Shown here one piece after another: positions 1-64,000 of a DNA stretch of 64,000 nucleotides. The notes beneath the pieces are model-generated. The model was given only the letters and a program-made list of their open reading frames with translations, was not told where the DNA came from and made no database searches. A program made the translations under genes and the position numbers. The first letter of the stretch is position 1. Each line of letters begins with the position of its first letter. Origin of the DNA: an uncultured Bacteroidales bacterium (GTDB lineage Bacteria; Bacteroidota; Bacteroidia; Bacteroidales; UBA932); assembly GCA_900316955.1 (NCBI GenBank), contig ONEX01000013.1, forward strand, positions 28,454 through 92,453, read 5' to 3'.

Positions 1-2210
1 ACACCCTCGGCGCCCAGGGCGGTAACGACCGCGGTTCCTACTTCATCTCCCTCAACTATGTGAACGAGAACGGTATGGCCAAGGGTGACAAGGACTACTA
101 CCGCCGCCTGACCGCCCAGGTCAACGGCGACTACAAGATCAAGTCCTGGTTCACCGTGGGCACCAATACCTCCATCGAACGCTACGAGAAGGCCGACATC
201 GGCAGCCCGAACGAATACGGCGGCACCCTCCTCGGAGCCCTCATCATCGACCCGCTCACCCCGGTCTATTTCAAGACGGTGGACGAGATGCCGCTCAACA
301 TGCGCAACGCCTACCTGGAAGGCTACGAGGTGGACGGGGTCCACTACAACTACCAGTTCTACCGGGACGACAACGGCTTCTACTCGACTTCCCGCATCCT
401 GGAAGGCGACGGTATGAACCCGCTCATCAATATCGCGCGTGAAAACGGAAAGTCCGAAGGATGGCGTGTCCGCGGCACCCTGTTCGCCAATTTCACGCCC
501 TTCAAGGGCTTCGTGTTCACGTCCCGCCTGGGCTACCGGATCAACCAGTCCTACAGCAGCGACTTCGACGAGCCTTACTACGTGAACCCCAAGCACTACG
601 AGCAGAGCTACAGCATCTCCGCCAGCTCCAGCCAGAGCTACTACTATCAGTGGGAGAACTTCGCCAACTACAACGTCAACCTGGGCAAGCACGCGCTCGG
701 CGCCATGGCCGGTATGTCCTACACCTTCAACGACAGCCGCAGCGTGGGCGCGAGCCTCTCCGGCGTGGATCCCCTCAAGGGCTATGCCGAGAACTTCCGC
801 TACCTCACCCAGGACAACGGTTCTGGCAAGAAGGGCATCAGCGGCGGTTCCCCGTCGAACTCCTCGCAGATCTCCTACTTCGGCCGTCTCACCTACGGGT
901 ATGACAACCGCTACAACCTCCAGGTGAACTTCCGCGCCGATGCGTTCGACTCCTCCAAGCTCTCCACCAAGAACCGCTGGGGCTACTTCCCGTCCGTTTC
1001 CGCCGGCTGGACAGTCACGAACGAAAGCTTCATCAAGGACAACGTCAGCAGGGATTTCCTGAGCTTCCTGAAGTTCCGCGCTTCCTGGGGTATCAACGGT
1101 AACATCTCCGTGCTCTCCGGCTATCCCTATTCCACGTCCATCTCCTACAACGACAAGAACTACCAGTACCACGTGGACGACAACGTCCTCAGCTACGGTT
1201 CCGTGCCGGACGGCCTGGCCAATCCGGACCTGAGGTGGGAGACCTCCGTGCAGACGGACGTCGGCATGGACCTCCGCCTGTTCAACAACCGCCTCACCTT
1301 CAGCGCCGACTGGTTCAACAAGAACACGAAGGACCTGATCGTGAACGTCAAGCCGCTGGCCGAGATCGGTATCAGCTCCTCCGTGCCCGTCAACTCCGGT
1401 TCCGTGAACAACACCGGCTGGGAGTTCGAGCTCGGCTGGCAGGACCAGATCGGTGACTTCGGCTATTCCATCAACGGCAACTTCTCCACCCTCAAGAACA
1501 AGGTGACCTATCTCGAGCCGCTCGCCGGCGAAAGCGTCAAGGACGGTTCCCACTTCGCGAACTACCATCTGCACACCCGCTTCGAGGAAGGCTATCCGCT
1601 CTGGTTCCTGTACGGTTACAAGTACGCGGGCATCGGCGCGGACGGCTTCGCCACCTTCTATGACAAGGATGGGAACATCCGCGATTCGGCCAATCCCATC
1701 ACGGACGACGACCGCCAGTTCCTCGGCAGCACCATCCCGTCGTTCCAGTACGGCGTCACCGTGCGCCTCGACTGGAAGGGCCTCGACCTGATCGTGTTCG
1801 GCACGGGTTCCGGCGGCAACATGCTGGTCCCTTGCGTCTATCGTACGGAGCACACCCAGATCAACACGCTGCGCTACTACTACGAGCAGGCCGGCAAGAC
1901 CATCCCGGACATCCCCAAGATCGCCGAGAAGGTCGACTTCTGGAGTTCCTCCGCCACCATCTTCAAGGGTGACTTCTTCAAGATCAAGCAGATCCAGCTC
2001 GGTTACACGCTTCCGCAGAAGTGGACGAAGAAGATCCTGATGAACTCGCTCCGCGCCTACGTCTCCCTGGACGACTGGTTCCTCTTCACGCAGTATCCCG
2101 GCTTCGACCCCGAAGCCGCCACCACCGGCAGCTCCACCGGCCGCGGCCTGGACAAGGGTAACTACCCGAACTCCAAGAAGCTGATGTTCGGTGTGAACGT
2201 TTCCTTCTAA
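1..2210 (+). CDS. SusC/RagA-family TonB-dependent outer-membrane transporter, 5' end missing
   Basis: The frame is already open at base 3 of the window, so only about the last 735 residues are present. The signal peptide, carboxypeptidase-regulatory-like domain and plug lie upstream of the window. What remains is beta-barrel sequence rich in Tyr, Asn and Asp, ending in the aromatic tail FGVNVSF typical of outer-membrane barrels. It is a close paralogue of the gene at 4141; both share, for example, SSQSYYYQWENFANYNVNLG. Its SusD partner begins 12 bases after its stop. By family it imports a glycan fragment or other large nutrient across the outer membrane using TonB energy. The substrate cannot be read from the sequence, and no glycoside hydrolase or regulator lies nearby. 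Confidence 0.95.
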   Translation, partial: TLGAQGGNDRGSYFISLNYVNENGMAKGDKDYYRRLTAQVNGDYKIKSWFTVGTNTSIERYEKADIGSPNEYGGTLLGALIIDPLTPVYFKTVDEMPLNMRNAYLEGYEVDGVHYNYQFYRDDNGFYSTSRILEGDGMNPLINIARENGKSEGWRVRGTLFANFTPFKGFVFTSRLGYRINQSYSSDFDEPYYVNPKHYEQSYSISASSSQSYYYQWENFANYNVNLGKHALGAMAGMSYTFNDSRSVGASLSGVDPLKGYAENFRYLTQDNGSGKKGISGGSPSNSSQISYFGRLTYGYDNRYNLQVNFRADAFDSSKLSTKNRWGYFPSVSAGWTVTNESFIKDNVSRDFLSFLKFRASWGINGNISVLSGYPYSTSISYNDKNYQYHVDDNVLSYGSVPDGLANPDLRWETSVQTDVGMDLRLFNNRLTFSADWFNKNTKDLIVNVKPLAEIGISSSVPVNSGSVNNTGWEFELGWQDQIGDFGYSINGNFSTLKNKVTYLEPLAGESVKDGSHFANYHLHTRFEEGYPLWFLYGYKYAGIGADGFATFYDKDGNIRDSANPITDDDRQFLGSTIPSFQYGVTVRLDWKGLDLIVFGTGSGGNMLVPCVYRTEHTQINTLRYYYEQAGKTIPDIPKIAEKVDFWSSSATIFKGDFFKIKQIQLGYTLPQKWTKKILMNSLRAYVSLDDWFLFTQYPGFDPEAATTGSSTGRGLDKGNYPNSKKLMFGVNVSF

Positions 2211-2222
2211 TCCGACTGCCTT

Positions 2223-4121
2223 ATGAAAAAGATTGCTATCATCAGCTTTGCCTGCACCGCTGCGCTCATGACCCTTGCGTCCTGCGACCAGTCGCTGCTG
2301 GACATTCCGCAGAAGGGCGTCGTCGCTTACGAGAGCTTCTACAAGACGGACGAGGATGCCGAGTCGGCCCTGGTTTCCGCCTACGCCAATGTCGTCAAGA
2401 TGTATGGCAAGCTCACCAGCAACACCCCGTCCTACAACATTTTCTTCAACGCCGCCGGTGACGAACTCTACTGGGGCGGTTCCAAGAAAGAAGACCACAT
2501 CGCCGCGCTGGAAATCAATGAGTTCCGTTCCACATTCGAATCCACGAACGGGCATCTCGCCGCGATGTACAACACTTTCTACGAGATCATCTACAAGTCC
2601 AGCCTCGTGATCGACAACTTCTACGGCGAGGACGGTTCCCTGTGTGACAGCCCTGTCAAGAAGCGCTGCGTGGCCGAGGCCCGCGTGCTCCGCGCCTGGG
2701 CGCACCTGCAGCTTGCCTGCTTCTACGGCACCCCGCCGCTCGTGAAGCACGTGCTGGACGGTAACGCCAAGCCCACGAACTCCGACAAGGAGGAACTCTG
2801 GAAATTCATCATCGACGAGCTCAAGATGGCCGCCGAAGACCTGCCCGCCCGCGCCGGCAAGGGCGACAAGGACGGCGCCGTCAAGATCACCCAGGGCGCG
2901 GCCTACGCGTTCCTCGGCAAGGCCCAGGTCATCCACGGCGACTACGCCGACGCCAAGGTCTCCCTCAAGAAGGTGATCGACTCCGGCAACTATGACCTCG
3001 TGCCCGGCTCCCGGATCGGCGAACTGTTCCACATGGCCGGCGACGGCTGCGAGGAGAAGATCTTCGAAGTCAATGCCGTGGATGCCGAGAAATACGGCAA
3101 GAACGGCCGCTGGGACTATCAGGCGAACCAGTCCCTGTTCTTCCGCCAGATGTCCAAGTTCCCGTCCTTCACCCTCCAGTCGGTGGGCTGGGGCAACAAC
3201 ATGGCCCCGACCGAGAAGTTCGTGAAGGCGATGCTCGACAACGAGAAGGGTTCCTATCGCCAAAAGGCCTGGATCATCTCCTACGAGGATCTCCTCCAGC
3301 TTCCCTATCCGCTGAAGGAAACGACCGAGAAGGTGGTCCTCCCCGGCGCCGTGGACGGCGCGACGACGAAGATCACCTACAAGGCCGATGCCGACATGAC
3401 CCCGGAAGAGAAGCTCATGGATCCCCGCCGCGGCCTGGACATCACCGCCAAGGACCTGTATGCCAACTGCGGCTGGTTCTTCATCAAGCTCGTTCCCTGG
3501 CAGTCCGACCTGAACGACAACGCCACCCGGCAGACGAGCGAGAACAAGATTGTCATGCGCTATGCGGAGGTCCTCCTCCTGTATGCCGAGGCCTGCGCCC
3601 AGGCCGGTGACGACGGCAGCGGCCTCGCCGCCCTGAACAAGGTGGCCTCCCGCGCCGGCGCTCCGACCTATTCCGCGCTGACGATGGACAATGTCAAGAA
3701 GGAGAAGTGGTTCGAGCTGGCCTGGGAAGGCTGCCGTTTCGTGGACCTCGTCCGCTGGGGCGACGCCGCCAAGGAGCTGGCTTTCCGCAGCAAGACCAAG
3801 ACCCCGTACCTGCGCGACGACTTCTACCGCAACTATGACAAGTCCGGCAACGTCATCACCCCGACGGAAATCACGGACGAAATGGGCATGACCTACTTCA
3901 CCATCGCCAAGGCGCGCGCGGACGTCAAGTGCGACGGCAAGGAGACTTCCGGCCGTCCGCACAAGGCCATCATCATGTGGGAAGACGACGGCTGGGGCGC
4001 CAAGGGCGGCGGTTTCCAGACCGGGAAGCACGAACTCTATCCGTTCCCGTTCGACGTCGTACACAACAACCCGTACGACGAAGCGGCCGGCACCGGTGTC
4101 AAGCAGAACCCCGGATGGTAA
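2223..4121 (+). CDS. SusD/RagB-family nutrient-binding lipoprotein
   Basis: This is a 632-residue surface lipoprotein that caps the SusC channel and binds its ligand. The N-terminus MKKIAIISFACTAALMTLASC is a signal peptide with lipobox LASC and lipidated Cys21. The rest has the layout of SusD proteins: an N-terminal SusD-like region with TPR-type helices (CVAEARVLRAWAHLQLACFYG near residue 145) and a C-terminal RagB/SusD domain (RYAEVLLLYAEACAQAGD, then KKEKWFELAWEGCRFVDLVRWG). It follows its SusC by 12 bases and is paralogous to the SusD at 7279; both start their mature part with LLDIPQKGVVAYE. Length is at the upper end for the family. The ligand is unknown. Confidence 0.95.
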   Translation: MKKIAIISFACTAALMTLASCDQSLLDIPQKGVVAYESFYKTDEDAESALVSAYANVVKMYGKLTSNTPSYNIFFNAAGDELYWGGSKKEDHIAALEINEFRSTFESTNGHLAAMYNTFYEIIYKSSLVIDNFYGEDGSLCDSPVKKRCVAEARVLRAWAHLQLACFYGTPPLVKHVLDGNAKPTNSDKEELWKFIIDELKMAAEDLPARAGKGDKDGAVKITQGAAYAFLGKAQVIHGDYADAKVSLKKVIDSGNYDLVPGSRIGELFHMAGDGCEEKIFEVNAVDAEKYGKNGRWDYQANQSLFFRQMSKFPSFTLQSVGWGNNMAPTEKFVKAMLDNEKGSYRQKAWIISYEDLLQLPYPLKETTEKVVLPGAVDGATTKITYKADADMTPEEKLMDPRRGLDITAKDLYANCGWFFIKLVPWQSDLNDNATRQTSENKIVMRYAEVLLLYAEACAQAGDDGSGLAALNKVASRAGAPTYSALTMDNVKKEKWFELAWEGCRFVDLVRWGDAAKELAFRSKTKTPYLRDDFYRNYDKSGNVITPTEITDEMGMTYFTIAKARADVKCDGKETSGRPHKAIIMWEDDGWGAKGGGFQTGKHELYPFPFDVVHNNPYDEAAGTGVKQNPGW

Positions 4122-4140
4122 TCGTCCATTCTTTTGATCA

Positions 4141-7100
4141 ATGACTAAATTGAATCCTATCATGCGTAATACATGGCTGAAAGTCGCGGGAATCATCGCG
4201 ATTCTCGTCTCCCTCCTGGCGCTGCCCGCGTCCGCCCAGAACAGGGCCATCCGCGGTACGGTCGTCGATGCCACGGGCGCTCCGGTCGTCGGAGCCGCCA
4301 TTGTGGTGGTCGGCAACACGTCCATCGGCGCCGTCACGGGCGCGGACGGTTCCTACCGTCTGAACGTGCCCGCCGGCGCTTCCGTCGAGGTCTCCTGCAT
4401 CGGCTACGCCAGCCAGGTCGCCGAGGTGGGCAACCGGGCGGTCATCGACTTCCTCCTGAAGGAAGATACCGAATTCCTCGATGAAACCGTGGTCATCGGC
4501 TACGGTGTCCAGCGCAAGAGCGACCTCACCGGTTCGGTGGCGTCGGTCCGTGCGGAAGAACTGGCCAACCGTTCCACCTCCGACGCCGCCGCCGCCCTGC
4601 AGGGCAAGGCGGCCGGCGTCCAAGTCTTCAATGACTCCGGTGCGCCGGGCAAGGAGGCGTCCATCCGCGTCCGCGGTATCTCCTCCAACAGCAGCGCCGG
4701 CCTCGGCCCGCTCCTGATCGTGGACGGCCTGAAGGTGGACAACATCCAGTACCTCGATCCTTCCATGATCGAGTCCATGGAGGTCCTGAAGGACGCCGCC
4801 TCCGCCGCCATCTACGGTGCGCAGGCCGGTAACGGCGTCGTCCTCATCACGACCAAGAACGGCTCCAAGTCCAAGGACGGCCGGATCTTCTACAACTACA
4901 AGCTGGGCATCAGCCAGCTCGGACACCATGCGCAGGTCATGAACGCGGAACAGTACATCGACTGGATGCACCAGGCCGGCGCGCTCGGTACCCGGGAGGA
5001 GCTCATCGCCAGCGACACCTGGGACGGCGTCACGGACACCAACTGGGCCGACGTTCTCTATGGCAGGGGCTTCTCGCATGCCCACACCGTAGGCGCCCAG
5101 GGCGGTAACGACCGCGGTTCCTACTTCGTCTCGCTCAATTACGTGAACGAGAACGGTATGGCGCGCGGCGACAAGGATGTCTACAAGCGCCTGACCGCCC
5201 AGGTCAATGCCGACTACAAGATCAAGAAGTGGTTCACGGTGGGGACCAACACCTCCGTCGAGCGCTATCAGCAGCAAGTCATCGGTGAGCACTCCGAATA
5301 CGCCGGCAGCAATGCGGGCCTTCTGGGTACCCTGATCATCGATCCGCTCACCCCGATCTACATCAAGTCCTACGATGACCTGCCGACCGGCATGCAGCTG
5401 GCCATCGATGGCGGCAAGCAGACCGTGTACGGACCGGCCGACCATCCCGGATGGTGGTATTCCCAGTCCAAGATCACGGAAGGCGACGGCGCCAATCCGC
5501 TCATCTATCTGGACCGCAACAACAAGAAGGAGAACGGATGGAGCGTCCGCGGCACCGTGTACGCCAACATCAATCCGTTCAAGGGACTCGTCTTCACTTC
5601 CCGCCTGGGCTACCGCATCAAGCAGAAGTATAAGAGCGACTACAAGGACCCCTTCTACGTGAATGCGAAGACCTACTCCACCACGTATGAGATCAGCGCC
5701 GAGTCTTCCCAGAGCTACTACTACCAGTGGGAGAACTTTGCCAACTACAACGTCAACCTGGGCAAGCACGCCATCGGCGCCATGGCCGGTATGTCCTATA
5801 CCTTCTCCGACAGCCGCGGTGTCACCGCCGGTTTGACGGGCGAAGACCCCCTGAAGGGCTATGCCGAGAACTTCCGTTACCTCACCCAGGACAACGGTTC
5901 CGGCACCAAGTCCATCTCCGGCGGCACCCCGTCGAACTCCTCGCAGATCTCCTACTTCGGTCGTCTGACCTACAACTACGACAACCGCTACGGTCTACAG
6001 GTGAACTTCCGCGCCGATGCCTTCGACTCCTCCAAGCTCTCCGCCGACAACCGTTGGGGGTACTTCCCGTCCGTTTCCGCCGGCTGGACCGTCTCGAACG
6101 AGCCGTTCTTCAAGAACAACATCAGCAAGGATTTCATCAGCTTCCTGAAGTTCCGCGGTTCCTGGGGTATCAACGGTAACATCTCGGTGCTTTCCGGTTA
6201 TCCGTATTCCACCGCCATCTCCTACAACAGCCAGAGCTACCAGTTCGGCGAGGACAACACCCTCACCCTGGGTTCCATCCCGGACGGACTGGCCAACCCG
6301 AAGCTGACCTGGGAGACTTCCGTGCAGACCGACCTCGGTATGGACCTCCGGATGTTCGGCAACCGCTTCACCCTGGGCGTGGACTGGTTCAACAAGAATA
6401 CGGAAGGCCTGCTGGTCCGGATCTCTCCGGTGGCCGAGGTGGGTATCTCCTCCACCTACGTGAACGCGGGCGCCGTGAACAACCACGGTTGGGAATTCGA
6501 GATGGGCTGGCAGGACAACATCGGTGACTTCGGTTACTCGCTCAATGCCAACTTCTCCACCTTGAACAACAAGGTCACGTACCTGGAACCCTCCGTGGGT
6601 CACCAGTCGGGCGAAAGTTTCGGCGGCCACAAACTGTCGACCTACTTCGAGGAAGGCTATCCGGTGTGGTACCTCCGCGGCTTCGAATATGCCGGCATCG
6701 GCGAGGACGGCCGCGCCAACTACATCAACGCCGACGGGGAGATCACCCAGGACCCGGTCGATACCGACATGAAGTACCTGGGCAGCGCCCTGCCGAAGTT
6801 CAATTACGGCGTCACGCTCCGGCTCGACTGGAAGGGCCTCGACCTGACGGTGTTCGGCACCGGCTCCGGCGGCCATCACCTGGTCCCCTGCGTGTACCGC
6901 GTGTCCTCCGTGTTCCACAACTCCCTGGTTTATTTCTACAACGAGGCCGGCAAGAGCATCCCTGCCATCGACAAGATCTGGAACCAGCAGATTTTCTGGA
7001 GTTCCTCCGCCGTCCTGTTCAAGGGCGACTTCTTCAAGATCAAGCAGATCCAGCTGGGCTACACCCTGCCCAAGCAGTGGACCCGCCGGATCCTGATCGA

Positions 7101-7266
7101 CGACCTGCGCTTCTTCGCGTCCATGGACGACTGGTTCGTGTTCACGAAGTATCCGGGCTTCGACCCTGAGACGGCCTCCACCGGAACTTCCACCGGTATG
7201 GGCCTGGACAAGGGTTCCTACCCGAACGCCAAGCGCCTGCTCTTCGGTGTCAATTTGTCCTTCTAA
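4141..7266 (+). CDS. SusC/RagA-family TonB-dependent outer-membrane transporter
   Basis: This is a full-length (about 1040 residues) SusC-type transporter. Order of parts: signal peptide ending near PASAQ, a carboxypeptidase-regulatory-like domain (AIRGTVVDATGAPVVGAAIV, about residues 36-110), a TonB-box-like stretch ETVVIGYGVQRKSDLTGSV (about 115-135), the plug with the LLIVDGLKVDN and YGAQAGNGVVLITTK signatures, and the barrel ending FGVNLSF. Two starts are possible, 4141 or Met8 at 4162; the signal peptide begins at Met8, so 4162 may be the true start. It pairs with the SusD 12 bases downstream. It is a tandem paralogue of the truncated gene at the window start, with long identical stretches. 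Confidence 0.95.
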   Translation: MTKLNPIMRNTWLKVAGIIAILVSLLALPASAQNRAIRGTVVDATGAPVVGAAIVVVGNTSIGAVTGADGSYRLNVPAGASVEVSCIGYASQVAEVGNRAVIDFLLKEDTEFLDETVVIGYGVQRKSDLTGSVASVRAEELANRSTSDAAAALQGKAAGVQVFNDSGAPGKEASIRVRGISSNSSAGLGPLLIVDGLKVDNIQYLDPSMIESMEVLKDAASAAIYGAQAGNGVVLITTKNGSKSKDGRIFYNYKLGISQLGHHAQVMNAEQYIDWMHQAGALGTREELIASDTWDGVTDTNWADVLYGRGFSHAHTVGAQGGNDRGSYFVSLNYVNENGMARGDKDVYKRLTAQVNADYKIKKWFTVGTNTSVERYQQQVIGEHSEYAGSNAGLLGTLIIDPLTPIYIKSYDDLPTGMQLAIDGGKQTVYGPADHPGWWYSQSKITEGDGANPLIYLDRNNKKENGWSVRGTVYANINPFKGLVFTSRLGYRIKQKYKSDYKDPFYVNAKTYSTTYEISAESSQSYYYQWENFANYNVNLGKHAIGAMAGMSYTFSDSRGVTAGLTGEDPLKGYAENFRYLTQDNGSGTKSISGGTPSNSSQISYFGRLTYNYDNRYGLQVNFRADAFDSSKLSADNRWGYFPSVSAGWTVSNEPFFKNNISKDFISFLKFRGSWGINGNISVLSGYPYSTAISYNSQSYQFGEDNTLTLGSIPDGLANPKLTWETSVQTDLGMDLRMFGNRFTLGVDWFNKNTEGLLVRISPVAEVGISSTYVNAGAVNNHGWEFEMGWQDNIGDFGYSLNANFSTLNNKVTYLEPSVGHQSGESFGGHKLSTYFEEGYPVWYLRGFEYAGIGEDGRANYINADGEITQDPVDTDMKYLGSALPKFNYGVTLRLDWKGLDLTVFGTGSGGHHLVPCVYRVSSVFHNSLVYFYNEAGKSIPAIDKIWNQQIFWSSSAVLFKGDFFKIKQIQLGYTLPKQWTRRILIDDLRFFASMDDWFVFTKYPGFDPETASTGTSTGMGLDKGSYPNAKRLLFGVNLSF

Positions 7267-7278
7267 TCGATGACAGCC

Positions 7279-9051
7279 ATGAAAAAGAATCTCATATTCG
7301 GAACTGTCGGCGCCCTCGCGCTGATCTCCCTCGTCTCCTGCAACCAGAAGCTTCTGGACATCCCGCAGAAGGGAGTGGTCGCCTACGAGGATTTCTACCA
7401 GACGGATGAGGACGCCCAGTCGGCCCTGACTGCGGTCTACCACGAATTCATCACGCTGATCAATGACCAGGGCAGTAACAATCCTGCCTGGAATGTGATT
7501 GTCAACGCCCCCGGCGACGAACTCTACTGGGGCGGCGGCAAGAAGAACGGAAGTAGCGGCGGCGGACAGGAAATCAATGATTTCCGAAACACGTACGTCA
7601 ATACCATCAATCACATCAAGGTGGTTTATAAGGATCTGTACGCGCTGATCTACCGTTGCAACCTGGTGCTGGACAATTTCTACGGCGAGGACGGCTCCCT
7701 GTGCGACAGCCCTGTTAAGAAGCGCTGCGTGGCCGAAGCCCGCGTGATCCGCGCCTGGGCGCACTTCACCCTGGCCTGCTACTGGGGGACCCCGCCGCTG
7801 GTGGAGCATGTGCTTCCCGGCGACGCCCGTCCGACGAACTGCGACCATCAGGTCCTGATGGACTGGGTGATCGAGCAGTTCAAGATGGCCCTGCCCGACC
7901 TGGAGCCCCGCAAGGGAAAGACGGACAAGGAGGGCGCTTACAAGATCACGACCGGAAACTGCCTGGCTTTCCTGGGCAAGGCCCAAGTCTTCAACAAGGA
8001 CTGGGCGGGCGCCAAGGCCAGCCTCAAGCAGGTGATCGAGTCGGGCAATTACGGCCTGGTCTCCGGTCCTGACATGAAGTACCTCTTCCATGTGGCCGGT
8101 GACGGCAACGAGGAGAAGGTCCTCGAGATGAACTATGTCTATGCCGACGGCGTCGGCCCCTGGAAATATCACTTCCAGCGCAACCAGGCCCTGTTCTTCC
8201 GCATGTTCAAGGCCTATCCCGACGTGCTCATCAAGGAAGAGGGCTGGGGAAACAACTGCGCCCCGACCAAGAAGTTCGTGGACGCCATGATGGCGAACGA
8301 GCCCAACTCCTACCGTCGCAAGACCTGGATGGCTTCCTACGAGGAAATGATCACCGAGTACTCCTATACCGACTTCAAGGGCAAGAACCTGGACATCAAT
8401 CCCGACGGTTCGCCGATGACCAAGGAGCAGAAGCTCATGGATCCCAACCGCGGCCTGGATTTCAACAAGTATGATGAAGTGTATGCCAACTATGGCTACT
8501 TCTTCATGAAGTTCATGGCCTGGGCTTGCGACCTGATCCCGAACAACTCCACGGTCACCGAGGAGAACCGGATTGTCATGCGTTACCCGGAAGTCCTGCT
8601 CCTCTATGCCGAGGCTTGCGCGATGACGAACGACAACGACGGCCTGAAGTACCTGAACATGGTGGCCGAGCGCGCCGGCGCTCCTACCTATTCGGCTCTG
8701 ACCATGGAGAACGTGAAGAAGGAGAAGTGGTTCGAACTGGCCTGGGAAGGCACCCGTTTCCTGGATCTGGTCCGTTGGGGCGATGCGCCCAAGGAACTGG
8801 CATACAAGAGCCATGATCCCACTCCTTACCTTGACGACGAGTTCTATGTGGACGGATCCAAGGGCAAGAAGACCAGCGGCAAGCCGCACAAGGCCTGGAT
8901 CAAGTACATCGATGATGGATGGGCGGAAGCCGGCGGCGGTTTCAAGACCGGCAAGCATGAGCTTTATCCGTTCCCGTTCGACGTGATTCAACTGAACCCT
9001 TGGGATGAGGAGAAAGGCGTTGGCTTGAAACAGAATCCCGGTTGGGAATAG
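7279..9051 (+). CDS. SusD/RagB-family nutrient-binding lipoprotein
   Basis: This is a 590-residue partner of the SusC just upstream. The ATG at 7279 is chosen over an in-frame ATG three codons earlier because it gives a standard lipoprotein signal, MKKNLIFGTVGALALISLVSC, with lipobox LVSC. The TPR-like N-terminal region (CVAEARVIRAWAHFTLACYWG) and the RagB/SusD C-terminal region (RYPEVLLLYAEACAMTND, KKEKWFELAWEGTRFLDLVRWG) are clear. It resembles the SusD at 2223 closely at both ends but differs in the middle, as expected if the duplicated systems bind different ligands. It is the last gene of the duplicated block; a strong terminator follows 20 bases later. Confidence 0.95.
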   Translation: MKKNLIFGTVGALALISLVSCNQKLLDIPQKGVVAYEDFYQTDEDAQSALTAVYHEFITLINDQGSNNPAWNVIVNAPGDELYWGGGKKNGSSGGGQEINDFRNTYVNTINHIKVVYKDLYALIYRCNLVLDNFYGEDGSLCDSPVKKRCVAEARVIRAWAHFTLACYWGTPPLVEHVLPGDARPTNCDHQVLMDWVIEQFKMALPDLEPRKGKTDKEGAYKITTGNCLAFLGKAQVFNKDWAGAKASLKQVIESGNYGLVSGPDMKYLFHVAGDGNEEKVLEMNYVYADGVGPWKYHFQRNQALFFRMFKAYPDVLIKEEGWGNNCAPTKKFVDAMMANEPNSYRRKTWMASYEEMITEYSYTDFKGKNLDINPDGSPMTKEQKLMDPNRGLDFNKYDEVYANYGYFFMKFMAWACDLIPNNSTVTEENRIVMRYPEVLLLYAEACAMTNDNDGLKYLNMVAERAGAPTYSALTMENVKKEKWFELAWEGTRFLDLVRWGDAPKELAYKSHDPTPYLDDEFYVDGSKGKKTSGKPHKAWIKYIDDGWAEAGGGFKTGKHELYPFPFDVIQLNPWDEEKGVGLKQNPGWE

Positions 9052-9070
9052 TTGGTTGGTTTAATGGATG

Positions 9071-9104
9071 CAGGGCCGCCCCGTGAGGAGCGGCCCTGTT
9101 TTTT
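9071..9104 (+). terminator. Rho-independent terminator after the duplicated susCD block
   Basis: A 9-bp GC-rich stem (CAGGGCCGC at 9071-9079 pairing with GCGGCCCTG at 9090-9098) with a 10-base loop is followed directly by six T. It lies 19 bases after the SusD stop. Confidence 0.9.
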
Positions 9105-9167
9105 ATTAATTATGAAGAATTTATGAAAATTCTTGATTTTGTAAGTGCAACCATAAGGAAAAAATTG

Positions 9168-9175
9168 TATATTTG
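9168..9175 (+). promoter_or_regulatory. Bacteroidota -7 promoter box for the third susCD operon
   Basis: TATATTTG matches the Bacteroidota -7 consensus TAnnTTTG and sits in the AT-rich gap after the terminator. A TTTG at 9138-9141 could be the -33 element, but the 26-base spacing is longer than usual. Transcription starting near 9181 would give a leader of about 150 bases before the ATG at 9331. Confidence 0.6.
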
Positions 9176-9180
9176 CCTTT

Positions 9181-9330
9181 GAAACCGCGCAATAACTAGT
9201 TAACCTAAGCTTGGCTATACCTTAATTGGCTCTTTTACGGCTCTCCGGGCACGAAAGGGTTTGATTAAGGGGTTTTCGTTTTTTTTTGCCACCACTGTTT
9301 TTTAATAACCATTCTCTAACTAGTGATTGT
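9181..9330 (+). promoter_or_regulatory. Long 5' leader of the third susC, with possible attenuator
   Basis: This stretch has no gene. It holds the palindrome TAACTAGTTA (9193-9202), whose first eight bases recur as a direct repeat TAACTAGT at 9317-9324, just before the susC start. A weak six-pair stem (ACGAAA 9251-9256 with TTTCGT 9274-9279) runs into a nine-T tract (9279-9287), the form of a weak intrinsic terminator. Long leaders in front of susC are common sites of post-transcriptional control; a regulatory role here is inference only. Confidence 0.3.
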
Positions 9331-12300
9331 ATGAAGAAACTACTCTTGCGGCGGCTCCTGCTGCTAATGGCGTGTATGCTGACGAGCATACCGGTAGTCT
9401 TCGGCCAGAATCAGGTTACCGTGAAAGGTTCGGTTTCGGATGCGGACGGACAGCCCCTCATCGGCGCGTACGTCATGCCGAAGGACCAGAACACCGGCGT
9501 AACCACCGATCTGGACGGTAAGTTCTCCATCGTGGTGCCCCGGGGGGCGACCCTCGTGGTCTCTTCCATCGGCTTCATCACCCAGGAAGTGACCGCGGCG
9601 CCGACGCTCAACATCGTCATGGAGGAGGACATCTCCATGATCGAGGAGACGGTCGTCGTGGGCTACGGTACGCAGAAGAAGGCGTCGTTGTCCAGCGCCA
9701 TCTCCAACATCCGGAGCGAGGAACTCACGGCGACCAAGCAGTCCGACGTGCTGGCCTCCCTCCAGGGCAAGGTCCCGGGCCTGCAGATCCGCCAGCGCAC
9801 GGGTGACGCCGGTGACTTCAACACCGACCTCAAGCTCCGCGGCTACGACGAACCGCTCGTCATCGTGGACGGCATCGTCCGGACGGCGCCTCGCCGCAGC
9901 CAGGAGACCAACACCTCCTACTCCAACTCCAGCTCCGCCGTCCTCGCCCAGCTGAACCCGGAGGACATCGAGAGCATCTCCGTCCTGAAGGACGCCTCCG
10001 CCGCCATCTACGGCATGGGCGCCCAGAACGGTGTCATCCTCGTGACCACCAAGCAGGGCACCATCGGCGCCCCGACGGTGAAGTACTCCAACCGGTTCTC
10101 CTTCGGTGTCCCGACCGCCCTCCCGGAAGAGGTGGACATCATGACCTGGTTCGAGGAGGCGAACGCGATGTACGCCCTCGTGGGCAAGTCGCTCCCGTAT
10201 TCCCAGGACCTCATCGACCACTACAAGAACGGCGACCCGGGCTATACGGACAACAAGTGGTACTCCCAGTTCTACCGGAAGCATTCCACGCAGATGAACC
10301 ACCAGATCTCCGTGAACGGTGGCAACAACCAGACGCAGTACTACCTCTCCGGCTCGTTCAATACGGACAACGGCATCCTGAACGGCCCGCAGCTGGGCTA
10401 CAAGAGCTTCTCCTTCCAGGGCAACGTCACGACGAACGTGACGAAGAACCTCAAGGTGGTGTTCCAGTCCAGCCTGAGCTGGAACAACAAGGTGGGTACG
10501 CCTTCCAATGCGAACCAGAACTTCTACACCCGCGGTCTGTATTCGGAGCGCTGGATTCCCTGGCAGGTGCCTTCGAACCCGACGCACTGGACCTACAACT
10601 CCGGTAACGAGAGCCGTAACGCGATCGGCGCCCTGAACGGGGCCAACGGTTATGACAAGACGTCGGTGTCTTCCTTCGTGAACAGCCTGAGCACCACGTA
10701 TACCGCTCCGTTCCTGAAGGGCCTGAAGTTCCAGGGCCAGATCGCCTACGACTACCAGCAGCGCGAAACGCGCCAGCTGACCCTCGCTTTCCCGCTCTAC
10801 GACTGGCTGACGGACGAATATGTCAGCAAGAACAAGGACGAGAATGAGATGACCGAACGGTGGAACAACCGCCGTCAGCTCTATGGGAAGATCCAGGCCA
10901 ACTACAGCGCCCAGTTCGGCAAGCACACGGTCGGCGCCATGCTGGCCACCGAGGCGTCCCTGAACTGGAACGTCGACCTCCGGGGCGACCGCAAGTTCCT
11001 TGACTTCTATACGCACGACATCCTGGACCAGGCCGTTCCGTCCACCGCGGAAAACGCCGGTTCCCGTTCGAGCAGCGCGAAGGCCGGCTATATCGGCCGT
11101 ATCAACTACGAGTATGGCGGCCGGTACATCGCCGAGGTGATGGCCCGCTATGACGGCTCCTCCTTCTATGCTCCCGGCTTCCGCTGGGCCTTCTTCCCTT
11201 CCTATTCCCTCGCCTGGAGAGTATCCGAGGAGAAGTTCTTCAAGAAGGTATTCCCTTGGATGACCAACTTGAAACTCCGCTGGTCGGACGGCGTTTCCGG
11301 CCGGAACCAGGGTAAGGCCTACCAGTATCTGCTGGGTTACGAGCAGTCCAAGACGAACTACATGTTCGATGACAACAGCCCGGTCATGGGCTACCGGAAC
11401 GAAAAGGTGGCGGAAACCCTCCTTTCCTGGAGCAAGGCCTACATGCGCGACTTCGGTTTCGACTGGGAAATCAACCGCGGCATCATCGGCGGTTCCATCG
11501 ACTGGTTCTGGCGCGAGGAGACGGGCAAGGCCGCCAAGGTGGAGGCTTCCCTCCCGGACATGTATGGTATCGATTTCCCGCAGATGAACCTCGACGCCAC
11601 GGAGAACGTGGGTATCGACCTCGAACTCTCGCACCGGATGCGGTTCAAGGACTTCAACTACCGTATCACCGCGACCGCGACTTACGCCCGCGAGCGTGAC
11701 ACCTATCAGCAGGCCGAGCGTTACAAGATCTGGAAGTCCTCCCAGGCCTACTATGACGGCCATACGGAAGGCCGCTGGGACAACGCCCTGGACGGCAAGT
11801 ACTACGAGTGGAACGGCAAGGGCCAGTTCACCGACTGGAACGACATCTTCGACTATCCCGTCCTGTACAACACCTCCTCTTCGAAGAAGATGAACATGGC
11901 CGAGATGGTCCCGGGCATGTACAAGATCCTCGACCTCAACGGCGACGGCGTCATTACGAAGCAGGACCGCTACTATTCCTGGAAGGAAGGCAACCCGCCG
12001 CTGCAGTTCGGTCTCATGATCTTCATGGAATACAAGAACTTCGACCTGAGTGCGACCTTCAACGGCGCGGCCCTGTCCCACAAGAACATGCAGATGTCCG
12101 GCGGTATGGGTTACGGCTGGAGCAAGACGCTCTTCGTCAATCACATGGACCACTACCGGCTGGCTGACGGCTGGGACGATCCCCGCGACCCGAACTCGGT
12201 GTGGGTGCCCGGTTACTGGCCGGCCCTCGCCCCGGCATCCGGCGCGGAGGACGCCACCTCGAACGCGACTTATCGTTTCGTGCAGCCCTATTCCTGGGTG

Positions 12301-12537
12301 AACAACGCCTTCTTCCGCCTGAAGAGCCTGGAAATCGGTTACAACCTCCCGAAGTCCCTGCTCAGCAAGATCCACCTGAAGCGGGTCCGCATCCACGCCA
12401 GCGGCACCAACCTCCTCACTTTCTGCAACCCGATCGTGAAGGAATGGGACCCGGAAACCTACCAGGCCTCCCGCCGCGGCGCCTCCGGCGCACCGCTGCT
12501 TCGCACCTATGTCATCGGAACCAGCATCAGCTTCTAA
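9331..12537 (+). CDS. SusC/RagA-family TonB-dependent outer-membrane transporter (third system)
   Basis: This is a complete 1068-residue SusC-type transporter. The start at 9331 (MKKLLLRRLLLLMACMLTS...) is preferred to an upstream in-frame ATG because it begins a clean signal peptide ending near VVFGQ. Then come a carboxypeptidase-regulatory-like domain (VKGSVSDADGQPLIGAYV), a TonB-box-like EETVVVGYGTQKKASLSSAI, a plug (LVIVDGIVRTAP, YGMGAQNGVILVTTK) and a barrel ending VIGTSISF. It diverges clearly from the two duplicated SusC proteins, so it belongs to a separate nutrient system. It has its own promoter and is followed 12 bases later by its SusD. Substrate unknown. Confidence 0.95.
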   Translation: MKKLLLRRLLLLMACMLTSIPVVFGQNQVTVKGSVSDADGQPLIGAYVMPKDQNTGVTTDLDGKFSIVVPRGATLVVSSIGFITQEVTAAPTLNIVMEEDISMIEETVVVGYGTQKKASLSSAISNIRSEELTATKQSDVLASLQGKVPGLQIRQRTGDAGDFNTDLKLRGYDEPLVIVDGIVRTAPRRSQETNTSYSNSSSAVLAQLNPEDIESISVLKDASAAIYGMGAQNGVILVTTKQGTIGAPTVKYSNRFSFGVPTALPEEVDIMTWFEEANAMYALVGKSLPYSQDLIDHYKNGDPGYTDNKWYSQFYRKHSTQMNHQISVNGGNNQTQYYLSGSFNTDNGILNGPQLGYKSFSFQGNVTTNVTKNLKVVFQSSLSWNNKVGTPSNANQNFYTRGLYSERWIPWQVPSNPTHWTYNSGNESRNAIGALNGANGYDKTSVSSFVNSLSTTYTAPFLKGLKFQGQIAYDYQQRETRQLTLAFPLYDWLTDEYVSKNKDENEMTERWNNRRQLYGKIQANYSAQFGKHTVGAMLATEASLNWNVDLRGDRKFLDFYTHDILDQAVPSTAENAGSRSSSAKAGYIGRINYEYGGRYIAEVMARYDGSSFYAPGFRWAFFPSYSLAWRVSEEKFFKKVFPWMTNLKLRWSDGVSGRNQGKAYQYLLGYEQSKTNYMFDDNSPVMGYRNEKVAETLLSWSKAYMRDFGFDWEINRGIIGGSIDWFWREETGKAAKVEASLPDMYGIDFPQMNLDATENVGIDLELSHRMRFKDFNYRITATATYARERDTYQQAERYKIWKSSQAYYDGHTEGRWDNALDGKYYEWNGKGQFTDWNDIFDYPVLYNTSSSKKMNMAEMVPGMYKILDLNGDGVITKQDRYYSWKEGNPPLQFGLMIFMEYKNFDLSATFNGAALSHKNMQMSGGMGYGWSKTLFVNHMDHYRLADGWDDPRDPNSVWVPGYWPALAPASGAEDATSNATYRFVQPYSWVNNAFFRLKSLEIGYNLPKSLLSKIHLKRVRIHASGTNLLTFCNPIVKEWDPETYQASRRGASGAPLLRTYVIGTSISF

Positions 12538-12549
12538 ACGATTTGCGCC

Positions 12550-14487
12550 ATGAAAAAGATATTCAAATATACTCTCGTCCTCGTTCTCGCCTTCGGCCTG
12601 ACCTCCTGCGACAAGCTGTTCGACAGCCTGGAAGGCGACCTCACCCTGATGACCGAGGATGACATGACTTCGACACAGGCGGGTCTGGAACGGCTCCTTT
12701 CGGATGTTTACAACACCATCCCGATGGACGCATTCAACACGAAGGACCAGCACACGACGTTTGCCTCCTACTCTAAGGCAAACGACTACGACATCGCCGT
12801 GACGGGTTTCTGGAATTATACGAAGATGCGTTCGATCAACCAGTTCATCCAGAAGATCGACCTGGCCCTGGAGAAGAATGCCATCAACCAGGAAACCCGC
12901 GACCAGATGCTGGGCGAGGCCATCTTTGCCCGGGCCTACTGCTATTTCGCAATGGTGCGTCGTTACGGTGGCGTTCCGATCGTGACCGAGCCGCTGGACG
13001 ACCAGTACGATGGTGACAAGAACGAAGGCCTCTACGTCCCGCGCAGCACGGAGAAGGAGACCTGGGATTTCGTGATCTCCGAGCTGGACAAAGCTGCGGA
13101 ACTTCTTCCCGACGAGCCCAAGGGCGGTAAATATCGCGCCAGCAAGTGGGCGGCCCTCGGCCTGCAGTCCCGCGTGGCGCTGTATGCGGCGACCCTGAGC
13201 AAGTACTGGGCCAAGGAGGCGATTCCCGCCAGCTACAAAGCCGTTCAGGAAAAGCTCACCTATATGGAGGCCTCCTATGCGGACGCGTACTTCGCCAAGT
13301 GCATCGAGGCTTGCGACAAGATCATCAAATCCAAGCAGTTCTCCCTGTACGGCGGTCCGACCACTTCGGTCAGCAAGGCGAAGGAGAACCTGACGGCCCT
13401 GTTCCTGGAGCGTCAGGACTGCGAGTTCATCTTCGGCAAGTCCTACAAGGACGGCACGGCCGATGCGGACAACGGCTTCGACCGCAACAACTCCCCGAAC
13501 CAGAAGCACGGAACCGGTTCCAACGCGGGCTGGGGCAACTATTCCATCATGTCCGAACTGGTGGACCTGTATGACAACTACAACGCCGCCGGCGGCCGGG
13601 CAGACGGTACGGTCAGGACCCGGAACGACGGAGAAGAGGACACCTATTTCGCGCAGATCGCCACTTCCGCCTCCTCCTTCGACAAGAACGCGGACTTCAT
13701 CCAGTACGACCATCCGCAGGATCCGTTCCTGCAGAAGGACGCGCGCTTCCAGGCGTGGATTCTGTATCCTGGTTCCGAGTTCCGGGGCGTCACCATCGTG
13801 GCGCAGGCCGGCTACTGGCTCCCGGGCGGGAAGCTTGAATTCTACCAGGAGAACTCGACGAAGATCGGCAATACTATTTATTATGAGCTTGGTGCCGACA
13901 GCCAGAACGGCATGTCCGCCTACATCGACATCGGCAACGTGGGTACGAGCAACCACTCCTATTTCTGGACCACGGGCTTCGGCATCCGGAAGTTCCTGGA
14001 CGTCAACAATCCGCTTGACAAGTCCACCGGTCCCTGGTGCGACATCCGCTATGCAGAAATCCTCCTGAACTATGCGGAGGCCTATGCCGAGAGCGGAAAG
14101 GGCAACGCCGCCGATGCGAAGCAGTACTTGAACGACATCCGGCATCGCGCCGCGTTCACCGACGACATCGAGCCCACCCTCGAGAACGTCCTCCACGAGC
14201 GCCAGGTCGAGTTCGCGTTCGAAGGCCACGAGACCTATACGCTGTGGCGCCACCGTGCATACCTGAGCAACCGCTCGGGCGGTCCGCACCGGAAGCACAC
14301 CGTGATCAACATTCGCGACCTTCGTGGCGGTGAGGGTACGGAGAAGTACATCTACGCCCGCGTGAACGCCTACTGGAGCGATGTGCAGAACTCCACCACC
14401 GGCCTGAACACCGACCTGCTGGACTACTACGGCAGCATCCCGAACTATGCGGAGAACCGCCTGACTGTCAACCCGTCCCAGGAATAA
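12550..14487 (+). CDS. SusD/RagB-family nutrient-binding lipoprotein (third system)
   Basis: This 645-residue lipoprotein has signal MKKIFKYTLVLVLAFGLTSC with lipobox LTSC, followed by the usual SusD arrangement: an N-terminal helical region (AIFARAYCYFAMVRRYGGVPIV, a strong SusD signature), TPR-like helices (KWAALGLQSRVALYAA), and a C-terminal RagB/SusD domain (DIRYAEILLNYAEAYAESGKGN, then VLHERQVEFAFEGHETYTLWR). It lies 12 bases after its SusC and 16 bases before a DUF3823 lipoprotein, so the three are probably one transcript. It is more like typical SusD proteins than the two duplicated ones upstream. Confidence 0.95.
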   Translation: MKKIFKYTLVLVLAFGLTSCDKLFDSLEGDLTLMTEDDMTSTQAGLERLLSDVYNTIPMDAFNTKDQHTTFASYSKANDYDIAVTGFWNYTKMRSINQFIQKIDLALEKNAINQETRDQMLGEAIFARAYCYFAMVRRYGGVPIVTEPLDDQYDGDKNEGLYVPRSTEKETWDFVISELDKAAELLPDEPKGGKYRASKWAALGLQSRVALYAATLSKYWAKEAIPASYKAVQEKLTYMEASYADAYFAKCIEACDKIIKSKQFSLYGGPTTSVSKAKENLTALFLERQDCEFIFGKSYKDGTADADNGFDRNNSPNQKHGTGSNAGWGNYSIMSELVDLYDNYNAAGGRADGTVRTRNDGEEDTYFAQIATSASSFDKNADFIQYDHPQDPFLQKDARFQAWILYPGSEFRGVTIVAQAGYWLPGGKLEFYQENSTKIGNTIYYELGADSQNGMSAYIDIGNVGTSNHSYFWTTGFGIRKFLDVNNPLDKSTGPWCDIRYAEILLNYAEAYAESGKGNAADAKQYLNDIRHRAAFTDDIEPTLENVLHERQVEFAFEGHETYTLWRHRAYLSNRSGGPHRKHTVINIRDLRGGEGTEKYIYARVNAYWSDVQNSTTGLNTDLLDYYGSIPNYAENRLTVNPSQE

Positions 14488-14503
14488 TTAAAGAATCTGC
14501 CTT

Positions 14504-15298
14504 ATGAAAAAGATATTTGTATTTCTTTCGTTGATCGTCCTGGCCACGTCCTGCGATTGGTTTGTCTTCGACAACCAGGAGTACTACAATGCCTCGGTGG
14601 AAGGGAAGCTTCTCGACACCAAGACGGGACAGCCCCTGCAGTTCGCCTTTCCGAACACCTGCAAGATCTCCATCATCGAGGAGGGGTGGAAAGATAAGGC
14701 CGGCAATCCTGCCGAGGAGACCCAGAGCTGGTACGTCAAGTGCAACGGCGTCTATGTGAACAAACTCGTGTGGGCCGCCAAGTACCGGATGGAGACCAAG
14801 GACCAGAATTTCTACCCGGTCAGCATCCCGTTCGAGCTCAAGAAAGGCGAGAATACCGTCAACTTCGAGGTGACGCCGTACTGCCGCGTCCTGGACCCGC
14901 AGATCACCTTCGAGGACAACAAGATCGTCGCCCGGTTCAAGGTGGAGGTGGAGGACATCGCCAAGACCAAGACCGTGGACGTGGCCCTGTTCGGCTTCAC
15001 CGACCGCTGGGTGAGCGACGGCAACAACAACTTCGATTTCGACAAGGTCCAGAAGGAGGGCCAGCTGAAGAAGATCAAGAATGCCGACGGCACCTCCGTC
15101 ATCGAGCTCAAGATCGACCCGTTCAACGAGAAGGAAAGCGGCATGCAGTTCGCCTACAAGCGCACCCACTATCTCCGGATCGGCGCCCGCGCCTACGGGG
15201 ACGAGAACACCAGCAAGCGCTACAACTTCTCCCCGGTCTTCAAGGTGTCCAGCGACTTCTCGAAGGTCGAGGAAGTGACCAACTGGGACGAGGACTAG
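14504..15298 (+). CDS. DUF3823-type lipoprotein associated with SusC/SusD
   Basis: This is a 264-residue predicted lipoprotein (MKKIFVFLSLIVLATSC, lipobox ATSC). The mature part begins DWFVFDNQEYYNASVEGKLLDTKTGQPLQ, with a carboxypeptidase-regulatory-like beta-sandwich near residues 27-110, followed by a second beta-rich half. Both the opening and the position directly after susCD match the DUF3823 family, whose members often sit where SusE/SusF-type surface glycan-binding proteins sit. A surface binding or structural role in the third nutrient system is inference. A terminator follows about 25 bases after the stop. Confidence 0.75.
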   Translation: MKKIFVFLSLIVLATSCDWFVFDNQEYYNASVEGKLLDTKTGQPLQFAFPNTCKISIIEEGWKDKAGNPAEETQSWYVKCNGVYVNKLVWAAKYRMETKDQNFYPVSIPFELKKGENTVNFEVTPYCRVLDPQITFEDNKIVARFKVEVEDIAKTKTVDVALFGFTDRWVSDGNNNFDFDKVQKEGQLKKIKNADGTSVIELKIDPFNEKESGMQFAYKRTHYLRIGARAYGDENTSKRYNFSPVFKVSSDFSKVEEVTNWDED

Positions 15299-15323
15299 TC
15301 CGAATCCCCGGCTGAAACAATTG

Positions 15324-15352
15324 GGGCCGCTCCTTTCGGGGCGGCCCTTTTT
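15324..15352 (+). terminator. Rho-independent terminator of the third susCD operon
   Basis: The stem GGGCCGCTCC/GGGGCGGCCC (15324-15333 with 15338-15347, one T-G pair) has a four-base loop TTTC and is followed by five T. It also separates this operon from truA, which ends here from the opposite strand. Confidence 0.85.
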
Positions 15353-15355
15353 ATG

Positions 15356-16174
15356 TCAATACTTCACTTTGCTCAAGAACAGCGCATGCCCGGGCACCGA
15401 CTCCCCGGCATCCCCCCGCGTCCCCGTCCCGATGAGCTCTTTCACCCATTGCGGGTCGTGCTTTCCACGTCCTACTTCGATCAACGTCCCCACGATCGCC
15501 CGGACCATGTTCCGCAGGAACCGGTCCGCAGAAACCCGGAAATACCAGTAGGGAGATTCCGGGTCAAGCCCGGAATGAGGTCCTTCTTCGTCATGGCCGG
15601 CACCGACCGGCCATCCCATAAGTTGGACGTGTGTGGGGGTGTACGGTTTCCAGAAGGCTTCGGTGATGGTGCAGAGGGAGGTCTTGTTCGCGCCGCCGAC
15701 CTTTTCGAAGCAGGAGAAGTCATGCCTCCCCAAAAGGTACTGGCAGGCCTCGTTCATGGCGTCGAAGTCCAGGCCCGGAAAGCCGCACTGCCAGGAGTAG
15801 GCGGCTACGAACGGGTCTTTCTTCCTGTGGATGAAATAGGTATAGGAACGCTGCGTCGCGCTGAAGCGGGCGTGGAAATCGTCGGTTGTCGGAAGGACTG
15901 CATGGACCACGACCGAACGGGGCAGGATGGCATTTAATTTGTAGCAAAAATCGGATGCCTCGAAGGGCAGGGGACCTGTCAGGTCGAAATGGCAGACGTA
16001 GTCTGCCGCGTGGACCCCGGTGTCCGTCCGGCCCGCGCCCGTCACGGCAACGGGACCGCCGCAGAGCTTCGCGAGGGCTTCCTCCAGGCACTGCTGCACG
16101 GAAGGGGAGGAAGGCTGGATTTGCCAGCCGCAGAAGGCGGAACCGTCGTAGGAGAGGCTGAGGATATAACGCAT
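15356..16174 (-). CDS. truA: tRNA pseudouridine(38-40) synthase TruA, with an inserted repeat peptide
   Basis: TruA isomerises uridines 38-40 of the tRNA anticodon arm to pseudouridine. The 272-residue protein has the family core: RYILSLSYDGSAFCGWQIQ at the start, the catalytic motif GAGRTDTGVHA with Asp51, and the C-terminal FRVSADRFLRNMVRAIVGTLIEVGRG. The ATG at 16174 is chosen over one five codons upstream because it begins at the conserved MRYILS and lies just past a -7 box. Odd: about 15 residues (around 193-207, GHDEEGPHSGLDPES) between GWPV and the YWYF strand are encoded by a palindromic repeat (15555-15578) and its flank. The frame stays open and all core motifs are intact. Confidence 0.95.
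   Translation of the reverse strand: MRYILSLSYDGSAFCGWQIQPSSPSVQQCLEEALAKLCGGPVAVTGAGRTDTGVHAADYVCHFDLTGPLPFEASDFCYKLNAILPRSVVVHAVLPTTDDFHARFSATQRSYTYFIHRKKDPFVAAYSWQCGFPGLDFDAMNEACQYLLGRHDFSCFEKVGGANKTSLCTITEAFWKPYTPTHVQLMGWPVGAGHDEEGPHSGLDPESPYWYFRVSADRFLRNMVRAIVGTLIEVGRGKHDPQWVKELIGTGTRGDAGESVPGHALFLSKVKY
15555..15578. repeat. Family A palindromic repeat inside truA
   Basis: Arms ATTCCGGG (15556-15563) and CCCGGAAT (15569-15576) surround a five-base loop TCAAG. The same element recurs at 41709-41731 and 43081-43103. It lies in frame within truA and is read there as SGLDPES. Confidence 0.9.
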
Positions 16175-16177
16175 ATG

Positions 16178-16185
16178 CAAATGTA
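16178..16185 (-). promoter_or_regulatory. -7 promoter box for truA
   Basis: Read on the minus strand the bases are TACATTTG, a match to TAnnTTTG. The box ends only three bases before the truA ATG at 16174, so the transcript would have almost no leader. Confidence 0.45.
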
Positions 16186-16194
16186 ACAAAATAT

Positions 16195-17187
16195 ATGGAA
16201 AGCGTAAACATCAAGGAACTGAACGAACGCATCCAGAAGGAGAGCTCCTTCGTCGATCTCCTGACCCTGGAGATGGGCAAGGTTATCGTGGGCCAGAAAG
16301 CCCTCGTGGACAACCTCCTCATCGGCCTCCTCTCCGGCGGCCACATCCTGCTGGAAGGCGTTCCGGGTCTGGCGAAGACCCTCGCCATCAACACGTTGGC
16401 CCAGGCCGTCGACGCCAAGTTCAACCGCATCCAGTTCACCCCGGACCTCCTCCCGGCCGACGTCGTCGGCACCCTCGTGTACTCCCAGAAGAAGGAGGAC
16501 TTCGAGGTCCACAAGGGCCCCATCTTCGCGAACTTCGTCCTCGCCGATGAAATCAACCGTTCCCCGGCGAAGGTCCAGTCCGCCCTCCTCGAGGCGATGC
16601 AGGAGCACCAGGTCACCATCGGCGAGCAGACATACAAGCTCCCCGAACCGTTCCTGGTGATGGCCACCCAGAACCCGATCGAGCAGGAAGGCACCTATCC
16701 GCTCCCGGAGGCCCAGGTGGACCGTTTCATGCTGAAGGTCGTCGTGAGCTACCCCAAGAAGGACGAGGAACGCCAGATCATCCGGATGAACAACAGCGGC
16801 ACCTTCCCGAAGGCCAATGCCGTCGTGAAGCCCGAGGACATCCTCCGCGCCCGCGAAGTCGTCCGCGACGTCTATATGGACGAGAAGATCGAGCGCTACA
16901 TCGTGGACATCGTCTATGCCACCCGCACCCCGGACGAATACGGCCTGAAGGGCCTCAAGGACCTGATTTCCTACGGCGCCTCCCCGCGTGCGTCCATCTC
17001 CCTCGCCATGGCGGCGAAGGCCTACGCCTTCATCAAGCGCCGCGGCTATGTGATCCCGGAGGACGTCCGCGCTGTGTGCAACGAAGTCCTGCGTCACCGT
17101 ATCGGCCTCACCTACGAAGCCGAGGCGGAGAACGTCACCACCGAGGAAATCATCGAAAAGATCATCAACGCGGTAATCGTTCCGTAA
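16195..17187 (+). CDS. MoxR-family AAA+ ATPase (first gene of the Bat operon)
   Basis: This 330-residue cytoplasmic AAA+ ATPase is of the MoxR type, a chaperone-like class that acts with von Willebrand factor A (VWA) proteins encoded beside it. Walker A is GVPGLAKT (about residues 55-62), Walker B is in LADEINRSPAK, and sensor motif MATQNPIEQEGTYPLPEAQ is the MoxR signature. It starts 20 bases from divergent truA and is followed four bases later by a DUF58 gene, then batA-batE, the classic order in Bacteroidota. No clear -7 box lies in the 20-base gap, so its promoter may be within truA. Confidence 0.93.
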   Translation: MESVNIKELNERIQKESSFVDLLTLEMGKVIVGQKALVDNLLIGLLSGGHILLEGVPGLAKTLAINTLAQAVDAKFNRIQFTPDLLPADVVGTLVYSQKKEDFEVHKGPIFANFVLADEINRSPAKVQSALLEAMQEHQVTIGEQTYKLPEPFLVMATQNPIEQEGTYPLPEAQVDRFMLKVVVSYPKKDEERQIIRMNNSGTFPKANAVVKPEDILRAREVVRDVYMDEKIERYIVDIVYATRTPDEYGLKGLKDLISYGASPRASISLAMAAKAYAFIKRRGYVIPEDVRAVCNEVLRHRIGLTYEAEAENVTTEEIIEKIINAVIVP

Positions 17188-17191
17188 ACCG

Positions 17192-18073
17192 ATGACACCC
17201 CAAGAGTTACTCAAGCGCGTCCGCAAGATCGAGATTAAGACGAAAGCCTTGTCCCACCAAATCTTCGCCGGTGAATACCACTCGGCCTTCAAGGGTCGTG
17301 GCATGGCGTTCAGCGAGGTGCGCGAGTACCAGTACGGGGACGATGTGCGGAACATGGACTGGAACGTGACGGCCCGCATGAGCGCGCCGTACGTGAAGGT
17401 GTTCGAGGAGGAGCGCGAACTCACCGTCGTCCTCCTGATCGACATCAGCCGTTCCGGCCTGTTCGGCACGGTGGGGGAGACCAAGCGGGAACTGGTGGCC
17501 GAGATTGCCGCCACCCTGGCCTTCTCCGCGATGCTCAACAACGACAAGGTGGGCGCCCTCTTCTTCAGCGACACGGTGGAAAAGTTCATCCCGCCCAAGA
17601 AAGGACGCAGCCACCTCCTGCACATCATCCGCGAAATCCTGGAATACACCCCCGAGCACGATGGGACGGACATCGGCGAGGCCCTCCGCTACCTGACGAA
17701 CGCCATCAAGCGGCGCTGCACCGCCTTCGTCCTCAGCGACATGCTGGATGTGGACGCGGACGGCGCTCCGCGCTACGAGGACGCCCTGAAGGTGGCCGTG
17801 AACCGCCACGATATCTCCGTCATCCGCGTGTACGACCCCCGCGAACGGACCATTCCGGACGTGGGCCTCGTCCATGTCAAGGACTCCGAGACTGGCAAGG
17901 GGGCCTGGATCAACACGTCCTCCCGAAGCACCCGCGCCGCCTACGAGCAGTGGTTCCGCACCGCGTCGGAAAGCGCGGCGAAACTGTTCAACCGCTACCA
18001 GGTGGACAGCGTGGACACCGCGACGGACCAGGATTATGTCAAGAACCTGATAGCCTTGTTCCACAGGCGATGA
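17192..18073 (+). CDS. DUF58 domain protein of the MoxR/Bat system
   Basis: This is a 293-residue soluble DUF58 protein. The family signature REYQYGDDVRNMDWNVTARM (about residues 45-64) is complete, followed by a VWA-like strand VVLLIDISRSGLFG with the DxSxS metal-site pattern. DUF58 proteins regularly sit between MoxR and the VWA proteins and are thought to be part of the same chaperone or assembly complex; the molecular function is not established. Its stop overlaps the next gene's start (ATGA at 18070), which suggests translational coupling. Confidence 0.9.
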   Translation: MTPQELLKRVRKIEIKTKALSHQIFAGEYHSAFKGRGMAFSEVREYQYGDDVRNMDWNVTARMSAPYVKVFEEERELTVVLLIDISRSGLFGTVGETKRELVAEIAATLAFSAMLNNDKVGALFFSDTVEKFIPPKKGRSHLLHIIREILEYTPEHDGTDIGEALRYLTNAIKRRCTAFVLSDMLDVDADGAPRYEDALKVAVNRHDISVIRVYDPRERTIPDVGLVHVKDSETGKGAWINTSSRSTRAAYEQWFRTASESAAKLFNRYQVDSVDTATDQDYVKNLIALFHRR

Positions 18074-19155
18074 AAGGATATTGTCTCATAGCCGCCCTCT
18101 GCCTGACCGCTGCGTCCGCATCGGCCCAGGAAGCCTGGCGCGACACCACCGCGAAAGACACGGGCGGACGGGTGATCCTCAAGGAGACCTCGTTCATCCA
18201 GCCCGTCACCCCGCGCGATTCCATCCTCGTGGCGGACCGGCTCCTGTACGGCTTCGAGCTGGACAACGTGCCCGACAGCACGGTCCTCGCCTTCCCGCAG
18301 GTCGCGAACCCCTACATGCAGGATGTCCTGGCCCTGCCGATGTGGCAGGTGGACACCGTGAAGGTCCAGAAGATCAAGGCGAACAACACCCGTCTCCTGA
18401 ACATCCGGGCGTCCATCGCCATCCAGCCTTTCGAGGAAGGCACCTACGAGCTGCCGCCCCTCTTCGTGCAGCGGATCCATACCGACGGCACCGTCGATAC
18501 CATCCAGTTCAACCGGCAGACCATCGAAGTGTTCACGATGCCCGTGGACACCGCCACCTATGTCCCGCATGACCTGCGCGGGCAGATCAAGTACCCCCTC
18601 ACCTTCGCGGAAGTGATGCCCTGGCTGATGGGCTTCTGGGCGCTGGCGCTGCTGGTGGCCGGCCTCGTGGCCTGGCTCACGAGCCGCCGCCGGGACGAGG
18701 ACGGTCCCGCCTTCAAGGAACCTGCCCACATCACCGCCCTCCGCAAGCTGGACAAGTACCGCGGCGACAAGTTCTGGGCGCCCGACAAGCAGAAGCAGTT
18801 CTACTCCGGCGTCACCGACGCCCTCCGCGAATACATCGTTTCCCGCTACGGCGTGGGCGCGATGGAGATGACCACCGCCGAAATCTTCGACGGCCTCCGC
18901 GGGACCGACATCCCCGTGGACCTGTACCAGGAGATGAAGGACCTCTTCGAGCGGGCGGACTTCGTGAAGTTCGCGAAGTACATCGCCACGCCCGAGGACA
19001 ATGCGACCGTGCTGCCGCAGGCCGTCCGGTTCGTGACGTCCACCTACCAGACGGAGGTGGAGGAGGAAGCCGGGATGGCCGATCAGGCCGGCCATGACGA
19101 GGAGCCGAAGCCGGCGCCCCATGTGGAAAAGGATGAAGATTATATGCCCAGGTAA
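18070..19155 (+). CDS. BatD-like membrane protein of the Bat operon
   Basis: This 361-residue protein starts at the ATG overlapping the DUF58 stop. MKGYCLIAALCLTAASASAQ is a signal peptide. A periplasmic beta-sandwich (about 20-180, with FEEGTYELPPLFVQ typical of BatD-like proteins) is followed by one membrane helix (WLMGFWALALLVAGLVAWL, about 185-205) and a helical cytoplasmic domain (ALRKLDKYRGDKFWAPDKQKQFYSGVTDALREYI). The architecture mirrors BatD but is shorter. It occupies the usual hypothetical slot between DUF58 and batA. The precise role is unknown; it is probably a structural partner of the VWA proteins in the inner membrane. Confidence 0.75.
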   Translation: MKGYCLIAALCLTAASASAQEAWRDTTAKDTGGRVILKETSFIQPVTPRDSILVADRLLYGFELDNVPDSTVLAFPQVANPYMQDVLALPMWQVDTVKVQKIKANNTRLLNIRASIAIQPFEEGTYELPPLFVQRIHTDGTVDTIQFNRQTIEVFTMPVDTATYVPHDLRGQIKYPLTFAEVMPWLMGFWALALLVAGLVAWLTSRRRDEDGPAFKEPAHITALRKLDKYRGDKFWAPDKQKQFYSGVTDALREYIVSRYGVGAMEMTTAEIFDGLRGTDIPVDLYQEMKDLFERADFVKFAKYIATPEDNATVLPQAVRFVTSTYQTEVEEEAGMADQAGHDEEPKPAPHVEKDEDYMPR

Positions 19156-19158
19156 GCC

Positions 19159-20142
19159 ATGTTCTTCGAGTATCCATATCTCCTCTGGCTGCTGGTCCTT
19201 CCGGTCCTGCTCCTGGCGCTGTACCTGTACCGGGAGCTGAAGGAACGCCGGCCGCATCTCCGGGTGTCCACCGTGACGCCGTGGGAGAAGGGCGGGAAGT
19301 CCATCCTGGGCGTCATCCGGCACCTGCCGGAGGCCTTGCGCCTCGCGGCCCTCGCCCTGATCATCGTGTGCATCGCCCGTCCCCGCTCCAAGAGCGAGAT
19401 GGAACGGGTGGACACCGAAGGCATCGACATCGTCCTCGCGGTGGACGTGTCCACGTCCATGCTGGCCCAGGACTTCAAGCCCGACCGCCTGTCCGCCGCC
19501 AAGGACATCTCCATCGAATTCATCGCCCAGCGCCCCACCGACCGGATGGGCATCGTGGTGTTCGCGGGCGAGAGCTATACGCAGTGCCCCCTCACCACCG
19601 ACCGGGCCACCCTCATCAACCTGATGAAGGAGGTCCAGACGGACCTCATCGAGGACGGCACCGCCATCGGCAACGGCCTCGCGACCGCCGTGGCGCGGAT
19701 GAAGGATTCCGACGCCAAGAGCCGGGTGATCATCCTCCTCACCGACGGCGTGAACAACCGGGGCGAGGTGGATCCGGCCATGGCCGCGGAGATCGCCAAG
19801 ACCTATGGGATCCGCGTCTATACCATCGGCGTGGGCCGGGAAGGGGAGGCTCCGTACCCGGTCATGACCCCCTGGGGCCCGGACGTGCAGAACATGAAGG
19901 TCGAGATCGACGAACCCCTCCTGAAGCAGATCGCGGCGGAGACCGGCGGCAAGTATTTCCGGGCCGACGACAACACCAAGCTGGCCGAGATCTACGCCGA
20001 GATCGGCCGGATGGAGAAGACCCGCACCACCGTGGACAGCTTCCCCATCTACAAGGACCTGTTCCCGCGATACGCCGTCTGGGCGCTCGTGTGCCTGCTG
20101 CTTGAAATATTGATCCGATTCCTGCTTAGAAGACTGCCTTAG
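19159..20142 (+). CDS. batA: BatA, membrane-anchored VWA-domain protein
   Basis: This is a 327-residue inner-membrane protein with a hydrophobic N-terminus (FEYPYLLWLLVLPVLLLALYLY), a second helix near residues 55-75, a VWA domain (about 90-280) with an intact metal-ion-dependent adhesion site (DVSTSM, then FAGESYTQCPLTTDR and LLTDGVNNRGE), and a C-terminal helix (YAVWALVCLLLEILIRFLL). It is one of two adjacent VWA proteins characteristic of the Bacteroides aerotolerance (Bat) operon. It starts three bases after the previous stop and ends three bases before batB. The VWA domain likely binds partners in the periplasm. Confidence 0.92.
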   Translation: MFFEYPYLLWLLVLPVLLLALYLYRELKERRPHLRVSTVTPWEKGGKSILGVIRHLPEALRLAALALIIVCIARPRSKSEMERVDTEGIDIVLAVDVSTSMLAQDFKPDRLSAAKDISIEFIAQRPTDRMGIVVFAGESYTQCPLTTDRATLINLMKEVQTDLIEDGTAIGNGLATAVARMKDSDAKSRVIILLTDGVNNRGEVDPAMAAEIAKTYGIRVYTIGVGREGEAPYPVMTPWGPDVQNMKVEIDEPLLKQIAAETGGKYFRADDNTKLAEIYAEIGRMEKTRTTVDSFPIYKDLFPRYAVWALVCLLLEILIRFLLRRLP

Positions 20143-20145
20143 GAT

Positions 20146-21150
20146 ATGCTGGGTTTTGCACAATATCAGTTTCTGTACCTGCTCCTGCTGGTCCCCCTGT
20201 TCCTCGTCGGATACGGGGTCTGGCGGGCGATGCGTACGCGGCGGCTGCGGAAGTTCGGCGACGAAGCGCTGGTGAAGGCGCTGATGCCGTCCTGGTCCGG
20301 CCCCAAGGGCTGGGTGAAGATGGTGCTGTTCAGCCTGGCCTTCGCGTTCTTCGCCATCGGCCTGGCCCGGCCGCAGATCGGCGCCAAGCTGTCCGAACGC
20401 ACCACCCGCGGGGCGGAGATCGTCATCTGCCTGGACGTGTCCAACTCGATGCTGGCGGAGGACTACTCCCCGAACCGGCTGGACCGCGCCAAACTGGCGA
20501 TTTCCCGCCTGACGGACAAGCTCAAGGATGACCGCATCGGCCTCATCATCTTCGCCGGCACCTCCTTCGTGCAGCTGCCGGTGACGACGGACTATGTGTC
20601 CGCCAAGATGTTCCTCGGCAGCATCGACACGGGCTCGGTCCCGGTCCAGGGCACCGCGATGGGCGACGCCATCTATACGGCCATCAAGAGCTTCAGCGCC
20701 CAGAGCGAGAAAAGCCGGGTGATCGTCGTCATCTCCGACGGCGAGAACCACGAGGACGACCCCGTGGCCGCCGCGAAGGAGGCCGCCGAGAACGGCATCC
20801 GGGTGTACACCGTGGGCGTGGGCTCCGCCGAGGGCCAGCCCATCCCGTACGAGGGCTCCCTGATGAAGGACAAGGACGGCGAGATCGTCGTCACGAAACT
20901 GGACGAGGACGTACTCCGGCAGGTGGCCAAGGCCGGCAACGGGGCGTATGTCCATGCTGGGAACGACGAGTTCGGCCTGAACCCCATCATCGACGACATC
21001 CGCCGGATGGAGGACGAGGAGTTCGGCTCGCTCGTGTTCGAGGAGTACGACGAACAGTACATGTATTTCTTCGGAATCGCGCTGGCGCTGCTCGTGATCG
21101 AGATGCTCATCGGCGAGCGCCGTCCGAAGAAGAAATGGTTTGACCAATGA
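20146..21150 (+). CDS. batB: BatB, membrane-anchored VWA-domain protein
   Basis: This 334-residue paralogue of BatA has N-terminal membrane helices (YQFLYLLLLVPLFLVGYGVW and VLFSLAFAFFAIGLA), a VWA domain with metal-site motif DVSNSM near residue 97, FAGTSFVQLPVTTDY and VVISDGENHEDD, and a C-terminal helix (YMYFFGIALALLVIEMLIG). It starts three bases after batA, and its stop overlaps the batC start (ATGA at 21147). BatA and BatB are thought to form a membrane complex with the TPR proteins BatC and BatE. The link to oxygen tolerance comes from Bacteroides fragilis; the mechanism remains unclear. Confidence 0.92.
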   Translation: MLGFAQYQFLYLLLLVPLFLVGYGVWRAMRTRRLRKFGDEALVKALMPSWSGPKGWVKMVLFSLAFAFFAIGLARPQIGAKLSERTTRGAEIVICLDVSNSMLAEDYSPNRLDRAKLAISRLTDKLKDDRIGLIIFAGTSFVQLPVTTDYVSAKMFLGSIDTGSVPVQGTAMGDAIYTAIKSFSAQSEKSRVIVVISDGENHEDDPVAAAKEAAENGIRVYTVGVGSAEGQPIPYEGSLMKDKDGEIVVTKLDEDVLRQVAKAGNGAYVHAGNDEFGLNPIIDDIRRMEDEEFGSLVFEEYDEQYMYFFGIALALLVIEMLIGERRPKKKWFDQ

Positions 21151-21911
21151 GAAAGTCGTTGACACTCATCTTGCTGCTGCTGGTCAGCGTGCTGGCCTCC
21201 GCCCAGGTGGACAAGAAAGACGTCCGCCGGGGGAACCGCCAGTTCGCCAAGGAGAAGTACGGCGATGCGGACATCTCCTACCGCAAGGGCCTGAATGCGG
21301 ACAGCACCTCCGTCGCATCGGCCTACAATCTGGGAAACAACCTGTACCGGCAGGGGAATTACGCCGAGGCCGGCAAGTTCTACCAGCAGGCGCTTAGGCA
21401 CGTTCCCGAGACCCGGAACCTGAAAAAGCAGGGCGAACAGGGTTTCGACACGTACTTCAACCTCGGCGACGCCGCCCTGCAGCAGAAGCAGTACCGCGCC
21501 GCTATGGAGGCTTTCATGCAGGCGCTCGTCATCAATCCGGACGACCTGGAGGCGAAAGAGAACTATGTCTATGCCCGGAAGATGCTGGAGAACAATCCGG
21601 ACGGCGGTGGCGGCGGGAACGACCAGCAGAACCAGGACCAGAACCAGGACCAGGACCAGAATCAGGATCAGGATCAGAACCAGCAGGACCAGAACCAGGA
21701 TCAGGACCAGAATAAGGACCAGAACCAGGACCAGCAGGACCAGCAGGACCAGGGGCAGCAGCCGAAGCCGTACAACGGCTCGGAGATCTCGCCCCAGCAG
21801 GCCCAGCAGATGCTCCAGGCCATCCAGGCCAAGGAGAAGGAGACCCAGGACAAGGTGAACAAGGAAAAGGCGGCCGTGCTGAAGTCCCGCCAGAAAGAGA
21901 AGAATTGGTAG
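21147..21911 (+). CDS. batC: BatC, exported TPR protein with a long DQN-rich low-complexity tract
   Basis: This 254-residue exported protein (signal MRKSLTLILLLLVSVLASAQ) has two or three TPR repeats at about residues 25-150 (AYNLGNNLYRQGNYAEAGKFYQQAL, TYFNLGDAALQQKQYRAAMEAFMQAL). These are followed at about 158-204 by a tract made almost only of Asp, Gln and Asn in a near three-residue period, then a charged C-terminal helix with ISPQQAQQMLQAIQAKE, a common BatC ending. TPRs would dock the VWA proteins. The low-complexity tract is encoded by a degenerate CAGGAC-type repeat and is likely to vary in length between strains. Confidence 0.88.
   Translation: MRKSLTLILLLLVSVLASAQVDKKDVRRGNRQFAKEKYGDADISYRKGLNADSTSVASAYNLGNNLYRQGNYAEAGKFYQQALRHVPETRNLKKQGEQGFDTYFNLGDAALQQKQYRAAMEAFMQALVINPDDLEAKENYVYARKMLENNPDGGGGGNDQQNQDQNQDQDQNQDQDQNQQDQNQDQDQNKDQNQDQQDQQDQGQQPKPYNGSEISPQQAQQMLQAIQAKEKETQDKVNKEKAAVLKSRQKEKNW
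21619..21762 (+). repeat. Degenerate CAGGAC/CAGAAC tandem repeat within batC
   Basis: About 140 bases made of short CAG-GAC, AAC-CAG and GAT-CAG units encode the Asp/Gln/Asn tract of BatC. The codon pattern is imperfect (GAC/GAT and AAC/AAT alternate), so the tract is not freshly expanded. Confidence 0.8.
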
Positions 21912-21918
21912 TCGCGTT

Positions 21919-24540
21919 ATGAAAAGATGGATTGCAGCCTTCGTGGCGTTGTGGGTGGCTTTCACCGGATGGGCCCAGTCGACCATCCAGGTGGACGTGC
22001 ACAATATCGTGGAACTCTCGGAACGCTTCAATGTCGTCTTCACCGTCGAGGGCGAACACGCCCCTTCTGACTTCCAGTGGAGTCCCGGCGATGATTTCAC
22101 CCTCGTCTGGGGCCCGCAGAAAGGCACTTCCACCAGCGTTTCCATCGTGAACGGCAAGACCTCCCGTTCGTCGCAGACCTCCTATACCTACATCCTCCAG
22201 GCCAAGAAGACCGGCACGTTCACCTTCGCGCCGGCGACGGCCACCGTCAAGGGAGACCAGATCCGGTCCCGGACCGTCCAGGTCACGGTCGTGGAAGGCC
22301 GGGACGAGGGCGCCCAGGCGCAGGCCCAGGGCGGCTCCGCGCAGGGCGGGGGACAGCAGCAGGCCCGTCCGTCTTCGTCGGCGGATACCGGCGAGCTGTT
22401 CATGCGGCTGTATCTGTCCAAGCGTGATGCGATGGTGGGCGAGCCCATCACGGCCACGCTGAAGATTTACCAGCGGGCGAACCTCACGGGCTTCGAGGAT
22501 GCCAAGTTCCCGAAGTTCAACGGGTTCTGGAGCCAGGAAGTGGATACCCCGCAGAGCATCGAGTTCCAGCGGGAGCAGGTGGGCGACAAGATGTACAACG
22601 CCGCCGTCCTGCGCCGGTGGGTACTTATCCCGCAGAAGGCGGGCTCCCTGACCATCGACCCGTCCGAGATCGTGTGCCTGGTGAACGTCCGGACGCAGCG
22701 GCCCCGCACCGGCTCCATCTTCGACGATTTCTTCGAGAACGACTATGTGACGCAGCGGCAGCGCGTGTCCACCCCGGCGATGACCGTCAAGGTGTCGGCC
22801 CTGCCGGGCGGCGCCCCGGCCGGTTTCTCCGGCGCCGTGGGCGAATACTCCATCAGCGCGAAACTGAGCAAGGACGTCCTGAAGACGCACGATGCCGCCT
22901 CTCTCATCGTCACGGTGTCCGGCAAGGGCAACGTCTCCCTGGTGGAGGCGCCGAAACTGGATTTCCCGCCGGATTTCGAGGTCTATGACGTGAAGGCGAC
23001 GTCCGCCACGGACAAGGGCGGCACCAACGGCTCCAAGACCTTCGAATACCCGTTCATCCCGCGCAGCCCGGGGGACTTCGTACTCCCGCCGGTGCGCTTC
23101 TCCTACTATGACGTGAAGTCCCGCCGCTATGCGACGGCCCAGACGGATTCCCTGCGCCTGACCGTGGAGCGGGGCGCCGCCGGCGCGGCGCAGCCCGTCC
23201 AGGACGGCGCCGGCACCCTGACGGTGGACCGCAAGGGCGTGAAGAACCTCGGCGAGGACATCCGCTTCATCAAGACGAAGACCTCCCTGTCCGAGGACAA
23301 GGGCTTCTTCGTGGGCAAGCCCGGTTACTGGACCCTCGTGGCCCTGCTGCTCCTGGGCGCCGCGGCCGTGTGGCTGTCCCTGCGGAAGCTGGCGGCCCGC
23401 CGCGCCGATGTCGCCGGCAGCCGCAACCGCAAGGCCACCCGCGAGGCCCTCAAGCGCCTGAAACTGGCCGGGGACTTCCTGGGCAAGAACCTCTATACGG
23501 CCTTCTACGAGGAACTCCACCGGGCCCTCGTGGGCTTCGTGGCCGACAAGCTGACGATGGACGTGGCCGACCAGAGCAAGGAGAACATCGCCGCGGCGCT
23601 CGGCGCCCGGGGCGTCGCTCCCGAGACGGTCACCGCCTTCACGGACCTGCTGGATGCCTGCGAGTACGCCCGTTACGCGCCCGATGCCGGTCACGAGGCG
23701 ATGAACGCCCATTACCAGCAGGCCGTCTCCGTCATCACCGCCATCGACGCATCCATGAAGAAAGGTGTTTCCGCGGCTCCGGCCGCCACTTTGCTGGCCC
23801 TCCTGCTGATGCTCCCGCTGGGCGCGCAGGCCGCCGAAAGCTATCCCGACTCCCTGTTCAAGGCGGGCGTCGAGGCCTATACGGCCGGCGACTGGGACCA
23901 GGCCGCCGCGGACTGGTCGGACGTCGCCGCCACGGGCCTCCGTTCCAAGGAACTGTATTTCAACCTGGGCAACGCGTACTACAAGGGAGGCGAGATCGCC
24001 CGGGCGATCCTCTTCTATGAGCGCGCCCTCCGCCTGGACCCGTCCGACGCCGACATCCGCTACAACCTGGATTTCGCGCGGAACCTGACCCAGGACCGCA
24101 TCGACGAGGTCCCGGAATTCATCCTGAAGACCTGGATCCGGAAGGTGAACTACCTGCTTCCGTCCAATGTGTGGGCGGGGCTGTCCCTGTTCCTGCTGGC
24201 CCTGGCGCTGGGGCTTTGCCTGCTCTTCCTGCTCGGGCCGACGGCCGGCGCCCGCCGGACCGGTTTCTTCACCGGCATCGCGGCGCTCCTCCTCGCCCTT
24301 GCGGCCTGGGGCTTCGCCCAAAGCCAGAAGGCCGCCGCCCAGCGCCACGACACCGCCATCGTCATGCGCCCGGTGACCTCGGTCACGAGTTCTCCCTCCA
24401 GCGATGCGGCCAAGTCCCTGTTCATCCTCCACGAAGGAACGAAGGTGAAGGTGCTGGACGAAGTGTCCGGCTTCACGGACATAGAACTCGCGGACGGCCG
24501 CCGCGGCTGGATCGCCACCAATGACATCGAAAGGATTTAA
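21919..24540 (+). CDS. BatD-BatE fusion protein
   Basis: This 873-residue single frame joins two proteins that are normally separate. Residues 1-612 are BatD: signal peptide (ending near TGWAQ), tandem periplasmic beta-sandwich domains (about 20-445), a membrane helix (YWTLVALLLLGAAAVWLSL, about 470-490) and a cytoplasmic helical domain. Residues 613-873 are BatE. They start MKKGVSAAPAATLLALLLMLP...AQA, which looks like a complete signal peptide, followed by two TPRs (LYFNLGNAYYKGGEIARAILFYERAL), two membrane helices and a C-terminal SH3-like domain (SLFILHEGTKVKVLDEVSGF, DGRRGWIATNDIERI). There is no stop between them. The topology still works, since the old signal peptide would cross back to the periplasm. 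Internal initiation at 23755 is possible. Confidence 0.88.
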   Translation: MKRWIAAFVALWVAFTGWAQSTIQVDVHNIVELSERFNVVFTVEGEHAPSDFQWSPGDDFTLVWGPQKGTSTSVSIVNGKTSRSSQTSYTYILQAKKTGTFTFAPATATVKGDQIRSRTVQVTVVEGRDEGAQAQAQGGSAQGGGQQQARPSSSADTGELFMRLYLSKRDAMVGEPITATLKIYQRANLTGFEDAKFPKFNGFWSQEVDTPQSIEFQREQVGDKMYNAAVLRRWVLIPQKAGSLTIDPSEIVCLVNVRTQRPRTGSIFDDFFENDYVTQRQRVSTPAMTVKVSALPGGAPAGFSGAVGEYSISAKLSKDVLKTHDAASLIVTVSGKGNVSLVEAPKLDFPPDFEVYDVKATSATDKGGTNGSKTFEYPFIPRSPGDFVLPPVRFSYYDVKSRRYATAQTDSLRLTVERGAAGAAQPVQDGAGTLTVDRKGVKNLGEDIRFIKTKTSLSEDKGFFVGKPGYWTLVALLLLGAAAVWLSLRKLAARRADVAGSRNRKATREALKRLKLAGDFLGKNLYTAFYEELHRALVGFVADKLTMDVADQSKENIAAALGARGVAPETVTAFTDLLDACEYARYAPDAGHEAMNAHYQQAVSVITAIDASMKKGVSAAPAATLLALLLMLPLGAQAAESYPDSLFKAGVEAYTAGDWDQAAADWSDVAATGLRSKELYFNLGNAYYKGGEIARAILFYERALRLDPSDADIRYNLDFARNLTQDRIDEVPEFILKTWIRKVNYLLPSNVWAGLSLFLLALALGLCLLFLLGPTAGARRTGFFTGIAALLLALAAWGFAQSQKAAAQRHDTAIVMRPVTSVTSSPSSDAAKSLFILHEGTKVKVLDEVSGFTDIELADGRRGWIATNDIERI

Positions 24541-24550
24541 AACGAACGAT

Positions 24551-24997
24551 ATGAAAAAGATTCTCTTCCTCAGCTTTGTGACCACCCTGCTGGTGGCTTG
24601 CGGCTCCTCTTCGCGCGTCGCTTCCAAGGGCGATGCCATCCAGATCGGCTACGGATCCCAGGACCGGGACAAGGTCACGACCTCCGTCTCCAACGTCAAG
24701 GTCAAGAAGACCGACGCCCAGACCTACTCCGACATGTATGATTACCTGCGGGGCCGCGTCGCCGGCGTGACGGTGACTTCGGACAAGCGGATCATCATCC
24801 GGGGCATCGGCACGAACTCCGACGCCACCGACCCGCTCATCCTCGTGGACGGCGTCGAAACGACGGACCTCTCCGGCATCAATCCGGCCGATGTCCAGTC
24901 CGTGGACGTCATCAAGGACGGCTCCAGCGCCATCTACGGCATGCGGGGCGCCAATGGCGTGATTATCATCAACACCGTCGGCAGCCACAGCAACTAG
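24551..24997 (+). CDS. Stand-alone TonB-receptor plug-domain lipoprotein (first of two)
   Basis: This is a 148-residue lipoprotein with signal MKKILFLSFVTTLLVAC. After the lipid anchor it contains only what in SusC proteins is the TonB-box region and plug: IGYGSQDRDKVTTSVSNV, then YDYLRGRVAGVTVTSDKRII, IRGIGTN, PLILVDGVET, INPADVQSVDVIKDGSSAIYG and GANGVIIINT. No barrel follows; the stop is real and the next gene starts three bases later. Function is unknown. It could be a decoy or adaptor for TonB, or a soluble ligand-binding domain. It is the eighth gene of the Bat operon, ten bases after the batDE stop. Confidence 0.85.
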   Translation: MKKILFLSFVTTLLVACGSSSRVASKGDAIQIGYGSQDRDKVTTSVSNVKVKKTDAQTYSDMYDYLRGRVAGVTVTSDKRIIIRGIGTNSDATDPLILVDGVETTDLSGINPADVQSVDVIKDGSSAIYGMRGANGVIIINTVGSHSN

Positions 24998-25000
24998 GGT

Positions 25001-25438
25001 ATGGGAAAAGTCTTAGCCTTCCTGCTGCCCGTCGTCCTGATGGCGGCCGGGTGCGGCACTTCGGTACGGGTCCCCGCCGAAGATACGGATGTGAACCTGG
25101 GCTATTCCACCGTCAAGCAGAAAGACTTGACCTACTCGGTGTCCACCGTCGGCGTGAAGGAGAACGATGCCACGGCGTACCGGGATATCTATGAGTATCT
25201 GCAGGGACGGGTCGCCGGCGTGCAGGTTACGCCGGACAAGCGGATCATCATCCGCGGGGTCAATACCATCAATGCCGGGGGCGACCCCCTGATTCTGGTG
25301 GACGGGGTGGAGACGCCCGACATCTCGGACCTCAATTTCCACGACATCAAATCCATCGATGTCCTGAAAGACGGCTCCGCGGCCATGTACGGCCTCCGCG
25401 GCGCCAACGGCGTGCTCCTGATCACCACGAAGCGCTGA
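25001..25438 (+). CDS. Stand-alone TonB-receptor plug-domain lipoprotein (second of two)
   Basis: This 145-residue tandem paralogue of the preceding gene has signal MGKVLAFLLPVVLMAAGC with lipobox AAGC. The mature part holds LGYSTVKQKDLTYSVSTV (compare GYG...SLSSAI in SusC), IYEYLQGRVAGVQVTPDKRI, IRGVNTI, PLILVDGVET, FHDIKSIDVLKDGSAAMYGLRGANGV and LLITTKR, and stops there. So again only the plug fold is present, fixed to a membrane by its lipid. It ends the Bat operon; a strong bidirectional terminator follows 13 bases later. The duplication suggests the small proteins are under selection rather than decaying SusC remnants. Confidence 0.85.
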   Translation: MGKVLAFLLPVVLMAAGCGTSVRVPAEDTDVNLGYSTVKQKDLTYSVSTVGVKENDATAYRDIYEYLQGRVAGVQVTPDKRIIIRGVNTINAGGDPLILVDGVETPDISDLNFHDIKSIDVLKDGSAAMYGLRGANGVLLITTKR

Positions 25439-25451
25439 CCGGCCTGAACGC

Positions 25452-25489
25452 AAAAAAGTGCGGGAACCTTGCGGTTTCCGCACTTTTTT
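25452..25489. terminator. Bidirectional terminator between the Bat operon and glyA
   Basis: A near-perfect stem (GTGCGGGAACC at 25458-25468 with GGTTTCCGCAC at 25473-25483, one G-T pair) and loop TTGC is flanked by six A and six T, so it can stop transcripts from both sides. Confidence 0.92.
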
Positions 25490-25516
25490 GATGGGTGACC
25501 CGGCGGGCCGGGAAGG

Positions 25517-26860
25517 CTAGTACCGGTTCAGCGGGCGGCCGGCGGTCATCATGTGGACCTTGCGGACGACGTCCTCGAGGACCTTGGCGTGCGCGGCGCG
25601 CTCGGCGAGCTGCTCCTCGGTGGGTTCCTTGGCCGTGAGGGCGGCGAAGTGCGCGTTGGAGGAGGTGAGGACGGTGTCGATCAGCTCGACGATGTCCAGC
25701 ATGTCCTTCTCCACGAAGCCGCGGGAGGTGATGGCCGGGGTGCCGATGCGGAGACCGGAGGTCTGGAACGGGCTGCGGCTGTCGAACGGGACCATGTTCT
25801 TGTTCACGGTGATGTCGGCCTTGACGAGCTGGTTCTCGGCGAGACGGCCGGTCAGGTCCGGGAACTTGGTGCGGAGGTCGATGAGCATCAGGTGGTTGTC
25901 GGTGCCGCCGGAGATGATCTTGTAGCCCCTGCGGACGAATTCGGCGCACATGGCGGCGGCGTTGGCGATGACCTGCTTCTGGTAATCGACATATTCCGGC
26001 TGGGAGGCCTCGTAGAAGGCCACGGCCTTGGCGGCGATCACGTGCTCGAGCGGTCCGCCCTGGATGCCCGGGAAGACGCTGGAATTCAGGATGGCGCTCA
26101 TCTTCTTGATCTCGCCCTTCGGGGTGGTGAGGCCCCACGGGTTGTCGAAGTCCTTGCCCATCAGGATGATGCCGCCGCGGGGTCCGCGGAGGGTCTTGTG
26201 GGTGGTGGAGGTGACGATGTGCGCGTATTTGACCGGGTTCTTCAGGAGACCGGCGGCGATGAGGCCGGCGGTATGGGCCATGTCGATCCAGAGGATGGCG
26301 CCCACCTCGTCGGCGATCTTCCGCATCCGCTCGTAGTCCCACTCGCGGGAGTAGGCGGAGGCGCCGCCGATGATCATCTTGGGCTTGCACTCGAGGGCCT
26401 TGCGCTCCATCTCGTCATAGTCCACGCGGCCGGTTTCCGGGTTCAGGCCGTAGGCGACCGGCTTGTACAGGATGCCGGAGGCGTTCACGGGAGAGCCGTG
26501 GGTGAGGTGACCGCCCATGGAGAGGTCCAGGCCCATGAAGACGTCGCCGGGACGCAGGCAGGCCATCGTGACGGCCATGTTCGCCTGGGCGCCGGAGTGC
26601 GGCTGGACATTGGCATATTCCGCGTCGTAGAGCTTGCAGAGCCGGTCGATGGCGATCTGCTCGATCTGGTCCACCACTTCGCAGCCACCGTAGTAGCGCT
26701 TGCCGGGATAGCCCTCGGCGTATTTGTTGGTGCAGATGGAGCCCATCGCGGCCATGACCTGGTCGGAGACATAGTTCTCGGAGGCAATGAGTTCGAGGCC
26801 GGAGGACTGGCGCTCTTTTTCTTTCTTGATAAGGTCGAAGACCTGAAGATCCTGTTTCAT
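25517..26860 (-). CDS. glyA: Serine hydroxymethyltransferase
   Basis: GlyA is a PLP enzyme that converts serine and tetrahydrofolate to glycine and 5,10-methylenetetrahydrofolate, the main source of one-carbon units. The 447-residue length is usual. Visible signatures are [20 protein letters not shown] at the N-terminus, [18 protein letters not shown], the substrate-site HLTHG, and [15 protein letters not shown] with the PLP-binding Lys222. It is monocistronic between a bidirectional terminator and its own promoter box at 26883-26890, giving a leader of about 17 bases. Nothing is missing. Confidence 0.97.
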
Positions 26861-26882
26861 ACAGTTGCTTTAGTTAGAAACA

Positions 26883-26890
26883 CAAAGATA
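26883..26890 (-). promoter_or_regulatory. -7 promoter box for glyA
   Basis: On the minus strand the bases read TATCTTTG, a full match to TAnnTTTG, ending 22 bases before the glyA start codon. No clear -33 TTTG is present at standard spacing. Confidence 0.65.
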
Positions 26891-26903
26891 AACCTTTTTT
26901 TCT

Positions 26904-26911
26904 TAACTTTG
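26904..26911 (+). promoter_or_regulatory. -7 promoter box for the SpoU methyltransferase operon
   Basis: TAACTTTG matches TAnnTTTG and ends five bases before the ATG at 26917, so transcription would begin at or next to the start codon (leaderless mRNA). Confidence 0.6.
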
Positions 26912-26916
26912 TGGAC

Positions 26917-27444
26917 ATGAGCGACAGAAAATTGCTGAACATCGAACTGGGCCGTGTCACCCCCGCCGAGTACAAGGAACTTCCCCCCTCGGGCCTCGTC
27001 GTGGTCCTGGACAACATCCGCAGCGCGCACAACGTCGGATCCGCCTTCCGGACCGCCGACGCCTTCGGCATCGACCGGGTCCTCCTGTGCGGCATCTCCG
27101 CCGTCCCGCCCTCCGCGGAGATCCGAAAATCGGCCCTGGGCGCCGAGGACGCCGTCCCCTGGGCGCACTTCGACGACACGATGGACGCCGTCGCCGCCCT
27201 GAAGGCCGAAGGCTACACGCTGGTGGCGGTGGAGCAGACGGTCCATTCCCGGAAGCTCGGCAAGGACTTCCGCCGCGAACCGGGCCGCAAGTACGCCCTC
27301 GTCTTCGGCAACGAAGTCTATGGCGTCCGCCAGGACGTCGTGGACGCCTGCGACCTCTCGCTGGAAATTCCCCAGTACGGAACCAAGCATTCCCTGAACG
27401 TCTCTGTCTCCGTTGGTGTGGTCCTGTGGGAGATGGTACGCTAA
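26917..27444 (+). CDS. TrmH/SpoU-family RNA 2'-O-methyltransferase
   Basis: This 175-residue SPOUT methyltransferase transfers a methyl group from S-adenosylmethionine to a ribose 2'-OH in tRNA or rRNA. All three SpoU motifs are visible: NIRSAHNVGSAFRTADAFG with the catalytic Arg (about residues 34-52), YALVFGNEVYGV (about 126-137), and IPQYGTKHSLNVSVSVGVVLWE at the C-terminus, which forms the trefoil knot. The short length without an N-terminal substrate domain resembles TrmH or TrmL, so a tRNA target is more likely than rRNA. The ATG at 26917 is preferred over an in-frame GTG two codons earlier, which lies on the promoter box. Confidence 0.9.
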   Translation: MSDRKLLNIELGRVTPAEYKELPPSGLVVVLDNIRSAHNVGSAFRTADAFGIDRVLLCGISAVPPSAEIRKSALGAEDAVPWAHFDDTMDAVAALKAEGYTLVAVEQTVHSRKLGKDFRREPGRKYALVFGNEVYGVRQDVVDACDLSLEIPQYGTKHSLNVSVSVGVVLWEMVR

Positions 27445-27457
27445 AAGCCCCCGCACT

Positions 27458-29248
27458 ATGACCCTCGCCCAACTGTTCAAGAGAATCGTCCCGTATGTGA
27501 AGCCGCACCGCTTCCTGCTGGTCGCCACCCTGTCGCTGACCCTCCTCGGTTCCCTGCTGGCGCAGGTGAACGCCGTCGTGCTGGACCGCACCGTGGACGC
27601 CATCAACGCCCTGGTGGGTTCGCCCGACTTCACCTGGGCGAAGGCGGTGAAGATACTCATCATCGTCAGCATCGTCCTGCTCGGGAAGGAAGTGCTCCGG
27701 GCCGGCATCTCCTTCGGACAGAGCATCTTCGGCGAGAAGCTCCGGATCAACATCTCCCAGCGGCTGTCCCTGGGCGTCGTGGAGCGGATCCTCCAGTACC
27801 GCATGGCCTTCTTCGCCCGGAGCGACAATGCGCCCGGGATGCTCCAGGCACGCATCGACCAGGGTGCCAGCAGCATTTCCCGCACCATCCAGAACTTCTT
27901 CATCAACCTCCTGCCCATGATCGTGAGCTCCGTCCTGGCGCTCATCCTCATCTTCGCGGCCAATGTGTACGTGGGCCTGACAGCCCTGGCCATCGTCCCT
28001 ATCTACTTCTGGATCACCTCCTTGCAGGGGAAGAAGCTGAAGAGCTCCCGCAAGAACATGCGCGGCTTCAACGAGCGTCGCAGCGGCAGCATCATGAACA
28101 TCCTGGAGAGCATGAACGTCGTCAAGTCCTTCAACCGGGAGGAGATCGAGCTCGGGAAGCAGACGGAGCTCCAGGAAGGCTACTACGGCAACCAGCTCGG
28201 CATCCGGCGCGCTTCCTTCGGGTTCGACGCGCTGAAGAGCTTCGTGAGCCAGACCGGCACGGTGCTGATCATCATCCTGACCTCCTACCTCGTCCTCAGC
28301 GGCTATCCGGGGATGACGATCGGTAAGATCATGTACCACATCATGCTGTTCTCCAACGTGACGGCCCCGATCACCTCCCTCCAGCGTATCTTCGATGACC
28401 TGAACGACGCCCTCGTCTATGCCGAAGGCTACTTCGACATCGTCGATGCGGAAGGCGAGCTGGAGCCCTCGGGCAGCTACCGCCCGGAGAAGGTGCAGGG
28501 CAACTTCGAGATGAAGAACGTCGATTTCACCTATCCCAACGGCACCAAGGCCCTGTATGACGTCTCCCTGAAGGTGGACAGCGGCAAGATCACGGCGCTC
28601 GTCGGCCTCAGCGGCGCGGGGAAGTCGACCATCGTGAACCTGCTGGACAAGTTCTACGAGCCGGACAGCGGGACCATCACCCTGGATGGGGTGGACCTCC
28701 GCGACTGGGATACGCACTATCTGCGCGAGAACATCGGCCTGGTCCTGCAGAAGAACCATATCTTCGACGGTACCGTCGTGGAGAACATCCGGTACGGCAA
28801 GCCGGACGCCACCCTGGAGGAGGTCTATGAGGCGGCGCGCAAGGCCAGCATCTACGACCAGATCGCGGCCCTGCCGAAGGGCTTCGACACGGCCGCGACG
28901 CACCTCTCCGGCGGCCAGCAGCAGCGCATCGCCATTGCGCGGATGTTCCTCAAGAACCCGCCCATCATCTTCCTGGACGAGCCCACGGCCTCGCTGGACG
29001 CCATCGCCACGGAGCAGATCAAGTCCGCCATCGACGCCATCAAGCAGGACCGCACCGTCATCATCATCTCCCATTCCATCTCCCAGATCATCGACAGCGA
29101 GATGGTGTACGCCCTCCAGGAGGGCCACATCGAACAGAGCGGCGACCCCGACGAGCTCTACCGCAGGGGCGGCGTCTACAAAGACATCGTCGACGCCTCC
29201 GCCCGCAGCCTCAACATCGAAAAACTTGCCCAGACCATCAAGCAATGA
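27458..29248 (+). CDS. ABC exporter, fused permease and ATPase
   Basis: This 596-residue half-transporter works as a homodimer or with a partner. The N-terminal part (about residues 15-320) has six membrane helices of the type-I exporter fold; the C-terminal nucleotide-binding domain has Walker A GLSGAGKST (about 383-391), signature LSGGQQQR (about 483-490), Walker B IIFLDEPTASLD (about 502-513) and the switch His in IISHSI. The sequence is of the MsbA/lipid and multidrug exporter class, but the cargo cannot be told. It starts 13 bases after the methyltransferase and its stop overlaps the phosphoesterase start (ATGA). Confidence 0.92.
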   Translation: MTLAQLFKRIVPYVKPHRFLLVATLSLTLLGSLLAQVNAVVLDRTVDAINALVGSPDFTWAKAVKILIIVSIVLLGKEVLRAGISFGQSIFGEKLRINISQRLSLGVVERILQYRMAFFARSDNAPGMLQARIDQGASSISRTIQNFFINLLPMIVSSVLALILIFAANVYVGLTALAIVPIYFWITSLQGKKLKSSRKNMRGFNERRSGSIMNILESMNVVKSFNREEIELGKQTELQEGYYGNQLGIRRASFGFDALKSFVSQTGTVLIIILTSYLVLSGYPGMTIGKIMYHIMLFSNVTAPITSLQRIFDDLNDALVYAEGYFDIVDAEGELEPSGSYRPEKVQGNFEMKNVDFTYPNGTKALYDVSLKVDSGKITALVGLSGAGKSTIVNLLDKFYEPDSGTITLDGVDLRDWDTHYLRENIGLVLQKNHIFDGTVVENIRYGKPDATLEEVYEAARKASIYDQIAALPKGFDTAATHLSGGQQQRIAIARMFLKNPPIIFLDEPTASLDAIATEQIKSAIDAIKQDRTVIIISHSISQIIDSEMVYALQEGHIEQSGDPDELYRRGGVYKDIVDASARSLNIEKLAQTIKQ

Positions 29249-30375
29249 AAAAGTTTCTTCTCTTCCTTTTGAGCGCTACGCTCTGCCTGAATGCCCTCGC
29301 TGGCGGCGTCAAGGCCGGGCCGTGGGTGTCGGAGGCCCGGACGGACCGGATCACCATTCTCTGGACCAGCGACGTGCCGGGGATGGCCTATGTCGAACTG
29401 GCCGACGGCACCAAGGTTTGGGAGACCTACGCCGGCCGGCGCGTGTTCCACCGCCTGCACAGCGTCCGCATCGATGGGCTCCGGCCGGGGGAGGTGCTCC
29501 GGTACCGCGTCGGCGGGCAGGAGCTTGTGGACGATTCCAACGCCAGGAACCCCAAGTTCGGGGACTTCTATGCAGGGGAGTGGCACACGGTCCGAACCTT
29601 CGACCCGAAGGCCGCCGAGTGCCGTTTTTCCGTGTTCAATGACATCCACATGCGGACACAGTGGTACGAGTCCCTCGCCGCGCAGGTGGATTCTGCATCG
29701 ACGGATTTCCTGTTCCTGAACGGCGATATCACCTCGGCGGGGAACTATGTGCTGGACACCCTGGTGCATTATGCCATCGAACCGCTGGGGAACCTTCCCG
29801 CAGGGATCCCGATGCTGTTCGGGCGCGGAAACCACGAGGGCCGCGGCAACAACGTGGAACTGTTCGCTGATGTTTATCCGAACTCCGATCCGGCGCCGTT
29901 CTACTATACCTTCCGGCAGGGTCCCGTGGCGTTCATCGTGTTCGATGCGGGCGAGACCGGCCAGAGCCGGTCGGTCCTGTACAGCGGCAAGGATGTATAT
30001 GAGGAGTATTTGAACGAGCAGATCGAATGGGCCCGGAAGGCTCTCCGCGAGCCCGAATTCCGAAAGGCGCCCGTCAAGATCTGTCTCCTGCATGTGCCCA
30101 TGATCGACCATCCGGACAAGACCGACTACCTCCTCCAGCGCTGGCTGAACGTGCACATGGTGCCCATGCTGAACAAGGCGGGCATCGACCTGATGATCGG
30201 CGCGGACCTGCACACGCAGATGTACTGCGAGCCCGGGTCCATGCACAACGACTTCCCGATCTTCGTGAACAACGAAGCCCGCCGGCTGGACGTCGTCTAT
30301 TCCCACGGCTTCCTCACCCTCCGCTCCTTCCACCCGACCGGGCGGCTTGAATTCGAGAAAACCATCAAACCCTAG
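29245..30375 (+). CDS. Exported calcineurin-like metallophosphoesterase
   Basis: This 376-residue exported protein (signal MKKFLLFLLSATLCLNALAGG) has an N-terminal fibronectin-like domain as in purple acid phosphatases (WTSDVPGMAYVELADG ... HSVRIDGLRPGEVLRYRVGG, about 25-100) and a metallophosphoesterase domain. Metal-site motifs are present in order: FNDIHM (variant of DxH), LNGDIT (GD), GRGNHEGR (GNHE) and LLHVP (H). The last motif, normally GHxH, reads GADLHTQ, so one His is replaced while the final His is kept. Substrate unknown: phosphoester, nucleotide or lipid head group. It is cotranscribed with the ABC exporter and a nitroreductase. Confidence 0.88.
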   Translation: MKKFLLFLLSATLCLNALAGGVKAGPWVSEARTDRITILWTSDVPGMAYVELADGTKVWETYAGRRVFHRLHSVRIDGLRPGEVLRYRVGGQELVDDSNARNPKFGDFYAGEWHTVRTFDPKAAECRFSVFNDIHMRTQWYESLAAQVDSASTDFLFLNGDITSAGNYVLDTLVHYAIEPLGNLPAGIPMLFGRGNHEGRGNNVELFADVYPNSDPAPFYYTFRQGPVAFIVFDAGETGQSRSVLYSGKDVYEEYLNEQIEWARKALREPEFRKAPVKICLLHVPMIDHPDKTDYLLQRWLNVHMVPMLNKAGIDLMIGADLHTQMYCEPGSMHNDFPIFVNNEARRLDVVYSHGFLTLRSFHPTGRLEFEKTIKP

Positions 30376-30379
30376 CCCT

Positions 30380-30910
30380 ATGGACAATGAAATACTGCGG
30401 GCGCTGCGCGAGCGCCGTAGCTGCCGGAGCTACAAGCCGGAGCAGATCAAAGACGATGAACTTGAGGCCGTCCTCGAAGCCGGCGCCTGGGCCCCGACCG
30501 CAAAGGGCCTCCAGGACCCCTGGATCGTGGCCGTCCAGAACCCGGAACTCCTGCAGAAGATCTCCCGGATGAACGCGGCGGTCTGGGGCCGGGACATCGA
30601 CCCCTTCTACGGCGCACCCACCTACGTGCTGGTGTTCGGCTCCGACCCGGCCGTCTGGGCGAACTCCGTCCCCGACGGCTCGCTGGTCCTTGGAAACATG
30701 ATGAACGCCGCCCACGCCATCGGCCTCGGCTCCTGCTGGATCAACCGCGAACGCGAGATGTTCGCCACCCCCGAAGGCAAGGCCCTGATGCAGGAACTTG
30801 GCCTCCCGGAAGGCCTCATCGGCATCGGCGCCCTCGCCCTCGGCTACCCCGCCGCCCCTCCCCGCGACCCCAAGCCCCGCAAGGAGAACTACTGGCGGGT
30901 GGTGAAATAA
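30380..30910 (+). CDS. Nitroreductase-family flavoprotein
   Basis: This 176-residue FMN-dependent oxidoreductase is of the nitroreductase fold. The N-terminal flavin-binding signature RALRERRSCRSYKPEQI (about residues 5-21), AGAWAPTAKGLQDPWIVAV and the C-terminal GIGALALGYPAAPPRDPKPRK are typical. Family members reduce nitro-compounds, quinones or flavins with NAD(P)H; the real substrate is not predictable. The start at 30380 is chosen because the upstream in-frame ATG lies inside the phosphoesterase gene. It is the last gene of the operon, ended by a terminator 16 bases later. Confidence 0.9.
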   Translation: MDNEILRALRERRSCRSYKPEQIKDDELEAVLEAGAWAPTAKGLQDPWIVAVQNPELLQKISRMNAAVWGRDIDPFYGAPTYVLVFGSDPAVWANSVPDGSLVLGNMMNAAHAIGLGSCWINREREMFATPEGKALMQELGLPEGLIGIGALALGYPAAPPRDPKPRKENYWRVVK

Positions 30911-30926
30911 ACGGTCCCGCACACAA

Positions 30927-30956
30927 AAAAGCCAGCCCCGGATGAGGCTGGCTTTT
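30927..30956. terminator. Bidirectional terminator between the nitroreductase and ppdK
   Basis: Stem GCCAGCC (30931-30937) with GGCTGGC (30946-30952), loop of eight bases, with A-tract before and T-tract after, serving both converging genes. Confidence 0.88.
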
Positions 30957-30975
30957 CGTTGTGTCGCGCTTTCGC

Positions 30976-33708
<2,733 letters not shown>

Positions 33709-33818
33709 GGTTGGTTATATTTTAGTTGATTTTCTACCTTGAAAACGCCAAACATTAATTTAACCTGCGAATTTAAGAAAAAATCCGCAGAAATGCTAAA
33801 AAAACTGGGAGGGGAGGC

Positions 33819-35144
33819 TTATAAAAGCTTCGCGGCGATGTCGGAGAGCTCCGACCGTTCGCCCTTCCGGAGGAAGACGTGCTGGAACAGCGGCTGCCCG
33901 TTCATCTTCTCCCCGAGGTGCGTCAGGCCGTTGGACCACTGGTCCAGGTAGGGCTGGTCGATCTGGAAGATGTCGCCCGTGAAGACCATCTTCGTGCCTT
34001 CGCCGGCGCGGGTGATGATGGTCTTGACCTCGTGCGGGGTGAGGTTCTGCGCCTCGTCCACGATGAAATACACCTTGCCGAGGGAGCGGCCGCGGATGTA
34101 GGCGAGGGGAGAGATGAGCAGTTTCTCGTCCTTGAGCATCGCCTCGACCTTGAGGGCCTGCTTGGAGCCGGGCTTGAAGCCCCGCTTGATGACGTCCAGG
34201 TTGTCCATGAGGGGCTGCACGTAGGGACTCATCTTGCTCTTCTGGTCGCCCGGCAGGAAGCCGATCTCCTGGCCGCCGAGCACCACGGTCGGCCGGCTGA
34301 GGATGATCTGGTCGAAATCCTTCTCCTGCTCGAGGGCGGCGGCGAGGGCGATGAGCGTCTTGCCCGTGCCGGCCCCGCCGGTCAGGGACACGAGCGGGAT
34401 GGCGGGATTCAGGCAGGCGTCCATGGCGAAGCGCTGCTCGTCGTTGCGCGGGCGGATGCCGTAGGCTTCCTTCGTGCGCACGAGCACGATCTTGCGCCGC
34501 TTGTCGTCATAGCGGGCGCAGACGGTGGAACCGCCCAGGTCGAACTTGTACAGCTGGTTGGGCTTGGGCTCCTTCTGGGAGACCGCTTTCCAGTCGATGC
34601 TGTTGTCCTGCCCGTAGGCGAGCTGCTGGATGTCCTGGGGGTCCGCATCCACATACATGACCTCGCGCTCGAGGTCGTACAGGTGCTCGTCGTCCACGCG
34701 GCCGGCCTGGTAGTCCTGCGCGGGCATGCCGACGGCCTTCGCCTTCAGGCGCAGGTTGATGTCCTTGGTCACCAGGGCGACGAACCGGCCGGGGTTTTGC
34801 GCCCGCACCCACAGGGCCGTGGACAGGATCCGGTGGTCCTGGGTGTCGTCCTTGAACAGGTCGGCGAATTCCGGGGTGAAGGGGTGGTTGGGCTCGATCT
34901 TGATGTTGCCTAACCGCTTCCCGAGGGAGATGCCCTCGGGCCCGAACTCCCGCTTGTCGGTGAGCTTGTTGATGTCCCGCATGAACGCGCGGGCGTTGAA
35001 CGAGAGGGCGTCGTTGCCCTTCTTGAACTTGTCCAGTTCCTCGATCACGGCGATGGGGATCACGAGGTCGTTCTCCTGGAACCGCTTGATCGCCTGGTGG
35101 TCGTGCAGGATGATGTTGGTGTCGAGGACAAATATCTTGGCCAT
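33819..35144 (-). CDS. PIN-domain and PhoH ATPase protein
   Basis: This 441-residue cytoplasmic protein joins an N-terminal PIN nuclease domain (FVLDTNIILHDHQAIKRF, with acidic residues in VIEELDKFK and the TKDINLRLKAKAVG region, about 1-140) to a C-terminal PhoH-type P-loop ATPase (LTGGAGTGKTLIALAAAL near 252, then VYFIVDEAQNLTPHEVKTIITRAG and FTGDIFQIDQPYLD). This arrangement is the PhoH2/YlaK type, which has RNA helicase and RNase activity in characterised actinobacterial members. It starts 13 bases after the AIR-synthase-like gene, so the two are probably cotranscribed. Confidence 0.9.
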   Translation of the reverse strand: MAKIFVLDTNIILHDHQAIKRFQENDLVIPIAVIEELDKFKKGNDALSFNARAFMRDINKLTDKREFGPEGISLGKRLGNIKIEPNHPFTPEFADLFKDDTQDHRILSTALWVRAQNPGRFVALVTKDINLRLKAKAVGMPAQDYQAGRVDDEHLYDLEREVMYVDADPQDIQQLAYGQDNSIDWKAVSQKEPKPNQLYKFDLGGSTVCARYDDKRRKIVLVRTKEAYGIRPRNDEQRFAMDACLNPAIPLVSLTGGAGTGKTLIALAAALEQEKDFDQIILSRPTVVLGGQEIGFLPGDQKSKMSPYVQPLMDNLDVIKRGFKPGSKQALKVEAMLKDEKLLISPLAYIRGRSLGKVYFIVDEAQNLTPHEVKTIITRAGEGTKMVFTGDIFQIDQPYLDQWSNGLTHLGEKMNGQPLFQHVFLRKGERSELSDIAAKLL

Positions 35145-35157
35145 GGTTTTCGTGTTG

Positions 35158-36282
35158 TCAGTCTTCTCCCTCCAGGGAGTTCATCAGGGACTCGAGGATG
35201 CCGGTGATGCCGCTTCCGCCCGACAGGACCGAGACGCCCGGCGTGCCGACGGCCGGATGGCCGAGCGGGAAATAGGCGATGTCCTGGAGCAGGAATTCGG
35301 CGTCCACGTAGTCGTAGTCGATGTCGGCGATCTGGATGATGACGCCGGGGATTTCCCCGAACAGGACGCGGACCCGGAGTTCGTCGCCGTAGGCGCGGCA
35401 GATGTCGCCGACGGAGATGTCGGCCCCGTTCACCGCGGCCATACCCCGGAGGGCGTTCATCAGCCCGCCTTCGAGGACGGTGGCGCCGGCGCGGACGATG
35501 CCGTCCTCCACCAGTTCCCGGATGACTTCGTATCCGTCGATGAAATAGTCGGCGTCGCCCACCTCGGGCGCGGTGCTCCGCTTCTCGCCCGTCGCGGCGG
35601 CGAGGAGGGACCCGCCCAGGCGGTAGTCGCAGGTGTCCAGGGGAATGTAGATGAGCCAGTCGGAGGCTTCGGGCTGGATGGTGGCCGGGCAGCGGCGCCG
35701 CCGGGAGATGCGCGGGTTCGCCGTGCGGAACGGAAGCTCACGGATGATGCTCTCCTCCTCGTCCGGCGCCTCTTCCTCGGAGGTGGTCGTCGCCTTGAAG
35801 CAGACGTTGCAGGCCCCGCCCGTGACTTTCACCTCGCTGAGCTTGATGCCCAGGTGGTCGATGTATTCGGCCGCCGCCTCGACGGAGGCGTAGAAGGCGG
35901 CCTGGTTGCCGATGGCGCCGTCGTTCCAGCGCCATTCGCCCTTGAGGGTGAGGTCCCCGAGGCGGAAATGACCGCCCATCCAGACGGCGTCCAGCATGGC
36001 CTTGGCGATGCGCGCCCGCGTGACCTGGCCCGAAAAGGGCAGGGGGAACGGCGGGCGGGGCAGGGCGGCGACGGCATCGGCGTAGGCGTCGATGTCCTCG
36101 TCGCGGAAGTCGAAGGGCGTGGGGGAGATGTCCACGGTCTCGTCCGCTACGCTGCCGGCCGGCGACGGGGCCGGAAGCCCGCCCGGAAGCGTGCATTCCT
36201 GCAGCAGTCCGGCGGGTGTGAGGGCCTGCGGAATCCCGTCTATGAAGTAGGCGTCGTAAAGGTTCGGTGCTTTGTCGGCCAT
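35158..36282 (-). CDS. AIR-synthase-related (PurM/PurL C-terminal-like) protein of unknown function
   Basis: This 374-residue protein has a C-terminal half resembling the AIRS_C fold of PurM, PurL, SelD and HypE: DYRLGGSLLAAATG, then DADYFIDGYEVIRELVEDGIVRAGATVLEGGLMNALRGMA, which matches the usual HDVSDGGL...AL.EMA strand-helix pattern with the HDxSDGG residues changed. The N-terminal half (SGQVTRARIAKAMLDAVWMGGHFRLGDL, EYIDHLGIKL) looks like a degenerate ATP-binding half. With those changes it is unlikely to be a purine enzyme. The tight link with a PhoH-like ATPase is the only functional hint. It is transcribed from a strong -33/-7 promoter. Confidence 0.55.
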   Translation of the reverse strand: MADKAPNLYDAYFIDGIPQALTPAGLLQECTLPGGLPAPSPAGSVADETVDISPTPFDFRDEDIDAYADAVAALPRPPFPLPFSGQVTRARIAKAMLDAVWMGGHFRLGDLTLKGEWRWNDGAIGNQAAFYASVEAAAEYIDHLGIKLSEVKVTGGACNVCFKATTTSEEEAPDEEESIIRELPFRTANPRISRRRRCPATIQPEASDWLIYIPLDTCDYRLGGSLLAAATGEKRSTAPEVGDADYFIDGYEVIRELVEDGIVRAGATVLEGGLMNALRGMAAVNGADISVGDICRAYGDELRVRVLFGEIPGVIIQIADIDYDYVDAEFLLQDIAYFPLGHPAVGTPGVSVLSGGSGITGILESLMNSLEGED

Positions 36283-36304
36283 CCTGGGCGTTTTTATTTG
36301 TGCT

Positions 36305-36335
36305 CAAAAATAGGTATTTTTGTGTTGAAATCAAA
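36305..36335 (-). promoter_or_regulatory. Complete Bacteroidota promoter for the AIRS-like/phoH genes
   Basis: On the minus strand a TTTG (36335-36332) is separated by exactly 19 bases from TATTTTTG (36312-36305), matching both the -33 and -7 consensus at ideal spacing. It ends 22 bases before the start codon at 36282. Confidence 0.75.
36315..36322 (+). promoter_or_regulatory. -7 promoter box for folC
   Basis: TATTTTTG matches TAnnTTTG on the plus strand, 27 bases before the folC start. It lies inside the divergent promoter's spacer, so the two promoters overlap and cannot both be bound at once. Confidence 0.6.
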
Positions 36336-36349
36336 ACAAGCGCGTTTTT

Positions 36350-37732
36350 ATGGAGTTTTCGGAGTCTCGGTACGGGGCGCTGCTCGAGGAGATCTTCCAG
36401 CGGTTCCCTTCGGTGCAGAAGACGGATTTCGCCACGGCGTACAAGCCGGGTCTGGCAGGGATGGAGGCCTTCTGCGAGGCGCTGGGCCATCCCGAGCGGG
36501 CGTTCAAGAGCATCCACGTGGCCGGCACCAACGGCAAGGGCTCGGTCTTGAGCCTCCTCGCCTCGGCCCTCGCTGGCGTCGGTCTCCGCACCGGCCTCTA
36601 CACCTCTCCGCATCTGGTGGACTTCCGGGAACGCGCCCGGATCGTGAGCCTGTCGAAGGATCCGGGCCGGGACGATACCTTCGACCTCATCCCCAAGGAC
36701 TACGTCTTCGACTTCCTGACCACCTGGAAGCCCTATTTCATCGAGCACGACCTGTCCTTCTTCGAGATTACCACCGGCCTGGCGTTCAAGTGGTTCGCGG
36801 ACGCCGGCGTCGATGCCGCGGTCATCGAGACGGGCCTCGGCGGCCGGCTGGATTCCACGAATGTCCTCCTGCCGGAGCTGGCCCTCGTCACGACCATCGG
36901 CCTGGACCACTGCGCGCTCCTCGGGAACACGCTGGAGGCGATTGCGGGGGAGAAGGCGGGCATCTTCAAGCCCGGCGTCCCCGCCCTCGTGGGCGAAAGC
37001 GGTCCGGAGACCGATCCCGTCTTCGACGACAAGGCCTGGATGGTCTGCCCCCTGACTTATGCGGACAAAGTGCGCCCTTCCCTGTGGCACCGCCGGCAGG
37101 AGATCCTCAAGAAGATGGACCTGCAGGCCGATGTCCAGGAAAAGAACCTCCGCACCGTCCTCGCCGCCATCGACATCCTCCGGCAGATTCCCGGCTTCAA
37201 GGCCCTCGCCGACACGGAAAGCGTCCTGGACGGCCTCGTCCGCGCCGCCCGCCGGACCGGCTTCCGCGGCCGCTGGGAGCGTCTTTCCGACCTGCCTTTC
37301 GTCATCTGCGACATCGGCCACAACCCCCAGGCGCTGCAATACAATTTCAACCAGCTCCGCCGTTACGTGGAGGAAGGCCGCTGCAGTTCGCTCATCATCG
37401 TGTACGGCATCATGGCGGACAAGGACCTGGACGGCATCCTCCCGTTGATGCCCGTGGACGCCACCTACATCTTCACGGCGCCGCAGACGGCCCGCGCCCT
37501 CCCCGCCGGGGAGCTGCTGAAGCGCTTCACGGCCTTCCAGGGCGGCAAGCCTTCGCTCCGCGCCTACGCGGCCGATTCCGTCCGCCAGGCCGTTCAGATG
37601 GCGATGCAGCTCGCCCAGACGCTGTCCCAGCAGACCAACCGTTCCGCCTCCGCCTCGAAGCCCGTCCCGCCGCTCGTATTCATCGGCGGCTCCGCTTTCG
37701 TCGTCGCCGAGGCCCTGCCGCTGTTCCGCTAG
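36350..37732 (+). CDS. folC: Bifunctional dihydrofolate/folylpolyglutamate synthase
   Basis: FolC adds glutamate to dihydropteroate and extends the polyglutamate tail of folates. The 460-residue protein carries the Mur-ligase-family ATP site HVAGTNGKGSVLSLLASAL (about residues 60-78), the folate-site motif TSPHLVDFRERARI (about 87-100), ETGLGGRLDSTN (about 162-173) and the C-terminal ligase domain with CDIGHNPQAL. The start at 36350 gives the expected N-terminus. It stands alone after divergent promoters; the next plus-strand gene begins 47 bases later without a clear promoter, so read-through is possible. Confidence 0.96.
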   Translation: MEFSESRYGALLEEIFQRFPSVQKTDFATAYKPGLAGMEAFCEALGHPERAFKSIHVAGTNGKGSVLSLLASALAGVGLRTGLYTSPHLVDFRERARIVSLSKDPGRDDTFDLIPKDYVFDFLTTWKPYFIEHDLSFFEITTGLAFKWFADAGVDAAVIETGLGGRLDSTNVLLPELALVTTIGLDHCALLGNTLEAIAGEKAGIFKPGVPALVGESGPETDPVFDDKAWMVCPLTYADKVRPSLWHRRQEILKKMDLQADVQEKNLRTVLAAIDILRQIPGFKALADTESVLDGLVRAARRTGFRGRWERLSDLPFVICDIGHNPQALQYNFNQLRRYVEEGRCSSLIIVYGIMADKDLDGILPLMPVDATYIFTAPQTARALPAGELLKRFTAFQGGKPSLRAYAADSVRQAVQMAMQLAQTLSQQTNRSASASKPVPPLVFIGGSAFVVAEALPLFR

Positions 37733-37779
37733 CGTGGTATGGTTGTTGAAGATAGCGTGCCCGTAGAAAACAATTGATT

Positions 37780-40700
37780 ATGTTCCGATATATCCGGGCG
37801 GCCCTTGCGGCCGCCGCCCTGTTCCTCATTGCTCCGCTTATGAACGCCAATCCCGCGCCCGATAAGGACGGCCACGTGCTGACCGCCCTGTGGAAACAGT
37901 ACGAAGAGGCCTCCAAGGCCGACCGCCCCCAGAAGGAGGCGGAAATCCTCACGAAGATCAAGGTCGAGGCGGCCAGGCAGCGCCTCGCCGCCGACTTCTA
38001 CGACGCCGCCGTCAAGTACGTGGAGTCGGTACAGCGCCGCGACTGGAAGAAGCGGGACGAGCTCCGGAAGAACCTGGAGAAGGAGGTGAAGGACTTCGAC
38101 GAGCCGATGGTCACTTACCTCTGGATGAGCGAGCGGGATGGGGCTTCCTCCGACGCCCGCTGGGCCTTCGTCCGCGACCGCGCGGTGGCGTTCCGCGCCG
38201 GACACAACACCGCGCTGTACCGCGGCATCGGCGGCCTGATGGGCGGGGCGATGACGGATTTCGTGGCTTCGGACTATGAGTATGTGCTGTGGCACCTGCT
38301 CGGCGCCCGCCGATATGACGATCCGGAGAAGGACGAGATCTACCGGACCCTGAAGGCCGAGGTCGACGGGAAGGATCCCCAGGAAGGCTATCTGGCCTTC
38401 TATGTGGCGAACCGGACGAACGGGAAGGACGAACGCAAGGCCGCTTTGGAGGCCGTCGCGAAGAAGTACGCCGGCCAGGCCATCGCCTTCTGGCCCCGCC
38501 AGGAACTGCTCCGGATCCGGTTCAGCGAGTTGAACGAGCAGAAGGCCGGATCGGCCGCCTACCAGGCCCTCTATACGGACTGTCTCACCTACGAGAAGGA
38601 GCGCAAGGCCCGGAAGGGGGACGACGCTAAGATCGTCGCTGGCTGCACCTCCGTGAAGACCCTGACCGAAACCTTGACCGGCAAGGGCGTCGGCGTCCGC
38701 CTGCAGGACAAGCAAGTGTGCGTCACCTTCCGCAACCTGGACAAGGCCACGCTCACCCTCCGCGAAGGCGACAAGACGCTCAAGACCTGGAATCTCGCGA
38801 ACTCCACCCGCAGTTTCTATGTCTATGACACCGTGAAGGTGGCGCTCCCGCCGCTCGGCGACGGTTCCTACTCGCTGGAAGCCGTGAACGGGAAACTGAA
38901 CAGCATCGCCTACTATAACCAGCATACCCTTTCTATCGCGGTCCGCCGCGAGGCCGCCGGCTTCGCCGCGTATGTGACGGACTACCTCTCCGGCAAGCCC
39001 CTGGACCAGGCGAAGGTCACCCTCTGGAAGGGGGACAAGGCCGTGGTCTCGGAGCAGGTCCGGCTGGACGGCTTCACGGTGCTTCCCAAGAAGTTCCAGG
39101 AAACCATCGACGGTCACAAGGAAACATACTACAACCTGACGGCGGAAACCGGTTCCGGTACGGGCCTCCGGGCCAGCCAGCGCGTGGGCGCGCACGCTTA
39201 CTATTTCGAAGGCGACAGCGACGACAGCGCGGACCACACCTTCTGCCACATCTACAAGGACCGCGGCGCCTACAACCCCGGTGACATCCTCCAGTTCAAG
39301 GCTGTGGTGTACCAGGGCAACCTCGTGGACCGCATCTCCGTCGTCCCGGACAAGACCGTGGAGGTGATCCTCCTGAACAGCGAGGGCAAGGAAATCGACC
39401 GCCTGAAGCGGAAGACCAACGAGTTCGGCTCCGTCTCCGGTTCCTTCACCCTGCCCAAGGGCGAGCGCAACGGCTATTTCCAGCTGCAGGTGAAATCCGG
39501 CAAGCAGTACCTCGAGGGCGACTCTTTCCGCGTGGACGAGTTCGTCCTTCCGACCTTCACCCTCTCCTTCGACAAGAACGACAAACTGTACCTGAAGGGC
39601 GACGAGGTCGTGATCAAGGGCAAGGTCCAGAGCTACTCCGGCCACAGCCTGACCGGTGCCGACCTGGCCGTGAAGGTGGAGCGCTGGGGCAACGTTGTCC
39701 TGGAGACGAACGTCCAGCCCGCGGCCGACGGCACCTTCTCCATCACCTTCCCGGCGGAGGACACCGGCTGGTACAACGCCGAGGTCACCGTCACCGACGC
39801 CACAGGCGAGATGCAGGAATTCGGCACGGGCGTGTATGTCAGCGACAACATCTCCGTGTCCCTGACCATGCAGAACGGCGCCGAGGGCGAGTTCGTGCCG
39901 ATGGAAGAGAAGAACGAGCCGGGCCCGTTCCGCACAGCCCCGCGCCGCTGGCGTCCGGCCGCGGCCAAGTACATCGCCACCGGCGACGTGGCCCGCGTGC
40001 AGATGCAGGTGGACAACAGCGACGGGAACAAGATCGACGTCCCGGTCCGGTATGAGCTTGCGGACGAAGCCGGCAAGGTGGTCCGCCAGGGCCAGGCCGC
40101 GTCCGGCGAGGTCGTCGACATCGACCTGAAAGGCCTGCCCGACGGCCTGTATTCCCTCGTCGGCAAGGCGTCCGAGCGGGATGCCGAGGACGAGGCGAAG
40201 TGCTGGATCCTGAAGGTGAACCCGAAGGGGAAGGTCTTGGACGCCCCGGTGCGCCGCCTCTTCCTGACCGGTCCCGAGGATGTGCCGATGGGCGAGAAGA
40301 TCCGGCTGACGATGGGTACGGCCGACGGGGCCGAATACGCAATCGTCACCCTCTTCGGCAAGGCCCGGAAGGTGCTGGAAACCCGGAAGGTCGTCCTCAA
40401 GGGCGTCCGGGCGAAGGAAGGCTCCCTGGCTACCCTCGAGTTCGATTACAAGCCCGACTATCCGGACGCCGTCCGCCTGCAAGTGTTCTACTTCAAGCGC
40501 GGCGATTCCGTGGTCTTCGACAAGGAATACTCCCGCACGCGCACCCGCCTGGCGTTGCCGCTGAAGTTCGAGTCCTTCACGGACAAGGCCTTCCCGGGCA
40601 CTTCCTATACCTTCACCCTGAAGACCGATCCGGGCGTGGAGGCCCTGGCGGCGGTGTATGACAAGAGCATCGACGCCATCGCCGGCAACTGGTGGCCGGT

Positions 40701-43077
40701 GGTCACCCTGCGGGAGTTCAGCGTCCCGTACGTGAGCATCGAGTCTGCCTGCGGCCGGGTGAACGGGGACAATCCGTACGAAGAGGAACTGGCGCTGGAA
40801 GAGACGGCGGTGGTCGGCTATGGCGCCGCGCCGATGATGAAGGCGACGCGTTCCGCCAACGCCGCGATGCGGGACCAGATGGTCCTGGCAGAAGCGCCGA
40901 TGGCGGCAAAGGAGTCCGCCGACGCCGCTTTCGATGAGGCAGGGCCGGAGGTGACGGTGCGCTCCAAGTTCGAGAACGCATTGACCTTCCAGCCGCACCT
41001 CGTGTCCGATGCGGCCGGCAACCTCTCGTTCACGTTCAATACGTCCGACAAGCTCTCCACCTACTATGTGGCGCTGTATGCCCATGACAAGGGGATGCGG
41101 AACACCTTCCTCCGCGAGGAGATGGTCGTGAGCGTGCCCGTGAAGGTGGCGGTCGTGGAACCGCAGTTCCTCTATGTGGGCGACACCTACGAGGTGGCCG
41201 CCAGCGTGTCCTCGAACTCCGACAAGCCGGTATCCGGCTGGCTGTACCTCTATACGTATCCGTCCAAGGACTATGAAGGCGTGGAGCCGATGGGCGTCCA
41301 GCGCGTCGCCGTCACCGTCCCGGCGGGCGGCACGGAAAGCCACCGCTTCCCGGTCCGCGTGCCGGCCGTCGAGACCCTTGGCTTCAAGGTGGTCTTCGCC
41401 GCCGACGAGTTCTCCGACGCCGTCTTCCTCCCGGTTCCGGTGAAGAAACCCGTCCAGGCCCTCACCGAAGCCCATTCCGCCGTGCTCCGCGCCGGCATGG
41501 ACCGGGAAACCCTGCTCGCGGAACTCCGTTCCCGCTTCGTCAACATCCCGGCCTCCGAGGCCGCCTTGACCGAAACCACCCTCCTGGACCTCGTCCGCGC
41601 CGCCATCCCCGCCAAGGTGGATCCCGCCGGCAAGGACGTCCTCTCCCTCTCCGAGGCCTACTACGTCCGCCTGCTGACTTCCGTCATTCCGGGCTCTTCC
41701 TCTTCCGTCATTCCGGGCTTGACCCGGAATCTCCCCGACGGCACCGACGACCTCCTCACCAAAGTCCTCGCCTGCCGCAACAACGACGGCGGCTTCGGCT
41801 GGTTCGAGGGGATGGAGTCCTCGCCCATCATCACGGCCGTGCTGCTGCAGCGCTTCGCGAAGCTGCGCGACCACGGCTTCGAGGTGCCGGACCTGGCCTC
41901 TTCCGTCAAGTTCCTGGACACCAGGCACTTCGCGACGGAACTCCCGTACTGGCGCGGCTACCTGTCCGACGCCCAGTACCTGTTCGTCCGTTCCCTCTAT
42001 CCGACGGTCCCCTTCGAGGTGAAGCCGGCGACGAAGGAAGGCAAGAAGCGGTTCGAGGAGTTCCAGAAGTATGTGAAGGGATACCTCGTTCCGTCCGCGA
42101 AGGACGGCCGCGGCCTGCAGGGCCAGATCATGGCCAAGGCCCGCCGCGTGCAGACCCTGCTCAACCTTTCCGCCTCCTCCGAGGGCATCGCCCTGGCGAA
42201 GGCCTGGGGCGTGAAGGTCGCCGCGAAGTCCCGGATGGAATCCTCCCTGAAGGCCGACATCGCCTCCCTGAAGGAATACGCCGTGGAGCACCGCGACGGC
42301 GGCTGGTACTATCCGAACGCCGTGATGCCTTGGCGCGGCCTCCTCGAGACCGAGGCCGATGCGCACGCCCTCCTGTGCAACCTGATGCAGCCGTATGCGC
42401 CGCAAATCTCCGACGGCATCCGCCTCTGGCTGATGCTCCAGAAGGAGACGCAGAAGTGGGATGAGAGCCCGGCGTTCGTGGACGCGATCACCGCCATCCT
42501 GGACGGTTCCGACGCAGTCCTCGCCACCTCCATCCTGTCCTATTCCGGTTCCTACGAGAAGCCTTTCGCGGACATCAAGGCCGCCGGCAACGGCTTCACC
42601 ATCGCCCGCAAGTTCTTCCGCGAAAAGACCGTGGAGAAGGTCCATGACGACCGCACCTCTGACAAGAACGACCAGGTGACCGTCCGCGAGGAAATCGCGC
42701 CCGGCACGCCGGTCGCGGTGGGCGACAAGATCATCGCCGAGTATCAGGTCTGGAACCAGGAGAACCGCAGCTTCGTGAAGGTCGACGCGTTCCGCGAGGC
42801 CGCCCTGCGGCCGGTCCAGCAGCTGTCCGGCCACACGGGCTGGGGCTGGTTCCGCCTCCGCAGCCTCACCTTCACCCCGCAGGGCTACCGCAACGTGAAG
42901 GCCGACCGTACCGAATACTTCTTCGACTCCTTCCCGGAGGAGAATACCACCCTCACCGAGGAATTCTTCGTCACCCAGGCCGGTACCTTCACCGCCCCGG
43001 TCCTCACCGTCGAATCCCTCTACGCCCCCCACTACCGCGCCAACGACGCCTTCCACGGCGTCCTCGCGGTGGAGTAG
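37780..43077 (+). CDS. Alpha-2-macroglobulin-like (MG2) exported protein without thioester
   Basis: This 1765-residue exported protein (signal MFRYIRAALAAAALFLIAP) starts at the ATG at 37780. It has an N-terminal helical region, a chain of macroglobulin beta-sandwich domains (MG2-type GDILQFKAVVYQGN near residue 500), the alpha-2-macroglobulin core (FENALTFQPHLVSDAAGNLSF near 1065), an alpha/alpha toroid (NNDGGFGWFEGMESSP near 1330) and a receptor-domain-like end. No CxEQ thioester is seen, so it cannot trap proteases covalently as ECAM does. Odd points: a TonB-box-like ETAVVGYGA near 1010, as in SusC, and a repeat-derived insert near 1301-1318 (SVIPGSSSSVIPGLTRNLPD). The cell role is unknown. 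Confidence 0.85.
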   Translation: MFRYIRAALAAAALFLIAPLMNANPAPDKDGHVLTALWKQYEEASKADRPQKEAEILTKIKVEAARQRLAADFYDAAVKYVESVQRRDWKKRDELRKNLEKEVKDFDEPMVTYLWMSERDGASSDARWAFVRDRAVAFRAGHNTALYRGIGGLMGGAMTDFVASDYEYVLWHLLGARRYDDPEKDEIYRTLKAEVDGKDPQEGYLAFYVANRTNGKDERKAALEAVAKKYAGQAIAFWPRQELLRIRFSELNEQKAGSAAYQALYTDCLTYEKERKARKGDDAKIVAGCTSVKTLTETLTGKGVGVRLQDKQVCVTFRNLDKATLTLREGDKTLKTWNLANSTRSFYVYDTVKVALPPLGDGSYSLEAVNGKLNSIAYYNQHTLSIAVRREAAGFAAYVTDYLSGKPLDQAKVTLWKGDKAVVSEQVRLDGFTVLPKKFQETIDGHKETYYNLTAETGSGTGLRASQRVGAHAYYFEGDSDDSADHTFCHIYKDRGAYNPGDILQFKAVVYQGNLVDRISVVPDKTVEVILLNSEGKEIDRLKRKTNEFGSVSGSFTLPKGERNGYFQLQVKSGKQYLEGDSFRVDEFVLPTFTLSFDKNDKLYLKGDEVVIKGKVQSYSGHSLTGADLAVKVERWGNVVLETNVQPAADGTFSITFPAEDTGWYNAEVTVTDATGEMQEFGTGVYVSDNISVSLTMQNGAEGEFVPMEEKNEPGPFRTAPRRWRPAAAKYIATGDVARVQMQVDNSDGNKIDVPVRYELADEAGKVVRQGQAASGEVVDIDLKGLPDGLYSLVGKASERDAEDEAKCWILKVNPKGKVLDAPVRRLFLTGPEDVPMGEKIRLTMGTADGAEYAIVTLFGKARKVLETRKVVLKGVRAKEGSLATLEFDYKPDYPDAVRLQVFYFKRGDSVVFDKEYSRTRTRLALPLKFESFTDKAFPGTSYTFTLKTDPGVEALAAVYDKSIDAIAGNWWPVVTLREFSVPYVSIESACGRVNGDNPYEEELALEETAVVGYGAAPMMKATRSANAAMRDQMVLAEAPMAAKESADAAFDEAGPEVTVRSKFENALTFQPHLVSDAAGNLSFTFNTSDKLSTYYVALYAHDKGMRNTFLREEMVVSVPVKVAVVEPQFLYVGDTYEVAASVSSNSDKPVSGWLYLYTYPSKDYEGVEPMGVQRVAVTVPAGGTESHRFPVRVPAVETLGFKVVFAADEFSDAVFLPVPVKKPVQALTEAHSAVLRAGMDRETLLAELRSRFVNIPASEAALTETTLLDLVRAAIPAKVDPAGKDVLSLSEAYYVRLLTSVIPGSSSSVIPGLTRNLPDGTDDLLTKVLACRNNDGGFGWFEGMESSPIITAVLLQRFAKLRDHGFEVPDLASSVKFLDTRHFATELPYWRGYLSDAQYLFVRSLYPTVPFEVKPATKEGKKRFEEFQKYVKGYLVPSAKDGRGLQGQIMAKARRVQTLLNLSASSEGIALAKAWGVKVAAKSRMESSLKADIASLKEYAVEHRDGGWYYPNAVMPWRGLLETEADAHALLCNLMQPYAPQISDGIRLWLMLQKETQKWDESPAFVDAITAILDGSDAVLATSILSYSGSYEKPFADIKAAGNGFTIARKFFREKTVEKVHDDRTSDKNDQVTVREEIAPGTPVAVGDKIIAEYQVWNQENRSFVKVDAFREAALRPVQQLSGHTGWGWFRLRSLTFTPQGYRNVKADRTEYFFDSFPEENTTLTEEFFVTQAGTFTAPVLTVESLYAPHYRANDAFHGVLAVE
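41681..41695. repeat. Half copy of the family A repeat
   Basis: CCGTCATTCCGGGCT repeats the left arm and flank of the full element that begins 23 bases downstream. Together the two form a direct repeat with a partial deletion, in frame within the alpha-2-macroglobulin-like gene. Confidence 0.75.
41709..41731. repeat. Family A palindromic repeat inside the alpha-2-macroglobulin-like gene
   Basis: Arms ATTCCGGG (41710-41717) and CCCGGAAT (41723-41730) with loop CTTGA. It is read in frame as VIPGLTRNL, between the preceding domain and the toroid domain. Confidence 0.9.
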
Positions 43078-43080
43078 CCT

Positions 43081-43103
43081 CATTCCGGGCTTGACCCGGA
43101 ATC
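43081..43103. repeat. Family A palindromic repeat between converging genes
   Basis: Arms ATTCCGGG (43082-43089) and CCCGGAAT (43095-43102) with loop CTTGA fill almost all of the 26-base gap between the stop codons of the plus-strand alpha-2-macroglobulin-like gene and minus-strand pbpC. It may form a 3'-end hairpin for both transcripts. Confidence 0.9.
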
Positions 43104-45254
43104 TCATTTCACCGTAAATCCCACCGAAACACTGTTGCCGTCACCGTCCACCACGGTGACGGCGTGTTTTCCGGGGGCGGGGGAGAGGCGCATCTGGTGG
43201 ATGAGGCGGGTTTCGCCGAGGTAGGTGTCGTCCAGGTGCCAGTAGAGGGTGGCGGCCGGGTCGCGATGGACGGCCTGGAAGACGGCGCCGCCCTCGCTGC
43301 CGTCCAGCTGGCGGGGCAACGTGAGGATGCTGCCGGGTTCCGGGTAGAGGAACTCCATCCGGGCGGCGTCCCGGGTGGCGGGACGGACCACGTATTCCGG
43401 ATGATAGGCCTTGTAGTACCACTCCATGGCGGGCGGTAGCCGGAAGGTGCCGTCCTTATGGTAGGGGCACACTTCGCTTTCCTGCGCCTGCGCCGGGAGC
43501 AACACGCGTTCGTAGTCCGGGCATTCCTGGCTGCGTAGCATGCCGGACTCCTTGCACACGTCCAGCCACACGCCGCCGTCCAGGGGTTCTTCGAACCAGT
43601 CGGCGGTGGGTGGCAGGAGGTTCAGCAGGTCGAACAGGACGGGGCCGGCGGTCTTGGCGCCGGTCATGCCCGCCACACCGTGCCCGTCGGCGTTGCCGCA
43701 CCACACGCCCACGGCGTAGTCCGGCGTCACGCCAACGGCCCAGGCGTCCCGGGAGCCGTAGCTCGTACCGGTTTTCCACGCGGCTTTCCGCACGGAACGG
43801 ATCAGTTTCCAGTCGATTTCATCCGGTCGGTTGACTTCTTTCAGGGCCTCGAAGGTGTACCAGAGGGCTAGCCGGTCCCGGAACGGGGAATCCGTCGGCA
43901 GCCCGTCATAGCTCCGGACCATATCGGCATAGGCGCGGGTGATGTCGGCCAGGGTGCCCTCGCCGCCGCCCAGGATGAGCGAAAGCCCATAGTAGGAGGC
44001 GTCCCGGGGCAGGGTGGAGAGGCCGGCGTCCCGCAGGATTTTCAGGAAGCGCGGCGGCCCGTAGGCGCGCAGCAGGTGCACGGCGGGCACGTTCAGCGAC
44101 CGGGCCAGCGCCTCGGCCGCCGGAACCGCCCCGTGGAACTGCAGGTCGAAGTTCTGCGGCGTGAAGCCGTTCAGGTTCACCGGCGTGTCCCGCAGCAGCG
44201 TCCGGGGCAGGATGGTTCCGTCCTGCAGGGCGGCGCAGTACAGGAACGGCTTCAGGATGCTGCCCGTGCTGCGCGGGGACGCCGCGATATCCACCTCGGA
44301 ACCGTGGCGAGTACGCAGGGGAGAAGCGTTCCCCACATAGGCGATCGTCTCGCCGCTGCGGATGTCCAGGATGACGGCCGCGAGGTCCGCCGTCCCGCTG
44401 AGCGCTAACTCGTCGGACCAGCGCGTCGTGGCGTCCTCCACCTGCCGTTGCAGGGAAATGTCGATGCCGGTGCGCGTTTCTTGCCCGCGGGGCTGCGCCT
44501 CCACGAGGTGGCGGGCTAGGTTGGGCAGGGGATAGGGCGCGTCCGGCAAGGGCTCTGCCAGCGCCGTTTCCAGCGTCGATGCATCGAAGCATCCCCGCCG
44601 GTGCAGCCGCTCCAGCAGGCGGTTCCGCTTGGCCAGCAGCTGGTCGCGGGCCTTGCCGGGATGGATGGAGGCCGGCGCGTTGGGAAGGACGGCCAGGGTG
44701 GCGGATTCAGCCCAGGAAAGTTCTCCGGCCGGGCGCCCGAAGTAGCGCCAGGCCGCCGCTTCCAGCCCTACGACATTGCCTCCGAACGGGGCGTGGAACG
44801 CGTACAGGGCCAGGATTTCATCCTTGGAACAGCGGAATTCCAGCCGGGTGGCCAGGACAGCCTCCACGAGTTTCTGCCAGAGCGTCCGCTCCCGGTTCCG
44901 GGACAGGCGGATCACCTGCATCGTGAGCGTACTGCCGCCGCTCACCACGTGCCCGGCGCGCGCGTTGTCCGCAGCGGCGCGGACCAGCGCCACCGGGTTC
45001 ACGCCCGGATGCCACCGGAAATGCCGGTCCTCGAACTGGACGAGCGCCGTGGCGAACCGGGCGGGCACGGTGTCACACGGCGGGAACCGCCACTGCTGGT
45101 CCGCCGCGATGCGGGCGCCCAGCAGTTCGCCGTTCCGGTCGGTGACCACCGTCGCGTAGGACGTACCTTGGAAAAGGTCCTTCGGCAGGCAGCACAGCCA
45201 GCCTGCCAGAAGGACCTCGAAAAGAATCAGAAGGATGGCCTTGCGGCGGCTCAT
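43104..45254 (-). CDS. pbpC: Penicillin-binding protein 1C
   Basis: This 716-residue bifunctional class A penicillin-binding protein has one N-terminal membrane anchor (AILLILFEVLLAGWLCCL), a glycosyltransferase-51 domain with EDRHFRWHPGVNP and GGSTLTMQVIRL (about residues 75-120), a transpeptidase domain with active-site SILK (Ser332) and KTGTSYGSRDAW (about 490), and a C-terminal PBP1C-specific domain (FLYPEPGSILTLPRQLDG). It polymerises and cross-links peptidoglycan in the periplasm. The ATG at 45254 is chosen: it overlaps the stop of the thioester alpha-2-macroglobulin gene (ATGA), and the protein begins MSRRKAILLI as an anchor. This pairing matches yfhM-pbpC in Escherichia coli. Confidence 0.95.
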   Translation of the reverse strand: MSRRKAILLILFEVLLAGWLCCLPKDLFQGTSYATVVTDRNGELLGARIAADQQWRFPPCDTVPARFATALVQFEDRHFRWHPGVNPVALVRAAADNARAGHVVSGGSTLTMQVIRLSRNRERTLWQKLVEAVLATRLEFRCSKDEILALYAFHAPFGGNVVGLEAAAWRYFGRPAGELSWAESATLAVLPNAPASIHPGKARDQLLAKRNRLLERLHRRGCFDASTLETALAEPLPDAPYPLPNLARHLVEAQPRGQETRTGIDISLQRQVEDATTRWSDELALSGTADLAAVILDIRSGETIAYVGNASPLRTRHGSEVDIAASPRSTGSILKPFLYCAALQDGTILPRTLLRDTPVNLNGFTPQNFDLQFHGAVPAAEALARSLNVPAVHLLRAYGPPRFLKILRDAGLSTLPRDASYYGLSLILGGGEGTLADITRAYADMVRSYDGLPTDSPFRDRLALWYTFEALKEVNRPDEIDWKLIRSVRKAAWKTGTSYGSRDAWAVGVTPDYAVGVWCGNADGHGVAGMTGAKTAGPVLFDLLNLLPPTADWFEEPLDGGVWLDVCKESGMLRSQECPDYERVLLPAQAQESEVCPYHKDGTFRLPPAMEWYYKAYHPEYVVRPATRDAARMEFLYPEPGSILTLPRQLDGSEGGAVFQAVHRDPAATLYWHLDDTYLGETRLIHQMRLSPAPGKHAVTVVDGDGNSVSVGFTVK

Positions 45255-48200
45255 CGGGTGACGGCCGCCTGGCCGGAAGCCGTGTTGGCGGCCACGTGCG
45301 GATTGTACATCGCCGAGCACGTGACGGCCGGCAGGGTGTACACGCCTTCGTAGGCGGCCCTGAGCTTCAGGTTGAAGGTTTTGGAAGCGCCGCGGCCCAG
45401 GTCGAAGAACCAGTCGCAGCGGTCGTCGCGGATGTCGCGGTGCTCCCCGCCGTTATCGACGCCCGTGCGGAGCCGGTCGTTGAGGATTTCCCAGCCGGAC
45501 GGGATGCGCTCGCTGAGAGCGAGGGACGTGTAGGCGTTCTGCGTGGGGTTCGTGACCTTCACGCTGGCGGTGAACTCCTTGCCCTGCGGGATGGAAGCCG
45601 GATTGACGGCATTCCCCTCGGCGTCCTTGTAGGTCACCTCGATCTTCAAGGCGTTGGAGGCGGCGGCGACCGGCGTTCCGGCCGGCGCCTTGCCCACCTT
45701 CGTCATCGTGGCGTACAGGAGTCCGTCGGCGGTATTCTGCACGTCCACCTTTCCGGAAACCGGCTGGGCATAGACGGATTTCGCCGAGGTGACTTCCTTT
45801 CCGCCCACCGTGGCCTTGACCGTCTGCGTGCCCACCTTGGCGAACAGACGGTCCATCGCCATGGCGGCGAAGGCGGCCTCCTGGGTTGAATACCAGCCCT
45901 TGTTGATCTCCTCGGCCACCTCGAGGGCGGCGGGAAGCGCCTGAGGCAGGTTGTCGGTGAGGGCGAGGACCTGGAGGAGGATGGACTTGTCCCGGAGCGT
46001 GGAACCGTACGTGAAGTCGCCGGCCCCGTATTCTCCGGTGGAGGCGACCTCCTTGTCCACGACCTCCTGGGCCGTCTTCACCTTGCCGCTCACGGCATAG
46101 GCGGCGGCGAGCATCCATTCGGCGCGGCCTTCCAGCTTGCCGGATTCCTTCAGGCGGTTCATCGCCGCATTGGCGGGCGCGCCCGCGACGGCGAGGGAGT
46201 AAAGCCGGTAGCACTCGTCCAGCTGGCTGAACACGGCGGTGCCGGCGAGGCGGTAGGCCTGGCTCAGGTTCGTCTGGAAGCGCTTCCAGTTGCCGATGAC
46301 ATCGTTCTGGACCTCGAAGCCGGCCGCGGCCGCCTCGGCGAGGAACTGGCCGGCCATGGAACTGGCCCAGGTGTCGGAGTTGTTGCCGCCGCTCCAGTAG
46401 GAGAAGCCGCCGTCGCTCCGCTGGCGGGCGTACAGCTGGTGGATGAGCCCCGGAATCTGCTCGCGCGCCTCCTCAGAATCGGCCTCGGAGAGCTGCGGAA
46501 GCAGGTGGAGCATCGTCAGGCCCCGGGCGGAGATCTGCTCGGTGCAGTTGTACGGATAGTTCTTCATCGTCCGGAACAGGCCGGCCGCATCGACGGCGGG
46601 GAAGCCCGCCAGCTCGAGGGTGGCGCCGTCACCGGCGTCGAACGCGACGCTCTTGCCCGGCTCGATGCGCTCCTGGCGGATGGTCACGGTCTCCGGATTC
46701 GGGTTCACGACCTGGATGTCGATGGTCTCCGAGGTCTTGCGGGAACCGCCTTCCGCCGTGACGGTGACCTTGGCGCCGCCTTCCCCGGCGGTCTTGAGGG
46801 CGAAGCGGACCACGTTGTCGCCCGCCTTGTCGAAGTGGGTCGTCGCGGTCGTGGCGCCGTCGGCCTGGAGGGCGCCCTCGGCCTTGACGGTGACCTTGAC
46901 GTCCTGGACCTTGTCGTCCAGGGCGAACACGTTCACCGGGAGGACGACGTTCTCTCCGGCGGCGATCTGCCTCGGGAGCGTGGCGAGGACCATCAGCGGG
47001 GATTTGACCGTCACGGTCTTCGCGGCGTTGCCGTAGGCCCCGTCGTGGCCGGCGACCACCATCACGCGGAGGCTGCCCACGTACATCGGAAGCTTGATGT
47101 CATGCTTGCCCGTGCCCTTGGCGAGGGTGAAGGGGCCCAGGAACTGCACCACCGGGTTGAACCGGTTGTCCTTGCGGGCCGCGCGGATGTTCTCCTGGTC
47201 GCCGCCGATGGACAGCATCGGGCTGAAGCGGCCGGCGAAGGCGCCGATCACCTCGTCGTACAGGTCCCAGGTCTTCACACCCAGGGCTTCGGTCTGGTAC
47301 ATCGCATCCCACGGGGACGGGGTCTTGAAGGCGGTGAGGTCCAGCAGGCCCTCGTCCACGACGGCGAGCGTGTAGGTCATGGGCTTCCCGGATTTCTCGG
47401 ACACCTGGACGGTGAACGCCTCCTCCGGGGCCACGGTGTCGGCCACCTTGACCACCGGCTCCAGGTGCGAGTCGGGATCCTCCACCAGGAGGCGCTTCAC
47501 GCCGTACAGGCGCAGCGGCTGGCCGCCTTCCGAAGCCTCGTACGGGCGGACCAGGGTGATATGGACATAGAAGTTCGGCGCCATCTCCGGGGTGACGGTG
47601 AAGGTGTAGGGCGTGTCCTTGGACGCGTCCGTGGACACCCACTCGCGGGCGATCACGCCGGCGGCGTTCTCCAGGCTCACGAGCGCCTGGCCGCCCTGGG
47701 CGGCGGGGATGTAGACCTTGGCCTTCTCGCCGGCGCGGTAGCTGTCCTTGTCGGCGGCAAAGGTGAGCATGGACAGGGCGTTGGGATCCTCGCGGCCGGA
47801 GCGGCCCTTGTAGGCGGGCCAGTCGATGACGACGGTCTGGCCGGCGATGTGACCGCCCGCGACGTCCCGCACGACGACCAGGTAGCGGCCCCAGTCGGCC
47901 TCGGCGGCGCGGAGGTTGAAGGTGACGTCCTGCGAGCCGGAAGTGAGCTTGCCGGAGGCGACGGGCTTCGCGTTCCGGCCGTTCACGTAGCCGGCGAGCT
48001 GGTCCGGGTCGTTGTCCCACCACCAGCTCCACTCGGTCTTGAACACGCGGTATTCCAGTTCGCGGCCGGAAAGCCGGGCCCCCTGGGCGTCGACCACGGC
48101 CACCTGGACGGTGTTGTCCTTGTCGGTCTCCAGTTCGCCGGCCGGCAGTTTCACGCCCACATAGGCCGGGAACGGGGAGTAGGGAACGGTCTGGGTGGTG

Positions 48201-50626
48201 AAGCTCTCGTCGCCGCCGCTTTCCAGGACGGAGGTGACGATGAAGGCCTGGAGCAGGCCGGGGGCGTCCTGCGCCGCCGGCAGCGTGAAGGCCGCCTCGG
48301 CGACGCCGTCGCTGTCAAGGGTGGCCTCGAACAGGGAATACTCGCTGTTCTCGAAGGAAGAGGCCGGGTTGCGGAAGGTGTAGCCCTCGAAGCCCTTGAA
48401 GGTGGCGGGACCCTTGCTCAGGGTCATCGTCGCGGAGGCGCGGAGGCCGGAAGCCGGGACGCCCGTGAGCCAGGAGGAGCTCACGCGGGCCGTGTTCCGG
48501 GCGCCGCCCTGGAGGATGTCTCCGGGCAGTTCCAGATTGACCTTCAGGCGGTTGGGCTTGACGGTCTCGATGTGGAGGCTCTTGTGGAAGGCGGAGCCGC
48601 CCACTTTCACATAGGCGTTCCACCAGCCGGTGGGATCGTCGGCGGAAGTGACGATGGGGAAGGTGTAGAAGCCGTCCTGCCCGGTGGAAACCATCCGGGT
48701 GTAGAACTGGCCTTCCGGGGTATAGAGCTCCAGGCTGGCCGGGTGGCCTTCCGGGAGGCGTTCCGCCTTGTCGGCGAGGATCATGGTCACGTGCAGGGTG
48801 TCGCCCGGACGCCAGACGCCCCGCTCCCCGTAGATGAAGCCCTTGAGGCCCTTGGAGACGGTCTGGCCGCCCACGTCGAAGCGGCTCATGGATTTCTCGT
48901 AGCCGTCGGCGAGGCGCAGGTAGCCCGTGGTCTTGCCCTTGCGGCCGAGGAGGATGAAGGGCTTGCGGGGAAGGTCGATCTGGGCGAGGCCCTTGCCGTC
49001 GGTGCGGCCCTTGCCGATGCGCTGGAGCTGGAAGTCGTACACTTCCAGGTCCACGCCGGAGGCGGGCTTCGCGTCGCCCAGGTCCGTCGCGGCGGCCCAG
49101 AGGGTGTTGCCGTCGGCGTACTGCGCGAGGAGGCCCAGGTTGGAGGATAGGAGGTTGATGGACGGGAACCGGTCGTCATCCATGTAGTAGGACGGCGTCT
49201 CGGGATTGTCCCGGTCCTCCCACTCGTACTGCTCCCAGTCCATGTAGTTGTCCCACCAGTAGGTGTTCTGGACGTCCCAGACCGCTTCCTCTTCCGGCGT
49301 GGGCTTGCCGCTCTGGACCGGCAGCATGGACGGAGCCTTCTTTCCGCCGTACAGGGAGTATTCCTGGCGGAAGGACAGGGTGATGCGGTAGATGGCGCCC
49401 GGCTCCTGCCTGAACAGGCCGGAGAGGTCCACGCTGTAGTCGTTCCAGGCGTGCGGGTCGCGGATGCCGTCGTCCGTCAGGGGAATCTGGCGGCTGTACA
49501 CGACGCGTCCCACCCGGCGGAGCCCGGAGGTGCCCGCCAGGCCGTTCTCCTGCAGGAACAGGAGCACGTTGTCCTCATAGATCTTGATGACGCGCAGGTC
49601 CACCGCGCTCAGGTTCACGGCGCGGAAGGGAAGCACGAGCTTGCTGTCGTCGGGAAGGATGGTGCCGTCGATGGGAATGGTCACGGCCGGGGCTGGATCC
49701 GTGGAGGGAAGGTCCATCCGGAAGCCTTCGGCGAGGGCTTGTCCGTCGGCGCTGCGCACACCCTGGTGCACCTGGAGGGCGAGGTCCTCCCGGGGATCGG
49801 CCTCGAAGTACACCCGGGCGACGTTGTCCTGGATGTCGACGGTCTGCCGCACGACGCCGTCCAGTTCGATGAGGCCTTCCCGGGAAGCGGTGGCCGCGAG
49901 GGGCTCGCTGAAGCGGACCTCCACGTGCGGGTTCTCCCCGCGGACGACGCGGGTGTCGATGACCTTGAAGCCGCCGGCGGCCGGGATGTAGGTCTTGCGG
50001 GAGACTTCCTGGTCGAAGTCCTTGACCTTCAGGGTGACCTTGATGGGGGTGTCTGCCGTGGAACGGTCGATGGGACCCGCCTCGAAGTGATACTGGGTCC
50101 CTTCCCCGGAAATCGCCACGGGGGCGGACGGGTCCACGGTCAGGGTGATGTCCTCCTTGGCCACGGGGACGCTCAGGGTGATGGTGCCCTGCAGGCGCGC
50201 GCCGTCGCGGATGGTGACTCCGTCCAGGGAGAGCGCCGCCGCGTGGGGCGCCGCCTGGATGCGGAAGGGGAACACCTTGCACTGGCTTTCCTGCACGGGC
50301 AGGACCTTGCCCACCTGGAAGGAGCCTTCATACACGGTGCCGCTCTTCCAGCCGTCCGGGACGAACTCGACCACGGTCGGGCTCAGCCACCGTTCGGAGC
50401 CCTGGAGGGCGGGTTTGAAGGAGAACAGGCCGTCGGTCTGCCTGTCCATGGGGACGGGGGAGGCCAGTTCGATCCGGATGGCCGCGCCGTCGCTCACCAC
50501 GCCGCCCGTATAGGCCTTGACGTAGTTGGCGAAAGCCGGATCCAGGGTTTCGGCTCCCTTGGGGGCGCAGGCCGCCAGCAGGGCGGCCGAAAGGGCCAGA
50601 AAGGCCCACATACGGATACGACGCAT
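45251..50626 (-). CDS. Alpha-2-macroglobulin lipoprotein with thioester site
   Basis: This 1791-residue periplasmic lipoprotein has signal MRRIRMWAFLALSAALLAAC with lipobox LAAC. Macroglobulin domains fill the first 1200 residues (MG2-type GVWRPGDTLHVTMILADKA near 600), the alpha-2-macroglobulin core follows (AVVDEGLLDLTAF and FVVQ-like strands), and the toroid starts with YPYNCTEQISARG, where CTEQ (Cys1361-Gln1364) is the thioester motif that covalently traps attacking proteases. It ends with a receptor-binding-type domain (LSERIPSGWEILNDR). The start at 50626 gives the lipoprotein signal; the frame is open 73 codons further but holds no better start. Coupled with PBP1C it would protect and help repair the cell wall. 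Confidence 0.93.
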   Translation of the reverse strand: MRRIRMWAFLALSAALLAACAPKGAETLDPAFANYVKAYTGGVVSDGAAIRIELASPVPMDRQTDGLFSFKPALQGSERWLSPTVVEFVPDGWKSGTVYEGSFQVGKVLPVQESQCKVFPFRIQAAPHAAALSLDGVTIRDGARLQGTITLSVPVAKEDITLTVDPSAPVAISGEGTQYHFEAGPIDRSTADTPIKVTLKVKDFDQEVSRKTYIPAAGGFKVIDTRVVRGENPHVEVRFSEPLAATASREGLIELDGVVRQTVDIQDNVARVYFEADPREDLALQVHQGVRSADGQALAEGFRMDLPSTDPAPAVTIPIDGTILPDDSKLVLPFRAVNLSAVDLRVIKIYEDNVLLFLQENGLAGTSGLRRVGRVVYSRQIPLTDDGIRDPHAWNDYSVDLSGLFRQEPGAIYRITLSFRQEYSLYGGKKAPSMLPVQSGKPTPEEEAVWDVQNTYWWDNYMDWEQYEWEDRDNPETPSYYMDDDRFPSINLLSSNLGLLAQYADGNTLWAAATDLGDAKPASGVDLEVYDFQLQRIGKGRTDGKGLAQIDLPRKPFILLGRKGKTTGYLRLADGYEKSMSRFDVGGQTVSKGLKGFIYGERGVWRPGDTLHVTMILADKAERLPEGHPASLELYTPEGQFYTRMVSTGQDGFYTFPIVTSADDPTGWWNAYVKVGGSAFHKSLHIETVKPNRLKVNLELPGDILQGGARNTARVSSSWLTGVPASGLRASATMTLSKGPATFKGFEGYTFRNPASSFENSEYSLFEATLDSDGVAEAAFTLPAAQDAPGLLQAFIVTSVLESGGDESFTTQTVPYSPFPAYVGVKLPAGELETDKDNTVQVAVVDAQGARLSGRELEYRVFKTEWSWWWDNDPDQLAGYVNGRNAKPVASGKLTSGSQDVTFNLRAAEADWGRYLVVVRDVAGGHIAGQTVVIDWPAYKGRSGREDPNALSMLTFAADKDSYRAGEKAKVYIPAAQGGQALVSLENAAGVIAREWVSTDASKDTPYTFTVTPEMAPNFYVHITLVRPYEASEGGQPLRLYGVKRLLVEDPDSHLEPVVKVADTVAPEEAFTVQVSEKSGKPMTYTLAVVDEGLLDLTAFKTPSPWDAMYQTEALGVKTWDLYDEVIGAFAGRFSPMLSIGGDQENIRAARKDNRFNPVVQFLGPFTLAKGTGKHDIKLPMYVGSLRVMVVAGHDGAYGNAAKTVTVKSPLMVLATLPRQIAAGENVVLPVNVFALDDKVQDVKVTVKAEGALQADGATTATTHFDKAGDNVVRFALKTAGEGGAKVTVTAEGGSRKTSETIDIQVVNPNPETVTIRQERIEPGKSVAFDAGDGATLELAGFPAVDAAGLFRTMKNYPYNCTEQISARGLTMLHLLPQLSEADSEEAREQIPGLIHQLYARQRSDGGFSYWSGGNNSDTWASSMAGQFLAEAAAAGFEVQNDVIGNWKRFQTNLSQAYRLAGTAVFSQLDECYRLYSLAVAGAPANAAMNRLKESGKLEGRAEWMLAAAYAVSGKVKTAQEVVDKEVASTGEYGAGDFTYGSTLRDKSILLQVLALTDNLPQALPAALEVAEEINKGWYSTQEAAFAAMAMDRLFAKVGTQTVKATVGGKEVTSAKSVYAQPVSGKVDVQNTADGLLYATMTKVGKAPAGTPVAAASNALKIEVTYKDAEGNAVNPASIPQGKEFTASVKVTNPTQNAYTSLALSERIPSGWEILNDRLRTGVDNGGEHRDIRDDRCDWFFDLGRGASKTFNLKLRAAYEGVYTLPAVTCSAMYNPHVAANTASGQAAVTR

Positions 50627-50660
50627 ATCGGTATAAGTTTGAATTCTATGATTATTCATA

Positions 50661-50668
50661 CAAAGATA
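50661..50668 (-). promoter_or_regulatory. -7 promoter box for the alpha-2-macroglobulin/pbpC operon
   Basis: TATCTTTG on the minus strand matches TAnnTTTG, 34 bases before the start codon at 50626. A second, identical box faces the other way 14 bases further on. Confidence 0.65.
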
Positions 50669-50682
50669 AATAAAATTAATGT

Positions 50683-50690
50683 TATCTTTG
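50683..50690 (+). promoter_or_regulatory. -7 promoter box for the sulfonolipid operon
   Basis: TATCTTTG on the plus strand matches TAnnTTTG, 24 bases before the ATG at 50715. It is the only good promoter seen upstream of the six-gene operon. Confidence 0.65.
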
Positions 50691-50714
50691 CGAGATTGTA
50701 ATCTTAATGAACGT

Positions 50715-51797
50715 ATGCAAAACCCGTGCGGATTCAATATTTCCGGCATCCAGCAGGTCGGTGTCGGAACGGAAAACTTCAGAGCTTCCTGGAACTGGTT
50801 CATCCGGATGTTCGGAACGGACGTGAAAATCCTCGAGGATGACACCGTGGCGGAAAGGATGCTGCCCTACACGGGCAACCAGCCGCAGAAACGCCATGCC
50901 TGCATCGCCGTGAACCTCCAGGGCGGCGGCGGATTCGAGATCTGGCAGTACTCCGAGCGGAAGCCGCAGCCGGTCGGGTTCGACATCGCCGTGGGCGACC
51001 TCGGCGTCTTCGCCGCGAAACTCAACTGCCGCGACATCCCCGCCTGCCACCGGGCCCTCAAGGCCAAGTGGGACGCCGTCTCCGAGGTGAGCGCCCTGCC
51101 CGACGGAACCCCCTGCTTCTATGTCAAGGACCTCTTCGGCAACTGCTTCCAGCTGGTGCAGACGGATTACATCTACATCGACGAAGGCAAGCTGACCGGC
51201 GGCATGGCCGGCACCGTGGTGGGCGTGACCGACATGGACAAGTCCATCGCCTTCTACCGGGAAATCCTCGGCTACGATACCGTGAAATATGATGAGACCG
51301 GCGTCTTTGCCGACTGGTCCCTCCTTCCGGGCGCCGGCGAAAGGTACCGCCGCGTCCTGATGGTCCCTTCGAAGCCCCGCCAGGGGGCCTTCACCGCCCT
51401 GATGGGCCCGGACTGCATCGAACTGGTGCAGGCGCTGGACCGCACCCCGCGAAAGATCTACGAGGGCCGCTACTGGGGCGACCCGGGCTTCATCCAGATC
51501 TGCTACGACGTCACCGGGATGCGGGAACTGGAGAAATTCTGCGCGGAGAAGGGCCATCCCTTCACCGTGGACAGCTGCCCCGGCGGCATCACCTTCGACA
51601 TGGGCGACGCCTCCGGCCACTTCACCTACATCGAGGACCCGGACGGCACCCTGATCGAGTTCGTGGAGACGCACAAGGTCCCCGTGGTGAAGAAGCTGGG
51701 CTGGTACATCGACATGAAGAAGCGCGACCCGCGCAAGCCCCTCCCGAAGTTCCTGTTCCGCGCGATGGGACTCGTCTCCCGGGAAAAAGTGAAATGA
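50715..51797 (+). CDS. Two-module VOC-fold (glyoxalase/dioxygenase superfamily) protein
   Basis: This 360-residue cytoplasmic protein is built of two vicinal-oxygen-chelate modules: GIQQVGVGTENFRASWNWFIRMFG (from about residue 8) and GTVVGVTDMDKSIAFYREILGYD (from about 162), each followed by the usual GGGFEIWQY or DCIELVQAL strand. The His that normally opens each module and binds metal is Gln in the first and absent in the second, while Glu residues remain. So a classical HPPD or glyoxalase reaction is doubtful. It is the first gene of the sulfonolipid operon, 33 bases before the acyltransferase. It might hydroxylate, bind or present a lipid intermediate; this is inference. Confidence 0.8.
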   Translation: MQNPCGFNISGIQQVGVGTENFRASWNWFIRMFGTDVKILEDDTVAERMLPYTGNQPQKRHACIAVNLQGGGGFEIWQYSERKPQPVGFDIAVGDLGVFAAKLNCRDIPACHRALKAKWDAVSEVSALPDGTPCFYVKDLFGNCFQLVQTDYIYIDEGKLTGGMAGTVVGVTDMDKSIAFYREILGYDTVKYDETGVFADWSLLPGAGERYRRVLMVPSKPRQGAFTALMGPDCIELVQALDRTPRKIYEGRYWGDPGFIQICYDVTGMRELEKFCAEKGHPFTVDSCPGGITFDMGDASGHFTYIEDPDGTLIEFVETHKVPVVKKLGWYIDMKKRDPRKPLPKFLFRAMGLVSREKVK

Positions 51798-51830
51798 ATT
51801 GAAAACTGAAACATAAACCAATCTATCATC

Positions 51831-53096
51831 ATGCAGACAGACATTTTTGAGAAGATACGCCGTTCCACCGGCGGTCCCATCGGCCAGTACCGCGACAAGG
51901 CCGACGGTTACTTCGCGTTCCCGAAACTCGAGGGCGAACTCGGCCCGCACATGCGCTTCGCCGGGAAGGAAGTCCTTTGCTGGAGCCTGAACAACTACCT
52001 GGGCCTGGCGAACCATCCCGAGATCCGCAAGGTCGACGCCGAGGCCGCCGCCCGCTGGGGCATGGCCTACCCGATGGGCAGCCGGATGATGACTGGCCAG
52101 ACGGCCCTCCACGAGAAGTTCGAGCGGATGCTCGCCGACTTCGAGAAGAAGGAGGCCGCCTTCCTGTTCAACTTCGGCTACCAAGGCATCTTCTCTACGA
52201 TCGACGCCCTGGTGGGCCGGCACGACGTCATCGTCTATGACGCCGAGTGCCATGCCTGCCTGCTGGACGGCATCCGCCTCCACATCGGCGACAAGTTCAA
52301 GTTCCGCCACAACGACGCGAAGGACTGCGACCGCGTCCTCGCCCGCGCCACGAAGGTGGCCGAGGAGAGCGGCGGCGGCATCCTCGTCATCACCGAGGGC
52401 GTGTTCGGAATGACCGGCGCCCTGGGCATCCTGGACCAGATCGTGGCCCTGAAGCAGAAGTACAACTTCCGCTTTATGATCGACGACGCCCACGGCTTCG
52501 GCGTGATGGGCCCCCACGGCCGCGGCACCTCCGAGCATTTCGGGGTGATGGACGGGGTGGACCTGTATATCGGCGCCTATGCGAAGTCGATGGCCACCAT
52601 CGGCGGCTTCGTCGCTTCCGACAAGGACATCATCGACTACCTGCGCTACAACATGCGCTCCCAGATCTACGCCAAGTCCCTGCCGATGCCCATCGTGGAA
52701 GGCTGCATCAAGCGCCTCCAGATCATCGACAGCCCCGAGGGCGACGAGCGCCGCGCGCACCTGTGGAAGGTGACCCGCCGGCTGCAGGAAGGCTTCCGGG
52801 AGATGGGATTCGACATCGGCCCGGCCGAGGCCTGCGTGACCCCGGTCCATGTGAAAGCCGGCCTGGAGCAGGCGACGAACATCGTCGTGGACCTGCGGCA
52901 GAACTACCGCATCTTCTGCTCGGTGGTCATCTATCCGGTCATCCCGCTGGGCATGGTCATCTTCCGCATCATCCCGACGGCGGCCCATTCGATGGAGGAC
53001 GTCGAGCGGACCCTCGCCGCCTTCAAGGAAATCAAGGAGCGGCTGGACCGCGGCGAATACGACAAGCCCATTCCCGACATCTCCCTGTACAAGTAG
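51831..53096 (+). CDS. PLP alpha-oxoamine synthase, probable cysteate fatty-acyltransferase
   Basis: This 421-residue PLP enzyme is of the serine palmitoyltransferase/KBL class, which condenses an amino acid with an acyl thioester and loses CO2. Visible motifs: CWSLNNYLGLANHPEI near the start, PMGSRMMTGQTALHEKFE, the cofactor-stacking DAECHACLLDG, FMIDDAHGFGVMGPHGRG, and GAYAKSMATIGGFVAS with PLP-Lys252. The class also covers serine palmitoyltransferase. The cysteate synthase two genes downstream makes cysteate the likelier amino acid, giving 3-ketocapnine as in the Alistipes enzyme known as SulA. The reductase follows without any gap. Confidence 0.85.
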   Translation: MQTDIFEKIRRSTGGPIGQYRDKADGYFAFPKLEGELGPHMRFAGKEVLCWSLNNYLGLANHPEIRKVDAEAAARWGMAYPMGSRMMTGQTALHEKFERMLADFEKKEAAFLFNFGYQGIFSTIDALVGRHDVIVYDAECHACLLDGIRLHIGDKFKFRHNDAKDCDRVLARATKVAEESGGGILVITEGVFGMTGALGILDQIVALKQKYNFRFMIDDAHGFGVMGPHGRGTSEHFGVMDGVDLYIGAYAKSMATIGGFVASDKDIIDYLRYNMRSQIYAKSLPMPIVEGCIKRLQIIDSPEGDERRAHLWKVTRRLQEGFREMGFDIGPAEACVTPVHVKAGLEQATNIVVDLRQNYRIFCSVVIYPVIPLGMVIFRIIPTAAHSMEDVERTLAAFKEIKERLDRGEYDKPIPDISLYK

Positions 53097-53882
53097 ATGG
53101 AGACCGTCTGGATTACCGGCGCTTCCTCCGGCATCGGGGAAGCCTGCGCATACCGCTGGGCCGAAGGCGGGGCGCGGCTCGTGATCACGGCCCCCACCGC
53201 GGAGGAACTGGAACCGGTGGCCGCGAAATGCCGGGAGAAAGGCGCTCCCGACGTGGCCGTCCTTCCGTACGACCTCAGCAAGCCTGACGGCATCCCGGCC
53301 CTGGTGCAATCGGCCTGGGAGGCCTTCGGTGGCCTGACCACCGTCTATCTGAACGCCGGCATCAGCCAGCGCACCTCCGTGGAGGACACGTCCATGGACA
53401 TGCTCCGGCTGCTGATGGAAATCGACTATTTCGCCCCGGCCGGCATCGCGAAGGAGCTCCTGCCGCGGATGGTCGCGCAAGGCGGCGGCCATATCGGCGT
53501 CACGACCTCCATCGCCGGCCGCTTCGGCTTCCGGCTCCGCTGCGGCTACTGTTCCGCCAAGGCTGCTCTGTACGGGTTCTTCGAGACCGTGCAGGCGGAA
53601 TCCTACGACAAGGGCATCCGGGTGACGATCGTCTGCCCGGGCCGCGTCCGTACGAACATCTCCCTCCGCGCCCTGGACAAGGGCGGGAAGCCTCACGGAC
53701 GGATGGACCCCGGCCAGGCCGGCGGCATCACCGTCGAGAAGGCCTCCAAAAAGATCGTGAAAGCGATCCGCCAGGGCCGCCGCGAGGTGCTCGTGGGCAG
53801 CAAGGAACTGCTCATGGTCTATGTCAAACGCTTCTTCCCGGGCCTCTGCGCCAAGCTCGCCCGTAAACTGAAACCTGTATGA
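53097..53882 (+). CDS. Short-chain dehydrogenase/reductase, probable 3-ketocapnine reductase
   Basis: This 261-residue Rossmann-fold reductase has nucleotide motif TGASSGIGEA (about residues 7-16), LNAGISQ (about 84-90), and a catalytic triad with Ser in TTSIAG, Tyr151 and Lys155 (YCSAK), then CPGRVRTNIS. It resembles the DHRS7/3-ketosphinganine reductase class. The natural role here is NADPH reduction of the 3-keto lipid made by the upstream acyltransferase, giving capnine or a sphinganine-like base. The C-terminus is basic and amphipathic (VKRFFPGLCAKLARKLKPV), which suggests membrane association. Its ATG follows the previous stop directly and its stop overlaps the next start. Confidence 0.85.
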   Translation: METVWITGASSGIGEACAYRWAEGGARLVITAPTAEELEPVAAKCREKGAPDVAVLPYDLSKPDGIPALVQSAWEAFGGLTTVYLNAGISQRTSVEDTSMDMLRLLMEIDYFAPAGIAKELLPRMVAQGGGHIGVTTSIAGRFGFRLRCGYCSAKAALYGFFETVQAESYDKGIRVTIVCPGRVRTNISLRALDKGGKPHGRMDPGQAGGITVEKASKKIVKAIRQGRREVLVGSKELLMVYVKRFFPGLCAKLARKLKPV

Positions 53883-55156
53883 AACCGACCTCCTACCGAC
53901 TGATGAATGTCGCTACCGGCCGCGTCTTCGACGACGCCGGCTGGACGATGGGCGACCCCGAAGGCGGAAGCCCTTCCCTCGTGCGGGCCGTCTATGAGAA
54001 CAAGCGGTTCACCCCGCGGGACGACCTGGACGGCATCTACCGCTATGCGGACTGGATGCCCATCAAGCGCACGCTCCGCAAATCCTGCGCCCCGGTGACC
54101 TACAAGTCCAAGGGCCTGGCCCGGTACCTGGGCCTGGAGAACCTGTACATCACGTTCTCCGGCTGGAATCCCCGCATCGGCGCGAAGATGCGCACCTGTT
54201 CGTTCAAGGAGACGGAAGCCTATTCCGTGCTGGCGCGGATGGACGCCCGCGAGAAGCGGGTCCTGATCGTCCAGTCCGCCGGCAACACCGCCCGGGCCTT
54301 CGCCCAGGTGTGCTCCGACAACCGCATCCCCATCGTCATCTGCGTCCCCGAGGACAACCTGCACGACCTGTGGTTCCGCCGGAAGCTGCACCCCTGCGTG
54401 AAGCTCGTGGCAGCGCCGCACGGATGCGACTACTACGACGCCATCACTGTGGGTGAGAAGCTGGCGACCGACCCGCGTTACATGCTGGAAGGCGGGGCGA
54501 AGAACGTGGCTCGGCGTGACGGCATGGGCACGACCCTCCTGAGCTGCGTGGAGCAGATGGGGCGGATTCCCGACGCCTATTTCCAGGCCGTGGGCTCCGG
54601 CACCGGCGCCATCGCCGCCTGGGAGAACGCCTGCCGCCTGGGCGAAGACGGCCGCTTCGGGGAGAACAAGATGCGGGTGTACGTCGCCCAGAACGAGCCG
54701 TTCACGCTGATGTACGACTCCTGGAAGGCCGGTTCCCGCGCCCTGGTGGACCTGGATCCCGAACAGGGCCGGCACGAGGCCGAGGTGGTCCTCGCGAGCG
54801 TCCTTTCCAACCGGAAACCGCCGTACAGCCTCGCCGGCGGCCTGTTTGACACGCTGAAGGCCAGCGGCGGCGACTTCTATACCGCGACCAACAACGAGAT
54901 TGTCCACTGGATGCTCCAGTTCCGCAACCGCGAAGGGTACGACCTCCTGCCGGCGGCCTGCGTCGCCGTGACCGCCCTGGCGAAAGCCGTGGAGGACGGC
55001 ACCGTGGGCAAGGACGAATATGTCATGCTCAACTGCACCGGCGGCGGCGTCCTCGGGGCGATGTCCAAGGGCTTCGTCCTCAAGGAACCCGACCTGGTGC
55101 TCTCTCCGGACCTCCCCGCCGAGGAAATCGTCCGGCAAGTGAATGCCCTGTTTTGA
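53879..55156 (+). CDS. Cysteate synthase (threonine-synthase-like PLP enzyme)
   Basis: This 425-residue fold-type II PLP enzyme has the characteristic N-terminus of cysteate synthase (a conserved YADWMP...VTYKSKGLARYLGL), PLP-Lys110 in MRTCSFKETEA, VQSAGNTARAFAQ as phosphate-binding loop, and GSGTGAIAAWE. Length and order match cysteate synthase, first described in methanogens for coenzyme M, where it makes L-cysteate from O-phosphoserine and sulfite. Placed between an alpha-oxoamine synthase, an SDR and a YeiH transporter, it would feed sulfonolipid synthesis. Threonine synthase or diaminopropionate ammonia-lyase are alternatives, but neither fits the neighbours. Start overlaps the SDR stop (ATGA). 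Confidence 0.85.
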   Translation: MKPTSYRLMNVATGRVFDDAGWTMGDPEGGSPSLVRAVYENKRFTPRDDLDGIYRYADWMPIKRTLRKSCAPVTYKSKGLARYLGLENLYITFSGWNPRIGAKMRTCSFKETEAYSVLARMDAREKRVLIVQSAGNTARAFAQVCSDNRIPIVICVPEDNLHDLWFRRKLHPCVKLVAAPHGCDYYDAITVGEKLATDPRYMLEGGAKNVARRDGMGTTLLSCVEQMGRIPDAYFQAVGSGTGAIAAWENACRLGEDGRFGENKMRVYVAQNEPFTLMYDSWKAGSRALVDLDPEQGRHEAEVVLASVLSNRKPPYSLAGGLFDTLKASGGDFYTATNNEIVHWMLQFRNREGYDLLPAACVAVTALAKAVEDGTVGKDEYVMLNCTGGGVLGAMSKGFVLKEPDLVLSPDLPAEEIVRQVNALF

Positions 55157-55160
55157 CGTT

Positions 55161-55187
55161 GTCATTCTGAGCGCAGCGAAAGAATCT
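55161..55187. repeat. Family B repeat within the sulfonolipid operon
   Basis: 27-base element beginning GTCATTCTGAGCGCAGCG, with terminal arms ATTCT (55164-55168) and AGAAT (55181-55185). It lies in the 48-base gap between cysteate synthase and yeiH. Related copies are at 59587 and 60934. Confidence 0.88.
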
Positions 55188-55204
55188 AAAACCTATTTGC
55201 AAAT

Positions 55205-56545
55205 ATGAAAACGAACCTCTCCAACCTTTGGAAAAAGGAAGACTGGCTGGCCGTCTGGATCGGCTTCGCCGTCATCGCCATCGCGTGCATCGCGGTGCTC
55301 ACCGGCGCCTTCGACTTCGCGGCCGCCAAGTTCTCCACCTGGCATCTGTGGGAGAATGTCGCCGAGAAGAAATCCCTCCTGGCGCAGCTCAACGGCGCGT
55401 TCTGGGTGAAGCTTCTCCGCACCTTCCTGGTGCTGGGCGTCCTGTTCACCCTCGGCGTCAAGCTGCAGGGCGGTAAGATCAAGGAATACATCCCCGCCTT
55501 CCTCGTCCTCTTCGTGCTGTCCGTCCTCGTGCGCGTGATCAGCGCCGAGTTCACCCTGAACCGCTACCTCGAGTGGGCCTTCTGGGCGCTCATCGTGGGC
55601 CTCCTGATTTCCAACACCGTGGGTGTGCCCAAGTGGCTGAAGCCCGCCATCCGCACCGAGTTCTACATCAAGACCGGTCTGGTGATCATGGGTTTCTCCG
55701 TGCTGTTCAGCAACATCGCCAAGTTCGGCCTGTACGGCCTGGGCATCGCGTGGATCGTCACCCCGATCGTGATCCTGTTCATGTGGTGGTTCGGCACGAA
55801 GGTCCTCAAGATGGACAACAAGCCGCTCGTGATCACCCTCGCCTCGGCGACGTCCGTCTGCGGCACCTCCGCGGCCATCGCCACGGGGGCGGCCGCCGGC
55901 GCCAAGAAGAACGACCTCGGCATCGCGATCTCCATCTCCATCATCTTCACCATCCTGATGATGGTGTTCGAACCCATGATCATCAAGGCGACGGGCATGT
56001 CCCAGCTGATGGGCGGCGCGCTCATCGGCGGTACCGTCGATTCCACCGGCGCGGTGGTCCTCGCGGGTAACGCCCTGGGCGCCGAAGCCGAGCAGGCCGC
56101 GGTCCTGGTGAAGAGCATCCAGAACATCCTCATCGGCTTCATCGCCTTCTTCGTTGCCCTGTTCTTCGCCACCCGCGTGGATAAGACCGAAGGCAAGAAA
56201 GTGGGCGCCGGCGAGATCTGGACCCGCTTCCCGAAGTTCATCATCGGCTTCTTCGTGGCTTCCCTCGTGGCCTCCTTCCTGATCCAGCCGCTGGCCGGCT
56301 CCGACAGCGTGAAGGCCATCAACGGCGTGCTGGACCAGTACAAGAACTGGTGCTTCGTGCTCGCGTTCACCTCCATCGGCCTGGACACCAATTTCCGCGA
56401 GATCGCGAAGCAGATGCAGGGCGGCAAGGTGCTGTGGCTGTACATCGTGGGCCAGACGTTCAACATCGCCCTGACCTTCTTCGCGGTGTGGCTGCTCCTG
56501 TCCGGCGTCCTGTTCGACATCCCGGTGCTGGACCTGTACAAGTAA
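55205..56545 (+). CDS. YeiH-family putative sulfate/sulfite export transporter
   Basis: This 446-residue inner-membrane protein has about eleven membrane helices. Signatures of the YeiH family are LIVGLLISNTVGVPKWLKPAIRTEFYIKTGLVIMG, ATSVCGTSAAIATGAAAGAKKNDL and GALIGGTVDSTGAVVLAG. The family is named for probable sulfate or sulfite export; substrate evidence is limited and partly genomic. Cysteate synthase, two positions away, uses sulfite, so a transporter that removes excess sulfite or sets its level fits the operon. A family B repeat separates the two genes. The next gene starts on the last base of this gene's stop (TAATG). Confidence 0.88.
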   Translation: MKTNLSNLWKKEDWLAVWIGFAVIAIACIAVLTGAFDFAAAKFSTWHLWENVAEKKSLLAQLNGAFWVKLLRTFLVLGVLFTLGVKLQGGKIKEYIPAFLVLFVLSVLVRVISAEFTLNRYLEWAFWALIVGLLISNTVGVPKWLKPAIRTEFYIKTGLVIMGFSVLFSNIAKFGLYGLGIAWIVTPIVILFMWWFGTKVLKMDNKPLVITLASATSVCGTSAAIATGAAAGAKKNDLGIAISISIIFTILMMVFEPMIIKATGMSQLMGGALIGGTVDSTGAVVLAGNALGAEAEQAAVLVKSIQNILIGFIAFFVALFFATRVDKTEGKKVGAGEIWTRFPKFIIGFFVASLVASFLIQPLAGSDSVKAINGVLDQYKNWCFVLAFTSIGLDTNFREIAKQMQGGKVLWLYIVGQTFNIALTFFAVWLLLSGVLFDIPVLDLYK

Positions 56546-56832
56546 TGGACCCCAAGCGGCGCAAACGCATTTTCCGGACGGTCACGATCCTCACGGTCGT
56601 GGCCGTCCTCGGTTGCGCCGGCTGGATCATGGCGTGCCGGCTGGGCCTCTCTCCGGACTATGACTTCGGCGCGGGGGCCTACTACTATGCCGACATTCCC
56701 GGCTTCGACAAGGTGGTCCGGGACGATGTCTATCACACGAAGGTCCCCCTCTGGGTCCATATCGTCCTTTTCCTGGCCTGGGGCTGGCTGATGTACCGGC
56801 TCTGGGTGTGGATTGACAGCCGGAAACCCTGA
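56545..56832 (+). CDS. Small two-helix membrane protein coupled to yeiH
   Basis: This 95-residue protein starts MDPKRRKRIFRTV, a basic cytoplasmic N-terminus, followed by a membrane helix (VTILTVVAVLGCAGWIMAC, about 13-31), a periplasmic loop with aromatic and acidic residues (DYDFGAGAYYYADIPGFDK) and a second helix (VPLWVHIVLFLAWGWLMYRLWVWI, about 68-91). It shares one base with the yeiH stop (TAATG), which implies translational coupling and a role as an accessory subunit or partner of the transporter. I do not recognise a named family. Confidence 0.75.
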   Translation: MDPKRRKRIFRTVTILTVVAVLGCAGWIMACRLGLSPDYDFGAGAYYYADIPGFDKVVRDDVYHTKVPLWVHIVLFLAWGWLMYRLWVWIDSRKP

Positions 56833-56867
56833 CGCTTACAATTTTATGGATATAACGAAAGATTTGT

Positions 56868-56875
56868 TATATTTG
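56868..56875 (+). promoter_or_regulatory. -7 promoter box for the Omp85-like gene
   Basis: TATATTTG matches TAnnTTTG in an AT-rich gap after the sulfonolipid operon, about 30 bases before the probable start codon. Confidence 0.65.
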
Positions 56876-56905
56876 CCTGCAGAATCGACTTAAATGATGA
56901 CAAAT

Positions 56906-58351
56906 ATGAAGAAATTATTCCTGACTTCCATCGCCCTGCTCGCCGCAGGCGCGATGCTCACCCTTTCCGCCCAGGAGCAGGAGAAGGAAATGAAGACCGG
57001 CTGGAGCTTCGGCCTCCTTCCTACCGCCACCTGGTCCACGGACAACGGCTTCCAGGCCGGCGCTTTCGGCGACGTCTACTACTATGGCGACGGCTCCACC
57101 TATCCGGACCCGCTCCACAAGATCAGCTGGGAAGCCTCCTACTTCACGCACAGCCACCGGATGCGCCTGTACCTGGCCTATGACTCCAAGTACCTGATCC
57201 CCAATATGCGTGTCAATGCGTCCGTGACCTATATGAACGACCCCCTGTACAGTTTCTGGGGCTTCAACGGTCCGGCCGCCGTGCAGGATTACGACCTGTG
57301 GTCCAACCGCAACACCGGCGCGGGCCATCACCTGAACTACTATGGGATGAGCCGCGATATGCTCCGCATCCTGGCCAATTTCCAGGGCCGCATCGCCGAC
57401 AACCTGAACTGGGCGGCCGGCGTCAACTTCTGGCGTTGGAAGCTGGGAGATATGAAGGACAATGGCGTCAAGGGAACCGGAGACGCCAAGGAGTACTACA
57501 ATACCGACCTGACGCTCTACAAGAAATACATCGAGCTGGGCGCCATCACGGAGGCCGAAAAGAACGGCGGAACGGCCCTGGAGCTGAACGCCGGCCTGGT
57601 GTTCGACACCCGTGACATCGAGGCGGCCCCGAACCGCGGCATCTGGGCGGAGGCCTACCTGAACGGCAACGTCCTGAACCAGCGTTACCTGAAGGCCTGC
57701 GCCTACTTCCGTCACTACATCGACATTCCCATCCACCTTCCGGCCGGCGACCCGGTGTTCGCCTACCGCCTGGCCTGGCAGCAGACCATTGCCGGCGAGA
57801 CCCCGTTCTATATGATCCAGAACATCCCGCTGCTGGTCCAGCGCAACATGATCTCCGAGGGCTTCGGCTCCAGCGGCACCATCCGCGGCCTGCGCGAGAA
57901 CCGGATCCTGACCGAGGGCTTCGCCTGGGCGAACACGGAACTGCGCGTGAAGCTGGTGAACTTCAAGCTGTTCAACCAGTACTTCTACATCGCCCTGAAT
58001 CCGTTCTTCGACGCCGGCGTCATCACCAAGCCCTACCGTACGGATTTCCTGAAGGGCGTCATCAATGACGGAGGGCTGAAGGACTTCGATTTCGCCGCCT
58101 ACCGCAAGTACCTGGAGGGCGATCCCAAGAACGCCGCGACGCTCGAACGCTTCAACAAGGTCCACGGCGCCGGCTATGACGGCAAGATCTACGACGCCGC
58201 CCGGGTGAAGGACTTCGTGTACAGCGGCGGTATCGGCCTCAAGATCGCGATGAACCAGAACTTCATCGTCTCCGCCGAGTACGCGCACTGCTTCTACACG
58301 CCGATGAATGCGGATCCCTGGATCGGCATCGGTATGAACTACCAGTTCTAG
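56906..58351 (+). CDS. Omp85/BamA-type outer-membrane barrel protein lacking POTRA domains
   Basis: This is a protein of about 481 residues with signal MKKLFLTSIALLAAGAMLTLSAQ and only a 16-strand-type barrel. The Omp85 marks are LNAGLVFDTRDIEAAPNRGIWAEA (about 228-251), a lid-loop motif IRGLRENRI in place of the usual VRGY/F (about 331-339), and a C-terminal WIGIGMNYQF strand. There is no N-terminal POTRA chain, so it is not BamA itself. Such short members resemble the barrel of patatin-linked Omp85 proteins, and their cargo is unknown. ATGs at 56894 and 56897 are also in frame; 56906 starts the signal peptide. Confidence 0.8.
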   Translation: MKKLFLTSIALLAAGAMLTLSAQEQEKEMKTGWSFGLLPTATWSTDNGFQAGAFGDVYYYGDGSTYPDPLHKISWEASYFTHSHRMRLYLAYDSKYLIPNMRVNASVTYMNDPLYSFWGFNGPAAVQDYDLWSNRNTGAGHHLNYYGMSRDMLRILANFQGRIADNLNWAAGVNFWRWKLGDMKDNGVKGTGDAKEYYNTDLTLYKKYIELGAITEAEKNGGTALELNAGLVFDTRDIEAAPNRGIWAEAYLNGNVLNQRYLKACAYFRHYIDIPIHLPAGDPVFAYRLAWQQTIAGETPFYMIQNIPLLVQRNMISEGFGSSGTIRGLRENRILTEGFAWANTELRVKLVNFKLFNQYFYIALNPFFDAGVITKPYRTDFLKGVINDGGLKDFDFAAYRKYLEGDPKNAATLERFNKVHGAGYDGKIYDAARVKDFVYSGGIGLKIAMNQNFIVSAEYAHCFYTPMNADPWIGIGMNYQF

Positions 58352-58369
58352 GAAATCGCAGAAAAAGCG

Positions 58370-58400
58370 AAACGGCTGACCGTCCGGGTCAGCCGTTTTT
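58370..58400. terminator. Terminator between the Omp85-like gene and the PatB-like gene
   Basis: A nine-pair stem CGGCTGACC (58373-58381) with GGTCAGCCG (58387-58395), loop GTCCG, followed by five T and preceded by three A. Usable by both converging genes. Confidence 0.9.
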
Positions 58401-58403
58401 GTT

Positions 58404-59591
58404 TCAGTAAGTCAGGAATCCGTGCCGGAGGCGCGCCAGGCCATCCAGCAGCGTCTTTCGGGGACAGGCGATGTTGAGACGTTCGAAGCCTTCGGCGTCG
58501 GCCCCGTAGATGGTGCCGGTGGAAAGGATGAGCTTGGCCTCGTAGCGGAGATGCTGCGCGAAGCGCTCGGAGAAGCCCTCGAGGGGCTCGTCCGCGTGGC
58601 GGGCGGCGCGGCAGTCCAGCCACATCAGGTAGGTGCCTTCCAGCGGGAGGGCCGTCACCTGCGGGATTTCCTCCTTGAGGTACTTGTACACCAGCTGCGC
58701 ATTCTCATACAGGTAGGCGCGCAGGGCGTCCAGCCACTCCTCCGACTCGTTGTAGGCCGCTTCCAGGGCCGCGCAGCCGAACACGTTCACGTCGCAGCAT
58801 TCGTTGTCGTTGATGGCCCGGTCGATGCGGCGGCGGACCTCCGGGTCCGCTGCGAAGATGTTCGCGATCTGGATGCCGGCGATGTTGAAAGACTTGGTGG
58901 GGGAGATGCAGGAGGCGGAATTCCGCACCAGCTCCTCCGGGAGGGTGGCCCACGGCGTGTAGTCGTGGCCGGGGTAGGTGAGTTCGCAGTGGATCTCGTC
59001 GGAAATGACGAACACCCCGTGCTTCAGGCAGATTTCTCCGATGCGTTCCAGCTCCTCCCGGGTCCATACCCGGCCGGCGGGGTTGTGCGGATTGCACACC
59101 AGCATCACGGTCGTCTTGGGGTCGGCCGCCTTGGCTTCCAGGTCTGCCCAGTCGATTGAATAAGTGTTGTCCTTGTAAACCAGCGTGTTGCACAGCTCCC
59201 GGCATCCGTTGTTCCGGATGGCGGGGAAGAAAGCGTTGTACACCGGCGTCTGGACGATGACATTGTCCCCGACCCGGGCCATCGCCTTGATGCAGGCGGA
59301 ATAGGCCGGGATGACGCCCGTCGTGGGGATGAGCTGTTCCCGGGTGATGCCTTTCCAGCCGTGCCGGCGGTCGAACCAGCTGCTGATGGCGTCATAGTAC
59401 GACTGCGGCACCAGCTCGTAGCCGAACACGCCGTGCTCCAGCCGTCTGCGCAGCGCCTCCAGGATGGCCGGAGAAGCCTTGAAATCCATGTCCGCCACCC
59501 ACAGCGGCAGCGTATCCTCCTCGAACAGGTCCCATTTCACGCTCGCCGTGTTCCGGCGCGGGACGATCTCATCAAAATTGAACTTTGTCAT
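58404..59591 (-). CDS. MalY/PatB-family C-S lyase or aminotransferase
   Basis: This 395-residue fold-type I PLP enzyme is of the MalY/PatB class, which splits cystathionine and other S-conjugates to thiols, pyruvate and ammonia. Family marks: PLWVADMDFKASPAILEALRRR near the start, FGYELVPQSYYDAISSWF, VCNPHNPAGRVWTREEL, ISDEIHCEL, and SPTKSFNIAGIQ with PLP-Lys233. It could contribute sulfide or thiols to sulfur metabolism near the sulfonolipid genes, but that link is only positional. Odd: its start codon lies inside a family B repeat. It is 20 bases downstream of the DUF3737 gene and probably shares its transcript. Confidence 0.9.
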   Translation of the reverse strand: MTKFNFDEIVPRRNTASVKWDLFEEDTLPLWVADMDFKASPAILEALRRRLEHGVFGYELVPQSYYDAISSWFDRRHGWKGITREQLIPTTGVIPAYSACIKAMARVGDNVIVQTPVYNAFFPAIRNNGCRELCNTLVYKDNTYSIDWADLEAKAADPKTTVMLVCNPHNPAGRVWTREELERIGEICLKHGVFVISDEIHCELTYPGHDYTPWATLPEELVRNSASCISPTKSFNIAGIQIANIFAADPEVRRRIDRAINDNECCDVNVFGCAALEAAYNESEEWLDALRAYLYENAQLVYKYLKEEIPQVTALPLEGTYLMWLDCRAARHADEPLEGFSERFAQHLRYEAKLILSTGTIYGADAEGFERLNIACPRKTLLDGLARLRHGFLTY

Positions 59592-59613
59592 TCCGAACGA
59601 AGCGAAGGAATCT
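59587..59613. repeat. Family B repeat forming the whole DUF3737-patB junction
   Basis: 27-base element with arms ATTCC (59590-59594) and GGAAT (59607-59611). On the minus strand it contains two bases of the DUF3737 stop codon at one end and the complete start codon of the PatB-like gene at the other. Confidence 0.88.
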
Positions 59614-60502
59614 AATATTCAACAATATCCGGATTGGCGGCCAAATCGACGTCCGGCGCGTCCCAGGTGCGGATCTCGCAGTCGGCGGGCGCCTTGATGT
59701 TGCCGTCCAGGATGACCTCGCCGTAGCTGTCGGCGTTGATGCGGCCGGTGCGCGGGTTCTTGACGCTCGTGACCGGGCCGATGATGCTGGCCTCGACGTC
59801 CGAATACTCGAAGGCGCGGTCCGCATCGTCCTCGAAGACGCAGTTCTCCAGGACCAGGTTCTCGCAGTAGCACAGCGGCTGGGTGCCGCCGATCTTGCAG
59901 TTCACCAGGTGGAGGTTCTTCGCGTACCAGCCCAGGAATTCGCCGTTGATGCGGGAATCATAGACCGTCACGTTCTCGGACTCCCAGAAGGCGTCCTTGG
60001 TGTCCATCTCCGCGTTCCGGATGACCACGTTCTTCGCGTACTGGAAGGAGTAGTTCCCCTGGAGTTTGAACCCGTCGATCCGGATGTCGGACGTGTGCAT
60101 GAAGATGTAGTTGGCCTGGGCGGCCTCCACGTTCCGGAGTTCCACCTCGTCGCAGTCCCAGAAAGTCTCCAGGGCGTTCGGAAGCTTCACGTTCTCCAGG
60201 TACACGTCCTTGATGCGGCGGAACATCTTGGGCGCTTCGACCAGGGTGTCGTACATTTTGCATCCCCTTGTATACCAGAGCGCGGCGCGGGCCCCCTCGC
60301 GGAACACGCAGTTCCGGATGGTGAAATCCTTGCACTCCCAGAACGGGTATTTTCCATTGAACTCGCAGTTCACCGCCTCGATGTCGGAGCCTTCCTTGAG
60401 GGAGGATTCGCCGGGGCCGATGGACACGTTCTCGAGCCGGAGTCCGTGGCGGACATACAGCGGGCGCTCGCCCTCGAAGTATTGGTCTTTGATGTATTCC
60501 AT
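59612..60502 (-). CDS. DUF3737 right-handed beta-helix protein
   Basis: This 296-residue cytoplasmic protein belongs to the DUF3737 family. Its whole length is short repeating strands of the pectate-lyase-like right-handed beta-helix type (LRLENVSIGPGESSLKEGSD, NCEFNGKYPFWECKDFTIRN, LENVKLPNALETFWDCDEVE, NGEFLGWYAKNLHLVNCKIGG). It has no signal peptide, unlike secreted pectate lyases. Function is unknown; members are widespread in gut bacteria. It has its own promoter at 60526-60533 and shares its stop region with a family B repeat that leads straight into the PatB-like gene. Confidence 0.88.
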   Translation of the reverse strand: MEYIKDQYFEGERPLYVRHGLRLENVSIGPGESSLKEGSDIEAVNCEFNGKYPFWECKDFTIRNCVFREGARAALWYTRGCKMYDTLVEAPKMFRRIKDVYLENVKLPNALETFWDCDEVELRNVEAAQANYIFMHTSDIRIDGFKLQGNYSFQYAKNVVIRNAEMDTKDAFWESENVTVYDSRINGEFLGWYAKNLHLVNCKIGGTQPLCYCENLVLENCVFEDDADRAFEYSDVEASIIGPVTSVKNPRTGRINADSYGEVILDGNIKAPADCEIRTWDAPDVDLAANPDIVEY

Positions 60503-60525
60503 AGATGGTTTTCTATTTGACGGCG

Positions 60526-60533
60526 CAAAGATA
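60526..60533 (-). promoter_or_regulatory. -7 promoter box for the DUF3737/patB transcript
   Basis: TATCTTTG on the minus strand matches TAnnTTTG, 23 bases before the start codon at 60502. Confidence 0.65.
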
Positions 60534-60555
60534 GGAATAATTCGTCACATTCCCC

Positions 60556-60597
60556 CTGCCAAATTGTCAGTATTCCCCAGCTGGCACAACGCTTGAT
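60556..60597 (+). promoter_or_regulatory. Probable groESL control region: palindrome and sigma-54-like box
   Basis: An imperfect 15-base palindrome CTGCCAAATTGTCAG (60556-60570) lies 11 bases upstream of TGGCACAACGCTTGAT (60582-60597), which matches the sigma-54 pattern TGGCAC-N5-TTG but has A instead of the -12 C. No CIRCE element and no TAnnTTTG box is seen before groES. Transcription from the second box would start about 50 bases before the groES ATG. Confidence 0.4.
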
Positions 60598-60659
60598 GAT
60601 AATCCGGCGTCTCCGGAGTGGCCGGGGGCGAATGAGCAAACATACAAAACACAATAACT

Positions 60660-60926
60660 ATGATCCGTCCGTTAGGAACAAGAGTCGTCATCGAGCCCAA
60701 GGAGGCCGAGACGATGACCGCCGGGGGCCTTTACATCCCGGACAACGCACAAGAGAAACCGCAGCAGGGCACCATCGTCGCCGTGGGCCCGGGCGCCAAG
60801 GATGAGCCGATGGAAGTGAAGGTCGGCGAAGTCGTCCTCTACGGAAAATATGCCGGTACCGAGGTCACCGTGGACGCCAAGAAGTACCTCATCGTGAAAC
60901 AGTCTGACATCCTCGCCATTCTGTAG
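60660..60926 (+). CDS. groES: Co-chaperonin GroES
   Basis: GroES forms the seven-membered lid of the GroEL folding chamber. The 88-residue protein is slightly short, as in other Bacteroidota, and has all expected features: IRPLGTRVVIEPKEAETMTAGGLYIPDNAQEKPQQGTI, with the mobile loop at about residues 16-32, GPGAKD, VLYGKYAGTEV and the C-terminal YLIVKQSDILAIL. groEL follows after 49 bases, a gap that contains a family B repeat. Confidence 0.97.
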   Translation: MIRPLGTRVVIEPKEAETMTAGGLYIPDNAQEKPQQGTIVAVGPGAKDEPMEVKVGEVVLYGKYAGTEVTVDAKKYLIVKQSDILAIL

Positions 60927-60933
60927 CGGCGTT

Positions 60934-60960
60934 GTCATTCCGAACGTAGTGAAGGAATCT
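60934..60960. repeat. Family B repeat between groES and groEL
   Basis: 27-base element with arms ATTCC (60937-60941) and GGAAT (60954-60958), in the intercistronic gap of the operon, eight bases after the groES stop and 15 before the groEL start. It may form a hairpin in the mRNA. Confidence 0.88.
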
Positions 60961-60972
60961 TAAATTCATTGA

Positions 60973-62598
<1,626 letters not shown>

Positions 62599-62623
62599 TC
62601 CTCAAAATACATACGATAAAAGG

Positions 62624-62662
62624 GAAAGTTGCGTGGAAAATCCGCGCAACTTTCTTATTTTT
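62624..62662 (+). terminator. Rho-independent terminator of groESL
   Basis: A 13-pair stem (GAAAGTTGCGTGG at 62624-62636 with CCGCGCAACTTTC at 62642-62654, one T-G pair), five-base loop, followed by TTATTTTT. Confidence 0.92.
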
Positions 62663-62687
62663 ATGCATCCATAAACTTGAACCAGCT

Positions 62688-63710
62688 ATGCATCATTCCG
62701 TCCGACTGTCCCTCCTTTTTCTTTTGACGGCGCTGCCCGGCTCCCTTTTCGCCCAGGAACGGCCCTGGGAGTACTGGGGAAATCCCGAAGGCTACCTGGA
62801 CAACCAGGCGGAGGTCCTGTTCGGCCTCGTCGACGGGGTCCTCCAGCGGAATCCCGCCGCTGCGGATCCTTCTCCCGAGCGGCAGCTCGCCCTCGCTTCG
62901 CTCGACGCCCTCGTCCACGATACGCGGAACGACGGATCGCCGGCGCTGCACGCCTTCCTGGACACGCGGGTAGGGCGGGTCGTCGGGGACCTGTCCCGGC
63001 CGTCCTTGAGGAAGGGGGTCGAGGTGTACAAGCTTTATAATGACGGCTTCGTCGTCCGTACCCGGGAGGCCGTTGTCGGGTTCGACCTCTGCGGAACCCG
63101 GGGGAAGGAGAAATACATCCCGGACGCGCTGATGCGGGAACTCGTCTCGTCTTGCGACCTGCTGCTGATTTCGCACAGGGATCCCGACCACGCCGACAGG
63201 AACGTCGTCGCGATGGCCTCGGAGCTGGGAATCCCCGTCTATGGCCCGGAGGACTACGACAACGACCGCGTCGTCAAGGTCCGCACGGAGGACTTCTCGG
63301 AAATCCGGCTGGAAGGCAGGGGAGGGGTCTCCCTTGCCGCGCAGGCGCTCCCCGGGCATCAGGACGGCCTTCAGAACAATATCTGGGTGGTGACATTCCC
63401 CGGAGGGTACACCGTGGCGCACTGCGGGGACCAGTACCTCAGGGAGGACCTGGCTTGGTTGAAGAATGCTTCGGAGAAACTGGTTCGCCCTCTTGACGTC
63501 CTGATTATCGACTGCTGGGCGATGGAAATGGAGGAGACGGTGCTCGGCTTCTCCCCGCGGGTGGTCATCACCGGTCACGAGAACGAGATGGGGCATACGA
63601 TCGACCACCGGGAGGCGTTCTGGCTTTCGCAGTACAAGGTGGATGCCCTGGCGCTCCCCGTCCCGACCGTCATCCTCTGCTGGGGGGAGGGGTACCGGTT
63701 CAAGCGATGA
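62688..63710 (+). CDS. Exported metallo-beta-lactamase-fold hydrolase
   Basis: This 340-residue exported protein (signal MHHSVRLSLLFLLTALPGSLFAQ) starts at 62688. After a helical N-terminal part it has a metallo-beta-lactamase-fold domain from about residue 110 (NDGFVVRTREAVVGFDL). The metal motif is LLLISHRDPDHADRN, so HxHxDH is varied to HxDxDH, followed by ALPGHQDGLQNN, a late metal-binding Asp in AHCGDQY, and VVITGHENEMGH. Lipid-, nucleotide- or lactone-hydrolysing MBL proteins are all possible. It lies between two terminators with no clear promoter of its own. Confidence 0.8.
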   Translation: MHHSVRLSLLFLLTALPGSLFAQERPWEYWGNPEGYLDNQAEVLFGLVDGVLQRNPAAADPSPERQLALASLDALVHDTRNDGSPALHAFLDTRVGRVVGDLSRPSLRKGVEVYKLYNDGFVVRTREAVVGFDLCGTRGKEKYIPDALMRELVSSCDLLLISHRDPDHADRNVVAMASELGIPVYGPEDYDNDRVVKVRTEDFSEIRLEGRGGVSLAAQALPGHQDGLQNNIWVVTFPGGYTVAHCGDQYLREDLAWLKNASEKLVRPLDVLIIDCWAMEMEETVLGFSPRVVITGHENEMGHTIDHREAFWLSQYKVDALALPVPTVILCWGEGYRFKR

Positions 63711-63725
63711 TTCTTCCATACGAAA

Positions 63726-63757
63726 AAAGGGCGCCACCCGGCCGGGTGACGCCCTTT
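63726..63757. terminator. Bidirectional terminator between the MBL-fold gene and hsp20
   Basis: A long stem GGGCGCCACCC (63729-63739) with GGGTGACGCCC (63744-63754), one C-A mismatch, loop GGCC, flanked by A- and T-tracts. Confidence 0.88.
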
Positions 63758-63783
63758 CTCGATGGGAGATGTGTCAATGGACC

Positions 63784-64000
63784 TTACTGGACGGCAATCT
63801 GCTTGACCGTGTCGGGTTGCTGGGCCTTCTCCTTCTTGGGGAGATGGACATTCAGCACGCCGTGCTCCACTTTTGCGTCGATCTTGTCGGCATCGACATC
63901 GTCCGGCAGCAGGAGCGTCTGCTGGAACTTCTCGTAGGAGAATTCGCGGCGGAGGTACTTGCCGTGCTTCTTGCCCTCCTTGTTCTCGGACTTCTTCTCC
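63784..64000 (-). CDS. Hsp20/alpha-crystallin small heat-shock protein, 5' end missing
   Basis: Only the last 72 residues or so are in the window, ending KQIAVQ. They contain the C-terminal part of the alpha-crystallin domain (YLRREFSYEKFQQTLLLPDDVDADKIDAKVEHGVLNVHLPKKEKA), including the conserved GVLNVHLPK strand, and a short tail. Small heat-shock proteins hold unfolding proteins for later refolding by chaperones. Converging on the groESL side, it makes this part of the window a small stress-protein cluster. The gene runs off the window's 3' edge. Confidence 0.93.
   Translation of the reverse strand, partial: EKKSENKEGKKHGKYLRREFSYEKFQQTLLLPDDVDADKIDAKVEHGVLNVHLPKKEKAQQPDTVKQIAVQ

Follow-up and report, generated by a model that had tools for sequence, protein, structure and literature searches.

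The window, that is, the whole stretch of 64,000 nucleotides analysed here, contains a confirmed operon of six genes, VOC-CFAT-SDR-CYS-YeiH-SMP, all on the + strand and in the place given for it by the preliminary description of this DNA. We consider it probable that this is a shortened sulfonolipid (capnine) operon accompanied by genes for the handling of sulfite, in a system where Hdr proteins, encoded in relatives, would form sulfite and YeiH-SMP would transport it. The core steps, namely those of cysteate synthase, acyltransferase and ketoreductase, are already published, as had been recognised from the start, and these include the archaeal-type cysteate synthase, which is reported in Alistipes and Odoribacter (PMC10191378). 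What is new here is the company that these genes keep: VOC, YeiH-SMP and, in relatives, an Hdr/EtfD-like block. Immune activity is under discussion for the sulfonolipids of gut Bacteroidota, and the origin of sulfite in the organisms that make them becomes a testable question. Our search of the literature found no explanation for that origin in anaerobic sulfonolipid makers and, among open-licence papers, none linking sulfonolipids with YeiH or with heterodisulfide reductase.

Layout of the operon and its enzymatic core

The features of the operon are as follows.

50683..50690, + strand: TATCTTTG, a TAnnTTTG-type -7 box from a pattern scan, the probable operon promoter
50715..51797, + strand: VOC, two-domain vicinal-oxygen-chelate protein of 360 aa (PF00903)
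51831..53096, + strand: CFAT, predicted cysteate acyltransferase, an alpha-oxoamine synthase of the SulA/CapB type
53097..53882, + strand: SDR, short-chain dehydrogenase (PF00106), probable 3-ketocapnine reductase
53879..55156, + strand: CYS, predicted archaeal-type cysteate synthase (PLP; phosphoserine + sulfite; TIGR03844)
53879..53882, + strand: SDR/CYS overlap, the position of the ~4.9 kb Hdr/EtfD-like block in close relatives
55205..56545, + strand: YeiH, membrane transporter of family PF03601, probably carrying sulfite
56545..56832, + strand: SMP, 95-aa membrane protein, putative YeiH partner

Successive genes are spaced by 33, 0, -4, 48 and -1 bases, which nearly agrees with the gaps of 0-48 bases first described, save that two gene pairs overlap (-4 and -1). 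The gene order goes beyond chance, since the same order recurs in many other contigs. The suggestion of one promoter is plausible: a single TAnnTTTG box, which we take to be the Bacteroidales-type promoter box, lies just before VOC, with no internal copy in the operon, and the only further occurrences on the + strand within 50500-57000 are at 50634 (upstream) and 56868 (past the operon). A mirror-image copy at 50668-50661 on the - strand would serve a divergent alpha-2-macroglobulin-like gene, and a sigma-70 scan, which is uninformative for the host's phylum, gave no site ahead of VOC. In the ORF list VOC begins at 50679, and 50715 is the first ATG downstream of the box. Horizontal acquisition finds no support in base composition, the GC and GC3 of the operon matching those of the window.

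The capnine/sulfonolipid core proposed in the preliminary description is well supported by the sequences of its three enzymes. CFAT matches SulA (PDB 7u7h; E 2.4e-169, 566.7 bits) and a cysteate-C-fatty acyltransferase (PDB 28eh; E 7.5e-163, 545.3 bits), with the best serine enzyme far below these scores at 224.9 bits. In SulA, Lys251 is catalytic and the lysine at 281 diagnostic, serine enzymes having alanine at the equivalent position (PMC9304779). The window CFAT has the equivalents of these residues in Lys252 and Lys282, and the Lys281 equivalent is kept, along with six other active-site residues, in 64 of 64 aligned CFATs. The sequence thus lends good support to the prediction of a cysteate acyltransferase, which would use cysteate over serine. 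The condensation with an acyl thioester that had been proposed fits a predicted SulA-type enzyme and can be refined, as the characterised SulA takes acyl-ACP as its donor and uses acyl-CoA poorly (PMC9304779).

CYS passes the TIGR03844 cut-off (432.5 bits against 324.9), matches PDB 9k3c, 'Cysteate synthase', at E 6.5e-147, and has an SFKE lysine at 110 and a GSGTG at 239, presumably the PLP lysine and the phosphate loop, respectively. SDR (PF00106, 139 bits) carries TGASSGIG (TGxxxGxG) at 7 and YCSAK (YxxxK) at 151; it had no PDB match at E <= 1e-25, and is probably the 3-ketocapnine reductase. CFAT and CYS belong to superfamilies that also include serine palmitoyltransferase and threonine synthase, and the operon might on that account be read as one that makes a common sphingoid base from serine and has a threonine synthase as a neighbour. 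However, the serine palmitoyltransferase model NF047600 gives CFAT 290.6 bits against a cut-off of 640, the best threonine-synthase model gives CYS 62.9 bits against 303, and Lys282 occupies the position where serine enzymes have alanine. Both identities are rejected on these scores and the diagnostic lysine, and a serine-based pathway is extremely improbable.

The window is predicted to encode the same three enzymatic steps as the sulfonolipid pathway of Alistipes, Chryseobacterium and Capnocytophaga (SulA/CFAT/CapB, Cys/CapA and KCR/CapC). It differs in having these genes in one operon with VOC, YeiH and SMP, whereas in C. gleum and A. finegoldii the tested reductase genes are reported to lie apart from those of the acyltransferase and synthase (PMC11211663). 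In the predicted chemistry, CYS would convert O-phosphoserine and sulfite to L-cysteate, CFAT would condense L-cysteate with an acyl thioester to give 3-ketocapnine, and SDR would reduce the ketone of the latter. The earlier statement that the chemistry closes holds for these three predicted steps, but it requires available sulfite, and the usual sulfate-reduction route was not found. PF01507 (CysD/CysH) had no match above cut-off in 25 of 26 hand-picked genomes, with the window genome among those lacking it (control 14/14), and PF01747 (Sat) had none in all 26, again including the window genome (control 5/14). The remaining operon genes would mostly handle sulfite, an awkward substrate.

The Hdr/EtfD-like block of related operons

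Two close relatives (L125 and L128) have all the genes of the window's operon at the same chromosomal site, in a longer operon where a block encoding HdrC, HdrB, HdrA, a second HdrC and an EtfD-like membrane subunit stands between SDR and CYS. In L125, whose upstream genes are as in the window, SDR ends at 13152, HdrC starts at 13159, and CYS starts at 18071 or 18077. A search of the window genome found no HdrB. The compact operon of the preliminary description does comprise six genes, but these represent an abbreviated version of a longer operon, the Hdr/EtfD-like block of close relatives being absent from the window genome. The neighbourhood survey of cysteate synthase genes that had been recommended was run on 20 of 73 CYS loci, and in 17 of them the block immediately precedes CYS. 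Among the best 80 of 581 VOC loci, HdrC-B-A precedes CYS in 13, where it too lies between SDR and CYS. The closest linkage of CYS is with the genes of a redox complex and of a transporter of sulfite type, in genomes whose search did not reveal the usual genes of sulfate reduction.

Of 149 genomes drawn from the family, 125 had a CFAT match, and the 82 with one at >=59% identity were counted as CFAT genomes; these include 71 of the 73 genomes with CYS and 59 of the 61 with HdrB.

The HdrA of the relatives is short (341 aa), and the one solved structure that it matches over its full length is 6tjr (E 5.8e-55), which we take to be an sHdrA. The EtfD-like subunit (~600 aa) has a NarI-like membrane part, two Fe-S centres and two CCG domains, and its structure matches that of EtfD, the membrane ETF:menaquinone oxidoreductase, over the whole length (9ojn; E 1.3e-19, TM 0.72, only 17% identity), but it is instead partnered by Hdr proteins. 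With the sHdr complex the block shares the short HdrA of ~340 aa without an N-terminal extension, HdrB and HdrC, and sulfite as the proposed product. The layout of sHdr is C1-B1-A-Hyp-C2-B2, with separate C2 and B2 subunits. That full set is not present in the relatives, which have only HdrC, HdrB, HdrA, the second HdrC and the EtfD-like subunit; here, in contrast to sHdr, one EtfD-like subunit replaces C2 and B2, and the block is tied to cysteate synthase rather than to energy metabolism.

We propose that in the relatives HdrC, HdrB, HdrA and the second HdrC form a quinone-linked complex, with the EtfD-like subunit passing electrons to menaquinone, which would oxidise reduced sulfur to sulfite for CYS and so be an anabolic equivalent of sHdr, the system that oxidises sulfur. 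If true, a complex known from energy metabolism would gain a biosynthetic use, and YeiH-SMP and VOC would stand out as candidate parts of the pathway. The block and VOC might instead carry out redox chemistry on the lipid or an acyl chain. Hdr genes directly follow VOC in 26 of the best 80 of 581 VOC loci, many without CYS nearby, so that Hdr may serve another reaction, and the membrane subunit is structurally nearest to EtfD, which works with ETF in acyl-CoA oxidation. Yet most of the CYS loci with the block directly upstream come from genomes without VOC, and CYS itself offers no substrate for redox chemistry, apart from the need to form sulfite beforehand. On this evidence a role in lipid redox chemistry appears unlikely.

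YeiH, SMP and the supply of sulfite

In addition to sulfite formation by Hdr, the favoured reading assigns sulfite transport to YeiH and SMP, which would carry the anion across the inner membrane. YeiH, with about 10 hydrophobic segments, passes the PF03601 cut-off (175.5 bits against 24.5) but not that of TIGR00698 (85.1 bits against 232.6), and is for that reason a divergent member, to be called 'YeiH-type' only. Published members of the family handle sulfite; the window protein differs further from them in its obligate-looking 95-aa partner and its biosynthetic operon setting. SMP has no Pfam or NCBIfam match, and shows one clear hydrophobic segment at 13-31 and, by eye, a weaker one near the C-terminus. 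It occurs in the same 11 of the 149 genomes as close YeiH, and all 11 have CFAT. At E < 1e-50, a threshold keeping 53 of the 70 genomes with a match, every YeiH carrier has CFAT (53/53); among the 17 genomes left out of this count, which have weaker relatives, five are without CFAT.

In 12 of the best 80 of 581 VOC loci, CYS or SDR is followed by a YeiH-SMP pair, with YeiH 5-71 bases downstream in 8 of these and no more than about 500 bases downstream in the remaining 4. On the CFAT tree these loci are dispersed, and their distribution requires at least 8 changes of state. Several genomes have close YeiH-SMP away from CYS and CFAT, as might be expected of bystanders that had moved beside CYS, but such recurrence and the restriction of YeiH at E < 1e-50 to CFAT genomes make that explanation improbable. 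VOC, YeiH and SMP do behave as the pathway companions first suggested, recurring beside pathway genes in other loci and being nearly confined to CFAT genomes.

With the Hdr block apparently lost and only YeiH-SMP retained, the window genome would need sulfite from its surroundings, admitted by this pair, or a source not found. In its furthest-reaching form, the proposal is that sulfonolipid-making gut Bacteroidales without sulfate assimilation form sulfite by anabolic sulfur oxidation, through a menaquinone-linked HdrABC/EtfD-like complex encoded with cysteate synthase, and that some lineages, including the window's, have swapped this for uptake by YeiH-SMP; we offer it tentatively, the odds being somewhat against so specific a version. 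That YeiH-SMP is rather an exporter, a safety valve which would keep surplus sulfite from poisoning the cell while CYS is at work, with sulfite entering otherwise, falls somewhat short of an even chance. Salmonella yeiH mutants are reported to be sulfite-sensitive (PMC12880088), and the Hyphomicrobium YeiH is named a sulfite exporter acting downstream of sHdr (PMC12423496). The preliminary description treated YeiH as a sulfur-anion transporter; these accounts of its homologues concern sulfite resistance and export, and describe exporters, not importers, so that transport may run in either direction. YeiH also accompanies Hdr in 35 of the 58 Hdr-positive sulfonolipid genomes of the draw, and the two occur within a single operon in L125 and L128. 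On the other hand, 10 of the 11 genomes whose VOC operon has YeiH without Hdr contain HdrB nowhere, with no CysD/CysH/Sat found, and export alone would leave their sulfite unexplained.

Strict mutual exclusion of Hdr and YeiH was considered and rejected. Among 38 VOC loci that have CFAT together with CYS or PALPx, and >=6.5 kb downstream, classified by content thresholds of our own setting, 2 have both, 21 Hdr only, 9 YeiH only and 6 neither (p 0.001, kinship ignored); in these loci the presence of an Hdr block shifts YeiH closer to the limit of the sequence covered. The 149-genome draw shows no such exclusion (p 0.11): 10 of 11 close-YeiH genomes also have Hdr, and 4 of 79 sulfonolipid-type genomes have neither. 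Fitch changes on 35 loci number 8 for YeiH (shuffled mean 10.7) and 9 for Hdr (shuffled mean 9.5). Because of the kinship ignored in the locus table, the shift of YeiH by the block and the result of the draw, we claim lability, not exclusion. The coexistence of the two in so many genomes, and the genomes with neither, count against the favoured reading.

The VOC protein

VOC (PF00903, 34.7 bits) has an AlphaFold model with pLDDT 92.9 and pTM 0.92, whose structural neighbours (4huz, 1zsw, 3oaj, plant glyoxalase I and GLOD4) are general VOC folds only; identity to the two-domain proteins among them (the 4huz dioxygenase, plant glyoxalase I and GLOD4) is 10-14%. Extradiol/HPPD-type VOC dioxygenases bind iron through two invariant histidines and one glutamate. 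In contrast, no histidine is invariant across 52 homologues of VOC, the most conserved being His61 (46/52), while Gln13, Gln14, Glu75, Glu236, Glu315 and Glu318 are invariant. The pattern does not fit a dioxygenase of this type, and VOC is probably a metal-dependent isomerase- or lyase-like enzyme rather than an oxygenase.

In the draw of 149 family genomes, 32 of the 33 with VOC also have CFAT. In 35 VOC loci there is no CFAT in the stretch itself; 30 of the 32 genomes searched for these have CFAT at >=54% identity, the two without being those of L168 and L170 (L127, L169 and L201 fell outside the search). The closest VOC loci, among the best 80 of 581, come from goat and other ruminant-type Bacteroidales MAGs.

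The sulfonolipid operon and its enzymes

The six-gene operon proposed in the preliminary description is present as described, with successive spacings of 33, 0, -4, 48 and -1 bases, in a Bacteroidales-type genome of 3.1 Mb that is 98.5% complete:

43107-50632, - strand: pair of alpha-2-macroglobulin-like and penicillin-binding protein 1C genes, upstream, conserved with the related loci L125 and L128
50715-51797, + strand: VOC protein
51831-53096, + strand: cysteate acyltransferase (CFAT)
53097-53882, + strand: SDR
53879-55156, + strand: archaeal-type cysteate synthase (CYS)
55205-56545, + strand: YeiH-type transporter (PF03601)
56545-56832, + strand: 95-aa membrane protein (SMP)
56894-58351, + strand: Omp85-family outer membrane protein (NF047779, 239 bits)
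58404-59591, - strand: PatB-family C-S lyase (TIGR04350, 420 bits)

A pattern scan recovered a TAnnTTTG box 25 bases 5' of the VOC start codon and no further such box on the operon strand between it and the operon end; the alpha-2-macroglobulin-like gene upstream is divergently oriented. The Omp85-family gene has its own TAnnTTTG box at 56868, and the PatB-family lyase, another sulfur-metabolism gene, lies two genes downstream of the operon.

Three steps of the sulfonolipid pathway are already known. The nearest match of the CFAT is SulA from Alistipes finegoldii (7u7h, E 2.4e-169; the source paper confirms what this entry is), with a second close match in 28eh, whose chain is named cysteate-C-fatty acyltransferase, whereas serine palmitoyltransferases score far lower in the same search of structure-database sequences. 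Lys281 is described as setting SulA apart from the serine enzymes (PMC9304779); the window CFAT has Lys282 at this position, and this residue, together with Asn54, His141, Asp218, His221, Lys252 and Arg379, is kept in 64 of 64 aligned CFATs. The CYS scores over 100 bits above the TIGR03844 cut-off, and a cysteate synthase of solved structure is among its matches; according to a review, the archaeal-type enzyme is used in Alistipes and Odoribacter, and CapA instead in Capnocytophaga (PMC10191378). The SDR displays the usual motifs of its family, and the verified 3-ketocapnine reductase genes of C. gleum and A. finegoldii are reported to lie apart from the other pathway genes (PMC11211663). As for the VOC protein, YeiH and SMP, put forward earlier as new operon members, we found no description of the joint operon in the open-access literature.

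A VOC alignment scan returned at least 581 relatives, of which the best 80 were used. In 20 of these best 80 loci, a threonine-synthase-like PLP protein (L108 9377-10600; also L143, L149, L158 and others) replaces CYS beside CFAT. It scores about 112 bits against TIGR03844, under the cut-off, and may be a cysteate synthase of a third type.

An Hdr block beside cysteate synthase

In L125 and L128, whose VOC, CFAT and YeiH are 86-98% identical to those of the window, the operon is longer, in the order VOC, CFAT, SDR, HdrC, HdrB, HdrA, second HdrC, EtfD-like membrane subunit, CYS, YeiH and SMP. Such an Hdr block lies directly 5' of CYS, on the same strand, in 17 of the 20 family CYS loci examined (L034-L053), mostly where VOC is absent. 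Of the other three loci, two belong to genomes of the window genus that have Hdr elsewhere, and one to a genus-22 genome that lacks HdrB. Across a family draw of 149 genomes, HdrB occurs in 61, 59 of which also have CFAT.

HdrA (341 aa) matches 6tjr over its whole length and methanogen HdrA in part, HdrB matches methanogen HdrB, and HdrC and the second HdrC (the latter 105-112 aa) are dicluster ferredoxins. The EtfD-like protein (600 aa) combines a membrane part, two Fe-S centres and two CCG domains, and its model (pLDDT 87.7, pTM 0.82) matches mycobacterial EtfD along the whole length. The block has the anatomy of a quinone electron-exchanging complex, and the analogy with EtfD suggests that electrons would flow towards menaquinone.

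Sulfite is the one CYS substrate that needs redox chemistry for its production. No CysD/CysH-type gene (PF01507) was found above the cut-off in 25 of 26 genomes, the window genome included (controls positive in 14 of 14), and one further genome gave a weak match under it; Sat (PF01747) was found in none of the 26 tested, with controls positive in 5 of 14. Because the block adjoins CYS, which needs redox-made sulfite, and these searches found almost no CysD/CysH and no Sat, our leading idea is that the Hdr block may form sulfite for CYS. It would act akin to sHdr, the sulfur-oxidising heterodisulfide-reductase-like complex reported to make sulfite in Hyphomicrobium (PMC12423496), although the block of the relatives is an incomplete sHdr set. 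Our searches of the open-access literature found no description of an Hdr/EtfD block beside cysteate synthase and no paper joining sulfonolipids to YeiH or to heterodisulfide reductase; heterodisulfide reductase with Alistipes gave only titles on other matters.

Probable loss of the block and possible transfer of the window operon

The Hdr block is absent from the operon in the window and in L126, whose operon occupies a different chromosomal site, and a search of the whole window genome gave no HdrB. The window shares the two genes upstream of the operon with L125 and L128 (72-85% identical). Since the tree joins the window to L125 and L128 (support 0.79) and leaves L126 outside, the simpler reading is that the window lineage lost the block.

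Within the genus of the window, most genomes carry CFAT between gyrB and a 7TM-HD gene, without VOC and with a different SDR, 29-33% identical to that of the window (L092, L093, L094 and others). The window locus belongs to the VOC kind; its CFAT shares 84-85% identity with those in VOC operons of other genera (G080, G049, G011), against 70-75% for its own genus, and groups among VOC-type CFATs in a tree. These identities and the tree grouping fit a putative transfer or replacement of the operon in the window lineage; its base composition gave no sign of transfer.

YeiH, its putative partner SMP and the VOC protein

Within the family draw, YeiH reaches E < 1e-50 in 53 of the 149 genomes, and every one of these has CFAT (at least 59% identity); 17 further genomes have weak relatives only, 5 of these without CFAT. 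Close YeiH (at least 73% identity) is confined to 11 genomes, precisely those that have SMP. Among the best 80 of at least 581 VOC loci, YeiH follows CYS or SDR in 12, with SMP next in 11 and a contig end in the twelfth. Ten of the 11 genomes whose VOC operon has YeiH and no Hdr (window included) lack any HdrB, and close YeiH was found in none of seven chosen Hdr-operon genomes, one having a 38% relative. A simple swap of YeiH for Hdr is nevertheless opposed by the family draw, where 10 of the 11 close-YeiH genomes also have Hdr. As YeiH proteins are reported to protect Salmonella from sulfite (PMC12880088), and YeiH is termed a sulfite exporter in Hyphomicrobium (PMC12423496), sulfite would be a reasonable cargo, be it imported or exported.

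With a pLDDT of 92.9, the VOC model is of high confidence; its fold is like that of four-module VOC proteins, among them 4huz, plant glyoxalase I and GLOD4, which share 10-14% identity with it. Across 52 homologues, two glutamines and several glutamates are invariant and no histidine is, which speaks against an iron dioxygenase; a non-dioxygenase VOC suits an anaerobe. The gene after VOC is CFAT in 30, Hdr in 26 and SDR in 11 of the best 80 of at least 581 loci. As a guess, VOC could be a lyase or epimerase whose substrate is either 3-ketocapnine or some sulfite carrier adduct. VOC proteins of a second clade (about 50% identical) are encoded away from CFAT, beside an SDR 38-45% identical to that of the window (L085, L086, L089, L090, L103). 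Finally, a gene for a MarR-type regulator lies on the other strand in 11 of the best 80 of at least 581 VOC loci (L157 18622-19068, plus ten more).
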